Assembly (NCBI GenBank): GCA_037951105.1
Contig: JBAMJV010001370.1
Location: 1 to 64,000 of the forward strand
Direction: 5' to 3'
Source: Echinarachnius parma
Lineage: Eukaryota > Echinodermata > Echinoidea > Clypeasteroida > Echinarachniidae
DNA: 64,000 nt
In this document: positions 1-64,000 of the stretch, piece after piece
Numbering within the stretch: the stretch's first letter is position 1
Layout: every line of letters starts with the position of its first letter
Notes under the pieces: generated by a model
Told to the model about the DNA's origin: nothing
What the model saw: only the letters and a program-made list of their open reading frames with translations
The model's database searches: none
Translations under genes and position numbers: made by a program

Positions 1-9
1 AGATTCATT

Positions 10-55
10 TAATCCATATCGAGATCCCTAACCAACCCCCTTCAACATTTGTATA
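10..55 (+). repeat. Left terminal inverted repeat of element 1
   Basis: Perfect 46-base reverse complement of 5939-5984. The outer part (10-28) is followed by TA (29-30) and then by the family core end, which has a run of C followed by TTCAACATTTGTATA. The element at 11106 has the closely similar CTTTAACATATGTATA in the same place. Confidence 0.95.
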
Positions 56-2238
56 ATCCCTGACCCACACAAATAGCATACGGGAAGTATACTTACTGAC
101 TGGAGGAGGGGTCGGACAACGCAGACTACATCTACATAGGGCCAGCCGCCAGAACCGCCTCAGCAAGGACCGGGCCTCCGGCCACCACGTCTCGCCGATA
201 ACATGAGACGAACGCATTTGGCGACGCCCAGCAAGGAGCCCGTAGAACCTCGCCCAACAGGGGCTCCGTTAACGAGAGCCCACGAGTCGGCCATCGCCCG
301 GAACTCGTGGGCATGGACAAGTGACTAAAACAAGCGTATCATGTCCTGCTGCGAGAATCGCCAGCACCATTAACGAAGGGAAGCCCAGACGCGGCCATTG
401 CCCGGGTCTTGTGACCCCGGGCCGGCGGCTGGGCAAAAAACTGGGTTCCCAGTAATAAAAAGCCCCCTTGGACGGAAGGGGCCGACCACCACCCATCTCT
501 TACCAGCCCTGACCTAATGCTAACAAGGTGCGCCAGGTACTCCGCCTCGGGTCAGGGCCAACGCCAGCAGGAAGACCGGCAGGACCGGCTCCAGCCAAGG
601 GAGGCCCTCAACATAGGCTCAACCTGGAGCACGGACCAAGGCCTGAGAACACCGGTCGAGACCCAGGACGGTACCAGAGACCTGGAAGATGGGCGTCGTA
701 AACAAACCGCCTGCATGATTCGGGAACTAGGCTCTCGATGCAGTATAATTCAAATAAAATTATTAAGTTTGCAATTGGCAAGCATTTACCAAATACTTGC
801 ATTTCCTTTACCATAGGCAAAACAACAAATGAGCCATGTTCTGGCCCTCAAATTGCAAACTCCACCACTACAATACTAGCCAAATATTGTCACTATAAAC
901 CCATTCTCATATAAATAGAGCGCCATGACGAATACCGCAGATACACTGCTAATGTTAGTGCCATCAGTAATAGGCAACCTACATACATATTAGGTCACCT
1001 CAATCATGTGTATCACTATTTCATGTGAGCTACCCCACATAAGCCAGATAAATGACTCTCAAGGAATCTATTGTCCATTAAAACTTAATTGCCCCCCCGC
1101 AAATCATCCTGAAGACCGAGGGGAGAAGGAGCCATTGAGACGGGAGGAGACGGCCTCGCGTCCCCCCCGCCAGCTTATATCTGCAACGACCATGGGACTG
1201 TCGGGAACCCAACCCCGACCGACCGTCCCTGGAGGGGCGGAAGAAAAACCCCCCAAATATCCTGCATCTGGAACATTTGTAGGGACCGGATGGAGAAACG
1301 ACAACCGGCACTAGGACCACCAAGCTGATGAGGGGGCCGGGAACCTGCCAAGACTCCGCCGGAGCCAACAGCCTCATGCGTAGGCGACGGAAGGCATCTG
1401 AACCACCCGAAGGAATCACTCGTGACTTCAGCTCGATGATGAGGGACCTAGCGACCTGACCCAACTGAGTATCTCTGCAAGGAGCAGACGAAGTACGACC
1501 TCTGAAAAGAGAATATCCGGACTCCTCGAGATCGTGGGGGCCTGGCACCACCGACACCTGCCGAAAGGGGTCCCTGGAGAAGGACTTCAGGCCAAATGAG
1601 AAGGCCTCGGCACTGAACTGACCGCAACCCAACCTGGGAACCGAGAGACTGCCAACAGCCTAGGCGAACGGGGGCGTGGGGATGAATGGAAGACTCCATG
1701 CTGAAACAAGGGACATCTAGAACGGCAAAAAACCGAGATACAATATCAGCCGGGGAGCCTCGTACGCAAGGGAACCAACGACACCGGATCAGGTTTAGTT
1801 ACACAGCAACGGGGCTGAGGAAGAAGAAAACCCCGACTGTGTCCACGGAAAATTCAGTCCTCCCCCGGAAAACGAGGTATAGAACGTTGGGATACCAAGA
1901 TTGGCTAACCACCCTATCAAAGCCAAACTGTCTTAAATGCAATGGCCAACCCGCCATCCGTGCACACGAGCATTCGACTGAGAAAGGGGAATCGAACTGA
2001 TGAGTAACCGCCTTAACGAGGCTGACCCTATGATACAACTCCTTGTCCACAACATAAACAACGCCGATCGCGTGGCTTAAAACCAACAATGGCCCACTGG
2101 CCATCGCAACGGATCCCGGCGCATAACCCAGACCCACAGGCAACGTTATGCCCTGAGATCGGGCTCAAACCGGGCCGGATCCACACAGGCCTAGGGGAGA
2201 TAGTAGTAGACAACAAACAAGCCATAAGACAAGAGTCG

Positions 2239-2270
2239 TGGCGACCCTGCCAGGACGCAACCTAAAGCCC
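2239..2270 (-). pseudogene. Extra tRNA T-arm and acceptor 3' half ending in CCA
   Basis: Directly downstream of the Arg-like tRNA on the minus strand there is a second T-arm and acceptor strand, ending GGTCG then CCA (2239-2241). It closely matches the 3' half of the Arg-like sequence at 12015-12070. It looks like a tandem partial duplication of the tRNA 3' half. Confidence 0.5.
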
Positions 2271-2345
2271 TGGCGATCTCGTCCGAACACGAATCTGGAC
2301 CCGCCTGGTCCGCAAACAGATGCCTCATCCTGCAGCCTCGCGACC
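2271..2345 (-). pseudogene. tRNA-Arg(GCG)-like sequence with encoded CCA
   Basis: Read on the minus strand this is a full-length tRNA-shaped sequence of 72 bases plus a discriminator G and an encoded CCA (2271-2273). The acceptor arm has six of seven pairs including one wobble. The D-arm reads GGATGAGGC, as in Arg tRNAs, and the anticodon loop TTGCGGA gives anticodon GCG. The T loop reads TTCGTGT, with T where A58 is nearly universal. Position 26 is A where Arg tRNAs have G. Several stem mismatches suggest it is not a working tRNA. Animal nuclear tRNA genes normally lack CCA and use ACG for this arginine box, so this looks like a copy of a processed tRNA. A similar Arg-like sequence lies in the element at 11106-18179. 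Confidence 0.6.
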
Positions 2346-3076
2346 CTCACTCGACGAGGGAAGCGAAACCTCCACAAAAAATATAACTGTCCGGCGCCCC
2401 ACCTAGACGCCCGAAGGTAAAAACCAAAGGGAAGTCGGTGGGGGGGGGGGGGGGCACCGGCTCCCCCCCCACCCCACGGGACATGAGCAAGGACAGCGAT
2501 AAGGGGACCCGCCAGGGGTCGCGCGGGCACCCCGATAGGTCTACCGCGGACAGGGATCCCGGGGGAGCCAAAGGAACCAACGGAACCAAAGGAACCTACC
2601 CCGCGTAGGTGACTAAACACCCCGTGGCAAGTGACGCGCATCAACCCGTGCGTCAAAGGACATGCGGTCAAGACGACTATATCGAGAGAATTTTAATACA
2701 GCTCACAGCATGACCTACGTCTAGACGGGGCTCAAACCATACTCCCGCTCCTCAAGAATCAAATAGCATTCACTGAGAGCGACAGGAACTTATCCATATG
2801 CGTAACCAAAATTTAAATACAAGCCATAACATGGCTCCTTTCTTAATTAATTTACCGTGGCAATTATCAAAAATTACGCTAGCGTCTAATAGCCCGGGGC
2901 GACACCCTGGCTAGCGCACGGATCGATCCCAACTACCTAAAGTAACGGGATCTCCTGGAAGCCACATCATAAAATCTATTCCCTCATACATTGTCGCACT
3001 GTCATGAGCAACGAGTATGGGACAAACTTCAAATTTAACTCTAAATATATACACACCAAAGAACCATATCACATAA

Positions 3077-3151
3077 TGGTGACCCCAACGTGATGCGAAC
3101 ACGCAGTCTTCTGACCTGGAGTCAGAGGCGTTACCGCTGCGCCACGGCACC
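3077..3151 (-). pseudogene. tRNA-Trp(CCA)-like sequence with encoded 3' CCA
   Basis: On the minus strand this matches animal tRNA-Trp closely. The D-arm begins TGGCGCAGCGGTAACGC, the anticodon stem TCTGA/TCAGA is perfect around loop CTCCAGG (anticodon CCA), and the T stem is GCGTG/CACGT. The 3' strand TGGGGTC is followed by A73 and an encoded CCA (3077-3079). The 5' acceptor strand is degenerate, with one mismatch and three wobbles. The T loop is TTCGCAT, with C where A58 is expected, and position 26 is C instead of G. It is probably a pseudogene inside element 1. The encoded CCA points to a copy of mature tRNA. Confidence 0.75.
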
Positions 3152-3237
3152 CCGAAATGTACATCACATCCCCCTGTACCACAGCACCAGGGGGAGCGCC
3201 GACAGAACGGACGAAACAGCCGCAAGACTAAGAGTTC

Positions 3238-3830
3238 TTACCCACGGCCTGGTGGGAACTGGCCTACCGAGACCAGGTATCCGGGAATAAGCAGTAGCCC
3301 GTCCATCCTGGGTAGATATAACCAGCGTGGTATGGTCGTAAGCTGGACGACGCCCAGTAGGCTCCTGGATGCACTGCTGACCCACGTGCGTCAAAGGCCT
3401 CGGAACGAGCTGGCTACTCCTGCTTGTGAGAGGACTTATTGGTAAAGGTGAGAAGTGGCCCGGGGAATAAGATCTTTTACCGTGGCGAACCCCAGCTAGC
3501 TTTAATATAGCTTAATTATCTAAAGCTGGGGTTAGTCGGCCTTACCGTACCGCCTGCGACTTACAACCGGGGATAGCACCTAGGCTGGCGCAACGGTCCC
3601 GGGCCCTGCAGTGATAGGGGGACCGTCTTCAGGATCACCCTACAAACCTTAAGCCAAGGGATCACCTGGGTGCTACAACATAGCCTCGCCCAACCGTGAG
3701 GCGCGAAAGGCAAAACGGGAGTGAAAATCCATTCCCCCTGGTCCCAACTCAACTCGAACCGGGGGAAGAAACCCGGCCTCAATCGCCCTGACTCGCGATC
3801 CTCGCTACCCGAGGCCAACGAGAGGGCAGC
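3238..3830 (+). repeat. Internal direct repeat of element 1, copy A
   Basis: About 590 bases that recur at 4388-4889. Shared landmarks are a TTACCC start, a block around GATAGGGGGACCGTCTTCAG, a block around CACCTGGGTGC, CCGTGAGGCGCGAA, and a CCGGGGGAAG block near the end. No open frame is conserved between copies, so the repeat is probably noncoding. Confidence 0.75.
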
Positions 3831-3867
3831 ACAAGACCTAGCTTAGATACCACACACAACAAACTCA

Positions 3868-4003
3868 CCTGGGTGTTACATACATTTTCTTGCCCACCTG
3901 TGTGGCAGAACGGAGTTCCAAAAAAACCCATACCCCCCCGGTCCCAACACACAGCGAACCGGGGGAAGGGAACCCGGCAACAAATCTCTGAGCCTAGCCC
4001 CCC
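3868..4003 (+). repeat. Internal direct repeat of element 1, partial copy
   Basis: Matches only the 3' part of the large direct repeat (ACCTGGGTGTTACA, CCCACCTGTG, ACCGGGGGAAGGGAACCCGG). It lies between copies A and B. Confidence 0.55.
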
Positions 4004-4387
4004 CGCGGGGCTGCGGCGCGGAACGAGACACCCCCCCCATCTCGGGGGGGGGGGGGGGGGGGGGGAGCGCTGCTGCAAAGGCCCCCTCCGAGGGGGCCGC
4101 GCTATCAATAACACGAAAAAACGGCCGAAGCGCTAATTAGATTTCCACCACCGTGGTACTCAACTCGGTCACATTCCTATCGGTTTCTAACAATTCTATC
4201 AACTACTGACAACAATCCCAATTGTGTTAACTGACCCCGAGGCCCAGTGCTACCACCGAGAGAGGGGCTAGTAATAAGGAAGTGACAACAATAATACAAA
4301 TCTAGACGATGCAGGTTTGAGACCTGAAATATCATACCGCTTGTCAGCCTGATAAGCGGTTTACTCTAAGCGAAGGAATCACGTCAT

Positions 4388-4889
4388 GGGACTTACCCCT
4401 GGTCCAGAGGGGACTGGCCTCCCTCGGTCAGGAATCCCGGGAGAAGAAGTCACTCGTCCATGCTGGGTGCGACGTTTCGAGTGCACCGGGCGCGGTGTCC
4501 CGCGCCCGTCAAAAGCTATGGAAAGAGCGGACTTACCCGGCTTGCGAGAGGACTTACGTGTGCGGTGAGAAATGGCCCGAGTCTTGAACTGCTCACCGTG
4601 GCCAAAGCCGGACATCATAGGCGAATTACAACCAGGGACAGCACCCCGGCTGACGCCACGATCCCCGGGCCCTACGATGATAGGGGGACCGTCTTCAGGG
4701 GACCCTACTAACCTCTAGCCATAGGATACCCCTGGGTGCCACAGCTACTGCTTCGCCCACCCGTGAGGCGCGAATTAGTAGAACGGGATTCTAAATTTGG
4801 TTCCCCCGGAACCGACTCATTGAACGACCCGGGGGAAGGGAACCCGGCCTCAAACTCCCCGTCTCGTGGCCCTCGCCGGACGAGACCGA
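4388..4889 (+). repeat. Internal direct repeat of element 1, copy B
   Basis: Second large copy of the repeat at 3238-3830, shorter but with the same order of blocks. A T-arm-like hairpin and a second hairpin lie just upstream (about 4312-4365), and G/C and A/T homopolymer runs follow downstream. Confidence 0.75.
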
Positions 4890-5853
4890 CAAGACGTCCT
4901 CCCAACCATCATCCGATGTCATACCTAGATGCACAAAGGAACAAGGTAAAGAAAAAACAAAGGAAAAAAAAAGGAGGTTAACATCCCCCCCATAAACACT
5001 CAATTATTTTTTTTTTTTGTCCCTTCGCGGGCACCCCCGCACTTTTTTTTTTTTTTTTTTTTTTGAAGTGTGGGGGTGGGGGGGGGGGGGGGAAAGGGGA
5101 AGGGGGCGGAGGGCCAACAACCCCGACGCCACCTCCCCCCAACACATGTTTCAAACCATGGTGACCCCGACGAGGCACCACCCCCCCTCAACAAAACAAA
5201 GGCCAAAAGGACAAGCCCCGACCACGAGGTCGAGCCAGCACACACCACAACAAAGCCATAAAAACAAAATGGCGGGAATGCAAGAATACAAACATGACAT
5301 CAAAAATAAAAAGTAAAAACTTTCAACATCATTCATGAATCGAGCACAACGCCTCCGAAATGATTGACGGCCATAGAAAGAAAGGAAGCAACATTATACA
5401 CGAGCCAAGACGCAAGGCCCCCCGAACGAGGGGGCCTAGCAAGCCCAAAAAAATCAATCTTATACATGACCCGAGGTATAGAGCCCCGAGAAAAAAATTT
5501 AACTGGGAGTGAAAACTCGGACCGAATCTCGCCCGTAACTCCGGGGGAACACTCCCACAGCGAGCCGTCCGAAAATTCACGCATGCGTCATTTTCTTAAC
5601 CACCAACGGAGCGCCAGAAAAACCTAACAAAAAGCTCCGAAAATGGTCTCAATATCGCTTCTGACAAGGTCCAAGGACTTACAAATCAAAATAGGGTTAT
5701 TGCGCTACACTGATAGATAGAAAAGGAACGGTCTTACTTTAGTTGTAGACTGCTACGAAAATTCTTAGAATCAAATGCAAGAGCGCGATTTCTAGCGTGA
5801 CTGTCTCTAAGGCGTCGCAAATTGAAAGAGGACAATTATGGCCCAGCGCCGGG

Positions 5854-5861
5854 TATATATA
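5854..5861 (+). promoter_or_regulatory. Possible TATA box near right end of element 1
   Basis: TATATATA in a GC-rich setting, 70-80 bases inside the right inverted repeat. It is symmetrical and could serve either strand. A CAAAATGGCGG motif resembling a YY1 site lies further in at about 5265. No gene is seen downstream, so promoter activity is conjecture. Confidence 0.2.
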
Positions 5862-5938
5862 GGTGGTGTAGTCTCGGTCCAAGGCAGTTTCTTTTTAGGG
5901 TGGTTTTTGGCGAGTTGTTTTCTGTGCATCCAAATGGA

Positions 5939-5984
5939 TATACAAATGTTGAAGGGGGTTGGTTAGGGATCTCGATATGGATTA
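5939..5984 (-). repeat. Right terminal inverted repeat of element 1
   Basis: Exact reverse complement of bases 10-55. It is followed directly by AT-rich intron sequence that leads into the receptor exon beginning at 6146. Confidence 0.95.
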
Positions 5985-6145
5985 CACGTTTAACTTACCA
6001 TGTGTTAAATGGAAAGGTTATGGTTAGGGTTTAATAGTCAATCCAGCACACAGAGTGTACATTTCCACTCCAAAGGAAGCATTCCGGCCAGGTGCCTCAT
6101 AGGCACACACATTACTATCACCACCAATGAGGTTATTAAACTTAC

Positions 6146-6337
6146 CATTCCGGAGATGGAAGGGGTATCATCCGGTTTCAGCATCATGCCCTCCGTGGTG
6201 AAGTGGTACTGGAGAGCGGTCTTCAGCTGCTCCGAGGTACAGTTGATGTGCTTGTCGTCAGCGTCGTACCAGTTGTCCGGGTACCAACCGATTAAGAACC
6301 AAACGATCTTGGGGCCGTACAGGTTCTGTTTGTAGAC
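6146..6337 (-). CDS. GABBR1: GABA-B receptor (GABBR1-type) ligand-binding domain exon, 4th of 4 seen
   Basis: A 192-base phase-0 exon of 64 codons, read right to left. It encodes VYKQNLYGPKIVWFLIGWYP, then continues through INCTSEQLK and FTTEGMMLKP to SISGM. This matches the lower lobe of the Venus-flytrap domain of metabotropic GABA-B receptors, where family members read VYK..LYG.KYVWFLIGWYADNW and TTE.VMLNP. The tryptophan of GWYPDNW corresponds to the GABA-contacting Trp278 of human GB1b. The acceptor is CCCATCAG before GTC, and the donor is ATG followed by GTAAGTT. The codon junction with the 19.5-kb exon is exact (TGT GAG, then GTC TAC). The receptor is a class C G-protein-coupled plasma membrane protein. 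The next exons would lie left of base 1, beyond element 1, which sits in the downstream intron. Two decayed copies of this exon follow at 6444-6566 and 6724-6825. Confidence 0.93.
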
Positions 6338-6443
6338 CTGATGGGAATGAAAATAGTAAACACAAAGACATTAGATAGTCACATAATCAATAGTCACTTC
6401 GATCATACGTCAGTTTAGCTGCTCTGATATGGCGGTCTGATAT

Positions 6444-6566
6444 GGCGGTCTTCAGCTGCTCCGAGGTACAGTTGATGTGCTTGTTGATAGCATCGTACCA
6501 ATTGTCTGGGTACCAACCGATCAGGAACCAAACAATCTTGGGGCCGTTCAGGTTATGTTTGTAGTC
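6444..6566 (-). pseudogene. Truncated duplicate of the 6.2-kb GABA-B exon
   Basis: The minus strand again encodes this exon's first two thirds, with IVWFLIGWYPDNWYDAINKH and INCTSEQLKTA still in frame, preceded by an AG acceptor. The homology then stops without a matching donor, and a small duplication of ATATGGCGGTCTG lies at the break. The frame has no stop within the homologous part. It could be a recent partial duplicate or a rarely used alternative exon; without a donor it is most likely not spliced in. Confidence 0.8.
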
Positions 6567-6723
6567 CTAGTGACAAAAATATCAAACTCAAAAGTAAACA
6601 CATCAAAATTTCAAACTATTTTTCATAAAATAACAGAAGTTTTAGGTGATTTTAAGTAACCTGGTGAAAAAAAAATACAAAGACAAAATTAGATTTTCAT
6701 ATTATTGTTCATAAATTAATTTA

Positions 6724-6825
6724 GTTGATGTGCTTTATATTATCAGTGTTGTACCAGTTGTCCAAGTACCAACCTTCTAAGAGCAAAACAATGTATTATG
6801 GGGCTGCACAGGTTTGTTTGTAGAC
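6724..6825 (-). pseudogene. Second, older duplicate of the 6.2-kb GABA-B exon
   Basis: More diverged copy: the minus strand starts with CAG then GTCTACAAACA and retains GGTTGGTAC and GACAACTGGTAC, but has several stops and indels. The intron sequence that follows each copy is also shared, so whole units of about 230-260 bp were duplicated. A trace of a fourth unit lies near 6880-6960. Confidence 0.7.
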
Positions 6826-7013
6826 CTGGCAGTCATAAAAACAAAGTATTAAACACAAAATAATACACATCAGATTTTCAAATTGTTGTTCATAAAATTA
6901 TTCACGAATACTATAAAAGCTTAGCTGCTCTAATATGCGATTGATGAATCTGTGTAAATAGTTATTTCTAGGCTCCCTTGTTGTCATAAAGTTCCATTTC
7001 CAGTACTCTGCAT

Positions 7014-7438
7014 TTAAAGGGGACCACCAAGCAAATAACAACACATAATTATATGTTTTGGTACCGTTTTGTGATATCAAATAGATACCCAACATTTTGC
7101 AAAGGGTTGTTTAATTCATAAACAATGCAATTAATTACCACCACTTACGGAACCATTATTATTTCATGGTTTCGTACGCGCCAAATATTTGCGAGTGCGC
7201 CAATTCTATTCACGCGTACGTTTGGAGACAATAGAATCCCGGACGATTCATTCACTCTGGACAAAGGTAGTCTTTGTACATGCAGACCCATGAACACATG
7301 CTTTAGTGGTGATGCGTGTTCCAATTATATATTTTTTCTTCTGGAACATATTTTGTTGAACTTGTTGATGGAATGGACTACTAAAGATGTTACCTTTCAT
7401 TTATAAGAATATTATTTTGGGGTGGTGGTACCCTTTAA
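7014..7438. mobile_element. Short inverted-repeat element, TTAA-ended
   Basis: Termini TTAAAGGGGACCACCA and TGGTGGTACCCTTTAA are inverted. Length 425 bases, no coding capacity seen. A relative with ends TTAAAGGGAGCCAACA is at 52903-53455, and both share GGAATGGACTACTA near the right end. Likely a non-autonomous element with a TTAA target. Confidence 0.65.
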
Positions 7439-7628
7439 GCTCTGAACTAGATCAGTAAGTCAATGTAGCACAAGGATAGACGGGTCATAGAGTATAATGG
7501 TGTTGTGACGGTAATATGACGAGTTGGCAGGAAGTTTGCTCCAATATAGGTTCATGTGTGACATTCCTATTATGTGTGCTTACAGGAACAAATTAGATAA
7601 GATTAGATTCTGGTAATAATGAAGGTGC

Positions 7629-7852
7629 TGGTGGTTGTGATGGTGATGGTGATGGTGATGGTGATGGTGATGGTGATGGTGATGGTGATGGTGATGGTGA
7701 TGGTGATGGTGATGGTGATGGTGATGGTGATGGTGATGGTGATGGTGATGGTGATGGTGATGGTGATCTAGTGTTTTTGGTGGTGGTGGTGGTGGTGGTG
7801 GTGGTGGTGGTGGTGGTGGTGGTGGTGGTGGTGGTGGTGGTGGTGGTGGTGG
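7629..7852 (+). repeat. Simple repeats (GATGGT)n and (GGT)n
   Basis: About 140 bases of a six-base GATGGT repeat, then about 75 bases of GGT. Any histidine-, proline- or valine-rich frame across it is an artefact of the repeat. Confidence 0.95.
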
Positions 7853-7853
7853 T

Positions 7854-7925
7854 GTTAACCCTTTGCCTACCGGAACCTGGTGGGTCCTGTATTTACTCTT
7901 TGGAGATTGCAAAATCTAGTAGGGG
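7854..7925 (+). repeat. TTAACCC mini-repeat
   Basis: A member of the short family that begins TTAACCCATTGCCTAC, contains GGAACCTGGTGGG and a GGGGATTGCAAAATC-like block, and ends GGGAACAGGTTAA. Here the right end is degraded. Confidence 0.7.
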
Positions 7926-8271
7926 AACAGAATCACAAAATGTTTTTTGTTTTTTTCAAATCTGTAGCGGATATGAACATATTTTGATCTGTGACATCAT
8001 TTTGGGGCAACTTTCTGATCATAAACATTTATAGGCAGAATCCATTTTTTTGGTTAAATTAATTGAATATCACAATTTATCTCCCAATTTTTATTGTTGC
8101 AAATAATCAAAGAATTCATATTTGTTGAAATGTGCTCAGTCAGAATCAACGCATTTAATTCTTTCCTGCCAACTGCAGGTGATAGATCAAGAAAATTACA
8201 AATGCCTCTACAAATCATGAGAGGATTTGAACATATTTAGATTTCAAAATGATATAGACCCTATATCATAT

Positions 8272-9478
8272 ATGCAGAGAATTGTGTCTCTTCTAATAAG
8301 TCCATAATTAAGTCTTTACAGATAGTAGACGTAGAAGAAAGTAATAACAAAAGTAATTAGCAGTACTCATGAAAAACATAATAAAATAGGAAGAAAAAAT
8401 TCCTTAGATAATGAATTGTGAAGAAGAAAAAAATACAATTAATCGTGGAGAATTGAATCACGTCCTATTAATAATTAATAATAATTGTCCATTTTGATAT
8501 AGTGCTTTATTGCAGTTAAGTCTCAAAGCGCTCGGAGCATTATTACCTGGGCTTTAGCCGAGCAGCCTTATTCAATCGCTCAAGCATTTCAAGGAATATA
8601 TTCCTGCCAAGTACCCATTTACTGCACCTGGGTTGAGAGCAGCAAATGTGGATAAGGTGTCTTGCTGAAGGACACACGTGCCGCGGCTGGGAATCGAACC
8701 CACGACCTTCATATTTAAAGACGAAGGCTCGAACCAATATACCACGACACTCCCACTAATGAGCCTATAGAACGATTGAAAGGAAATGTAGTGTAATTTG
8801 CAATGTACAACGGTGAAATTATCCATATGACCTTAAATGAACGCAGATGTGTGGTGAACTGAGGCTCTTCTAATACGTCCATTATGGTGATTAAGTCTTT
8901 ATAGATAACAAAGAAAAAAGTAATAACAAAAGTAATAAGCAGTATTCATAAGAACCATAGCAATGTAGGAATAACACATTTATAACATAATGCATTATGG
9001 AGAAGATGACCAAACCATAAATTAATCGTGGCGAATTGAATCGTGTCCTAATGAGCTTTTAGAAAGATGGATAGGAAATGTGGATGGTGTTTATGCTTTG
9101 TGAACAACAGTGAATTAATCAGCAATGACCTTAAATGAACACGTATGTGAGAAGAATATGTCCATTATGGTGATTAAGTCTTTATAGAAAACAAAGAAAA
9201 AAGTAATAACAAAATTAATAAGCAGTATCATAAGAACCATAGCAACGTAGGAATAACACATTTATAACATAATGCATTATGGAGAAGATGACCAAACCAT
9301 AAATTAATCGTGGCGAATTGAATCGTGTCCTAATGAGCTTTTAGAAAGATGGAAAGGAAATGTGGATGGTGTTTATGCTTTGTGAACAACAGTGAATTAA
9401 TCAGCAATGACCTTAAATGAACACGTATGTGAGAAGAATATGTCCATTATGGTGATTAAGTCTTTATAGAAAACAAAG
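8272..9478 (+). repeat. Tandem repeat of about 275-292 bp
   Basis: Landmark TGTCCATTATGGTGATTAAG occurs near 8876, 9148 and 9440, with nearly identical units between. An older, diverged unit starts near 8290 and is split by a SINE. Nothing coding is visible. Confidence 0.85.
8470..8754 (-). mobile_element. tRNA-headed SINE
   Basis: On the minus strand the head (from 8754) has an RNA polymerase III B box, GGGTTCGATTCCC, and a tRNA-like A-box region. A middle domain follows with CTTCAGCAAGACACCTTATC. The tail contains CGCTTTGAGACTTAACTGC and AATAAAGCACTATAT, resembling L2/CR1-type LINE 3' ends used by many SINEs of marine deuterostomes. It splits one unit of the surrounding tandem repeat. Target duplications are too eroded to state exactly. 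Confidence 0.85.
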
Positions 9479-9499
9479 ATCTGAATTGTCAATATCAAG

Positions 9500-9610
9500 T
9501 TAGATGTCACTCTGTGTGATATCCAACGTTCTGACAAACTCCTCATTGTATAGCAAGGCCCGAGCTTCTTTAGCGGAGAAGGTTGTTTTCCGAGACATGG
9601 ACGCAGCCAT
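9500..9610 (-). CDS. Small ORF or possible first exon, 36 codons
   Basis: On the minus strand, AAGATGGCTGCGTCC gives a strong start context followed by 36 codons (MAASMSRKTTFSAKEARALL and on to TQSDI) and a stop. The ATG context resembles a YY1-type start region of housekeeping genes. I recognise no family. It lies inside the large intron of the GABA-B gene, so it could be a nested gene's first exon, a transposon leader or chance. Confidence 0.2.
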   Translation of the reverse strand: MAASMSRKTTFSAKEARALLYNEEFVRTLDITQSDI

Positions 9611-10822
9611 CTTAGCTAAGATCGACTGCGCAGAGTTTGGAAGTTGCTACACACCGATGCGTGTCAACCGGATTTTCTCAATTATTTTCAATAGGACCAT
9701 ACACTTTTCTATGCCGATCTCTACAGTAGACAACTTATACAATATGCACACTCAATATTAGCACGGTAAACCATATACCTGAGATACTATAGCACCTGTA
9801 AAACGCACGGGCGGTTAGGGGCGGTTTAGGGAGTAATAGGAAAGGCGGTCCCGGGCGGTCCCGGGCGGTTCAGGGACTAATAGGTTAAAAGACAATATCT
9901 TGTATTGAAAGGCAGGTGTCAGTGAAATGCACAAGTTTTTTGTTCTAATCTTTGGATCGAAAGAAAAACTCTTTAATGACAAATGAAAAACAGACAAAAT
10001 CTGTCAAAAAGACTGTACATGTATATCAGGTGAAGCATTCAGCTGAAATATATATGCTACATTATATGGCAATTTTCTTTTTATCCTCTGAAGTAAGGAA
10101 CAAAATGTGGTTATTTTAACGGAAAAGAGAAAAATCCTTTTATCCCATGAATTATTCAGCTAACGCATGTCTTTCCTTGTTTGCACTGAAACAGAATAAC
10201 AAGCATTAAAACCTGTTTTGCTCGCAAGTTTCCGCGAAAAACGGGAAAGCCTGACAAATCAAATGATGTTGCAGTGTGCAGTCAATGGCACTTGACACCC
10301 ACTCTGCGGTGAGAAGCACATAACATATTAATGCACACATGGGACTAGCAACAGTTTTTAGTGGTTTTTCTCTCTCTCTTGTTCACATCCATTGTGGCTA
10401 TTTCACAGTATCTTTTTTTAAAACCATCACTTCTGCTGCTGAATTTAAATCCAATCAGTAATGTGAGATAAAATGTGTTGTGTACATGTACATAAGGGTA
10501 ACTAAGTGACATTTTGTGGTTTAGAAACCACACACACAAACGCACACATGGGATTAGAAGTTTTTGTTGTTGTAATATCTACTCAATTCTTATAAAGCTA
10601 TATAGATACAATTGCAAATTGTACACTTTGTTTTGTCCATCCATCAATGCCATTTATACTAACTTACTGTTACTTTCTCTCAATCTAAAATTGATTTGTC
10701 AGTAATGAGAATAAGAGTTGTGTATATACTATGCGATAAACTCGTACTTCAATTTATAGTGGGGCCCTTTTGGGCAGTTAAAGGGCTTAAATCAGACGGA
10801 TCCCCCATGCGTTTATTGCATT
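9611..10822. other. Intronic stretch, nothing recognised
   Basis: AT-rich sequence. There is a short GGGCGGTCCC triplication near 9810-9870 and a weak direct repeat around CACACATGGGA (10336 and 10545). No gene seen. Confidence 0.6.
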
Positions 10823-11109
10823 GATTAGATGAATCATTAGTGATTTCATTATTCATTAAAGATTAGTACCTGCCCCCTTTAACATATGTATATTCTCTGA
10901 ATGTACAGAAAAGCCTTTCGCTAAAAACACCCCTTTTTTAAAGTGCCTTGGCCCAAGCCCCCAAGCCCTTCACTCCCTCTACGACGAGATCTGGCCAATC
11001 ATCATAAAATAAGCGAATCCCTCGACGCGGGGAGGACGGGAGGGTACTTATAAAGGGGGCAGGTACTAATCTTTAATGGATAATGAAATCACTAATGATT
11101 CATCTAATC
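10823..11109. repeat. Palindrome split by a small element
   Basis: Bases 10823-10863 and 11069-11109 are inverted copies of each other (41 bp, one mismatch). With one TA between them they would form an 84-bp near-perfect hairpin. A 201-bp insert with TA on both sides interrupts it exactly at the centre. The right end overlaps the left palindrome arm of the large element starting at 11106. Confidence 0.85.
10866..11066. mobile_element. 201-bp deletion derivative of element 2
   Basis: Ends GTACCTGCCCCCTTT and AAAGGGGGCAGGTAC are inverted, and TA flanks both sides. Bases 10866-11005 are identical, as far as I can read, to the reverse complement of 18022-18161, the right end of the large element 2. 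It therefore looks like an internally deleted, non-autonomous copy mobilised by the same machinery. Confidence 0.85.
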
Positions 11110-11150
11110 CAGTACAAGATCTAGTACCTGCCCCCTTTAACATATGTATA
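11106..11150 (+). repeat. Left terminal inverted repeat of element 2
   Basis: Exact reverse complement of 18135-18179. It comprises a 16-base outer arm, TA, then GTACCTGCCCCCTTTAACAT and ATGTATA. The outer arm also resembles that of element 1 (both begin AATCCA and contain AGATC). Confidence 0.95.
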
Positions 11151-12014
11151 ATAACACAGACCAACACCCAACACAGTAAGACAATTACTGTGAGGGGGAG
11201 GGGTCGAGAACACCGCAATGCGGACCCAGCAGCCAGCGCTGCCACAGCAACGTCAACCTACTAGCTACCATGTCACGGAGAACCAAGAAAGGGAGGCATA
11301 GGATGAAGCCCAGAAGGCGGTCCCCAGGGACCCTCCACCGGCACTCCGGCGAAGGGGTCCAGGAAACCGCGACCGTCCCTGCATCATGGACACGAAACGA
11401 CGGCAGGGCCAAGGCCTAACCCGGCACAACCACTTCACATGCGGCCCGGGCACCTCAACCTATCGACTCAGACCGACGAAAACGCCGGCACACGGCATGC
11501 AAGACGGCACTAGACGACGAGAAGGAGGCCGGCAAGAAAGGAGGCCTGCACGACGCGAGAAATCAAACTCGCTCGAGAAACCCTTGAGCACGGCCCCGGA
11601 GGCCGACCAATAGCACCTGAACGACGCTCAGGATGCCCTCGTCGAAAAGCTCAAACAACAAACCAGCTATCTCTGCTACAGAAGCAACGGAGAAGCTAAT
11701 GACGCATCACTTCTTGAAGCGTAATAACCGAGAGTCGTACGACCGCCAGGCAACTCCCTAGAGGAGGGCAAACAAGCTCTGCCGCTCGGGCAGAGAGTCC
11801 ACCCTGCACTGCCGGCTGCCGAACAGCGGCCACAACGCTAAGAGCAGGCAACGAGGCCGGGGATGGCCTCCCCGACAATGGCCAAACCATCAGACCAGGC
11901 CGCAGGGCAAGAGACAGACTAAAACAATCCTCGAGCCCCCCAAGCGTAACCTTCCCTGGCGATGAAAAATAAAAAAAGGCACCCTATTGACTCACAATAG
12001 AGCGCTACCTAAAG

Positions 12015-12070
12015 TGGCGACCTTGCCAGGACGCGAACCTGGAGTCCCTGATTCGCAGTCAGATGTCTTA
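12015..12070 (-). pseudogene. tRNA-Arg(GCG)-like 3' two thirds with encoded CCA
   Basis: The minus strand has the anticodon arm TCTGA-CTGCGAA-TCAGG (anticodon GCG) and a perfect T stem CCAGG/CCTGG around TTCGCGT. It continues with the acceptor strand, discriminator G and an encoded CCA (12015-12017). The T-arm is nearly that of animal tRNA-Arg(ACG), except that A58 is C. Position 26 is A instead of G. The 5' acceptor and most of the D-arm are missing. Confidence 0.65.
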
Positions 12071-12071
12071 A

Positions 12072-12150
12072 AGAGATTGAGAGAGGGTTGAACTCGAGAC
12101 CCTGAGTGACTGAGTCAAGGTCGCTATCCAATACACTACACAGTATGTCA
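12072..12150 (-). pseudogene. Degenerate tRNA-like sequence, isotype unclear
   Basis: Upstream of the Arg-like fragment on the minus strand there is a D-arm-like run (TAGTGTATTGGATAGCG) and a B-box-like GAGTTCAACCC. Spacing is compatible with a tRNA, but the anticodon stem pairs poorly and there is no CCA. It may be a tRNA relic fused to the Arg-like one. Confidence 0.35.
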
Positions 12151-14109
12151 CCCTATCCATAGGGCAACAAGGCCACGCACCCTCTCACCACTGCGAAACG
12201 GAACTAGCGCCCAAAACTACCTGCTCGATGTCGGCCAATTAAGGACGCAACGGCAGCAACAACACTGGAGGCGACACCCAACACCATCATGGCAAAGGGC
12301 GGTAGTGAGAACTACCCAAACCTGAGACATATCGGTGTCAACAACATACTGCAAATACTCAACCAAAATTTGGAAACCAAGCAACATAAACGCTTGCCCG
12401 ACTCCATTGCATCCCAAGAAACTATCGACAATAAGCCACTGAGAACATAAGGATGAGAGTTGAGTCGTTCAGACTAACGCAAAAGTCCCCTGGAAAACCC
12501 CACTGTCCCATCGAACGATCAAGGGAGTGGGAATAACAATGCCCACAATCATCTACTCTTCCACAAGGCCAGGGATGCCGATGGGGGAACCCCCTAAACG
12601 GCTACTTCCACGAGAAACACCGGACCCGCGCCATGAAATCAGAGTATCCATGGCAGGGCCAGGAAAGTCGCAAGATAACGCGAACGGAAACGACAACGGG
12701 AAGAAAAGCCTCCCCGCAGGCGTGACCTAGCAAATGACACTAGGACTAGACCTATCTCTCTCCTAGCCACTGCGCGGGAGAGAGCTACGCGCCCGACGGA
12801 AGCAGACAATTGTCATGCATAAACAATCGGCACGACATAACAATCCCGCCCTAGCTAGCCCGCTGGCGCGGCCGCGGGCCGGGGCGGGAAGCACAAGTGA
12901 ACCGTCGCTATAGCGAGCCCTAGATCGCGGGCGGCATGGCCAACCGATCGCCGGGGCCGCAACCCTAACGACCGTCAGCGCGGGAAGGTCCCGACAACAT
13001 CACAGTCATAAAACAAAAGAATCTGAAGCTCCAAAAATGTAACCGGAGCTCAAATCAAGGGCCCCAACTCCTCGCCTGCGCGGCCAGGGCCCCATAAATT
13101 CAATGAGCTAATAAACAAGTGAATCCAGAGCTCCACAATTATAAATAAACGGAGCTCACGACCATATTGCCTTGGATTCGGCCTAGAGTCCAAACACGTA
13201 TAGCACTGTGTCAAGGATCCTACTGCCGGGCACTAAAATTTAACGACACACCAAGCGTTAAATGCCTCTTACACAAAGTGAAAATAAAACAAGCAGCTGC
13301 ATAAAACCACATTCAATATAGCAATATATTCAACAATTCACCACAACACCAGCCCTATAGACCACTCACCGACCGCCACGGAGGGTAGAATAACATTGAC
13401 CAACGCTCCCGAACGTTCCAGATGCTACAAAAGCATCATAAAAAATCCATCATACCTCACGGATGTACACCGCGCATCGACGGAAACGGATGCCAGCGTC
13501 GCGCCATATTGAAGACTAAAACCCAACAAGCCGCATGATGGCGCTACATATTGTCCCGATGATCTAGCATCGGGCAAATGTCCTCAGGAAAGAACCACTC
13601 GATCCCCGAACCGAACGAGGCACTGCATCCAGGCCACCGCGGCGCCGATCGCGCCGCTCGTCGTGAAAACAATCACGCACCACAACCTCCGCAGTCCCGC
13701 TAAAGCACGGGAAGGGCTCAAATGGGCTGACACGAGCCCGAGAAACAAATCAAGGGCCCTGTCGTATACATAAACTATGCACAACCCAAACGTCGGTCAG
13801 AAGTACTATAACGTACCGCCGACGAAACTGGCGTAGGACCATATATCGTCGCGGAAGGAACTCGCGAAAGACAATCAAAGCCCGAAACTAGCCAGGCAAG
13901 CATATCATTCACAGCGTGCTGAAGTCAACCGACCTGCCCGACACGGCGACAAAAAAGAACCACTATAGAATTGCGGCCATACCCCAAAACTATATCCAGC
14001 CGCCCAAGACGCCTTCTTTGTTATCATGTTAACACCGAATAAAAATAAATCAATTCGATAAACATAGGCACCCATATGCTCCCGCATACCTAAATACAAA
14101 AACAACCGT

Positions 14110-14460
14110 ATCTATATATTACTCCCCGCAGAGGGCGGCTAAAGAGAAAAGGGGGAACATTGATCACCCCTTAATAACCATGTTCATACTAAATGAGCAT
14201 ATCCAATTCAATGAACATTATGCAAACGTACAAACATATACACTTATATCTCTATATTTCTCCAGCTCACCCAGGAGGGGCCGCTTAAGAGAAACCGCTT
14301 AGGGGAAAGGGGGGAACATTGTTCGGTCCTTTACAACCATGTTCATACTAAATGAGCATATCCAAATCAATGAACAATACACATACGTAAAACATATACA
14401 CTAATATCTCTGTATTTCTCCTGCTCCCCTAAAGAGGGGCCGCTTAGGAGAAAACGGAGC
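14110..14460 (+). repeat. Tandem repeat of about 150 bp in element 2
   Basis: Two full units and part of a third. Landmarks are ACCATGTTCATACTAAATGA twice and GGGGCCGCTTA-like blocks with GGGGGAACATTG. Noncoding as far as I can see. Confidence 0.8.
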
Positions 14461-14551
14461 AATGTTCGCACCGACGAGAAAAACCCTCCCTTCGACTTCG
14501 AATAGCCAGAGGATCTCCCGCGGCCAGGGGGTAACAATCAAGTAATTCACG

Positions 14552-14625
14552 TGGAGAGGCATCCGGAGCTACACCGGGGACCTCCAGATCTGCAGTCGAA
14601 AGCTCAACCACTGAGCTTAATTCCC
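14552..14625 (-). pseudogene. tRNA-Cys(GCA)-like sequence with encoded CCA
   Basis: The minus strand contains AGCTCAGTGGTTGAGC, then GACTGCAGATC (anticodon GCA), GGAGGTCCCCGG, a T loop TGTAGCT and CCGGATGCCTC. U73 and an encoded CCA (14552-14554) follow. This matches animal tRNA-Cys base for base through the D-arm and variable region. The 5' acceptor strand no longer pairs well, and A58 is replaced by G. Confidence 0.75.
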
Positions 14626-14705
14626 CCCACCATGCCTACATCGACAGAAGTCAATCACATAGCTGAACACTGCAGGGGGGACCCCTTAAGTATAAACAAA
14701 TTATA

Positions 14706-14758
14706 ACAGGGGACATCCGGATCTACCCGGGGGCCTCTCGACCTGCCGTCGAAGCTGA
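14706..14758 (-). pseudogene. Second tRNA-Cys-like fragment
   Basis: About 80 bases further left on the minus strand, after the first Cys-like sequence, a shorter copy retains AGCTTCGACGGCAGGTCGAG, with a paired anticodon stem and GCA preserved, then GGCCCCCGGGTAGATCCGGAT. The A-box half is lost and no CCA is visible. The flanking DNA is also partly repeated, so it looks like a local duplicate. Confidence 0.55.
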
Positions 14759-17342
14759 CCCCCCCTGAATCCGCTGCCCGTGAAAACACACGAACGAGAC
14801 TGCACACGACTCGAACACCCCACCACGAGGGGTACGGCCCAGACAGAGCCAGCACCCGACGTCGATGACGGACTTCCAACTCATCAGCCCTGGCTGCGAT
14901 GCTCTGAAACGATGCCGGAAACACCGACAACCGAAGAGCGAACGCGCCGTCACCGAGACAAGAGACCAGCAACGATCTCCTCCTCGAAGGCCTGCGCACA
15001 AACGGTCACCCCGACAGGGCCCACCGAAGCAGCCAGGGTCAACAGCACCGGGGAGTCGGTCCCACAAAAAACGACCACGATCGCTTGACTGAAATGGCAA
15101 GGCCGTCGACCGCCCGCCCTCGGGAGCTAAGTCGCGGAGCCTCAGCGATCCTCCCCAGCTACTGCCTCGCATTCCTGCGCCACTGGAAATAAACGAGCGG
15201 GGGGGGGGGGGGGGGGGGGCGGAGCCACACCCCTATTGGCGTCCGTCCGCCCCACGGATCTACTGATCCAATGAATATGAATCTATCAACATCATACTAA
15301 AACATTTTAATGTAGACCCAACGTTCATATTCAATAATACTAGGCAACGTTCCATAAGCGTTAATAGCTATCTGGGCCCCCGCCCCGAAGACAAACAGGC
15401 ATGAGGTACGCCCCAGACAAGCAGAACCTGAGCCGCAGGCCACAGGGGGCAAGCCACAGTGGGGAAGCCACCGTGGACAAGCCCGGCCGACGCTGGCAAC
15501 TCGGCATCCGCCGCAGTCGCAAGAAGTCCGAATGGATACGCCCTGAGCGAGGCCGCGCCTAAACAGGGGAAGCCGCGACCAGGGGAACCAGGGGACACCG
15601 GCACACCCCCCATCGGAGCACCGGAGGCCCGGGCCAACGGTCCCTCCGCCTTATCTTGGGACCGAAGACCACCCCTCAGCGTCAAAAGCTAAAGACCGGG
15701 CAGAACTCTAGGTTCAGAGGGGTATAGCACAGCGAACCGCGAGCCCGCCTAGGCTTAAACATCTTTAAGAAGCAAGGCAGGCTGGGCACAGGCCGGCCCG
15801 GTCTCGCAACTACCACCCGCAACACGGGGGTGAGACGCTCGAAACCACGTGAAATGATGCCATTCCATAAATCCAGCTGACAACGACAAGAGAGCAGGGA
15901 AAAGGTAGAAGGTAACAAATCCCCAACTCCCCCGCCAGGAACAGCAACCCAACTGAATCCATAGGATTCCACAAGACCGCCATCGCGGTCGGGCATCGGT
16001 ACACACCACATCGGCAAGCCAGGTCTGAAGTCCATGATAGGCACGCCCAAAAGAAAAGCCTGCCTACACGGGACTTAACTCTGAAAAAGGAAAAAAGAAG
16101 CGATTTGTATAGCGCCTAACATGATCGATAACCATCTTAAGACTCTCACAAAAAGGAGCTAACAGACCCACTACCACAACAAGGGATAGCCGACCCACAA
16201 GGGGGGGGGGGGCCCCCCTTGGGCGTATACAAATCCCAGGCGCCGCCCCGCCTGACGGCGCCCAGGACGCACATCTCGATCTGAAGGGGAAGGCGGGAGG
16301 AGGGGGGTCGCCGCCCCCCCCACCCCCCCTACATGCATAATTCGGAAGTCGGAGCACGGGCCAATGGGACGCGCGACGACAACCGCTACATATCGGACAT
16401 GAAATACTGGACAGGGTGCCCGCGGCAACATGGACTGCACAAAAGAAACACCCCACGAATGCCCCGAGAACCGGGGGGAGTTGGTCCGCAACCCCCCCCC
16501 CCTACCCGAAGGGAGCGAACTACCCATCTATTCTTCTCTAATAAATGCACGGCCTCCCGGTGGGCTCAATCCGAACCAGAGGTCTAGGACTTGAAACGAA
16601 GTTCCCTGCTTATAAAAATGATTCCGACTACAATATTTGGGGGAAGGGGGCAGAGAGCACCGAATGCGGCTCCGCCCCCTAAGTGCGAACTTTAAAGAGA
16701 CCTGCGCCCTAAAGCCGGCTCAATAAACACACAACGGAACCCGCTAAACTGCAAGCAAACAAAGGCTAACATGCACTACCAAACGCACTACATGAATAAC
16801 CAAATAAGGGGGAGGAGGCCAGAAGGTACTATTTCAACCCGTGACCCCCCCAGCAGTAAAGGTAAACTTCCAAAGGAAGAGCACTAACGTAAATCCACCT
16901 TCCCAAAAAAACAACAAGGACCTACGCGCGAGTGCTAACGTCCTTGCAAACGTGCTCAAACCAACAGAGAGAACACGAAACACAAGGAACGAGGGCCCGG
17001 AGCCAGCAAAAAAAATTTTTTTTTTTTTTTTTTCACAACACCCCAGGGCCAAGCCCCCACCCCCCAAGGGGGGGGGGGGGGAGGGGGGGGAGGGGGGGGA
17101 AGGGCCCGAGCCCCACCCCCCCCCCCCCCGGCCGACACCCGAATCCAGAAAAAAAAAAAAACAAACACAAGAGAGGCAAGGGAGGTTAAAATACCCCTGC
17201 ACCGTGGAAAACGGGAAACGGGAGGAACAATAAACATCTCATTTAATAAAATAGACAATCAAAGCTTCCTCAGTCACACAATAATTATAAGGGGCAAAGT
17301 CACGCACAAACTAAAACCCCGACAATAACACCGTGCGAAAAC

Positions 17343-17370
17343 AAAATGGCCGCCCGGCGCTGACGTGGCA
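17343..17370 (+). promoter_or_regulatory. YY1-like plus CRE/UPR-like motif pair, copy 1
   Basis: AAAATGGCCGCC (YY1-like) is followed by TGACGTGGCA (CRE or XBP1/ATF6-type site) nine bases after the first motif starts to diverge. The same arrangement recurs 336 bases downstream. It suggests a promoter-like module, but no transcript or gene can be assigned. Confidence 0.3.
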
Positions 17371-17678
17371 AAAAACCAAACGCCAACGGGAGGCCGATCC
17401 TCCGAGCGCACCCGCTGAGTAACGGCGGAGAATCTTTTCAAAAATACGCCCGGAGCGCCCGATTCACGGGGCCAAAATTAAACTATAAAACGGCTGCCGG
17501 AACGGACAACAAATTCATTCAAAACAAAGTAGAGGTAATGCTCGAAGTGAAAGGATACAAAACATGTAAACAAAGTATTTTCACAAAGTAAACAATCAAA
17601 TCTTCCACAGCCACACAATAATCAGAAGGGGTAAAGCAACACACGAGCTAAAACCCCAACTATAACAACACCAAATTC

Positions 17679-17706
17679 AAAATGGCCGCCCGACGCTGAC
17701 GTGGCA
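17679..17706 (+). promoter_or_regulatory. YY1-like plus CRE/UPR-like motif pair, copy 2
   Basis: Both motifs are retained exactly (AAAATGGCCGCC and TGACGTGGCA) at the same spacing as copy 1, although flanking bases have diverged. Confidence 0.3.
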
Positions 17707-18134
17707 AAAACCACCCGTCAACAAGAGGCAAACCCTCCGAACGCACCCCCAGAGTTCTGGGGGGAAATTTTTCAAAATACGCTCGGATCGCCCGTTTCAC
17801 GGGGCCAAAAACAGAAAGCCAAACGGCTACAAAAAGGCCGCCGAAACGGACAACAAACCCTTAAAAAAAAACGGGCCAAGGCTCTAAATAAGGCAGGGAT
17901 GATGCTCGAAGTGAAAAAGGATACAAAAGTGTAGATTTCACTGCAACTTCAGAAGATTGAAAGTCCAAAACGAGAGCTCCAAAAAAAACACGTCAGGCTA
18001 GACTGATGATTCGCGAAAAAGATGATGATTGGCCAGATCTCGTCGTAGAGGGAGTGAAGGGCTTGGGGGCTTGGGCCAAGGCACTTTAAAAAAGGGGTGT
18101 TTTTAGCGAAAGGCTTTTCTGTACATTCAGAGAA

Positions 18135-18179
18135 TATACATATGTTAAAGGGGGCAGGTACTAGATCTTGTACTGGATT
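18135..18179 (-). repeat. Right terminal inverted repeat of element 2
   Basis: Exact reverse complement of 11106-11150. The adjacent 140 bases of the core are duplicated in the 201-bp derivative at 10866-11066. Confidence 0.95.
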
Positions 18180-18322
18180 TTACAGTCAACCAAAATTCAT
18201 CTATTGACGAAACTGTGAAGTGAGCAGCAACAAGTAGGCACATTGATACAAATGGGTATTACCCTTCTAGCACTAATTGCAGTAATTTTGTTTGCAATAT
18301 ACTTGCACTGATTCAAAGTCAA

Positions 18323-18485
18323 AACTGTGGCGTAGCATGGTTGGACTTACTTGTGGGGGGGTACAAATTTTCAGGGTGGTCGGGGCACACTCTGTTTTTT
18401 GTTTTCATGTAAATTATTTTCTCATTATGTATTTTTTTTGGAGGGGGGAGCATGTGTCCCCCCCCCCCCCCCCTCCCCCACACAC
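18323..18485. mobile_element. Partial GTGGCGTAGC element
   Basis: Starts CTGTGGCGTAGCATGGTTGG like the complete element at 30170-30506 and runs into G- and C-rich tracts, but the right inverted end is missing. Confidence 0.5.
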
Positions 18486-18959
18486 CATCAAGCTCTACAG
18501 GAGTTCTCAAAAGCTACCAATTGTAAAACTGTAAAGTGAGCAGAAGCAACAAAGTTGTTATTGATATCCATCCAAGGGTATTTAGTACACTCGCACTACT
18601 CGCTGTACGCAGAATCCTGCAATCGATTCCAGGTACTCAATGTCGCGGGGGGAAAAAAATAATAAGGTGCTTACGAAGAAAGTACTTGACTCTCAAAAGG
18701 TGTAACGGATGTTTACAGAGAAAACGTACGTGGATGGAATGGAAAAACACAAAGGCATTTTAGCCTGCGAGCCACTCGTGAATTTCTTCTCGGCATTACC
18801 TCGCTTTATAAATTATTCATAACAAGAAAGGATAGGTTCATTTTATATAGTGCTTTAAAAATATAAAATGGTACTCTAAATGTAGACAACAGACATACAT
18901 TCTAGATTTTGTTCGTTGTATAGGAATGGAGTAATTAGACTTTTCAGGTAAAGCTGTCT

Positions 18960-19195
18960 AAGGTACAGAGTCAAGTAAGTATAAGTTGTTTTTTAAAAAC
19001 TTTTTTTAATTCCTCCATTCATTCATTTTGATGTTTGTGTGTTTTATGATTGTTTTACTATGTTACTCTATTATGTCCTTCTGTATACTTTGCCAATTGT
19101 CATACTTTGATGTTTTTAAATGAATTGTGGAAATCAAATCAAATCAAATCAAATCAAATCAAATCAAATCAAATCAAATCAAATCAAATCAAGTG
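18960..19195 (+). repeat. Possible LINE 3' tail with (AAATC)n
   Basis: A T-rich block ends in about twelve copies of AAATC (19133-19192), the type of short tandem tail left by non-LTR retrotransposons. No reverse transcriptase sequence is present, so it would be a heavily 5'-truncated copy. Confidence 0.45.
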
Positions 19196-19371
19196 TATTT
19201 TTGCAATTTCATTTGGCACTCAGAGGGTTCATAAAAAAGGAAGAAGGAGGATCATAGAAACAGTTTTCTTTCTTTTATTAGATTCTTAATGTATGTAACA
19301 CGCTTTATAGAGAATATAATTATACTATTATATACAATTGATAAGTGATGTGCTATCGTCATTATTTTTAC

Positions 19372-19476
19372 CTCACAAAAGACATTTTTACCTCACAAAA
19401 GACATTATTTTTACTTCACAAAAGACATTTTTACCTCACAAAAGAATTTTTTCTTCACAAAAGACATTATTTTTAC
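19372..19476 (-). repeat. Tandem array of 5' splice sites downstream of the 19.5-kb exon
   Basis: Five extra copies of the exon's last bases plus donor (TCTTTTGTGAG then GTAAAAAT) follow the real donor, at spacings of 19-23 bases. Three copies keep GTGAG|GTAAAA intact (exon edges at 19372, 19392 and 19435). Two have GTGAAG instead (at 19415 and 19454), and the one at 19454 has also lost the GT. Confidence 0.9.
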
Positions 19477-19644
19477 CTCACAAAAGACCCTCCTGGCCAT
19501 GCCAACGTAGAAGACGCCGACGATGATGCGGGCGTCCTGGCGCTTGAGGTTCTGCACAGCGTTGTCGGGGACCGTAAGGAAGCTCTGGCGACTGACGATC
19601 TCCATGCCAACCGACTTCACTCTCTGCTCTAGGTCTTCGATAGT
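19477..19644 (-). CDS. GABBR1: GABA-B receptor (GABBR1-type) ligand-binding domain exon, 3rd of 4 seen
   Basis: A 168-base phase-0 exon of 56 codons, the same length as the vertebrate GABBR1 segment. It encodes [40 protein letters not shown] and [16 protein letters not shown]. The family pattern is [29 protein letters not shown] and ARKVFCE. The tyrosine of GVFY corresponds to the GABA-contacting Tyr250 of human GB1b. The acceptor is TTCTTCCGCAG before ACT, giving FTS-TIEDLE across the junction. The donor is TGTGAG|GTAAAA. Downstream on the minus strand the donor region is tandemly repeated (19372-19476); use of the copy at 19435 would add 14 residues in frame. Confidence 0.95.
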
Positions 19645-19929
19645 CTGCGGAAGAAAGAATTAAAAGTCTTTTATGAAACACCCTGTGCATTGTAAACCTG
19701 TTCGTTGATTAATACAAGATGGAATCATTTTTAGAATGTTCTGTTTAGTACGCAACAACATTTTTTCCTCCAAAAGTATTGGTTTGGAGTAATAACTATA
19801 CAGTTGCCCCTAGGAATATAATTTCTAGATGGGTGGCGCCATATTAATGCTTGAAAGCCAGTTCTGACTGAATGACTCAATGAAATTCTTTAATTTGCAA
19901 TATACAGGTAGTACTTGGCATAAGCTGTA
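19645..19929. other. Short intron stretch, nothing recognised
   Basis: AT-rich intron sequence directly upstream (minus-strand sense) of the 19.5-kb exon. No repeat or motif recognised beyond the splice acceptor. Confidence 0.5.
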
Positions 19930-20575
19930 AGCAGGGCTCGACACTGACTAGCACTTGCCCCATTGCCTTGGGCAAGTAAAACGTAATGTCGGGCTAGTAC
20001 AATTTCATTAATGGTCTAGTTTGGTTGCCCGATCGGATAACTAACATTTCTGTTCAACTACAAAAGAAAATTCTTTCCTGCTTCTAGAAATGAGAGAGAA
20101 ATTTGCCACCAAGCACATCAAGCCATGTAGCACAATTAATATTTTTCCTTTTTCACATTTTTTTTTTGGGGGGGGGGGGGGGGGCGAGTTGATTTTTTGT
20201 TCTGGCAAGTACAATTTTGGCAAGTAAAAGTTATCAGTGATTTTACTTGCCCAAACAGGCCAGTAAGGAAAAAAGTTAGTGTGGAGGCTTGCTTTAAACA
20301 GGGCTCGACACTTGCCCTATAGCCCTGGGCAAGTAAAACAAGATGTTGGGCAAGTCAAATTTCATAAATGGCCAAGGTTGGTTGCTCGATCAGGCAACTA
20401 AATTATTGGTCGACTATAAGAGATTATTGTCATCCTTCAGGTTTAAATCTCATCTAGAAGTAAGCGGGCAAGGAAACTTTCTGTTCGGGCAAGTATAATT
20501 TGAAAAGTTATCAGTGATTTTAATTGCCCGAATGGGCCAGTAAGGACAAAAGTTAGTGTGAAGCTAGGCTTGCTT
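19930..20575 (+). repeat. GGGCTCGACACT repeat, two tandem copies
   Basis: Two diverged copies (about 19930-20290 and 20299-20575) begin CAGGGCTCGACACT, contain GGGCAAGTAAAAC and GGTTGCYCGATCGG-like blocks, and end CAGTAAGGA.AAAAGTTAGTG. Related partial copies lie near 44150 and 63200. This is a dispersed family of unknown type. Confidence 0.7.
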
Positions 20576-20695
20576 TAAGCAACCCCAGACATCGCAATTG
20601 GTCATTGACATCTGACACCACTGTAGGAGACATTATGAATTCCTCAGAAATGTAAAAATAGATCAGCATAATCACAAAAACAAACAAGAGGGGTA

Positions 20696-21470
20696 CGTAG
20701 TTCATGCTAACACAACATGACATGTTTTTGATGACTTGATAACTATATCAATGGGGTATGCATGGTAATCAGATCTATCCAGCAGGCATGGTTCCTTTGA
20801 GATATAAGGTATACGTGTGGGCCTACGCAAATGCAACAAAATGGAACGCAAACATTATTACAGTTTTTGATGACTTGACTAACGATTGAGGCATGATTAA
20901 ACAATATTGAGCAAGCGAACATAATGTACCTTCCAATTTAGATATACCTAATTTACATGTATGTTCCTTCAATGCAAAAGAGACATTATTACAATGTTTC
21001 ATCACTCCATCAATGCCACGTGGTAAACCATTTTAGAGCAAGCAGATTTAAAATTCAAATTAAGATTAAGTTTTTGATGGCTTGATAACTATATCAATGG
21101 GGTACGCATGGTAATCAGATCTATCCAGCGGGCATGGTTCCTTCGAGATATAAGGTATACATGTGGGCCTACGCAAATGCAACAAAATGGAACGCAAACA
21201 TTATTACAGTTTTTGATGACTTGACTAACGATTGAGGCATGATTATACAATATTGAGCAAGCGAACATATCAATGTAGCTGTATGTGCTTGGGTGATGCA
21301 GCACACAAGCGTGATTACAGTTTTTGACGACTTCATCAATGACGCGCACCGGTAATACGATATGCACGTTCATGACGCAACACAAACATTACTGCAATGT
21401 TTCATCACTTCATCAATGCAGCATGGTGATGCGATATCGAGCAAGCGAACATGTCCCTTCTGATTAGATA
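20696..21470 (+). repeat. Minisatellite with a unit of about 341 bp and shorter subrepeats
   Basis: The block starting TTTTTGATGACTTGATAACT at about 20729 recurs nearly identically from about 21069. Within it, GACTTGACTAACGATTGAGG and GAGCAAGCGAACAT recur at 80-120-base spacing, extending with more divergence to about 21700. Confidence 0.8.
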
Positions 21471-21964
21471 GATATAGCCATTGAATCTAACCTTTTGTGA
21501 CACACAAATTAACATCGTACAAGTTTTGACGACTTGATTTACAGGGCATCGTTATATGAAATAGAGTAGAGCAAGCATGCAGTACCGTCCGATTAACAAG
21601 ATACGCACGCAACGACGCAAAAATTATTAAAGCAATCGGCCCATTGCTCTTAGGTAACATTAGACACATTACGACCATCAGCGTGAATACATCATCATCG
21701 TGGTGACTATAACTCTTGCATGGCAGCTGCTGTACAATGCTTATTTCATATTCTGAATTCTCAATAGTTTGTTTTTATCTAACTCTGAGTTAAGTCCTTT
21801 CAACTTTCTTAATACCATGGACCAAATTTAACGCATGGAATAACTTAATTTGCTAATAGAGTGTTCATGCAATTATTACATTTGCTTAAATAACATAGGG
21901 TTGGTTGATTCCCTCCAAGAAAGAAAAAAAGAGACACCAATATAGTAACTGTTGAAAATGGATA

Positions 21965-22032
21965 ATCACGGATGTGTAGACCTCTTGCATCTCTTGTATG
22001 ACAGAGATGATGATTGCAGAAGGGTGCAAAAA
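21965..22032 (-). pseudogene. Decayed copy of the 22.4-kb GABA-B exon (oldest)
   Basis: The minus strand retains TCATACAAGAGATGCAAGAGG followed by a TCTACACATCC donor-side end; the middle of the exon is deleted. It is the leftmost of at least three remnants around the functional exon. Confidence 0.65.
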
Positions 22033-22112
22033 AAAACAATATTTCTGTGACTATTTTCATACAAATCTAGCAAATATTTTACTACCCCAAAGAGACTTTT
22101 AGATGATAACTA

Positions 22113-22230
22113 ACGGATGTGAAGACCTCCCAAATCTCTTGTATGACCGAGATGGGTTCCCACCCAACTTCTGAGCTAGCTTGATGCAAGTGAGATACTA
22201 TGATTGTCCTAGGGTGTGTGCAGAAGAAAA
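22113..22230 (-). pseudogene. Decayed copy of the 22.4-kb GABA-B exon
   Basis: The minus strand keeps ATCAAGCTAGCTCAGAAGTT, CATCTCGGTCATACAAGAGA and GAGGTCTTCACATCCG, clearly derived from the exon at 22313-22483, but the donor is altered and the reading frame is broken. Intron DNA on both sides is shared with the functional unit, showing tandem duplication of about 190-bp blocks. Confidence 0.8.
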
Positions 22231-22312
22231 AACAAATTTCTTTTGCTACTTTTTAAAAACCAATCTAGCATATTTTTACTACCAAAAAAGAGATGACGAG
22301 ATGATAACTTAC

Positions 22313-22483
22313 AGATGTGAAGACCTCTTGTGTCTCTTGTATGACCGAGATGCGTTTCCAGCCCCATTTCTGAGCCAGCTTGATGCGGGTGGGATTGTGG
22401 AGGGTCGCGGAGGGGTGCGTGCGGAAGAATGTGCGGAACCGCTTCCGGTTGGATAGGGCTGGGGAGCTAGCTCCAAAGGCGAG
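22313..22483 (-). CDS. GABBR1: GABA-B receptor (GABBR1-type) ligand-binding domain exon, 2nd of 4 seen
   Basis: A 171-base phase-0 exon of 57 codons encoding [40 protein letters not shown] and [17 protein letters not shown]. Human GABBR1 reads [20 protein letters not shown], then [12 protein letters not shown] and KWGWKKIATIQQTTEVFTS, so identity is high. The serine equivalent to Ser153 and the histidine equivalent to His170 (both GABA contacts in GB1b) are present, which favours GABBR1 over the non-binding GABBR2 subunit. The acceptor is TTTGGCAG before CTC and the donor is TCT|GTAAGTT. Partial copies lie on both sides (21965-22230 and 22585-22663). Confidence 0.96.
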
Positions 22484-22584
22484 CTGCCAAAGTCAAAAAG
22501 AAGTAAAAAGAAAATATTAGTAACACTGATAATGATATTAAAAAGTAAAGTTATTATATGAAAACAATTATTATTACAATTGAT

Positions 22585-22663
22585 TACAGCAGAGGGATGT
22601 GTGCAGAAAAAAATGCAGAACTGCTTCAGGTGAGACAGGGCTGGTGAGCTGGCTCCAGAAGTC
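22585..22663 (-). pseudogene. Decayed copy of the 5' half of the 22.4-kb GABA-B exon
   Basis: The minus strand retains GGAGCCAGCTCACCAGCCCT, GAAGCAGTTCTGCA and TCTGCACACATCCCTCTGC, matching the [18 protein letters not shown] part of the exon with frame-breaking changes. It lies upstream (minus-strand sense) of the functional exon. Confidence 0.75.
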
Positions 22664-24526
22664 AATAGGAAGAATCAAACATGGATGATAATACTAATGA
22701 TGATAATGATAACTCTAATTAGAATATGATAACAATTATCACTACTGTACAGTAATTCCACTTGCAATCGTTGTTCATAGGTCAGTCACCTAAATTGGAA
22801 AAAACAATGAAAGTGATAACCCTTTTTATTTTGGCCAATAATGATAATAACTGGGTTGTAAAGGGAGGGCAAAGCCAGTCGGCCCGACTCTCACTGACTT
22901 TTGGCATACATTTTGTTTCATTTCATTACAACGGTATCAATAATGTTAGGCTTTGATCAACCACATTTAAAATTCATTTTGGGGCTCCACAACCAGCCCC
23001 CCCCCCCCCCCCCCAACTTCCACTCTTAGCCCTTCAGCGAATCTGTGTGCCAGTGAAAATACAAATAAAACAACTACGTTTGAGATATAAACAAATTACA
23101 GAGAGAGTTTATGAAACATCATGCTTGGAAGCAATCATGCTTTCATCTGAATGAAACATGACACAATTTTAGTGAAAACCTTTCAAGAATGTTAGAAAAG
23201 GACATAACTTCCTTCGGATTTTTCTTGTTTCCCCTAGAGACCAGATCAAGTTTTTTCTGGCGAAGAATTATAAGACATCAGCTGATAAATTTGAGCACTT
23301 TCGCTCACGTTCTTACTTCCAATTGTCCCCAACACATCTACTTTCGCTCCAGGGAACCGAAGCAATCAAGGAGACCAGAGACTTTTTATTTATTTTACCG
23401 CGAGAAAACTTTTAGCTGTTCAGTTATTGGAAAACGTGCCAATGTTCAAGGAGGATAAAGTTAAAGCCAAATAACAGTATAGGGAAAGTTACTGAAATAT
23501 ATTGTTGAAATAGTATAAAAAATGACTTGTGTGGTAAAATCTGAACCTTAAATGCAGAAATATCCATGAACTTCCATGACGCGACTGCAGATTTGGCCTA
23601 AATTCACTGTCCGTTTGCCCCTATCCAGGCTGTCGGGCTGGGAATGGAGGGTACACTGTCAACAAGCCCACATGCCGTGTGTATACGTGCACTTTAACCA
23701 AACTTTAAACTCATATTTAACCAAATGACTTGGAGCTTTTGCACAAACCTTTTCTACATTGTTGTTAGGCTTATTAATGGTATAGAAAATTGGAATGAGT
23801 TATTATTTTTACAAATGTCTCCCAAATTATGGAGATATTTAAGACTGAATTGTTCAGGAGAAACATACAATGATATTGGTATGTGACTGATGTCTCAAAT
23901 ATAATTTATGGAGAAAAAAAAACCTCATGAAGTTATTAATGGATCACTTTGCTATGTGAAAAGGGAATAGAAGAAGGTAAAATCATCAGAAGTCGTTGCC
24001 CAGGAAAACTGACAGAGACTGGGGGAGTTGCAATCCATTAAATCAATAAGTGAGTAAAAATGGAAATAAAACTGCTTTTTACTTGCGATAATTACCCTAT
24101 TAGCTTTTTACTTGCGGTAAGTACCCTATTAGTATGCTCTATCACATAACCAAAAGGAAAGATTCATTTAAGCATTCAAAGAAATGCAATGAAAACTTCA
24201 AAGGAATACATAAAAGCATTGCAAATTCAAAGAAATTAAAAAAAATGCAGCGAAGAATTCAAAGAAATATTTTTTTACAGATTTCAAATGACAATGGAAT
24301 AAGGTGCCACAAGCGTGTGATAGTTATCTTCATAAAGGAATGTTTTGTTAAAGTGGTTTTCTACTTATCTTTTAAATCTACGATCAATGATTTAATATTT
24401 CAGCAATTTCTGAAGAATTTCAATGCAAAAGATTATCTAGCTAATCCTCAATATAATGTGACCTACATTGCAGGGATATTTCACATCATTTTCTTTTTAT
24501 GAAAATGCCATTTTTCACATTTCCCT
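22664..24526. other. Intron, nothing recognised
   Basis: AT-rich intron sequence with a poly-C tract near 22998 and no further exon. Weak direct repeats (for example CTTTTTACTTGCG near 24075 and 24105) are the only structure I see. Confidence 0.55.
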
Positions 24527-25150
24527 CCAGGGGGGTGTTTCACAAAGATTCTAAGTTAAACTTAACTCTAAGTTGGACCTTACTTTTATGGAAAGCCATT
24601 TGTAGCCTTGGGATACAATATATTCAAAAGCAAAAAAGCAAGAATTTTAGACTTTCATAAATGTTGCATCAAGCACATGTAAGAACAAAGCATCAAGTGA
24701 AAGCTTGTGGTAAAGGCCTTTCTAATGGTATGAAAATCTACATTTGATTTTTACCGACAAGTGCAGGTTTTTGCTATAGCTGGTTACAATTGTCATTGTT
24801 GAAACTTCACTATCGAAACAACCACTGTATCTACTCCTGATCAGCCAAAGATGGGGTTTTCATTGACTCTTCATTTCACCATTTGTCAGAATTGGCTGAT
24901 CTAGAGTAGATGTGGACTTAGAGTGGTAAGTAAGGGAGCAGCCAATTTTCATACCATTACAAAGGCCTCATAACAAGCTTTCATTTGATTCTTTGTTCTA
25001 ACTAATTGGTCAATAATTGGCGAAGATATGATTGTTTCAATTTTACCATCAAAGGTCTTTTACACACGATGTGTGAGCTTAAAATGCCCATTTCTTCAAA
25101 ACATGAATTACCGACAAGTGCAGGGTTTTGCTATAGCCAGTCAACATGTA
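24527..25150. mobile_element. Mosaic of three short inverted-repeat element fragments
   Basis: Begins CCAGGGGGGTGTTTCACAAA, the left end of the family complete at 42085-42420. This is joined to pieces of the element complete at 50743-50994 (TACCGACAAGTGC, TTTTGCTATAGC) and of the one at 49066-49596 (TGGCTGATCTAGAGTAGATG, GTAAGTAAGGGAGCAGCC). Nested insertion and truncation explain it best. Confidence 0.65.
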
Positions 25151-27030
25151 TGACACAAATCATGCAAGTAGATGACATAAATCATGGTACTCAATCACTG
25201 CATAATCCATAAACTTGCTAATGTAAAGAGCAAGCGAACTGCATCAACCTTTTTTAGTATGTTTTTTTCCTCACATGTCTAATTCATTGTGAGTAAAACT
25301 TTTTAAGTCAAGAGTATAAACATGTAGCTACCGATTATTTGGCCGTCTGCGACCCCCCGCTGAATCAATTACTTAGGTTCCAACACTTCATAACCCAAAC
25401 GCAAAATGAAGATAAACTGGTTCAAACTATTTATAATTGCATCAATATTGAGTAGAGGACATTCAGCCTGCGTATGAAATACATAAAATGTTCTCTGACA
25501 AGTATAAATATCAACTAGAAAATGTAAAACAATCAAACAATTCTGTTTCATCAACAAAAATGTTGTCTATCATCTTTTAACTAATTGCATTTTACAAATT
25601 TCTTTAATAACAACATTTATCTTCAAAACGTATATACATTTGTATGTTTTATATCAATCATGCTTGCTGATTAAGATATTTATTTATGAATACCAAATAT
25701 CAAATTTTTATTTAAGAACTACTATTAAAGAAGAAAGGCACACGGCACTAAAACAGTCAAATAGAAAGAAAAAAGTAGTGACACTATAATTGGCTTTCAA
25801 ACTACTATAAAAATTGACCAGAGTAAATGTCCATTCAGTCCTGCTAATTCAATTACGCATGTTTATTTCTTGCTCAATTACAATCAACCCCTCTCTGTTT
25901 TCCTACTCAACCACACGCTGTCTTTAATTGAATGTCGGACAACTCACAAACGGATTGCAGATTGACCCACAGTTAGCGAAGCAGCAGGATGCCGTCCCAC
26001 ATGTATTCAAATACCGACATCAAATCCAATACATGGGGCGCATTCAAAAGGGCTTCTGTGTGTACAGAAACGGCCAGGGAATAATTGCTGGAGGCGTATC
26101 GGATTGTTTATTGAATTATCCTTGTCCACTTGTAATAGAGTTATATCGCAACATTGGGGTCAGATTACAAATGGGCTATAAACATGTAGGAGCTTGTGGT
26201 CGATAAAACACCCAACGTGTGTTTTCGGTTACAAACAGATTTCATACAGAAATTATATTCTATTTGATATCCAAATAAATATCACATACATTTTAAAAAT
26301 ATGTTTTCATTTACTGCAACATTTTACAATGTTATACTTTTATATAGAGCTACATGTACATTAAAGATAGCACTAACTATGAATAAAAGGGAAAACAGTT
26401 GCATCGACTATAAAAAGGATGTTTTTCACTCTCTCTCTCATTATCTTTAACCTTTTATTCAAAACATGATCCCACGAATGGAATGATGTCCCCTCTTTCC
26501 ACAATGTACAATGTCAAATATGAAATATTGGGCTCAAAGTGCAAAATCTGGATTTCCGTATTCAATTATTCACTATTGAGAAATATCACATAACTGCGAA
26601 AGCTACCTTACATGCTTACAGATCATTGTAATTCTCACATCAATGTTTTAACCCGCATATCTCATGACACACACACTGCAATTGTAGGTGTGTCTGGGTG
26701 TATGAGTATGTGCATATGTGTTTCGAAATGATGGGCTGGAAGTCTGGAAAACTGTACATTAGTTTCATCCATTTATATTACGGCACAGAATAGCACGACT
26801 GATTATCAGAAATGAATCATAGACAGAAATGTCCTTGATGCCTTTGCATTTGGAAACATCGCACGAATCTCACATTAATGTTTATAACATTTGTTTGCAA
26901 TATGTCCAAACGATTGAGTCTGGAGATATATGTAATGTGTTTCACATAGAATAGTCTGAAAATCTAGTTTTCTGCACTCAAGTAGCGCTTCTCAGAAATA
27001 ACACATGACTGCTCAGACAGAAGCGTGTGT
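25151..27030. other. Intron, nothing recognised
   Basis: AT-rich with short low-complexity runs. I see no exon, RNA gene or clear repeat. Confidence 0.5.
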
Positions 27031-27110
27031 GTGTGTACTACAACTGTTTCAACCGTTACATAACAACCTCCCATAACAACTTAATTCTGCAACTCACCAC
27101 AACCAAACTC

Positions 27111-27400
27111 ATAGAGATACTAAGTTGAACTTAATTCTAAGTTGGACTTTAAAATTATGGAAAACCGTCAGTTTCTTTGAAACAATTTTGTAAGATTTCT
27201 TTTAAAAGGCATAAAATGTTGATTCAAATCATATATATTTTCTATTATCAAGGGGATTTCATCTTCTTGATGTTAAATTTATGAAAAGTCTAAAATACTT
27301 GCTTTTTTATGTTGAATATATTTTATTCCAAGGCTTCCCATAATGCTTAAGTTCAACTTAGAGTTACGTTCAACTTAAGATCTTTGTGAAACACCTCCAG
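27111..27400. mobile_element. GTGTTTCAC-family inverted-repeat element
   Basis: The right end CAACTTAAGATCTTTGTGAA and ACACC is inverted relative to the left ACTAAGTTGAACTTAATTCT region. Same family as 42085-42420 and 46727-47017, with an eroded left end. It lies among remnants of the neighbouring exon. Confidence 0.65.
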
Positions 27401-27725
27401 ATCCTGGGTACCTCTGCCACAGGCATTCAGATGCTGCTACAACTCATCTACATCATGGTATTTAATTTGTGCAAAGGAGCAAAGGAGGATATGAGTCTGT
27501 CTGTGTCGGTATGCTACAACTGTTTCAAGTCATACAATGCAACATCAATCTATTTGTTACCACCTTACCGCAACCAAAGTTCCACATCCTGGCTGCCTCT
27601 GCCACTGACACTAATACCATGACCATAGAAGCAAATGCAACAAAAGTTATGATACTACCTCACAAACCTCTGCCACTGGTGTTGAAACTTTGCTGCAACC
27701 AACCATCAACACCATTACCATAGAA
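27391..27725 (-). pseudogene. Three decayed copies of the 3' half of the 27.9-kb GABA-B exon
   Basis: Around 27391-27460, 27582-27620 and 27660-27720 the plus strand reads CCTGGSTRCCTCTGCCAC-like sequence followed in two cases by GCTGCWAC and ATCAWCA. This is the antisense of the [15 protein letters not shown] segment. All three are frame-broken. The intron sequence TACAACTGTTTCAA near 27044 and 27515 is duplicated with them. Confidence 0.7.
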
Positions 27726-27815
27726 GCAGATACAACAGAAATTACGACACAACCTGACAACTAACAATAAATTCACCAGTTACAGACACGTCTGAACAAC
27801 TTGCTAACAACTTAC

Positions 27816-27950
27816 CACAACCAAGTTCCACATCCTGGCTGCTTCTGCCACTGGCGTCGAGACGCTGCTGCAACCAGTCAACATCATGATCTTGGTGGGC
27901 GGGGTGTACAGGAGATTGTAGAAGATGTTGGTTCCCATCCCAGGGTTGCA
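27816..27950 (-). CDS. GABBR1: GABA-B receptor (GABBR1-type) ligand-binding domain exon, 1st of 4 seen
   Basis: A 135-base phase-0 exon of 45 codons encoding [40 protein letters not shown] and WNLVV. Human GABBR1 has [40 protein letters not shown]. The first serine of GCSSVST corresponds to GABA-contacting Ser130. The acceptor is TTTGCTACAG before TGC and the donor is GTG|GTAAG. It joins in frame to the 22.4-kb exon ([16 protein letters not shown]). Upstream exons for the signal peptide and the start of the upper lobe were not found in 28-64 kb; they may lie beyond the window or be too diverged to recognise by eye. Confidence 0.95.
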
Positions 27951-28069
27951 CTGTAGCAAAGATAGTCGATAAAACAATAACAAATATATAAATACATTGG
28001 TAGAAATGATTTAAAAACCAAGCTCGTAGCATTTTACAACAGCATTATTGATAATAACAACAGTAAAAG

Positions 28070-28400
28070 TTGGACCTCATTCCAGGGTTGCACTGTAGAA
28101 AAGATCAAATAAAACAATACAAATATATCATTAAATGCCTAGATATTCTAGAATATCAAATCTTAAAGTGCTTTATACCAGCATTACTTGTAGAAGAGGT
28201 GAAGTAATAATAACACCAGTAAATGTTGGTCCCCATTTCAGGGTTGCACTGTAACAAAGATAGTAAATACAAAAATACAAAATATATCAATAAACTGCTA
28301 GATATTCTAGAACCATGTAACACTTTACAACAGCATTACTAGAAGTAAAAATATGCTAGGTAAATGTTGGTCTCCATTTCAGGGTTGTAGCAAACACAGT
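28070..28400 (-). pseudogene. Three decayed copies of the 5' end of the 27.9-kb GABA-B exon
   Basis: Near 28080, 28232 and 28375 the plus strand repeats GTTGGNCC(C)CATTYCAGGGTTG, twice followed by CACTGTA, with similar following intron DNA. This is the antisense of the acceptor and the CNPGMGTN codons. Units are about 150 bp and truncated. Confidence 0.7.
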
Positions 28401-28757
28401 AAATAAAACAAATGTTTAATTAATATTTCATTATTTTCACATTCTTCAAAAAAACAAAACAATAACAACAAACTCATTCACAGATAAACTAGGTGCAACG
28501 ATAACAAAGACGAAATTGACCAAAAAATCAATTTAGATGAGAATGTGGGGGATAACTAAACAGCTCGAGGCTTATCAAGGGTTGGGAGAGAAAAGAAGAC
28601 ATACTTGCTAAGCTCATTAACATGATTGTTTAAATCTATACTTTTTTCCCCCAACAAATCGTCATTTTCAGACCTCAATTAACCAATTCAGATACATTAC
28701 TTAATGGTGAGACTCAACACATATTCATACTAGCTAGCATTTGAATGAAAATATGAT

Positions 28758-29300
28758 TTAAAGGGGTAGTTTAGTTTTGGTAGAGAGGGCGCTGCACATC
28801 ACAATTTTTTTGTGAGATGATGAAAAACTGAGTGTCGAATTTGAGAGAACGTGCAATTTTAATGGCAGAATAAACTTTATTTGGTCAAAATCGGTCCAGA
28901 AATGGCTGAAATATCAATAAATATATTTGATCTTATAATTATTTGGGGCCCAAATAATTAGATAATTTTTTCAAAAAATTAAAAAAATGCTTACACTTTT
29001 TTTAAAATGTTCAAAAGCGTTTTTTAAATTGTTGTTGATGATCTATCTACTTAATCGTTATTTCAATAGAACATCATATGCATTATTTTGTATGAAAAAT
29101 GGTTGAAACCAATGCCTTTTTAGAAAGCGCCCTCTTGTGTTTTAATGGCTCTTTTTGAATGATAACAGGCTTTTTACTTAGTCGTTTGTAATTTTGTATA
29201 CCTTTCGAGCATGGTGGAGTAATAACTATTAGTTTATAATGTTACTGTCCAGGTTTGGTTACTAAAGTTCAGCCTTACCAAAACTGTACTACCCCTTTAA
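28758..29300. mobile_element. Short inverted-repeat element, TTAA-ended, 543 bp
   Basis: Ends TTAAAGGGGTAGTTTAGTTT and ACTGTACTACCCCTTTAA are inverted and both carry TTAA at the edge. No coding capacity. A non-autonomous element with a TTAA target is likely. Confidence 0.8.
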
Positions 29301-29309
29301 TGCAACAAG

Positions 29310-29660
29310 TCTTAATTTTGATACATAGATTGACCAATGCAGAAACATGAGGCAATGGTGAAGTTTCCACACATAAAGTAGCTATAACTCAACAAATTTT
29401 GATTTTAAGACCTAAATTGACCAATTCAAATAAATGACATAATGGTGCGATGACGCATGGTCCTCACACATACCAGGTATTATCTGAATTTGATCATAGT
29501 TTATTGCAATTACAAATCTTCATTTGGAGACCTAAATTGACCAATTCAAATATATGACATAATGGTGCAATGACGCAGGGTCCTCACACATACTAGGTAT
29601 TTGATCATAAATTATTGCAACAAATCTTAATTTTGAGACAAATTGACCACAATCAAACAA
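29310..29660 (+). repeat. Minisatellite with a unit of about 125 bp
   Basis: GACCTAAATTGACCAATTCA and ATGACATAATGGTGC followed by GGTCCTCACACATAC recur near 29410 and 29530. Weaker units lie near 28670, 29325 and 29630; the element at 28758 is inserted among them. Confidence 0.75.
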
Positions 29661-30169
29661 GAAATGAATTTGGCTTATGAAAAACAAAATAGGTTGATAC
29701 CAAAATCTGGGCCAAGCTTGATGAATACTGATACCTACATATCAATTAGAATCAATAAATGGTATGAATTTGATGGAAACTGTCCTTTCGATGTCGATTG
29801 ATGGATTGGATATTAGCAAACTAATAGATCAACTGACCTTATTCAATCAAGCTAGCTTCAAACAGAGAGTAAGTTATTAAATTGGCAGCTTTATGAAATT
29901 GCTGATAAATAAGAGTATTCAATAAAATAGTTTAAACAGGATGCAGCCCTTTCAGCATCTCGAGAGAAAAAAAGGAAAAGAAATAAGAATGCCATTAAAT
30001 TGGCAAAGGCTATTGGGGGTGGATTGAGTATTCAATCAAATAAACAACTTGCAGCCCTTTTAGCGGACTAAAATAAACAATTGCCTGGTACTGACCCCGC
30101 AGAGTTTACTTTCAATTAGACATCTTGCAGACTTTAGTCCGCCCTTTTAGTATACAAAAATAATCGTCT
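29661..30169. other. AT-rich stretch with a weak short repeat
   Basis: GCAGCCCTTTYAGC recurs near 29943 and 30050, with CCCTTTTAGT further on (30143 and 30581). Otherwise nothing recognised. Confidence 0.45.
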
Positions 30170-30335
30170 CAGTGGCGTAGCATGGTTGGACTGATTGGGG
30201 GGGGGGGGGGGGGGCATGCAAATGATGGGCATGCGAATGATGGGGGGGGGGGGCACATGTTATGTATTTCTTTATATTTACACGGATGTTCCCTTTATGT
30301 TTGCTATTGTTTCTTGAAATAAACATATATTTTTT

Positions 30336-30369
<34 letters not shown>

Positions 30370-30506
30370 TTTTAATTAATTAATTAATTAATTTGTTATT
30401 TTTATTTAATGATTATTATTATTATTATTATTATTTTTATTTTTTTTTGGGGGGGGGGAGGGGACACATCCCCCTCCCCCCCCCCCCCCCCCCCGGCTAT
30501 GCCACT
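30170..30506. mobile_element. GTGGCGTAGC inverted-repeat element
   Basis: Left end CAGTGGCGTAGCATGG and right end CCGGCTATGCCACTA are imperfect inverted repeats with poly-G just inside the left and poly-C just inside the right. The interior is AT-rich and low in complexity. This arrangement is common in marine invertebrate repeats of this type. Confidence 0.7.
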
Positions 30507-30699
30507 ACTAGTTCTGAAACAGTACAAGCGTTGTATTGAAAGAGAGTATTCAGCCACGTAGATATATAGCAGTGAATTGAGAGCCCTTTTAGTCGACTAA
30601 AAATAAACAAAAGTGGGGGTGCAGACAGAAGCTAAAGTAATAAGCATAGAGATCATTATATTTAATGATAAATATACAGGCCCACTCTTCCAAATAAAC

Positions 30700-31170
30700 A
30701 CTTTTTTACAGTATGGATATAAAAAGGACCTTGAACTGGTTCAGTTTTAATTGTATATGAAGACAAAAAGGTCACTCGCACTTAAACTTTACTTGTTGAA
30801 AACTGCAATTAGGGTGATTTAGCAGCTAGTAAATATTGGCTTAACAAAACTATTGAGAAGTCTTCTTCGAAAATACACAAAGAATAAACAAAATCAACTT
30901 TCTTCTAAACACTTATAACAGTATGGATGAAAGGACCTCGACCTGTTTCAGTTTTATACTTATAATAAGGTTGATGGAGCAGCTAGTATTCATTGGCACA
31001 AGTATTTGTACTATCTCTTTTGAGTTAATACAGGGCCCATAGACAAAGGGTAAAACAAAATATTGAGAATTCTCTTTTGAAAATACACAAAGAATACACA
31101 GAATCAACTTTCTTCTAAGCACTTATAACAGTATGGATAAAAGGACCCTGACCTTGTTTAGTTTTTTATA
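30700..31170 (+). repeat. Minisatellite with a unit of about 210 bp
   Basis: GAAAATACACAAAGAATA, ATCAACTTTCTTCTAA and CTTATAACAGTATGGAT recur near 30868, 31078 and partly 30705. Confidence 0.75.
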
Positions 31171-31297
31171 CTTATATGCAGAAAAAAGTTTCACTTTCTT
31201 CTCTGGTTATAATATATACCCAGAATACTAAAAATATTTGGAAGTTGAATACAGAAGGGCAAGGAATCCTCAAAGGGAAACAGGTTGGCATGACTTT

Positions 31298-32318
31298 TAC
31301 AGTCAAACCCGTCTTATAGCAGCCAACCTGTCTATGGTGGCCACCAAAAGTGATCCCCTGCAGAGAAAATCATGCATTGTAATATTGGACCCGTCTCAGC
31401 GGCCACCGTCGTTAACATTTTAGTAAAAAGTTGGGGTTAGGGTAAGGATTATTTTTGTTGATTTATATGACACATTAAGCACTTTATAATGCCATGCAAT
31501 AGGGACGGACGGCACACAATAAGGCGGTCAAGAATGCCAAAAGGGGCCATATTGTACCCCTCACCCATCCCCGATTACACTACTCAACCTACTTCACTTT
31601 GTTGGTTGTATGCATGTACCGGTATAAAGTTCCATGTTGTAGTTGTGTTACTTCTCATTTGCCCCTATGAAGGATCATATATGTCCGAAAGCTTGCCTCT
31701 ATTTGACTTACTCGAGTAAAGCCCGGCGCAGACAGAGCCGACTCGACCCGATCCGACTGGTTTTAATCAGGCTAGAGTTGGGCCCGGAGCAGATTTATCG
31801 TGTTAAATCGGCCCCAACTGGCATCCGACTGTCTCTCGACTGGCAAAATGTTTGTCGCGAGGCACTGAAAACTGAGCCGATCGGAAGATCGGAATGACAA
31901 CCAGTCAGTTGGCTCTGTTTGCGCCGGGCATAAGAGTGGGTATAACTATTGCAGTAGTATACAGAGATAGGATAATGGGGCAATAATAAGGACAATCCCT
32001 CTTTACTCCTGTGCTAATTCTAAAGCAGTTGTCAAGAACTATGTGGTATTCTAATAAACATTAGTACGTTTTTAAAAAGGGAACGTCCCTTCTTTAACTC
32101 ATGAGCTTATCAATAACGATAGGAAACTTCTAGAAATTGTATTATTTTGTCTATAGTGGCCACACAAGGGAGACAAGAAATGTGGCCACTGTAGACAGGT
32201 GACCTCTATAGACAGGTTCAATTACACTTTTTTTCTCTGCATGGGATAACTTTGAGTGGCCACTATAGGCAGGTTGGCTGCTATAGACAGGTGGCCGCTA
32301 AGACAGGTTTGACTGTAA
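31298..32318. mobile_element. GTCAAACCTGTC inverted-repeat element, interrupted
   Basis: The left block starts ACAGTCAAACCCGTCTTATA and the right block ends TAAGACAGGTTTGACTGTAA, in inverted orientation, each with internal CCTGTCTATRGTGGCCACC motifs. A different element (31721-31929) lies inside. Shorter members of this family are at 35143-35545 and 44612-44760. Confidence 0.7.
31721..31929. mobile_element. GCCCGGCGCAGACAGAG inverted-repeat element
   Basis: Ends GCCCGGCGCAGACAGAGCC and GGCTCTGTTTGCGCCGGGC are inverted, with CGACCCGATCCGACTGG just inside the left end. A second full copy lies at 58372-58584. About 210 bp, noncoding. Confidence 0.85.
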
Positions 32319-32389
32319 TAATATTGATAATATTGTGAAACAGGAATACCTCTTTTCACTCTATGATTCTAGTTTTCATTGTGTTACGT

Positions 32390-32475
32390 AAACTTTCTTT
32401 TGTTTTGTACAATGATATGTATTTGAATGTTTGTTGGAAATGAAAAAAACTAAACTGAACTGAACTGAAACTGAA
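32390..32475 (+). repeat. Possible LINE 3' tail with (AACTG)n
   Basis: T-rich sequence followed by AAACTGAACTGAACTGAAAC, reminiscent of short tandem tails of non-LTR retrotransposons. No coding part remains. Confidence 0.35.
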
Positions 32476-32499
32476 CTCTAGCACTTGAAAATTAAAACA

Positions 32500-32960
32500 C
32501 AAAGTTGAAAGCTAAGGCAATAGGATTCAAAGATAGGATTAAAAGGCTATAACATGAAATATCTCTTTTCAAATGTGCCCTTGATACAGGCAGTGGATAT
32601 ACTTTACTAGTTTTCAAAGATAAGATGAGGCTGAGGAAAGGTAACATCTCTCTTATACTCTCGTGGTCATGATAAAAACAGCAATACGAAGAAGAAAGGC
32701 AAAGGAAGCATCTCACTAGCGCTTGATGAAGACAGTAACTACTAACTGTAGTATACATTCAAAGAAAGGACTATGGGCTAGAAAAAAGAACATCTCTCTT
32801 TCTCCACGATAAAAAAGAGATAAGATAAAAACTTGTAATACAAAAAAAGGAAGGAAAAGGGTGCATCTCGTTTTACTCTAGCGCTTGATAGAGACAAGGA
32901 GTAACTACTAACTGTAGTATCCATCCAAAGATAGGATAATATGGACTAGAAAAAAAAATC
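32500..32960 (+). repeat. Minisatellite with a unit of about 165 bp
   Basis: TAGCGCTTGATGAAGACAG and AACTACTAACTGTAGTATAC (32716 on) recur from about 32880; GATAGGATAATATGGACTAG and an earlier GATAGGATTAAAAGGCTATA mark further units. Confidence 0.7.
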
Positions 32961-33627
32961 TTTATCGGGCGAGTGCGAGCTCTTACTCAAGGAGAGCTGA
33001 AACATGAGCCGTCATGAATTAGGCATGAGACCGAGTGACTTTCTCTCTCGTCACACAGACATTCACACAAACATGAATGACGTTGGGTCCTCGTCGTTGT
33101 CCTCCACTGTACCTAAATGGCGACAGAAGGTCGTAGATTAAGATATCCACCCTCTGATATCTCTTTTAACAGTCTTTTCTCTTTCCAATTCTTCTCCAAT
33201 TCTTTCCAGACATCTGCTTCCTTTGGAATCTGTCTTGAAATGGTATGGCCAGGGTTGAGCAAGTAACGGGACAGGACAGGGGGGCACAGGGTTTACCCAG
33301 GAGGGGGACAACGTCATGACCTCAGAAAATGAAATGAGTTATGTATTTCGCCTCTTTCTTTTTTTCCAAAGAGGGGGGGGGGGGGGGGGACAGTTAGGAT
33401 ATAAAATTGCCTTAAAAAGAAGGAGGGGCAATTATTACTTCCTGGGCAGGGAGGGGAGGGAGTGGAAATGTTCCCCCTTCCTTCCCTACCCGTCCATTTC
33501 CTTGTCTAGTCTTCTTTTCTCTTCGCTTCTCTCTTCTTACATCTTGTGATTTAGATTATTATAATTTTCTTTTCTCTTCTCTTCGCTTCTCTCTTCTTCC
33601 ATCTTGTGATTTAGATTATTATAATTT
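32961..33627. other. Nothing recognised apart from a poly-G tract
   Basis: Contains a G tract near 33372 and a direct repeat of about 60 bp with ATCTTGTGATTTAGATTATT just before the TTCTC array. The piece around 33060-33140 is less AT-rich, but none of its frames matched anything I know. Confidence 0.45.
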
Positions 33628-33867
33628 TCTCTTCTCTTCTCTTCTCTTCTCTTCTCTTCTCTTCTCTTCTCTTCTCTTCTCTTCTCTTCTCTTCTCTTCT
33701 CTTCTCTTCTCTTCTCTTCTCTTCTCTTCTCTTCTCTTCTCTTCTCTTCTCTTCTCTTCTCTTCTCTTCTCTTCTCTTCTCTTCTCTTCTCTTCTCTTCT
33801 CTTCTCTTCTCTTCTCTTCTCTTCTCTTCTCTTCTCTTCTCTTCTCTTCTCTTCTCTTCTCTTCTCT
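33628..33867 (+). repeat. (TTCTC)n simple repeat
   Basis: About 240 bases of a pure five-base repeat. The long KRREE frame on the minus strand is an artefact. Confidence 0.97.
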
Positions 33868-34489
33868 CCCATATTCTGACTTTGGATCTGGGTTAATCAA
33901 AGAATTCCTGGGCTAGCAAGATAGTATTAAGCTCAAATGCACATCCTCTGTGAATCAGGGCAGATCAAATGTAACATTACATTCAAATTGAAAGTCTAAG
34001 GCCTCTACTATGAACATAATTGTTCTAAATCTCTCCGCTTGAAAAACTTTTATTCTGGAAGTTAAAGGGGGGGAGGGCGGAGTAACATACTTTTGTATTA
34101 TAGTGTATAAAGTATTTTCAATAAATACATCAATTGATAAACACAAAATATATATTTTGGGGGAGTGTGACATTTTCAAGGCATATGTCCAGGGAGCAAC
34201 TTCAAACAGCCCTATATATAGTCGGGACCTCAGATAACTGACAGGTTCCCATCTGTGATGAGGCCCCATAGGAACCTGGGATATCAGGTCATAATAATCA
34301 GGTCCCTGTAGTGAAGGGGTTTATCCAACAAATGCCGAGCACCTGACTAGCAAGCGGTAGGTATATTTCTTTCAAGTCCTACCGAGGTATGACCAGACTG
34401 GTGCTCTAACCCGCAAACTCCCTGTCATAAGACGGACCCTTTAACACTTGACCCCAATGACTGGTTGACCGGAACTGAGACGGCGGTAA

Positions 34490-34640
34490 ACCTGCTCCCT
34501 ACTAGATGCTGCAACTCCCAGAGAGTTAATACAGGACCCACCAGGTTTGAGTAGGCAATGGGTTAACCTGCTCCCTACTAGATGCTGCAACTCCCATAGA
34601 GTTAATACAGGGCCCACCAGGTTCATGTAGGCAATGGGTT
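34490..34640 (-). repeat. TTAACCC mini-repeats, two tandem copies, inverted
   Basis: Two copies read on the minus strand as TTAACCCATTGCCTAC.. CCTGGTGGG.. CTCTATGGGAGTTGC and TAGTAGGGAGCAGGTTAA-like ends. Confidence 0.75.
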
Positions 34641-34886
34641 AAATGTATATGAATCTTAGGCCATAATCCCCTAAACATCTCGTTAAGACTAGAGGTCCGT
34701 AGTTTCCTTGGGCTAGATTTACCTTCCGAGGAAGAGCATTTAGTAAGACGTGACCTACCTTCTTCAACCCCTTTGAAAAAGCAGCTTGTAGCTGACAAGG
34801 GCAATCCATCTCATGAGTGGAGAATAAATAAACTGATAAATACAAATACATTCAATATCAGCTCCAGGGTGTTATGCTAGCTATTC

Positions 34887-34975
34887 AACCCATTCAGGAC
34901 TAACTGATTTTACTATAACATGCATTCTCCATAGACTACTGCCCAACTTTGGGGATTAGTCCTGAACGGGTCAAA
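34887..34975 (+). repeat. CAGGACTGACTGATTTT mini-repeat
   Basis: One copy of the subfamily with AACCCATTCAGGACT at one end, CATGCATTCTCCATAGAC in the middle, and AGTCCTGAACGGGT at the other; the outer ends are inverted repeats. Other copies lie at 47213, 47345-47618, 49838 and 60875. Confidence 0.75.
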
Positions 34976-35142
34976 TCTGATAAAATGTCTTATAAGATGT
35001 CTTAATAATACAGATGGTGATCACTTGTCTCACAAAGTAAACAATTGGAAGAAAAAACGGCCGCATCTGCTACCCATCGTCTTTTACTAATCCTAGAACT
35101 GCATCTTCTTCATTTTTAAGCAAAAAAAAGGAAAAAGAGATA

Positions 35143-35545
35143 GTCAAACCCGTCTATAGCAACCGACCTGCCTATAGTGGCCTCCAAATGTAATTCCTGT
35201 AAAGAGAAACTGCATGCGATCAAACCTGTCTTAGAAGCCACCTGTCTATAGTGGCGACCAAGAGTGTTCCGCAGCAGAGTAAAGCAGTGTTATGGAACCT
35301 GTCTATAGAGGTCACCTGTCTTCATTGGCCACTATTCTAGCTTCCTTGGATGCTCACTTTACACAGGTTTCACTGTAAGGTCAAACCTGTATTAGTGTCC
35401 ACCTGCCTATATATAGCAGCCAACCTGACAATATAATAGTGGCCCCCAAAAGTGATCCCTGCAGAGTAAAGTGGTGTTATGGAACCTGTCTACAAAGGAC
35501 CCTTTTCTTGTTTCAGCTTGTTACTCTACACAGGTTTGGTTGCAT
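35143..35545. mobile_element. GTCAAACCTGTC elements, two side by side
   Basis: The first (about 35143-35377) runs AGTCAAACCCGTCTATAGC to ACACAGGTTTCACTGTAAGG. A second begins immediately at GGTCAAACCTGTATTAG and ends ACACAGGTTTGGTTG. Both contain AACCTGTCTAYARAGG motifs. Confidence 0.7.
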
Positions 35546-35764
35546 CAAGAGTCGAGGAAGGTAAAAATACCTGGCAGTTTTGTTCTCAAAATTGGAGGTC
35601 AAAAATATGTTTGCCTCCATCTCTAATTTGCTTGATAGAATAATACAGCTCAAATTCAAATGCAACATCAACATTTTTTATGCAATATATTTCACATTAC
35701 ACCTTACTATTTATGTGAACTATTATGTTGATCTATTGTTATTCTATACAGTTCTATTTTAATG

Positions 35765-35823
35765 TTAACCCGTTCCCTTCGAGATTCTGAAATCCCACCC
35801 GGTTCCCGTAAGCAACGGGTTAA
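35765..35823 (+). repeat. TTAACCC mini-repeat, complete 59 bp
   Basis: TTAACCCGTTCCCTTCGAGA at the left and GTAAGCAACGGGTTAA at the right, with ATTCTGAAATCCCACCCGG between. It has inverted termini and TTAA at both edges. Confidence 0.85.
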
Positions 35824-36289
35824 TATTACTTAACCCAGTGTTACACATATTTTGTATTATATTTGATATTGTTATCACACTATTTTGACTGCCCTGCACT
35901 GGCAGTTATCCTGGGTTATGTTCTTCCTCTTTTTTCTTTTTTTCCTTTTTTTTTTTTTTGTGGGGGGGGGGGGGGGGGGGGGGGTGTGCAGAATTTGCCT
36001 TATAAAGTGATGATCAAAACAAACCAAAAATTGTGAGTGGGCCCAAACAATAGGATTAATCAGAATGGAGATGTACATGTACCATACCTACATTTTGTCA
36101 GGTGAGAGTGAGTAAGGTGCAAAGTCAATTTTTGATTGATTAAATACACATTCCATCATGCCGCTCGGATCCTCCTATATGCGACGCATAATTTTCAGAT
36201 AATTATGGATCAATTTTGGTAAATATTCATTGAATGTGTAAGAATGTCATCTGCAGTTGGTTTCTACAGGGCTTTACATTTCTCTATCA

Positions 36290-36365
36290 ACCCCTTCACT
36301 ACAAGATTTTAAAATCCCCATAGACTTTGTACATAGTCCAGTCGGTTCCCGTAAGCAACGGGTTA
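36290..36365 (+). repeat. TTAACCC mini-repeat
   Basis: Contains AAATCCCCATAGACTTTGTA and ends CCCGTAAGCAACGGGTTAA; the left end is eroded. Confidence 0.75.
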
Positions 36366-37980
36366 AAACATGTTGATCTTTTAGCACCCTTCTCTTTCTC
36401 CACTGACGAGCTATCACTCGAATCAATCAAATCACCAACAAAAATTGTAACAGCACCGGATAAACTCTTCGACCGAGGCATTCAGCTGGTTGAGGTTTCC
36501 TGCACAAACCTATTTTTACTCCTCCCTTCCCTCCTCATTTTTTCACAACCACGAGCACGATTACATCTATTGTCTACGACCCGGAGGTTGCTATTAAATG
36601 GCGTGCCAATCAAGCACAGAATTACACGCACACACTGGGGGGATTTAGTTGCGTGATTACCGCGGTGTTAATTACACTGTATGAAGAAAAAAAAGGTGAG
36701 AATGTTTCTTCTGGCTGTACGCGACGTATCCAAATGATCTACTTTACATTTTTCTATTTTTGGTTGCGTGATTGCAATCTTGACTTCAAGCACAAATGAA
36801 AACGGTTCCGAGAACGCAATCTTCAGTTTTTAAAAGGAGAATTTGCTTGTCTTGATTAAATGCCCTTTGTCGATGGAGAAAAAAAAACAGTGTTATAATT
36901 ATAAGCGTTTGTAATATATTTCCTGAAATGGCAATTACCTTCCTCATCTGGAAAGTTCTTTTCCAGTTTTCTAATCTATTGTCCTTACATAGACAAAAGC
37001 ATTTCTATCATAGGTGTAAAACTAAGGCGATTTAACCCATTGCCTACAGGAACCTGTTGGGCACTTTATGGGGATTGTAACATAGTAGGGAGCAGGTTTA
37101 AACGAGTAAAACATACTTGTGGTTGTTCGGGACGGATTTAAATCTTTTTAAATATTTCCATTTCGATTGCGAGATTACAATCTTGGCTTGGAGCAAAGTG
37201 AAAACGGTTTTAAGAACCCAATCTTTAATTAATTCCATAGGCGTGAAGAAATGCCCTATCTCCCTGATTAATACAAAACTTGATTCCCTAAATATTTCCT
37301 AAAATACTGATGGTTCTAAGATTCTGGAAAGTTCCGATCTCATGTCAGTCATGACATGCACTGAAACACTCCTCAGAACTATCTTGAGAGTTAGAAAGTT
37401 TTACAGCTGAAAGTAACTAAAAAAAAGAATATGTGAGAAAACGTTTTCAAATCTTGTTGGTTTGCTAATCCCTATTAAGCAATGCAATATCACTTGATTT
37501 TACAACAAACCAGTGTCATACACTTGTCACTTTTCTTCAAGAAAAAAAAAAACATGTGATTTTCTATATAAATATGTCCATTATGAAACAAAATCTTTAG
37601 AGTAGAAACAAAGTCGATAATTCAAATTGATTTAAAGAAACAATTATCCTGCAGTTATATTTTGTTTACATGAATTATATAGTTAATAGTAAAAATGACA
37701 TAGTTTACTTGAACTGAAATTCTTGGGAAAAAACAGAGCCCCAGGAAATGGGACAGGAATGTTCACATAATCATTAACCGTTAATTTGGTAATTTTAGAT
37801 GGATGGGAAGTTACCCGAAAAACAGAAAATCACAAGAAATTCCATGAAACACTACAATTTTGATTAAATTTGTCTGGAGGCAATTTTAGTAAGTTCCACC
37901 CATGTTGATGAAAGTGGGCAATCTTTTTTTCCTCTTTTCTTTGATAATTAAGAGGGAAACAGTAGTTGTTAATACTTATC
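36366..37980. other. Mostly unrecognised, one mini-repeat at 37032-37107
   Basis: TTTAACCCATTGCCTACAGG to AGCAGGTTTAA (37032-37107) is a mini-repeat. The 109-codon plus frame at 36327-36656 overlaps the mini-repeat before it and resembles nothing known. A rough duplication pairs TTGCGTGATTGCAATCTTGA (36761) with GATTGCGAGATTACAATCTT (37163). Confidence 0.5.
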
Positions 37981-38760
37981 CATCCATTATATACAATTTA
38001 TCTAATTTCCTTTTATAAACATAAAAGTGGTCAAATTTTCTCCCCTGTAGTTATTTTCAAAATGAAGAGAAATTTGTAATATTCCATCATATGGATTTTG
38101 TCTAATCTAATTTCCTTTCATAAATATCAAAGTGGTCAAATTTTCTCCCTTGAGTTATTTTCAAAATGAAGAGAAATTGAGTAGTTTGGTTGTAAAACTA
38201 GCTGCCCACAATAGGGAGGCTATCTCAAGCAATTTCCGTTTGAAAATATCATACACATGGTCACTATTTTTCTATATTTTCTTTCTCTTCCTCCTCATAA
38301 TACAAAGACTGTCTCGTCCAATTTCCTTTCAAAAATATTATCTTCATTACTTATTTGTAAGTAAAGACAAATCCCAATTGTTCTACATTATATCTTTCCA
38401 AAGTATAAAGATTATCTATAATGCAATTTCCTATTAAAAATATGACCCAAGGTTGGACAACATATTCCAGAATCTTTTATTTTCACCCCCAAGCCATTTA
38501 AACTCTTGCGGTCATTTAACTCTTTCGGTCCAGAATCTTTTATTTTTACTCTTGCAGTTCTAAAAAAAGAAACAAAAAGGCTAACGAGTTATTCATTAAT
38601 TATTGAGTTACGGAAATAAGAGGGTTTGTTTTCACCCCTAAGCCCAAGGCTACTTTAATAACTTGCAAACAACTTTCAACTAACCCTGACGGTTCTAAAA
38701 AAAAAGTAACAAAACAAGGCTAACAAGTTATTTATCAATTATTGAGCTACGGCAATTAGA
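37980..38760 (+). repeat. Two adjacent short minisatellites
   Basis: TTTTCAAAATGAAGAGAAAT with TAATTTCCTTTYATAAAYAT recurs at about 125-bp spacing (38010-38170), then diverged copies to 38440. From 38470, CAGAATCTTTTATTTT and GCTAACRAGTTATTYATYAA recur. Confidence 0.7.
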
Positions 38761-39089
38761 TGGTTTACAACCGAGAAGTTTAACTAAAAATCTAAATATT
38801 GGACTGAGGTAAAAGAAGCTATATTTCAGCTGTACTATCAGGAAATAATCCCCCTGAAATGACCATGAAGTAAAATGTTCAAGTTTGATTTTGATGAGAT
38901 GCCCTCTCCCCCGTTTAACACCTTGCCTACAGGAACCAGGTAGGCCTTGCAAAAAAGTGTATGGGAATTATAGAATCTCAAATGTTAGAGTCTACTTTAC
39001 CTAAAGCTCTGATAGGAGCCTTGCATTTTTTGTTTGTGTTTTGTGTTTTATTGAAAATCAACAATATAACTACAATATTAAAAAGTTTG

Positions 39090-39480
39090 CAGTTCAGGCC
39101 AGTAGCCAGGGGGGGGGGGGGGGGCACCCCCCCCCTCGAAAAAAAATTCAGAAAGGACCACTTTTTGCCGGTCTCTGGTCCACTCTTTACCGATCTCGGG
39201 TACACTTTTTATTGGTCTCGACAATCTAAACCAATGGTCAACAACCAATCTCATACATAGGACGTCCATTTATCATCCTATCCGAGGGACGGAGTGTTTT
39301 CCCTGAATCTTTTTTTCCTGCATAGGAAGCACGAGGGAGGCCGATAACTCACATCAAGAGTTCGCTCAAAGATATTGCGCGATAAAAGACGCATTGTCAG
39401 ATGGTTTGATTCAAACCGGGGATCCCGTGCATCAGACGCGCACGCTCCTAACTAACTCATCTTTCCATTACAAGGCAATA
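39090..39480 (+). repeat. Dispersed repeat with poly-G/C start
   Basis: A CCAGTAGCCAGGGGGG tract is followed by CACTTTTTGCCGGTCTCTGG and CACTCTTTACCGATCTCGG. A second part (39260-39430) shares GTCCATTTATCATCCTATCC, GAGGGACGGAGTGTTTTCC and GATAAAAGA with 54640-54800. The family is unknown to me. Confidence 0.55.
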
Positions 39481-40489
39481 CAGCAGACCCCAATCCAACA
39501 GTTTTTGTATCTAGTCATGAATGGGTTAAATCAAAATCATATCAACCTCGTACGGATAACATGAAAAACATAAAGAATATAGGAGATATCATTTTCAATC
39601 AGCCATGTTCGAATTGACTGACTGATGTGGGTCACATGTACCAGTCTAGCTAGCTTTGGATGAAGATATATAGCTAGATTTGATATAGATTGCATTTTCG
39701 GATTTAACAAAAATCAAATGAAATCCGTCTACATTCCTATAGGCAAGGTCACAATAATTTTGAGCAAAACACGTTCAATTTGAGTCGTTATTACAAACAC
39801 TTTAATATTAATACCATTTTATGAGAAACATCAACAACGATGAGCTTTGCTATGCATTTTTCATTTGTATGATGTCAAACACTTATATCATTTTATCAAG
39901 AGTAGCAACAATGATAAGTTTTGCTATAAATCATTCATTTGTGCAATGCAAAAGATCAAGTTATTTTAGATAACCTTGTCAAAAACATAATTATGTTTTG
40001 TTCGTTGTGAGAAGCAAGAAATTTTATTTTCACCTAATCAAAAATATCAACAATAATATACATTTGTTATGATGTCAAACTATCTTATGCCAATTTATCA
40101 AAATATTAGCATTGATATAAAATTGATATGTCAAACGTAAAGTAATCTTATATCACTTTATCAACAATATTCAACAATAATTCCCTTTCATGATCTTCAT
40201 TACAGATTCAATTTCTTTAATATGTCCCAAGGGTGATAACCAAAAACAAAACCAAGCATTTCTTCTTTCACTACTGAAGTAATGTGACCTTGGATAAATG
40301 ATGTAGCTTTCTTTCAATGTTTTTAGAAAACAAATATTTTGCTTGTGAATCTTGATTATAAAAAAAATTGGACAATTAGATATCAATTTAATCAGTTAGT
40401 AAATAAAGACTCATATTAAGATATCAATTTCCATCTGATATTTCCTTAAAAAATGAAACACTTAAGTGTAAAATATATAATGGTTGATT
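39481..40489. other. Nothing clearly recognised
   Basis: AT-rich, with loose internal repetition of TTATCAA.AGTAGCAACAAT-like phrases near 39830, 39900 and 40140. No gene. Confidence 0.45.
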
Positions 40490-41960
40490 GATGCAAGATC
40501 ATCAAAAATGCATCAGCATACACTGTCATTTCTATCTAATTAACAAGATAATAATCTTAAGAGGAGACGGATATGCAGACATTATGGCTACAATGTACAA
40601 TCCAATACGCTTTTCAATATCTGGTTGCAGTAAGGCCTTTTTAATAGAGTCAGGGTGTGGCCATGCATCTTTACAATCAAAAATATATTTTCCAACTATA
40701 AACTTAGAATTGCAGACAACAGAATGCAGACTACAATCTTAAATCCACTGATCTGTACAACAACTGGATGCAGCAAGGCCCTTTTTAATGGAGACAGGGT
40801 GTGGCCATCTTTACAATACATTTTCCCACTAATAAACAAACAAAAGTTCTGCAGACTATGATCTCCTATCCACTGATCTGTACAATATCTGGATGCAGTA
40901 ATGTATTGTTAAATGGAGACAGGGTGTGGGCATCTTTCTATGCTATTCCCTAGTAATTAATCAACTCATATCTTGTGATATTCTAGACCAACTAGAGACA
41001 GAAATAATTCTCTATACAATGCACTTTACAATATCTGGATTTGTTTTCTTTGGATAAAAAATATGTAGATCTTTAAAGCTATATCATTTCAGACTAATTA
41101 ATCAAATTATCATCTCTTTGGTGATATTCTACCAACTGGAAACAGTAACATCAACAATGGTCAATCCATTGATCTGCAAATAACTGGATGCAATAACGTT
41201 CTTTGTTTTTTTTATCAAGTCAAGTGTTTTTCATATTTATGTTCATTTTTCTGCCTAATTAACCAACATATATGCTTATCTACTGAATGGAGACAAAGAT
41301 ATGCAGACGACAGTTCACAATCCATTGATCTGCAAAATAACTGGATTCAGTTATGTATTTTCGATCTGAGCGAAGTGTCTAGCATATATAATTCTCCTTT
41401 CTACCTAATTAAACAACATGTGTTTTTTATCTGCGTTTTCCTCCCAACTGGAGACTAGGATATGTAGACATCAGTCTACGGTGTTTAATCCACTGATCTG
41501 TATAACAATAGGATAGTAATACCCCTTTATAACCCAGTCAAGTAGTTGACATACTTACATTATATTCTCCTTTTTACCTTATTAAATAAACAACATGTGT
41601 TTTTTCTAGGTTTTTCTTTCAACTGAAGACAAAGATAGGCAGACAACAGTCTATGATGTTCAGTCCACTGATCTTTGTAATCACTTGAAGCAGCATCGAC
41701 CCTTTAAGTGAACCCGTTCACTTTGAGATTCTGAAATCCCTATAGACTTTGTACATAGCCCACCCGGTTCACGTAAACAACGGGTTAAGGCAATTTGTTG
41801 ACACATTTGTATACTACTTTCCAGTTAATTAACCTACTATTATGAATCTCTTGAATGTTTTTTTTTTCTTCTACTAAGAGACAGAAATGAAGACAAGAGT
41901 CTACAATGTTCAAGACACTGATCTGTTAGATAAGCGGATGTGGTAATGCCTTTTTAAACT
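40490..41960 (+). repeat. Minisatellite with a unit of about 125-220 bp, roughly nine units
   Basis: CCACTGATCTGTACAA, ATCTGGATGCAGTAA, GGAGACAGGGTGTGGCCAT and TAATTAA recur throughout with drift. A TTAACCC mini-repeat is inserted at 41707-41788. Confidence 0.8.
41707..41788 (+). repeat. TTAACCC mini-repeat
   Basis: GAACCCGTTCACTTTGAGAT at the left, CCCTATAGACTTTGTACATA inside, CGTAAACAACGGGTTAA at the right. Confidence 0.75.
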
Positions 41961-42084
41961 GAAGCCGGGTATCTATTAATCCTAAACGGATCTAGTAAAT
42001 ACTGTATGTTGATATATATAATGTCACATACTGTTCTATCATCTTCTAATTAGTCTGCTTCCTTCAATATCCCAGGGACAGAGG

Positions 42085-42420
42085 AGGGGGGGGGGGGGGG
42101 GGGTGTGTTTCACAAAGATCCTAAGTTGAACTTAACTCTAAGTTGGACTTTAAAAAGTATGGTAAGCGATTTGTAGCCTTCATTCGAACAAAATATATAT
42201 TCAAAAGCAAAAGTGCAAGTATTTTGGACTTTTTATATATTTTTCATGAATAACATGAAATCTCTTTGATAATAAAAAAATATTTATGAATTGAAACAAC
42301 ATTTAATCCCTTTTAAAAAGACTTTCAGTATTTGTTTTCAAAGAAACTAATGGCTTTCAATACTTTTTAAGTCCAACTTAGAGTTGAGTTCAACTTAGGA
42401 TCTTTGTGAAACACCCCCCT
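42085..42420. mobile_element. GTGTTTCACAAAGATCC inverted-repeat element, full length
   Basis: After a G tract the left end reads GTTTCACAAAGATCCTAAG and TTGAACTTAACTCTAAGTTG; the right end is its inverse, ending GATCTTTGTGAAACACCCCC. The AT-rich interior (GTAGCC, TTCAAAAGCAAAA) is shared with 24527, 27111 and 46727. It is a non-autonomous DNA element of unknown superfamily. Confidence 0.85.
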
Positions 42421-42539
42421 GGAAGAATGGGAACGTTCTTCCTTAGCACTGTGTGCGCCTAACAGGTGACTGGCTGGAATACTCCCTAGGGAGTGGGAAA
42501 TGTGCACTTTGTATGTACATGAAGGAATGATTGCAGTGT

Positions 42540-42614
42540 GTAATAATAATAGCGCTTGGAGGCTTTGTTGCAATTTGCGCTCTATAGATATCTATGATCA
42601 TTATCATCATCATT

Positions 42615-42655
<41 letters not shown>

Positions 42656-42660
42656 TAGCA
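42540..42660 (+). mobile_element. SINE/LINE 3' tail fragment with ATT microsatellite
   Basis: TAATAATAATAGCGCTTGGA and TTTGCGCTCTATAGATATCT, then (ATT)-rich repeats, resemble the tail of the SINE at 8470-8754 and of L2-type elements. The 5' part is not recognisable. Confidence 0.5.
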
Positions 42661-44149
42661 TTATTATTAATATCTGTATAACCTATATATTATTATATCC
42701 TAATTCTTGGATATGTGAAATTATTGATTTAATTTGTTATACTTGTTCCCTTTAATTGCTTCTCTACTTGACGTCTGGAGACACAAATGCAGATGACCGT
42801 TAAAATCAACCGAGACAATTAATCAAAATGAAATATCCGACAGAATGGTCAGAATTGATGGACTGGCAATTAATTGAATAAAAACATCATCTGGTGGTCA
42901 GAAAAATACCTCCGTATCTATCCTTGGGCTGACAATATTTGTTTAATATACCACTATTGATTTGCTTGAAAATGCTTTAAATGAGCGTACGTAGCATGTC
43001 GTAATTATAAAGTTCCCAGCCTTAGGCAATTTGAGTTGTTGTTTTTCTTTCTTTCCATTCTCTCTCTCTGTCTTCCTTTTTACTTATATGTGCAATATGA
43101 TGCTTAAATATAAAATAGTAATATAAATAACAGAATTTATATCTTGGTTAAAAATACTTATTGTACTATAAGGAAATGCCTCATAAAACTAGCAGTTTTA
43201 TTTCCCCTTTCTTTTCAATCACTTGCCTCATGTAATCTTGTTTTAAAATAATAATCCTCCTTCTTTGGGACTGCTTCATTAATCCAAACAAAAACATGTA
43301 ATCCAAAGAAAAAGATGTAATCCAAAAACAAAAATACAGGTATAAAAACTCCATGTTGTAATTTTCAACAAGATTTTGTTTTATTACAACAAATTGTTGT
43401 TCTCCTTCAAGTGTGCAAGCGCAAAGAACCATCTTGAACAAAGTTGTACACAAAATATTGAGGAATATTCAACTAAAAAGTCTACTTTTCGTGTTTTATT
43501 TGGATTACTTACTTCTTTAGCACGTAGACATTCAAAACTGCATTTTACTAATTTTTGAAGTTTTTGTAAAAGTTTTAGTGGCCCAAAAAGTAGAACAAGG
43601 TAAGAAAAGCAACAAGTATATTTCTAGGCTGAGAGTAAAAACATAATGGAGATTCATATTTGTAATTCATCTCCTACAAAATCTAAATCATCTAAGTAAG
43701 ATAACTGAGGTGTTCTTCAGTGGAATTAGATCATCATATAACGATAAATGTTACATAACCTAATTTTAGTTGAGACCAACCATGGAATATTAGTGTTAAT
43801 TTTGAAACATTAGAAGCAAATCCTGAGATCCTGTACAAGTGATATCATGGATTTCAGAACAACCATATGGTGCGAAAGTGAAATCGGAGATTAGAATAAC
43901 ATATTGGATATGGCATCATGCGGATGATGCCCATAATCTCTGGAGACTTATATCCTACATACCCTTTTATGTAGAGAATCTGAGAACATTTTGTCCGGTG
44001 AGAGCAAGAAAGGCATTAACCAGTTTCCAACAAGTTTATGAAATCCCCATAGACTTTGTACACAACCCACTCGGTTCCCGTGGTCAAGGGGTTGAGTTGA
44101 TTTGTGCTAAATGAGTTATGCATACCATCTCGCGGTCCAGTTTAATTGC
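42661..44149. other. Nothing recognised except a partial mini-repeat
   Basis: AT-rich; a partial TTAACCC-type mini-repeat (GAAATCCCCATAGACTTTGT, CCCACTCGGTTCCCGTGG) ends near 44095. No exon seen. Confidence 0.5.
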
Positions 44150-44340
44150 CCGATCGTGCAGCACAATTATTGTTTAGCTACAAGGGAACAAATTAATTTC
44201 TCACATGTAAATCTCATTTGGGAAGCATGCGGGCAAGTAACTTAACTGTTGGGGCAAGTAAAATGTATGATTTGTATGATACTTGCCCAAAACGGGACAG
44301 TCGAGAAAGAACGTTACTAGTGTTGAGGCAAGGAATTTAG
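44150..44340 (+). repeat. GGGCTCGACACT-family fragment
   Basis: TTGCCCGATCGTGCAGC, GGGCAAGTAAAATGTATG and ACTTGCCCAAAACGGGACAG match the 19930-20575 family; the left end is missing. Confidence 0.55.
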
Positions 44341-44611
44341 CGATGATAGATTGACATGAATCCAATAGAAAATATCAACCAAATGGGCAGGAAATTAGCA
44401 GTAAGCGATCGATCGGTTCCTTCACTGTGATAATAGGTTTAAATGGAGAAGGCTGTTTTCACATTATTTTCACCAAAAAATCACCTGCATCCGTCTAGAC
44501 CGACGAGAATAACATGATGGATTCTCTTCAATCTTGCTTTCCGTTTTTTTCTGACGGGAAATAATCATTTAAATTAAGGTCCAGACGAAACAGATGAAAA
44601 GGAAAATACAT

Positions 44612-44760
44612 TTTACAGTCAAATCTGTCTTTAATAGAGATCATCTGTCTGTTGCAGCCAACCTGTCTATGTAATTGAACCCGTCTACAGAGGTCACCTG
44701 TCTACAGTGGCCACTATTCTTGTTTCCCTCGAGTGGTCATGATACAGAGGCTTGACTGTA
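44612..44760. mobile_element. GTCAAACCTGTC element, short form
   Basis: ACAGTCAAATCTGTCTTTAA to CAGAGGCTTGACTGTA are inverted ends; AACCTGTCTATG, CACCTGTCTACAGTGGCCAC inside. Confidence 0.75.
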
Positions 44761-44910
44761 TATATTTCTGCACACTTCTGTTAGCTTATCGCCTAATGGA
44801 ATTTTGAAGACCCTTCATGTTAACTCTACGGGGATTCCAGAATCTAGTAGGGAACATGTCTATTTATGTTTTATTGACATTGTTTAGATATGATTCAACT
44901 ACACACATGT

Positions 44911-44992
44911 TAACCCACTACCTACACAAACCTGGTGGTCCTTGTAAATGTATAAACTCTATGAGGACTGCAAAGTCTATTTAGGATACAGG
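44911..44992 (+). repeat. TTAACCC mini-repeat, diverged
   Basis: TTAACCCACTACCTACACAA, ACTCTATGAGGACTGCAAAG, ending ACAGGTTAGAA. Confidence 0.65.
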
Positions 44993-46030
44993 TTAGAATG
45001 TTTAATATTGATGGGGGACCTGAAAGAAATATACATGTAAATACCTGGGAAGTTTGCTCAAAGTTATGTGCACTTTTGTAAAACTGTTTCAATTTGTCAG
45101 AAGGTATCAAGTTTTTGAGATGTGAAACGTCCCCTAGAGGTACATGTATAAATTAATGCTTTTCAAATGTGTGTACATTTTTCATGAAAATGTTGATTGA
45201 GACATGCTTCTGTTGGCATATCTAATATTGATGGGGGAAACTATGAGAATGCCTTGGAAGTTCAACAGGTGTGCAAGTTTGACCAAAGGCATCAATTTTG
45301 CAAGATGTGATTCAAATGCATTACATGTAAAAGTTTGTTCACCTGCAGGTATTCATTAGTTTGTTTCAAATGCTTGCACCTTTTCGTGAACATTTTCAAT
45401 ATGACATCCTTGCACTTGGGCGTATTTATATTAATGGGAGACCTTTGTATACATCTACGAGAAGTACAAATGCCCCAGAAGTTTACCAAAGTTTGGTGCA
45501 CTTTCGCCAAAAACTTTTAATTTTGTCAGAGTTTTGTCAGATTTACATGCAAAAGTTCACCTACCGGCATACATGAATTTGTTTAAAATGTTTGCCCCTT
45601 TTTATGAAAATGTTTAATACAACTTTCTCTCCTCTCATTCTGGCATATATAATTGATACATGTAGGAGACCTTTGTATTACATGTAAGAGAAGTATAAAA
45701 TGCCCCCAAATAAACTTTACCAAAGTCATGTGCACTTTTGCCAAAGGGGTTCAATGCATAAGTTCCCATAGAGGAATAAACTAATTGTTAGCATTTTTTA
45801 ATGAAAGTTTTCAATACGACATCCTCACCTTTTATTCTGGCATATTTTATTTATGGCAGTACATAAGAAGTCTAAAATGCCTCCAAAGTTTACCACAGTT
45901 ATGTGCACTATTGCCAAGCGGTTCCATTCTGATTTGATACTATGCTCCTTGGGTATCAATTTGACAAAAGGGGAAATAATTAACGAGTAAACCAGTCCTA
46001 CAGGCATACTTTAATTTCTTTCAAATGTTT
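44993..46030 (+). repeat. Minisatellite with a unit of about 200 bp
   Basis: TATTGATGGGRGACCT, AARTTTGCCAAAG-type and TGTGCACTTTTGCCAAA phrases, and TTTTCATGAAAATGTT recur near 45000, 45220, 45430, 45650 and 45850. Stray units reappear near 46450, 47115 and 47820, with mobile elements inserted between. Confidence 0.75.
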
Positions 46031-46040
46031 TCGTTCATGA

Positions 46041-46437
46041 TTAAAGGGATCTAGTAACTTTGTTGACATGTGCAAAAAGTGATGAATGGTTGATGGAATG
46101 TATATTGTTGTTATCTCATATGTCCACAGGGTATTGTGTGAAAATTTCAAGTCAAATGGACATTGCATGGCCAAGTAATGAGCAAAAATGCAAAGTAATA
46201 TCGACTAACTCACTGCACTCACTTTGTACACGGTTTCAAAACTCCACCGGAGTTTTTCTTATCTGAATACTTTGATCGTACATATCTTTGTAACGAAAGG
46301 GAAATTTGAAAAACCGAAACCTGTCCCATGATTTTATTGTTAATAGGAATACAACAAAGGTATGAGGGAACCGCTAGAATTAAAATTGTATTTTGAGGAT
46401 TTGGACAATGTTACTAAGTCCCATTAAGATGTGTCCC
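46041..46437. mobile_element. TTAAAGGGATCTAGTAAC inverted-repeat element
   Basis: Ends TTAAAGGGATCTAGTAACTT and GTTACTAAGTCCCATTAA; shares GCAAAAAGTGATG, AATGAGCAAAAATGCAAAGT and ACAACAAAGGTA with a second copy at 52521-52906. About 395 bp, TTAA at both edges. Confidence 0.85.
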
Positions 46438-46726
46438 AGCTGCACACATTTTGGCTGGTATACATTACATGTACCTGAGAAGTATGGACGGCCTCACAAG
46501 TTAAACAGGTGTGCACATAAAGGGTATCCATTTTGCATAATGAGATTTAAACTGTGCTCTTTGGCTAATAGGTATACATTTTTACTAAATGAGATATAAT
46601 TATCAAGTACTGTACCCATACAGCTAGCTACATGTATACATGATTTTTTTTTCCTTTTTTCATTTGTTTATATTGTAATCATGGATTCTAATGTGACATA
46701 AATATTTCACACATAGGTAAACTGAC

Positions 46727-47017
46727 CAGGGGGGTGTTTCACAAACATCCTTAGTTGAACTTAACTCTAAGTTGGACTTAAAAAGTATGGAAAGCCATTT
46801 GTAGCCTTGTAATTAAATATATTCAAAAGCAAAAATCAAAGTATTTTAGATTTTTCATAAATTTTACATCAAAAACATGAAATCCCCTTGATGATAGAAA
46901 ATATTAATGTTTTGAATCAACATTTTATGCCTTTTAAAATAAATTTTACAGAATTATTTCAAAGAAACTGACGGCTTTTCATAATGTTTAAGTCCAAATT
47001 AGACACCCCCCCCCCAG
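46727..47017. mobile_element. GTGTTTCAC-family inverted-repeat element
   Basis: CCAGGGGGGTGTTTCACAAA at the left; AAGTCCAAATTAGACACCCC and CCCAGG at the right, where part of the inverted end has been lost. Same interior as 42085-42420. Confidence 0.8.
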
Positions 47018-47212
47018 GAATACACAGTATAATACAAATGGACATGAGCAAAATCCCTATTTAATTTGCTCATGTTTATTTATGAGTTAATAACTACACG
47101 CATGTTAACTTATTTTTTATTGATGGGAGACCTTTGAAAGGTACAGAGGGCCTCGGAAGTTTGACAGCTGTGCACGCTCATGAAACCGTATCAATTTTGC
47201 AAAAAGCAATTT

Positions 47213-47618
47213 TAACCCTTTCAAGACAATTTGACTTCCGCATAACATTCATTCTCCATCGCGCATATCTTGGGTATTTTGGGGACTGATGAGAAGGGTT
47301 TACCCATTGCCTATGGGAACCTGGTGGGCCCTGTATTAATGAACTCGACTGACTGATTTTGCTACAGCATGCATGCAATCTCCATAGACCCAAGCCTGAG
47401 TATTTTGCTACAGCATGCATGCAATCTCCATAGACCCAAGCCTGAGTATTTTGCTACAGCATGCATGCAATCTCCATAGACCCAAGCCTGAGTATTTTGC
47501 TACAGCATGCATGCAATCTCCATAGACCCAAGCCTGAGTATTTTGCTACAGCATGCATGCAATCTCCATAGACCCAAGCCTGAGTATTTTGTGGACCATG
47601 CAGTCCTGAATGGGTTAA
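47213..47618 (+). repeat. CAGGACTGACTGATTTT mini-repeats, one expanded into an array
   Basis: One copy spans about 47213-47300. A second begins near 47345 (GACTGACTGATTTTGCTACA) and ends CAGTCCTGAATGGGTTAA at 47618; its middle has been amplified into five 46-bp units. Confidence 0.8.
47357..47586 (+). repeat. 46-bp tandem array, five units
   Basis: Five essentially identical units of TTTTGCTACAGCATGCATGC, AATCTCCATAGACCCAAGCC, TGAGTA. The unit is the core of the surrounding mini-repeat, so the array is an internal expansion and is recent. Confidence 0.95.
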
Positions 47619-47663
47619 CCCTATATGGGGATTGCAGAATCTATTTTTAGAGAGCAGGTTAAC

Positions 47664-47815
47664 CCATTGCCTACGGGAACCTGGTGGGCCCTGTATTAAC
47701 CCTATGGGGATTGCGCAATCAAGTAGGGAACAGGTTAACCCATTGCCTACGGGAACCTGGTGGGCTCTGTATTAATTCTATGGGGATTGCGCAATCAAGT
47801 AGGGAACAGGTTTAT
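47664..47815 (+). repeat. TTAACCC mini-repeats, two in tandem
   Basis: Two near-identical copies of TTAACCCATTGCCTACGGGA, ACCTGGTGGGC, CTATGGGGATTGCGCAATCA, AGTAGGGAACAGGTT share the TTAA between them. Confidence 0.9.
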
Positions 47816-49065
47816 TTGCGTTCTTTGGCTAACGGTTGTACATTTTGCAAGAAGTGATTGAAAATGTGCTCGTTTGCCAGAAGGTTATGCATTTTGCAAG
47901 AAGCGTTTTAACTTTGTATTCCCCCGTTGACAGATTTGGTCGACCATCAGACACAATCGGCGCTCGAGTGACGTTGACGTCATTATCACTCACCTCCTAG
48001 CAGAGCAGACGGGTAGGATACAAGGCGAGACAACGTGGCAGACTATGTGGGACATTAACCCGTTGCTTAGGCCCCCAAAAAAAATTTGTTTGATTGGAGT
48101 AACGGGCAACCAAAAATTAGGGTAGGTCGGTAGGGATTTGTTGTAGGGATTTGGATACACAAAAACACACACATCGCAATTGCAAATTCTATTGCAATTT
48201 TTTATTTATTTTTTAAATTTTTATTTTTATTTTTAAAACAAATAAAATTCAGAAAAAACCTCTAGGGTCGGCGTGCATTAGTGCCGGTATTTTTAGGGGC
48301 GGGCGGGTTATGCCAATCCAACCATTTATTTTTCATGGCCTTATGCAAACCAGGCCCCGTATGCATAATACCTAGCTACATGTAGCTTAGTTCCATGCTA
48401 AGAGTATTTTAAATTATACAGATAGCGAACAACAAACAGTTTCCTACTCCCCAACGAGGGTTGGCTGGGTAAACCTTAGATACTCACTAAGTTAAACCTA
48501 GTTAGCAACTAAAAGATCATGTGTTTAATTCCTAGCTACGTCATCCACAAACTAGCATGCAACTATTAAAGCTAGTGGGTTTTTATGAATATGAGTCCTG
48601 CTGGTGAGCCATATCTACAAAGTGTGTGGGGATTTGGGAATCTCAAAGGGAATGGATATTTAAAGATTCCAATTAAAAGGCTTCTGCCTGTATGCATACA
48701 TTTCATTTCATTTCATTTATTTATTTTCATTTCCAACATATAATACATTTACAGTCATATAGAAAAAAAATATTTTAATTTTACAATTAAAATCAAAATA
48801 GGAGAAAATAATTAATAGTAAGGTGAAACTAATATAAGATATCACAGGATTGGGTGATGATGGGGGGCAGTTAAAATCACTTACTTCCTATTGAACGGGG
48901 ATGATACAATGGAAAAAAACCATGGCCATTATATGGGAAATTTAATGAATCTTGAGAAATATTACGCTTTTATTGTTTGTGGTTTCGGGGTGGCAAGACA
49001 GTTAGGAGAGAAATTCATTTTCTCTTATTTATTAGCAGACCAGGACAATGCACCAATGAAATGGG
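47816..49065. other. Nothing recognised except a probable retroelement tail
   Basis: On the minus strand, (GAAAT)-like repeats at 48700-48740 after GTTGGAAATGAAAATAAATA resemble a LINE tail. The plus frame of 88 codons at 48891-49157 runs into the next element and matches nothing known. Confidence 0.45.
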
Positions 49066-49596
49066 TGGATTATTTGCGAAAGCTAAAGACTTTACAGAAG
49101 TTACTGTCACTGTTGGCTGCTTCCTTACTTACCACTCTAAGTCCACATCTACTCTAGATCAGCCATTCTGACAACTAGTGAGTCGGTAAAAATCAAAATG
49201 TAGATTTTCATACCATTAGAAAGGCCTCATCGAAAGCTTTCACTTGATTCTTTGTTCTAAAAAATTTGTCAATAATTGGCGAAGATTTGATTGTTTCAAT
49301 TTAACAATCATAACTTAAAATGCCCATTTCTTCAAACATTTCTTCAACATGAATTACCGACAAGTGCAAGTTTTTGCTATAGCTGGTTACAATTGTCATT
49401 GTTGAAACTTCACTATCGAAACAACCACTGTATCTACTCCTGATCAGCCAAAGATGGGGTTTTCATTTAAGACTCTTCATTTCACCATTTGTCAGAATTG
49501 GCTGATCTAGAGTAGATGTGGACTTAGAGTGGTAAGTAAGGGAGCAGCCAACAATGACAGTAACTTCTGTAAAGTCTTTAGCTTCGCAAATAATCC
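49066..49596. mobile_element. Inverted-repeat element with long arms, containing a fragment of another
   Basis: Arms of about 100 bp: GGATTATTTGCGAAAGCTAA, AGACTTTACAGAAGTTACTG and AGTCCACATCTACTCTAGAT at the left recur inverted at 49500-49596. The middle holds a left-truncated copy of the element at 50743-50994 (GTCGGTAAAAATC to TTTTTGCTATAGC). Confidence 0.8.
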
Positions 49597-49837
49597 AACA
49601 CAATTAAAAAAACAATGACAATAAAGAGACAACGTGGGCTATTTTAGTTGTATCTTCAAACATATCATTTGAGTATAATATTGCTATTATTGCTATTAGA
49701 ATTAATTTATATCTATAGGTATTCAACAAAATATAAGATATCAGGATTTGGGAAGAAATGTGTTAAAACTGATGATGAATGTACAAATATTTGTGTTTAT
49801 TTAGTAAATAATGGATACATATATCTTTGCAGCGCTT

Positions 49838-49930
49838 AAACCCCTTCAGGACTGACTGATTTTGTTACAACATGTATTCGCCATAGACCTAAGCCTGAGT
49901 ATTTTCGAGACCAGTCCTGAACGGGATAAT
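49838..49930 (+). repeat. CAGGACTGACTGATTTT mini-repeat, near complete
   Basis: TTAAACCCCTTCAGGACTGA at one end and CAGTCCTGAACGGGATAA at the other; CGCCATAGACCTAAGCCTGA inside. The single-copy form shows what the 47357 array expanded from. Confidence 0.8.
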
Positions 49931-50742
49931 AGCATTAGTTACATCAACAGTATAAAGACACAAATGAGTTCAAATATATAAGACAGTGGAGATAAAAGCT
50001 GTATTCTAAGAACAAAAAGTAGTGAAATATTTTGATGAATGTAAACAAAAAGTTTTTAGTTTTCTTTGTTTCCTCGCAGTAGACGGGAGTAGCACATTTG
50101 TTTGATTTAAGTAATGTGTTGTTTGTCCATCATTTGTTATGATGACCTCAACATCTCTTATGAATATAATGGCTGGGTACGATGTGTCTGAATTTGGCTT
50201 AAAATCAAGCTAATTTGAGTATGAAACGTCCTGCCACACATCGGACAAACGTGTGAAGACATAACGTATAGTTAGGAAGGTCTGGCTGTTTGAATTTAAC
50301 GTTTTTGCTTGTCCTTAGCAGAGGATCTCTCCTCAATATGTTGACAACCTCCATGAATGGAGTTGCCCCATGCTGAGTGGTCTTGTGCAGCAGTAGTAAT
50401 GAAGGACTATTATCTTCACACCATTAGACAGACATCACTTATTCAACAATAAGACACGTATGTAGTCAAAGAATACAAGACAACGGCGATAAGAGCTGAT
50501 AGTAGTGAAACTTGCTAGATCCTTGGAAAAAAGCATCAACTGTTTTGATAAACATACAAATCAGCCTCGTTTTTGTTTGTTCCATCACAATAAATGGACG
50601 TAACAACTTTGACTGGTCTGAATTGATAAAGAGCTGCAATAATCTTCACATCATCAGAAGAACATTATCTACATCAACTGGTAGGGTTTATGTTCCCTTT
50701 ATCTACATGCATTTGGTCCATTTATCATTAAGTCTGCTAAAT
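49931..50742 (+). repeat. Diverged two-fold repeat
   Basis: AAGACAGTGGAGATAAAAGC (about 49980) pairs with CAAGACAACGGCGATAAGAG (about 50477), each followed by GTAGTGAAA and TTTTGATGAATGTAAACA / TTTTGATAAACATACAAA. Otherwise nothing recognised. Confidence 0.5.
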
Positions 50743-50994
50743 GTGACCGGCTATAGCAAAATCCGGCACTTGTCGATAAAAATCAAAATGTAGATTTTCA
50801 TACCATTAGAAAGGCCTCATCACAAGCTTTCATTTGATGCTTTGTTCTTAACTAAATGGTCACTAATTGGCGAAGATTTAATGGTTTCAATTTTACAATT
50901 ATAGGTCTTTTACACACATTGTGTGAACTTAAAATGCCCATTTCTTCAAAACATGAATTACAGACAAGTGCCGGGTTTTGCTATAGCCGGTCAC
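50743..50994. mobile_element. GTGACCGGCTATAGCAAAA inverted-repeat element, full length
   Basis: Ends GTGACCGGCTATAGCAAAAT and TTTTGCTATAGCCGGTCAC are inverted for about 30 bases, flanked by AAAT on both sides (a 4-bp target duplication). Interior phrases CATACCATTAGAAAGGCCTC and AAAATGCCCATTTCTTCAAA occur in the 24.7- and 49.2-kb fragments. Confidence 0.9.
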
Positions 50995-51097
50995 AAATGA
51001 ACCCCAACCCAAACCTTAATCCACATCCCTAACCCTAAACTTAATCCTTAAACATCATTCCAGGCCTCTGAAATTGACCCAACCATAACACTAACCT

Positions 51098-51176
51098 TAA
51101 CCCGTTGCTTACAGGAACCGGCTGGGCTATGTACAAAGTCTATGGGGATTGTATAATCTGGAAGGGAATGGGTTAA
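51098..51176 (+). repeat. TTAACCC mini-repeat, complete
   Basis: TTAACCCGTTGCTTACAGGA to GGAAGGGAATGGGTTAA with GTACAAAGTCTATGGGGATT inside. It lies within a run of loosely repetitive CCCTAACCCT-type sequence (51001-51230). Confidence 0.85.
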
Positions 51177-51245
51177 TCCACACCCCTAACCCTCAATCTA
51201 ACACCTGATCATATTCCTAGGCCTCTCAATTCTGAATCTGCTAGC

Positions 51246-51310
51246 AGACCAACTGGGAGTCGACCAAATGGGAGTAGACCAAATGGGTGTCGACCAAATG
51301 GGTGCAGACA
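51246..51310 (+). repeat. 15-bp minisatellite, about four units
   Basis: ACCAAATGGGTGTCG and variants. Confidence 0.85.
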
Positions 51311-51352
51311 AAGCGAAAAGTAGGACACTTATGCAGCCAACAAATATAAACA

Positions 51353-51533
51353 GGGGGTCCGTTTAATGAAAGGATCTTAGTGAAGACCGTCTTAACTGTC
51401 ACGTCTCTGCTATTAAACTTCCAAGCTTGTCCTTTGTGATCGGAATAAACGCCATCCATATGTCCGTAGATCAGACACAGTCACGTGACAGTTTAGACGG
51501 TCTTAACTAAGACCCTTTCATGAAACGGGCCCC
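51353..51533. mobile_element. GGGCCCGTTTCATGAAAG inverted-repeat element
   Basis: Left GGGGTCCGTTTAATGAAAGG and right TTCATGAAACGGGCCCC with about 50-base arms including TCTTAGTTAAGACCGTCTTA. About 180 bp, noncoding. Confidence 0.85.
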
Positions 51534-52520
51534 AGTACCGGAGATAATAGTTGAATTACCAGGAAAAAGTAACCAGGAAGTGTCAATGGCTGCACAAATC
51601 ACCCTATTTGTTCCCCCATATCGAGGTAAATGGGTGTAGCAGATTAGATTGATAGGATCTATAGTTGAATGCTATTATCTTCACAAAGTACCATCCGAAA
51701 GGCATCATTTGTGGCTGATATATAGCACATTTAGGTAGCGCAAATCACCTCGACAAATTTAAGGATGATAGGGGAGGGAGGCAAAATTCTTGGAAAGGGG
51801 TCATTAACGACGATGCTGGAAGCGAGATGACATAAATCACATTTTGCGGGGAAAGCTACGTGAAAGTGTTGCTTTAATACGAGAACGTGATGGTACATGT
51901 ACAAAGTTTATGGTGATTGCAACTCTTTCTGCAACAGGGCCCTGGCAAATGAGCATACACTCATAATCATGGTTTATTGTATTGTTTACATTAAAGTACC
52001 AATAAATGTAGTTTCCCTCTCACCCTATCCATGTAAAATGTGAAAGCAAAAATTAAATGTACAAATTCAAAGTACTTCCTCCTTTCGATCACTCCGCCAT
52101 CAATCAGTCTCCCCCGTCTTGCAATCAATACACATAAAACAAATCGTTGATTGGTAAAGAGAAGGGCGCTATTCACTTTTGGTAATTCATAAATAATCAC
52201 GTTTAAAGTTTAGAAGCCATATAGAAGCCAATGAGGCTCATTTATATATTGTGGAATGTTCCCCAAATTAGACATGATTATTGCCTGACAATAATGCATC
52301 ATGTAGACGAGGTTCCAACCTGCAAGATGGTATGTGTAACTCGATTTAGCCAAACGTCTACTTAACGTCCTTCTTACTCTCACCCGACGAAATATACCAA
52401 TAATGGTTTACTAAACCTAATGCATCATGCTCCTGACAATTGGTGATAAATTTGCTTTTTTTACAGGTCATCTGGTAATTTCTCACATGACCTGACTAAT
52501 TTGCTTTCCACTAATCACCA
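51534..52520. other. Nothing recognised
   Basis: AT-rich stretch without recognisable repeats or exons. Confidence 0.45.
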
Positions 52521-52906
52521 TTAAAGGGATCTAGTAACTTTTTGACAAATGCAAAAAGTGATGCAAGGTTAATAAAATGTGTCTTGGTGTGATCTGATAT
52601 GTCCAGTAAGTAATGTGTGAACATTTCAAGTTAATTGGATGTTATTTGGCTGAAGAAATGAGCGAAAATGCAAAGTAATATTCACTTACTCAATGCATTT
52701 ACTTTGTACACGGCTTAAAAGATCCTGTAGATAATTTAACATCCAAACACACTGATCATAAATATCTTTTGAACGAAATGGAAATTTGAAAAACCAAAAC
52801 ATGTCCTATGCTTTTATTGTTAATATGAATACAACAAGGTACGAAAGAACCACTAGAGTTCCGAGTAAGTTTTGAGGATTTGGACAATGTTACTAAGTCC
52901 CTTTAA
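52521..52906. mobile_element. TTAAAGGGATCTAGTAAC inverted-repeat element, second copy
   Basis: TTAAAGGGATCTAGTAACTT to GTTACTAAGTCCCTTTAA. It abuts the next element, sharing the TTAA at 52903-52906. Confidence 0.88.
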
Positions 52907-53455
52907 AGGGAGCCAACACTGACAAATAATTCTTTGCTATGCTTTAAGTGGTATCATGCAGCAATCCATACCACCAATAACCAAATAATATAATTCCAAT
53001 ACTATTCTGTCAGCATTTTCAAAACAACCAGAGAAAAAACCCCTTTGATTGCAGAATATTTTATAAACATTGTAAAAGTCGTCATCTTAACTGCTAACAA
53101 TCAAAAAGTCGGTCTGGAGACACAGACTAGTTCTATCATCAAGGGAACTAAACCACCACTCCTTATATTCCTAGACAACATAAAGTAGTCTTCTTCCGCA
53201 GAACCGTCAACACATGATATGGTCGGTCTGGAGACACAGACTAGTTCTATCATCAAGGGAACTAAACCACCACTCCTTATGTTCCTAAGCTAAACAACAA
53301 ATAATAGTCTTCTTCCGCAGAACCGTTAACACATGATATGGTAGTATGATAAGTTTTCAAATTTCAGGGAACCTACTTTTCGGTGGAATGGACTACTACA
53401 ACCAATCTATTTCAGGTATTAGAGACTTTTTGTTTAGGGTGTTGGTTCCCTTTAA
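52903..53455. mobile_element. TTAAAGGGAGCCAACAC inverted-repeat element
   Basis: TTAAAGGGAGCCAACACTGA to GGGTGTTGGTTCCCTTTAA. It contains a 114-bp internal tandem duplication and is related to the element at 7014-7438. Confidence 0.88.
53108..53340 (+). repeat. Tandem duplication of about 114 bp
   Basis: GTCGGTCTGGAGACACAGAC, TAGTTCTATCATCAAGGGAA and CTTCTTCCGCAGAACCGT occur in both units with only a few differences. Confidence 0.92.
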
Positions 53456-54149
53456 ACAATTGCTGACAAAGAGTCTGGAGCACTAGACCATGTACTAATT
53501 GTAGAAGAATTGCATATCTTTAAAGGATGTAATGGGCATTGTGAATTATTTGACTAATTACACCGATTACTAATTATAATTAACTCAGTGCATAGAAGGT
53601 TGTATAGAATGAAGTAGTTGAAGAAATTACTTCTAACCCATTGTATTGCCTACGTACAGGAACCTAGTGGACGGCAAAATCTAGGAAACATGTTAACACA
53701 CGAACTGGTGTATCACTAATTAACACTATGGGTAGGGTAACATTGAGTAGTGAACAGTTTAGTAGTAAATGTGTAAGAAAATGTTCAAGAAAGAGAAAAA
53801 ATATATCTTATTAAAACAAATTAAGATATAACAAGAGGAATAATAGATAAAGGATAGATAAATGTACACAGAAGTGACAGAACGTGTAAATTCATGGGTG
53901 ACCAAGACGGAAGCAACGTAAAGGGGAGAAAATTAAGGTAATAAGAGAAATCTAACAGCTTATCTACAAGTAAAGGCTTTCGAGGTCACTTTCATGGACA
54001 AACAAAGTGCTAAAATACCCTAATGCTCTGCAGGCTTCGACCAGCATTTCTTTCCATCCCCATTTCCTTATTTTGCGTCCACTTGGGCAAGATATATTAT
54101 GTTTCTCCATCTATATACGGATTAACGAGGGGTCACTTTACTACAGCGG
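53456..54149. other. Mostly unrecognised; diverged mini-repeat near 53635
   Basis: AACCCATTGTATTGCCTACG, GGAACCTAGTGG near 53635-53700 is a degraded TTAACCC mini-repeat. The rest is AT-rich and featureless to me. Confidence 0.45.
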
Positions 54150-54360
54150 CATGCAATAACAATCTAAGTGATGTGTAGCAAGCTGGGTGGCTTGCTTGCA
54201 GCTAGCAAGGGGCAAGCTTAATAGGCGATCACAGTTGAAATTAAGCTTTGCAAGCTAATGACACACTTAAAAACTGCTGCACGCTCACGCTCATTTCAGC
54301 TTGCTCCTAGCTAGCAAACTAGCCACAAGCTAGCCGCTAGCTTGTGTCACACTTAGTTTT
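54150..54360. repeat. AGCTAGC-rich inverted stretch
   Basis: GTGTAGCAAGCTGGGTGGCT and TTGCAGCTAGCAAGG at the left are partly inverted relative to GCTAGCAAACTAGCC and AGCTAGCCGCTAGCTTGTG at the right, with GTGTCACACTTAG near the end. Possibly a degraded inverted-repeat element. Confidence 0.4.
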
Positions 54361-54599
54361 CTGTAGGGGATGGGGGATGCCATATTCGTTGCAAAATAGA
54401 TGAATACAGTGAGAAAAAGGGGTTGTTTTTTATCATCAGACATGAGGGGGGATTTATTCTGCACCGTCTTCTTCTTCTTCTACATCACATTAAACTTCCT
54501 CCTTCAATACTTCAGATTCTTGCAGAATTTTGGTTGTTATGTGCAGGGTTACTACTACTAATCAAGCCGGCTATTAACAACCTACTCTTTCGAGACATA

Positions 54600-54850
54600 G
54601 ACTGCATTTTTTTTTTAGTGCATGAGATGTGGTTGTCTCAAACATGGGACCTCCATTTGTCGTCCTATCAGAGGGACAGTGTTTTCCATCATGAATCCTT
54701 TTCTGCACAGGAAGCATGTACGACGTGAGTCAGCTTGAATTTCATGCATGATAAAAGATACCATTTTCTGATAGTATTATTCAAACTGCGTACCCGGGGA
54801 TCTCCTTCAGGCATGCTTACGACTGCGCGAACTCGCCTGATCAATGCCGG
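54600..54850 (+). repeat. Dispersed repeat shared with 39.3 kb
   Basis: GGGACCTCCATTTGTCGTCC, TATCAGAGGGACAGTGTTTT, GCACAGGAAGCATG and a GATAAAAGATACC block match 39260-39430. The following CGGGGATCTCCTTCAGGCAT region has a weak tRNA-like look, so this may be SINE-like. Confidence 0.5.
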
Positions 54851-55019
54851 GTGCTGCAGTCCATTAGTGAGAAGAAAAGTGTTGGAGTGTTGGGTACGTG
54901 AACATTTTGACTAGGTCCATTCCAACAAACTATACAACAATTGTAGTAGCACTTGACATTATCCTCTTTCTGCTGCCTCCACTTAAAATGAAAATAGAAG
55001 CTGTTAGCCTGCTCCCTAC

Positions 55020-57350
55020 CAGGTTTTGACATCCCTTACGTCTAGTACAAGTCTTGCTACCCCTCAATGCCCCACTCCTACCCTAAACTAATTTGCCTTG
55101 TTGTGGTTGTTTGATCTAATGAAAGGACATGCCATGCCCTAAGGACCTAACATAGCACATTTGTAGCCGCCACTCCTTGCATCATTTTACACTACACCCC
55201 ACCCCCTCTCCTATTTCCCCTAATATAAACCCTACCCTAATAAATCATAGCTGGTCTTAATACCCTGATGCACCCTACTCCTATCCCTAACTAACTTGAT
55301 TTTTTTGTGTGGTTGTTTGATATAAGGATATGGCACGCAATGCCTTGAGAATCTAGCATAGCACATTTAAAACCATTTCTGACATCATTTTACATCATCC
55401 ACCCATTCACCCCCCCCCCCCCCCCCCCAGGCCTAAATCTAGACCCTACCTCTCTATGCTCGGCCACTCCTATCCTAAACAAATTTGCCTTTTTTCTTCT
55501 TCTTTGTTTGATGTACTGAAAGGACATGCCATACCCTGAGGACAGGAAGTAACATAGCACATTGGAAACCATTCCTAACATCTCTCTCCCCCAGGTGATC
55601 TGCACTGTACCCACTACCATGAATCTTTCATCATGTGTCAACAAGCTGCCCTGGTATATTCCCCTTAAATCTTAATGATGCGGGTCAATCATGCAATAGG
55701 GGCCAGGGAGACTAGAACAACAGCCAGGGGGAGGGAGATACTCAGGCCTATACAACCTCTCAAAATATATATATTTATAGTCTCCATTCTATCCCCATCC
55801 CTGGACGATCTCATCAAAGGACACACAAAGCCCTGATCGAGGACCCAACAAAGCACATTGGTAACCACTCCTGACATAATATCACACCTTTAATTCCCTG
55901 AGGTGAACTTCACCAAGCCCACTACCATGAATCTTTCATCATGTGTCAACTGCCCAATCATATTCCCCTAAATGATGCGGGATGATGCGAGGAGGGGATA
56001 CTCACCTATACAACCTCTCATATAGTCTTCATTCTATCCCACCCCTAGATGATCAAATGAAAGGCCACTCAATACCAGCCTTAAGGACCTAACATAGCAT
56101 ATTTGTAACCATTTCTCACATCATTTGACCCCACCCCTCTCTTACCTCTAAATCTAGACCCTAAGCGTAGCAGGTCTAACCCCTGCCAGCCTCGAGGCAC
56201 CCTACTCCTACCCTAAACTAATTTTCCCCTCCCCCAAAGCAAAAGCACCCTACCCTGAAATAATGTACCCTTTCTTCCATTGTTTGAGCAACGGAAAATA
56301 CATGCAATGCCCTGTGGACCTAACAAAGCACATAGGGTAACCACTCCTGACATCAAGTCACACTTTTTCAATCCCTGTTTTGAATCCTCACAAAGCCTAG
56401 CTGGTCTCCCCCTCCCCCAAAGCAGAAGCTCCCTACCTTAAACTAATCTACCTTTCTTCCTTTGTTTGATCTACTGAAATGACACGTAAAGCCCGGAGGA
56501 CATCACAAAGCACATTGGTAACCACTCCTGACATCATGTCACACCCCTTATTCTCCCAGGTGATCTTCACCACCAAGCCCTCTACCATGAATCTTTAATC
56601 ACTTGTCAACTGCCCCAGTTTATTCCCCTGAAATCTTAATGAGGCGTGTCAAGCATGCAATAGGGGCAGATAGACTAGATCAGTACTCACCTATACAACT
56701 CTCTCATATAAACAGTCTCCATTCTATCCCACCCCTGGATGATCTCATGAAAGGATATGCAATGCCCCGAGGACCTAACATAGCACATTGGTAACCATTT
56801 CTGACATCACATCACATCACACCTCTTATTCCTCCAGGTGAACTCCATCAAGCCCACTACCATGAATATTCCATCTTGTTACACCCCCCCCCCCTCCCCT
56901 TCTTCCCCTATTAAAATTTAGACCCTACCTTCATATAGCCCAGCTGGCCATGCTCTCACCCCTCCCCTGAAGCACCCTACTCCTACGCTTAACTATACTT
57001 TGCCTTGTTGTGGTTGTCATGCCCCGAGGACACTAACATAGCACATTGGTTACAATTACTGAAATCGTATTGTACCCTCCTCTATTAAAATCATACTCCT
57101 CAATGCCCCACTCCTTCCCTAAACAAATTTGCCTTTGTTTTTGTGTTTGATCTACACATTGAGGACCTCACAAAGCACATTGGTAACCAATCCTGACATC
57201 ATGTAACACCTCTCATTCCCCCAGGTCAACTTCACCAAGCCCACTACCATGAACATGTGTCAACTCCCCCAGGATATATTCCCCCCCCCCCCCCCTGATT
57301 GTTAATGAGGTGTTTCAAACAATGCAGTAGGAGTTAGCCTAGATCAACAG
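55020..57350 (+). repeat. Large minisatellite, about ten diverged units of 150-400 bp
   Basis: Recurring blocks: CCCTACTCCTACCCTAAACT, TTGATCTACTGAAAGGACAT, CTAACATAGCACATTGGTAA, CCACTCCTGACATCA and, in five units, CCCAGGTGAACTTCACCAAG followed by CCCACTACCATGAATCTTTC. The last block has a splice-acceptor-like polypyrimidine-AG just before GTGAACTTCACC, so an exon origin is possible, but I recognise no protein. Confidence 0.8.
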
Positions 57351-57639
57351 CCACAGGTCATAAGGGGTACTCATGTTTAATGGGGATATAGGTATATGTA
57401 GCTTCAAAGGCCCCCCTTTTTTTTATAGAGCCAATAGCCATTTAGCAGGGGTTCGTTATCCGCCATTAAGGTTTACAAAATAATTGTCCAGTTCTTTTAC
57501 TACCCGGACCAAAACCACCACCACCACCACTTCCTCAACCACCATTTTGACAACATTTGTAGTTTAAGATACGACATAAAAGTGGCCAAAACCCTTCTGA
57601 AAACTTTACAGATATGCCAATAATGGAACAGCCCCAGGT

Positions 57640-58340
57640 AACTCTTGGGACATTAAGTGTCAGTTATTGGAAGTACATTAATGCTCACATTTTTAAAAAC
57701 ATTCTTATTCTTAGATAGACATCAAAGTGACCATAATTCCTACGAAAACTTAAAAAGGTATGTCAATAATGCAGTAAGGAGTAGACTAGATCAACAGCCA
57801 CAAGTAACATTGAAATGTTTACTGTCGGTTATTGGAAGGACATTAATGTCCCTATTTTGGCGAAGTTCTTATCCTAAGATAGACATCAAAGTGGCTGTAA
57901 ATTTTCTGAAAACTTAAAAATGTCTGTAAATATTTCAGTAAAGACTCAACTAGCTAGATCAAGAGCCACAGGTAACCTTTGAGATGTTCACTGGCAGTTA
58001 TTGGAAGCACATTAATGTCCCCATTTTTAAAAACATTCTTATTCTTAGATAGACATCAAAGTGACTTTAATTCCTATGAAAACTTCAAAGGTATGTCAAT
58101 ATTGCAGTTTAGGTACTAGACTAAAACAACAGCCACATGTAACCCTTGGGATATTTACCGACAGTTATTGGAGTGACATTAATGCTCCTATTTTGACAAC
58201 ATTCTAAGATGAATATAAAAGTGACCAAAAGACCTACTTAAACTTAACAAGGTATGTCAATATTGCAGTAGGCATTAGACTAGAACAACAGCCCCAGGTA
58301 ACCCTATGGATGTGTACGGACAGTTATTGGATGGACTTTA
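57640..58340 (+). repeat. Minisatellite with a unit of about 170 bp
   Basis: CAGTTATTGGAAGNACATTA, TTCTTAGATAGACATCAAAG and ACTAGATCAACAGCCACA recur at about 57660, 57830, 57990, 58160 and 58320. Confidence 0.85.
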
Positions 58341-58371
58341 ATGTCCCCATTCTTATTCTTATGCCTGGCGC

Positions 58372-58584
58372 AGACAGAGCCGTCTCGACCCGATCCGACT
58401 GGTTTTCAGCCTGATTAACTCAGTATGTGCTGCCTCAGGACTCCGGTTTTTCAAGTCAAGTGCCAGTCGGAGGTCATTCAAAGCCGATTTAACTTGTTGG
58501 ATCGGCTCCGACTGAGCGAAACTGACTCTAGCCTGACTGAAAACCAGTCGGATCGGGTCGAGTTGACTCTGTCTGCGCCGGGCT
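58372..58584. mobile_element. GCCCGGCGCAGACAGAG inverted-repeat element, second copy
   Basis: TGCCTGGCGCAGACAGAGCC to GACTCTGTCTGCGCCGGGC, arms extending over CGACCCGATCCGACTGGTTTTC. It lies inside the adjoining minisatellite. Confidence 0.88.
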
Positions 58585-58599
58585 TAAGATGAACATATG

Positions 58600-59165
58600 A
58601 AAGTGGCAACAAAAAAACCCTTCTTGAAATTGAACAAGGTTTGTCAATAAGCAGATCAGAGCCGATGGTCCATATCGGTGACATAAACCAAAGGTAAGCT
58701 GGGGATCATTGAAGTAATTTGAAGAGTGTTCATGTTCTCAATTTGTTCACAACAGTACTAAGATCTACATAAAGCTGATAAAATTGCTGTGAAAAAAAAA
58801 AAAACAAGGTGTGTCAATAATATAAAGATTGTGGAGAAATTCCCTTTGGTGTTAGAAACCAAGTAAAGGTAAGCTAGGGGGGGGGGGTTCCAAGTTATTG
58901 AAAGGATATTCATGTTCTCATTTTAACATCATTAACTCTATAAAAAGATAACATAACCGCGGCCAAAATTCTTGCGAAAACAACAAGGTGTTTAAATAAT
59001 GCAAAGCTGGTGGACTATATATAGGGAAGCCCTAGCTTCTATCAGTGTTATGTGCCAAGGTGAGCTGGTGGATATATGAAAGTTATTGGACCTTAGCAAG
59101 CATGTTCTCATTTTTAACAACATCGTTATTCTAAAGAGAACATAACCGCAGCCCAAGTTCTTGCG
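58600..59165 (+). repeat. Minisatellite continuation with a unit of about 140-160 bp
   Basis: ACAAGGTGTGTCAATAAT, TTATTGRARGGATATTCATG and TTCTCATTTTTAACA recur at about 58630, 58800 and 58985. It follows on from the 57.6-58.3-kb array. Confidence 0.65.
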
Positions 59166-59171
59166 AAAAAC

Positions 59172-59252
59172 TTAACCCACTGCCTATGGGAACCTGGTGG
59201 GTCATGTATTAACTCTATGGGGATTGCAAAATCTAGAAGGGAACAGGTTATG
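59172..59252 (+). repeat. TTAACCC mini-repeat, near complete
   Basis: TTAACCCACTGCCTATGGGA, ACTCTATGGGGATTGCAAAA, TCTAGAAGGGAACAGGTTA. Confidence 0.85.
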
Positions 59253-59269
59253 AAGGAGATCGGTAAATA

Positions 59270-60860
59270 GTACAAGGCCGATGACATGACACTTAATTTG
59301 CGAAATATTCTTCTTCGTAGTGCGATCAGGTGAGCCGGCGGATATGTGATGTTATTGGGAAAACACCCAACTGTTTCATGCCCTCATTGTATCCAGATTG
59401 AGCAGAAACAAAAATAGAATAAAGAAGGGAAAAAAAGAGGTCAGTCAACATTCTCCTTGTTAAGGGAACATTATTTAGAAATGAAAATAAGAATATGGGA
59501 GTCAGACAACATCATTGGGAAAACTACCAACTGTTTCATGAATGCTCTCATTATGAGAAGATTGAACGGAAACAAAGAAAAAAGAGGTCAAACAACACTC
59601 TTATTGTAAAGGGAACTCGTTCAGAATTGAAAATAAGATAAGGGGGTCAAACAACATTGTGAGGCGAGCATTATTGTGAAAAATGTAAAAGAAAAGAGGT
59701 CAGATTAAATTGTCATTGTGAGGGGGTATTAATAGGAAATTAAATTTCATGATCTATCTAAGGGGGCCATTATTGATGAAACTTATATTGGAAGAAAAGA
59801 GAACGACCGACCGACATTATCATCATAATGAGAACATTATTTGGAAGTAAAATTAGAATGATGTAAAGGTCACCCAACAAATAGGTAATCAGGAAAATAG
59901 AACACAATATAGGTTAAATTACATTACGACTGTGAGGGGATATTAATCGGAAATGAAAACAGAACCAAAAAAAGAGGGTCGCATTACATTATGAATTGAA
60001 GGGGAACATAATTGAGGGGGTACGAGTTGATGAAGAAGTCAAACAAAATTATTGTTGTAAAGAGAACATTATTCGGTTATGAAAATAGAAAGATGCAAAG
60101 GTCACACAACATACATGTGATTGGAAAAAATGGCACAAAAATTAGGATAAATTACATCATGATCATGAGAGAATATTAATCGGATATAAAAACAGAATAA
60201 AAAGAGGGTCACATTACATTATGAATTAAAGGAGACCATTGAGGGGGTATGAACAGATGAAGACGTCAAACAAAATTATCGTTGTAAAGAGAACACATTA
60301 TTGGGTTATGAAAATAGAGTTACGAAAAAGTCAAGCAACATAATTGGGGAAATGGACTTTTAAAAAAAACGGGTCAAATTACATTAAGATTGTGAGAGGA
60401 TATAGGACATGAATATGAAAAGGTCACTTTACGTTATTAATCGAAGTGGAACATGACTGAGGAAGTACAAATTAATGGGGAAAGAGGTCAAATAACATTA
60501 TCATTGTATTAAAGAGAACATTATTTGGAAAAGTAGATTGTTACGGGGAGTCAGAGGAATGTTTACTATGGGGAGTCCAGCAACCAACAAAATAATCATG
60601 ACAAGAAAATTACTGGTATAACATAATTTTAAAAAGGTCAAATTACATTATGATTGTTAAGAGGACATCTACAGGAAATGAAGAGAAAAAGAAAGAACAC
60701 AAAGAAGACCAAATGACATACATGTACTCAATTGAAGTGGAATATCACTGTACTAAGGAAAGGAACATTATTGGGGTGCATATTATGTAGAACAAGAAAG
60801 GGGTCAAATGGCATTTTATGTGGAACATATTATCGATGAACAATAATATAATAACATCAA
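59270..60860 (+). repeat. Long degenerate minisatellite with a unit near 150 bp
   Basis: Phrases such as AGAGGTCAAACAACATTAT, TTGTAAAGAGAACATTATT, GGAAATGAAAACAGAA and GGTCACATTACATTATGAAT recur more than ten times with drift. Confidence 0.7.
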
Positions 60861-60874
60861 TGTTAAGGAGTATT

Positions 60875-60962
60875 TTAACCCTGTTCAGGACTGATTGATT
60901 TTGCTATGCATTCTCCATAGACCCCAGCCCTAGTATTTTGGGGACAAGTCCCGAAAGGGTTA
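60875..60962 (+). repeat. CAGGACTGACTGATTTT mini-repeat
   Basis: TTAACCCTGTTCAGGACTGA, GCATTCTCCATAGACCCCAG, ending GTCCCGAAAGGGTTA. Confidence 0.8.
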
Positions 60963-62334
60963 GGAGAATGATTAGGGAATTAAAAGAAAGCTTAAAAGAG
61001 GTACTACAAATTATGGTTGTTTAGGTAGATGATATAGATGATATAGTTGCTGAAACAATTGAAAAGGTACTGTTTGTTCTGAGATCAAGGCTATTTCAAA
61101 ACATTGCAAAAGAAGAATAAGTACAAGAACAGGTCCCCCCCCCCCCCCAACAAAAAAATAAAAATAAGAAGAAAAAAAAAGCCAAAAAGGAAAGCAAAAA
61201 ATAAAGAAAATATGCTTTTTAGTCCATCACATTGAGAGAGGATGGTTCAAATTGATGCTTTACCAAAGACATTGCAAAATGAAGAAATACAAGAAAATAT
61301 TTGATTCATCCTTCACCTTACAGGAAAACGTTTTCTTTCATAATAAGATAGATTTATTTTTATCACATCCAATTCCATCCCGAAATCACAGTCTATATCT
61401 CTGCGTCAGGGAATCTGTCTTGGTCAAATGAAAGGAAGGGTTTGTTTCATAAGGCTATATCTCAACTTTTGTCACTTTGAAATATTTGCATCTATAAAGC
61501 TGGTGAAATAGAAAACAGCATTGCTGTTGATCACGGTTCCGTACGCAATGGTTTTTAGAAGGCCAAAGTTAAATCTCCCTGACAAAGTTCTTGGTAACAT
61601 CTCTGACACCGGTCTCCAAGCCTTCAAAGGCTGTGTACATAGTTTCCTCCTATCCAAACTGTGATTGTTAAATGTTGGGTCTCATTGTTACTTCTATTTT
61701 CAGTTATGGTCCTTTTATTTCATTTGAGCTGCAGTGTGAACCACTTAATTGGCCTTAAAGGGATGCCTGTAAAGGTTTTTAAAAATTACTTGGAGCTTCC
61801 TCATTTCTCTTCTACGTGTTGTTTAGCTTATGGTAAGAGAAGAATAAAATAGGGTTAGATTTTTTCAAATGCCCCTTTAGTATGACAATATCTATCATTC
61901 AGCTCAAAAGCGTTAATTAACGGTCATAAACCTCATAAACGTCTGTTGTAAAAGCAGACGCATATTTTCGCTTTTTTAACCAGGAAAGCATCATTCGGAC
62001 ATATCTTACAATGATTTTGGTACAGGTTTGAAGTCTCAAATGTCATTTTCGGCAATAACTGACACTTTACAGGTGCACCTTTAAACAAAATTGCAAGGTG
62101 GGGGGATCAACAGCGAGATTTATTCAAAGGCAAACAAAATATAATTTAATATACTTATTTTTCAAAACTGTCAAAACTGGTACTTACTGCCCGTTGCAGT
62201 GAATCTATTCATATTTTGATTGATACCTACTGCAACCTGAATGTTCAACATGGATTTACATGTCATATTTCTAGCAAGGGCAACAACCCAGTGGCACTGT
62301 CACAGTGACAGCTGAGAAAGAGAAGGGCAGTGTC
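60963..62334. other. Nothing recognised
   Basis: AT-rich with a poly-C tract near 61137. The minus-strand frame around 61472-61657 and the plus frame at 61661-61852 match no family I know. Confidence 0.45.
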
Positions 62335-63185
62335 ATGCCTCGGTCACACCTTTGCGTATTTTGCTGTTCATTGCTGCGCTATGCGGGGTTTATCAATACG
62401 CAGCTGTGCCCAGCGAAACGCGACAAATTTTAAAATAGCAGTCACACTATTGCGTATCTAGCTCGTAAGTAGCTCGTATGCTATGGTTGCCTATGTTTGC
62501 CTCTGGCCACGCTATAGCTCGCTGTTGCTCCTACTAGTACGTATCAATGCGCAGTTTGCTTGCCACGTTGCGTATGTAGCTCGTTCTTGGCTTGCTAGCC
62601 GTTCGCACCAGTTGGTTTCGTTGCGTTTCACTGCGTGCTCGCTCGCCCTAGCTCGGCTGTTGTTCGTACTGAACCCATGTAGCGCGCAGAGCAGCGACGG
62701 CGGTTGTCCTACTAGGCAACTAATCCCAGTCTAGCGAGCTAAAGCGAGCAGCAACCAGCGACTGCGAGCTAAAGCGAACGACGTACGAGCTAGATCCACA
62801 GCGTAGCGAGCGGCAAGCACAACGGTTTGTGCTGCTGCGAGCGGTGTGCAAGCAAATAGCGCAGCTATCGTGTGGGAAATCGTGTGGGAAATGCAGCTAT
62901 AGGCATTGACACGCGCTCCAAAAAAAGAAGTGTGAATGCCTTGCGTATACCTGCGCTAGGTTACTCGCTGCTGCTCGCATTCACTGGTATGCAATTTGAC
63001 TTTGCGAGAGTTTAGAAAATTTTAAAACTAGCGAGCGACCAACCCAGGGCTATGCGCTAGTCTGCGTATTGAGTACGTAGTGAACACGCTTCATTGCGCT
63101 TTATTGGGTATATCTACGTATGTCTGCGTTCGGGCAATACGCAGCAATTTGCAAGCCCCAATACGCAAAGGTGTGATCGAGGCAT
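62335..63185. mobile_element. 851-bp inverted-repeat element, ATGCCTCGGTCACACC
   Basis: Left ATGCCTCGGTCACACCTTTG followed by CGTA; right TACGCAAAGGTGTGATCGAG then GCAT. The interior is richer in GC than its surroundings and full of GCGAGC/GCTCGC and TACGTA-type phrases that could fold extensively. No protein recognised. Confidence 0.8.
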
Positions 63186-64000
63186 TAAAGTCACCTTTTT
63201 GTACTTGGGCAGCTGGCTTGACACTAGCACTTGTCCATTTCCCCCCGGGAAAGTAGAAATACATGTCAGGCAAGTCAAATGTCATGTATTGTCAAGTTTG
63301 TTGCCTGATCGGCGATCAGTTAACTATACATTTCTGTTCACTACGATCAAGAATGTAATTTTTTACATGTAAATCTCATCTAAAAGTAAATGAGAAAGTA
63401 TCATTTGCTAAGAAGTTTTTAAAGGATATACAAGTATATATATAAAGGAGGTTTGTGGGTATTATAAGGGGGATTGTCAGGCTATATTTGACCAGGAAGG
63501 GATGGATTGTTAAAAGGGATATTACAATGGCCTGGAAAGGGGGTGTGGGGTGGGGTGGGGGGGGGGGGGGGGTTGTCAGGAGTTATTTGAAGGAAGGCTA
63601 TCACATTCATGGAGAAAGTTGGAGGAGGAGACATTATGCAGGGACATCCACGAAACAGGAAAAGACTCGAGAGCTATGGCCGACATTGTTTGTGGCGCGC
63701 AGACCTTGTTTTTACATACTGACATAGTAGTGGGCTATGGCTGCTGGACAGTCATGGATCGTGTTTCATCATTTCTCCTCCTTCCCCCTCCATCCCTCAC
63801 CGCAAACAAAACAACAGACAAACAAATAAAACATGGTCAATATGGCTGTCGGCTATATAGTACAGCCCTCTCTCAAGGACAGAGGGGGCAGGCAACCTTT
63901 TGCTGAAGTGGCCTCTGGCTCAAATGCATATTTGGAAATGTTCGGAATTTACACCCCTCATTCTTATATTTGTTTTGCGCGTGTGAACCTTAACCTGTTT
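63186..64000 (+). repeat. GGGCTCGACACT-family fragment, then unrecognised sequence with a poly-G tract
   Basis: TGACACTAGCACTTGTCC, GTCAGGCAAGTCAAATGTCA and GTTGCCTGATCGGCG (63210-63320) match the 19930 family. A G tract lies at 63553-63572. Plus frames at 63455-63906 are interrupted by low complexity and match nothing known. Confidence 0.5.

What the first reader, a model, noticed from the sequence alone, without database searches (positions are those of the whole stretch)
2239..14625. tRNA relics in both elements look like reverse-transcribed mature tRNAs
Seen: Arg-like (2271-2345, 12015-12070), Trp-like (3077-3151) and Cys-like (14552-14625) sequences each end with a correctly placed discriminator and CCA; an extra Arg 3' half (2239-2270) also ends in CCA. 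Both Arg anticodons are GCG, while the T-arm resembles tRNA-Arg(ACG). Position 58, normally A, is T, C, C and G. Position 26, normally G in Arg and Trp, is A, A and C. Known: animal nuclear tRNA genes lack CCA, A34 of tRNA-Arg(ACG) becomes inosine (copied as G), and m1A58 and m2,2G26 cause miscopying by reverse transcriptases. Inference: the relics came from tRNA cDNA captured by DNA elements. Pseudogene drift could explain single sites but less easily the combination.
Basis: partly seen in the sequence, partly recalled or inferred. Interest (0 to 1): 0.92.

Follow-up and report, generated by a model that had tools for sequence, protein, structure and literature searches.

The report
Mature tRNAs captured by DIRS-type retrotransposons
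Two mobile elements in this animal genome, non-coding members of the DIRS group of retrotransposons, carry old copies of finished tRNA molecules, with the CCA tail added after transcription and with changes at chemically modified bases, which suggests that reverse transcriptase swept cellular tRNAs into them.

Summary
Of the host genes read, Trp and Cys lack CCA (0 of 20, 0 of 11); 2 of 15 Arg loci have it, both with A58 intact. CCA is fixed across the element copies read. A58 differs in all three or four inferred captures; A34 is G in both full Arg relics. In the two least altered captures only 2 (Cys) and 4 (e2 Arg) differences from the host gene look ancestral; they include A58 both times, and A34 in Arg.
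Two corrections. Host Arg and Cys have A26, so the position-26 argument holds only for Trp; G37 is unchanged and G9 mostly so. And the 'DNA elements' have the anatomy of DIRS1-like retrotransposons: inverted ends of about 172 bp, an internal region complementary to both termini joined, a 3' extension, no target duplication. A sister element codes for reverse transcriptase, RNase H and probably a tyrosine recombinase. Best reading: mature tRNAs were copied from their CCA ends during reverse transcription. The switching step is inferred.

The parts
1..5982 (-). e1: non-coding DIRS1-like element; its 3' end is cut off by the contig start (17 other copies measured are 4.8-6.5 kb)
   Evidence: 20 copies fetched; ends and lengths; anatomy on copy L014
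1..53 (.). e1 internal complementary region, partial; 10-53 is the exact complement of the 5' terminus 5939-5982
5811..5982 (-). e1 5' inverted terminal repeat (about 172 bp, by analogy with copy L014)
   Evidence: ITR identity 164/173 in L014
2239..2270 (-). tRNA-Arg 3' half ending in CCA; the full Arg relic's CCA abuts it
   Evidence: 31 positions, 5 changes against a host Arg gene
2271..2345 (-). tRNA-Arg relic, anticodon GCG, T58, CCA
3077..3151 (-). tRNA-Trp relic, C26, C58, CCA
   Evidence: CCA in 10 of 10 copies L098-L107 and in L097
1099..1161 (-). decayed RNase H stretch
   Evidence: tblastn with the sister's protein, 62% over 21 aa, E 3e-4
1446..1693 (-). decayed reverse transcriptase stretch
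   Evidence: tblastn 37% and 65%, E 2e-7
3209..4970 (-). stretches like the sister's first ORF, which has no Pfam match (4391-4970 at 75-93%; 3209-3801 at 32-41%)
10826..18178 (-). e2: non-coding DIRS1-like element, 7353 bp
   Evidence: e2-type complementary region also on C136, C760, C1930, C2971, C3013, C4027, C4729 (twice), C5239 among the 100 places listed of 144
10826..10850 (.). e2 3' extension
   Evidence: ITR begins at element position 26
10851..11019 (.). e2 3' inverted terminal repeat
   Evidence: 161/171 identical to the inverted 5' end
11051..11150 (.). e2 internal complementary region: complement of the 3' end joined to complement of the 5' end
   Evidence: 59 nt at 98% and 44 nt exact; pattern 144 hits in the genome, 0 in control
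18008..18178 (.). e2 5' inverted terminal repeat
12015..12122 (-). tRNA-Arg relic (3' part 12015-12070, 5' acceptor strand 12116-12122, D-arm replaced by other sequence), G34, C58, CCA
   Evidence: of 8 e2 copies read only L077 (C760) keeps the whole tRNA
14552..14626 (-). tRNA-Cys relic 1, G58, CCA
   Evidence: CCA in 10 of 10 fetched copies
14704..14766 (-). tRNA-Cys relic 2 (D-arm deleted), G58, ends GTT instead of CCA
   Evidence: GTT in 10 of 10 fetched copies

Best explanation
e1 and e2 are non-coding members of a DIRS1-like (tyrosine-recombinase) retrotransposon group; e1 at least moved recently. While their RNA was being reverse-transcribed, the enzyme switched onto the CCA 3' ends of mature tRNAs (Arg, Trp, Cys), copied them and returned to the element RNA. 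Copying across modified bases fixed errors: a base other than A at m1A58, G at inosine 34. Shown: DIRS1-like anatomy; a sister element with RT and RNase H and, less strongly, YR domains; relics all in the sense of the sister's ORFs; no CCA in the host Trp and Cys genes read; A58 already changed before the compared copies of each capture split. Inferred: that the DIRS enzyme did it, that it did so by template switching, that the changes date from the copying event, and that the host tRNAs bear these modifications.
For: Host genes: the 3 nt after the discriminator are CCA in 0 of 20 distinct Trp contexts (one is cut at a locus edge and may repeat another), 0 of 11 Cys contexts and 2 of 15 Arg contexts. 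CCA in the relics: Trp 10 of 10 copies L098-L107 plus L097, e2 Arg 8 of 8, Cys1 10 of 10. Shared, hence early, changes: Cys1 and Cys2 share only C56T and A58G (26 is altered in both, differently); e2 Arg (window and L077, 54 positions) A34G, one deletion, T47C, A58C; Trp (e1 and L097) 9 changes including G26C and A58C; Arg e1 half 5 of 31 including A58C. Chance that 58 is in all four sets: 5e-5, or 4e-4 to 1e-3 if A is 2-3 times as mutable; with A34 in Arg 3e-6, 4e-5, 1e-4. Leaving out the e1 Arg half (product of the same call's other three figures): about 3e-4 to 3e-3. DIRS anatomy: against passages of PMC3266345. Sister element on C468: RVT_1 E 4.6e-21 and RT_RNaseH 7.7e-6, above their cut-offs; Phage_integrase 2.9e-5 and its N-terminal partner 0.0017, both below their curated cut-offs but in order in one open frame. 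Recent mutations among e1 copies are strand-asymmetric (chi2 31.7, 6 df, p 2e-5). In zebrafish m1A58 is found in nearly all tRNAs and inosine is read as G (passages of PMC11417395).
Against: G37 is unchanged in Trp and Cys, and G9 in Trp and e1 Arg; if modified in this host they should show miscopying too. Cys2 has no CCA. One gene-like Arg locus (L113) and one Arg pseudogene (L122) carry CCA. A is the base most often changed in the relics (29 of 70 against 51 of 281 others, human references). Early changes may still postdate capture. The e1 and e2 Arg relics differ in isodecoder type by one acceptor base only, so they may not be independent; that leaves three captures. One shared orientation of four is 1 in 8 by chance. 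No sister copy lacking a tRNA at the same point was found, so no capture junction was seen. The one sister element examined carries no relic.
Confidence: 0.7

Rival explanations
1. A LINE-type reverse transcriptase inserted mature tRNA copies into genomic copies of the DIRS elements, which then spread. The relics are still tRNA cDNA, but the DIRS enzyme was not involved.
For: Explains CCA and the changes at 58 and 34 equally well.
Against: No direct repeats or tails beside the relics by eye in L075, L077, L097 and the window. Three or four captures in 13 kb of element and none in the other 50 kb of the window, apart from one SINE-like repeat without CCA. All in one orientation. The CCA of the full e1 Arg abuts the Arg half with nothing between.
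Confidence: 0.16
2. Ordinary tRNA genes were captured as DNA and then drifted; CCA arose by chance or came from host loci with CCA, and A58 was lost because this strand loses A.
For: A is the most changed base; 2 of 15 Arg contexts have CCA; the strand is A-poor along both elements.
Against: It needs CCA by chance in several isotypes, and A58 in every early set although only 2 to 9 sites changed. Host Trp and Cys contexts read have no CCA.
Confidence: 0.1
3. The tRNA sequences serve the element (as tRNA-like structures or Pol III control sequences) and were selected rather than caught by accident.
For: CCA stays fixed over the copies read; more than one relic per element.
Against: The structures are decayed (Cys 18 bits in Rfam, below cut-off; no tRNA match for e1 Arg); 7 of 8 further e2 copies have lost the Arg D-arm. 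The e1 copies compared are about 98% alike, so fixation is weak evidence.
Confidence: 0.04

Closest known systems
DIRS1-like retrotransposons (PMC3266345, passages seen)
   Same: Inverted terminal repeats, paired internal complementary regions at the 3' end meeting at the circle junction, right extension, no target duplication; sister codes RT and RNase H and probably the tyrosine recombinase.
   Different: Window copies are non-coding and carry mature tRNA sequences; no methyltransferase match in the sister. The overview's main text has no occurrence of tRNA, primer or priming.
Neurospora Mauriceville/Varkud plasmids (recalled, not read)
   Same: A reverse transcriptase that starts at CCA-type 3' ends and takes mitochondrial tRNA sequence into the plasmid.
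   Different: Mitochondrial plasmids with another kind of RT; here nuclear animal elements with a tyrosine-recombinase plan.
tRNA-derived SINEs and tRNA retropseudogenes (recalled)
   Same: tRNA-like sequence spread by reverse transcription.
   Different: Here the tRNA is a passenger inside a 6-7 kb element with its own ends; a tRNA-like repeat in this window at 8666-8745 keeps A58 and has no CCA (read, found).

Membership tests
DIRS1-like retrotransposon | inverted terminal repeats | tested here: met
   164/173 (L014) and 161/171 (e2) identical
DIRS1-like retrotransposon | internal complementary regions matching both termini and joined at the circle junction, near the 3' end | tested here: met
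   exact 55 nt + 44 nt in L014; 59 nt at 98% + 44 nt exact in e2; 144 genome hits of the pattern, 0 of the control
DIRS1-like retrotransposon | extension at the right (3') end | tested here: met
   24 nt (L014) and 25 nt (e2)
DIRS1-like retrotransposon | no target site duplication | tested here: met
   in 17 of 17 e1 copies with both flanks at most 1 base is repeated at the junctions; shared 5-mers in 2 pairs (L024, L028) against 1.8 in shuffled pairs. Empty sites themselves were not seen: that search did not complete
DIRS1-like retrotransposon | integration next to a short sequence matching the junction | tested here: met
   element ends in GAT; host triplet before the other end AAT 8, GAT 7, other 3 of 18
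DIRS1-like retrotransposon | reverse transcriptase and RNase H genes | tested here: met
   in the sister element on C468; window copies non-coding with decayed traces in e1
DIRS1-like retrotransposon | tyrosine recombinase gene | tested here: inconclusive
   sister on C468: PF00589 24.3 bits (cut-off 27.1) and PF02899 19 bits (cut-off 22.3), in order in one open frame; no PDB match
DIRS1-like retrotransposon | methyltransferase domain | tested here: inconclusive
   no such Pfam match at E up to 1 in the three minus frames of L055, L108 and L095; no positive control was run, and L109 was scanned in one frame only
   the e1 repeat is internal in the 18 of 20 copies that have it; no duplication; no transposase domain in the ORFs and minus frames scanned
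reverse-transcribed mature tRNA | CCA not encoded in the source genes | tested here: met
   Trp 0/20 and Cys 0/11 contexts; for Arg 2/15 contexts have CCA
reverse-transcribed mature tRNA | early changes at modified sites | tested here: inconclusive
   58 changed in 4 of 4 captures, 34 in 2 of 2 full Arg relics, G26 in 1 of 1 (Trp); G37 in 0 of 2, G9 in 1 of 3 (only L077)

The most novel reading that the evidence does not exclude
DIRS-type reverse transcriptases enter RNA templates at mature tRNA 3' ends and can jump CCA to CCA (a full Arg abutting an Arg half), so tRNAs are regular participants in DIRS replication, perhaps tied to its priming step, and these elements preserve a fossil record of tRNA modification in the germ line.
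Probability: 0.35. Interest if true: 0.85.

Novelty: new variant of a known kind. Interest (0 to 1): 0.66.

Why it matters
How DIRS elements start reverse transcription is, as far as I recall, not settled; captured tRNAs with intact CCA ends show which RNA ends the enzyme can use. Early changes at A58 and A34 would be genomic traces of tRNA modifications. The elements are also a case of non-coding retrotransposon lineages that decayed almost beyond recognition yet kept moving.

Tried and rejected
DNA-transposon reading of the inverted repeats (rejected by copies whose left ends lie further out). G26 as general evidence (rejected: host Arg and Cys have A26). A34/A58 as mere A-loss (weakened by the early-change sets, not excluded). 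Viral contig scan with the end motif: no match. Rfam scans for other captured RNAs in the elements: only tRNA matches looked credible; the others were far below their cut-offs. Pfam scans of 10 window ORFs and of the minus frames of both elements: nothing above a cut-off. PDB search of the YR frame: none. An e2 copy holding an e1 insertion as stand-in for an empty site: left side aligns, right side too weak to use. Nine paper searches listed no report of tRNA capture by DIRS elements: (listings only; passages seen of PMC3266345 and of PMC11417395; one search found no occurrence of its terms). The position test with recalled human tRNAs is superseded by host genes. In one search only the best 40 of 111 candidates were scored, so the 20 copies L009-L028 are biased to an intact Trp relic (20 of 20 identical over 81 bp, not used as evidence); L098-L107 were taken from elements not among those 40. 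Of the host matches I read 20 of 24 Trp loci, 6 of 47 Cys loci (with their neighbours) and 18 stretches from 86 Arg-query matches.
Full report
What is there. The two elements hold six tRNA-like stretches, all on the minus strand. Trp 3077-3151 is found by ARAGORN and Rfam. Local alignment to 24 recalled human tRNAs gave 102.5 (Trp), 92.5 (Cys), 62.5 (second Cys), 60 (e2 Arg) and 48.5 (e1 Arg), against a best of 44 in six shuffled elements. With host genes the scores are 108, 96, 69.5, 88 and 59.5. The rest of the window (50 kb) gave one tRNA-like repeat at 8666-8745 and nothing right of 18179 at a score of 46 or more. The second Cys relic was not in the finding and ends in GTT.

The elements. 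Twenty copies of e1 show that its left end lies beyond the contig start: a conserved stretch precedes the supposed inverted repeat in all 18 of 20 copies in which that repeat was found. In copy L014 the region at 226-324 is the exact complement of the 3' terminus (55 nt) joined to the exact complement of the 5' terminus (44 nt); the ends are 164/173 inverted repeats, with a 24-nt extension on the 3' side. e2 (10826-18178) has the same plan, with 59 nt at 98% and 44 nt exact. This is the plan of DIRS1-like retrotransposons as described in PMC3266345 (passages). The pattern of the joined region has 144 hits in the genome and none in the control. The host triplet next to the left end is AAT or GAT in 15 of 18 copies, and the element ends in GAT. 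No target duplication: at most one base is repeated in 17 of 17 copies, and shared 5-mers (2 pairs, one of them a 6-mer in L024) are no more than in shuffled pairs (1.8).

The coding sister. Of 20 further places beside that motif, three (L050, L051, L055) are about 83% like e1 over the first 370 bp. The one on C468 was read further: it is 94-95% like e1 over e1 4388-5018 and 5004-5982 and largely unlike it in the middle. There, on the window's minus strand, it carries RVT_1 (E 4.6e-21) and RNase H (7.7e-6), both above cut-off, and, in another frame open over 466 residues of L108 and on through the match in L055, Phage_integrase (2.9e-5) after a SAM-like N-terminal match (0.0017), both below their curated cut-offs. 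No methyltransferase was seen, without a positive control. No tRNA relic scored 42 or more in it. tblastn finds decayed RT and RNase H stretches and two copies of the first ORF in e1, in the same order. So e1 looks like a decayed, non-coding but young family: eight copies are 98-99% like the window copy over most of 3 kb, and older relatives of 91-94% exist. For e2 the coding traces are weak (best E 0.004).

Host genes. Trp: 20 distinct contexts, none with CCA. Cys: 11, none. Arg(ACG) type: 15 contexts read by the pattern, 2 with CCA: L113, one base from the ACA of two loci on another contig, and L122, a pseudogene without its anticodon, whose CCA lies in a flanking imperfect inverted repeat. 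Both keep A58. Arg genes have A26 and A37, Cys A26.

Changes. Against host genes: window Trp 11 changes, window Cys1 14, e2 Arg 5 in 54 positions, e1 Arg full 25, half 5 in 31. Older relatives show what is shared. Cys1 and Cys2 of L075 share only C56T and A58G; the D-arm of Cys2 is deleted, so that part cannot be compared, and 26 is altered in both but differently. e2 Arg (window and L077): A34G, one deletion, T47C, A58C. Trp (window and L097): nine, among them G26C, A58C and T47C, the last also seen in host genes. The e1 half and the e2 Arg end like different isodecoders (CAGGGTCG and CAAGGTCG), a one-base difference, so their independence is likely but not proven; the full e1 Arg scores about equally with both (59.5 and 56). 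Chance of 58 in all four sets is 5e-5, rising to 1e-3 if A is three times as mutable; without the e1 half the product of the other three figures is 3e-4 to 3e-3. Against: G37 unchanged in Trp and Cys; G9 unchanged in Trp and e1 Arg and changed only in L077.

Mutation. Singletons in 12 pieces of 17-21 sequences (5053 columns) are strand-asymmetric: A>G 38 against T>C 9, T>A 14 against A>T 5, A>C 20 against T>G 3, C>G 9 against G>C 0 on the plus strand; C>T 24 against G>A 26 and C>A 10 against G>T 8 are not. This fits copying through a single-stranded intermediate. The spectrum's stationary state (A 0.27, T 0.22, with wide limits) explains the T-poor plus strand of the elements only in part.

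Mechanism. Minus-strand synthesis on element RNA, a switch to the CCA end of a tRNA, read-through of modified bases and return would give sense-oriented tRNAs with CCA and early errors at 58 and 34. The Arg pair, where the CCA of a full tRNA abuts a tRNA half, fits a CCA jump after an abortive copy, though tandem duplication is possible. Zebrafish data show m1A58 in nearly all tRNAs, m1G9 and m1G37 in many, and inosine read as G (passages of PMC11417395). Neither the switch nor the host's own modifications were observed.

Noticed in passing
window 8666-8745, minus: tRNA-like (Arg/Thr-like) repeat between the elements, probably a SINE; A58 kept, no CCA.
   Followed up: partly
L128 (C1414:306000-307600): Arg pseudogene with deleted anticodon, flanked by an imperfect inverted repeat of about 38 bp per arm.
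   Followed up: partly
L019 (C3621:142338-149648): An e1 copy inserted into an older e2 relative.
   Followed up: partly
window 1-5982 and 10826-18178: Both elements are T-poor on the plus strand (AT skew +0.25 and +0.35) with CpG at 0.84-0.91 of expectation against 0.51-0.63 around them.
   Followed up: partly
e1 2486-2605: About 120 bp present once in the window copy and apparently in tandem in other copies (blast pattern).
   Followed up: no
C6248 (Trp), C10129 and C4046 (Cys), C11823 and C11011 (Arg): Clusters of many tRNA gene copies on single contigs.
   Followed up: no
window 7630-7850 and 33630-33870: Long microsatellites (GATGGT and GGT; CTTCT), read.
   Followed up: no
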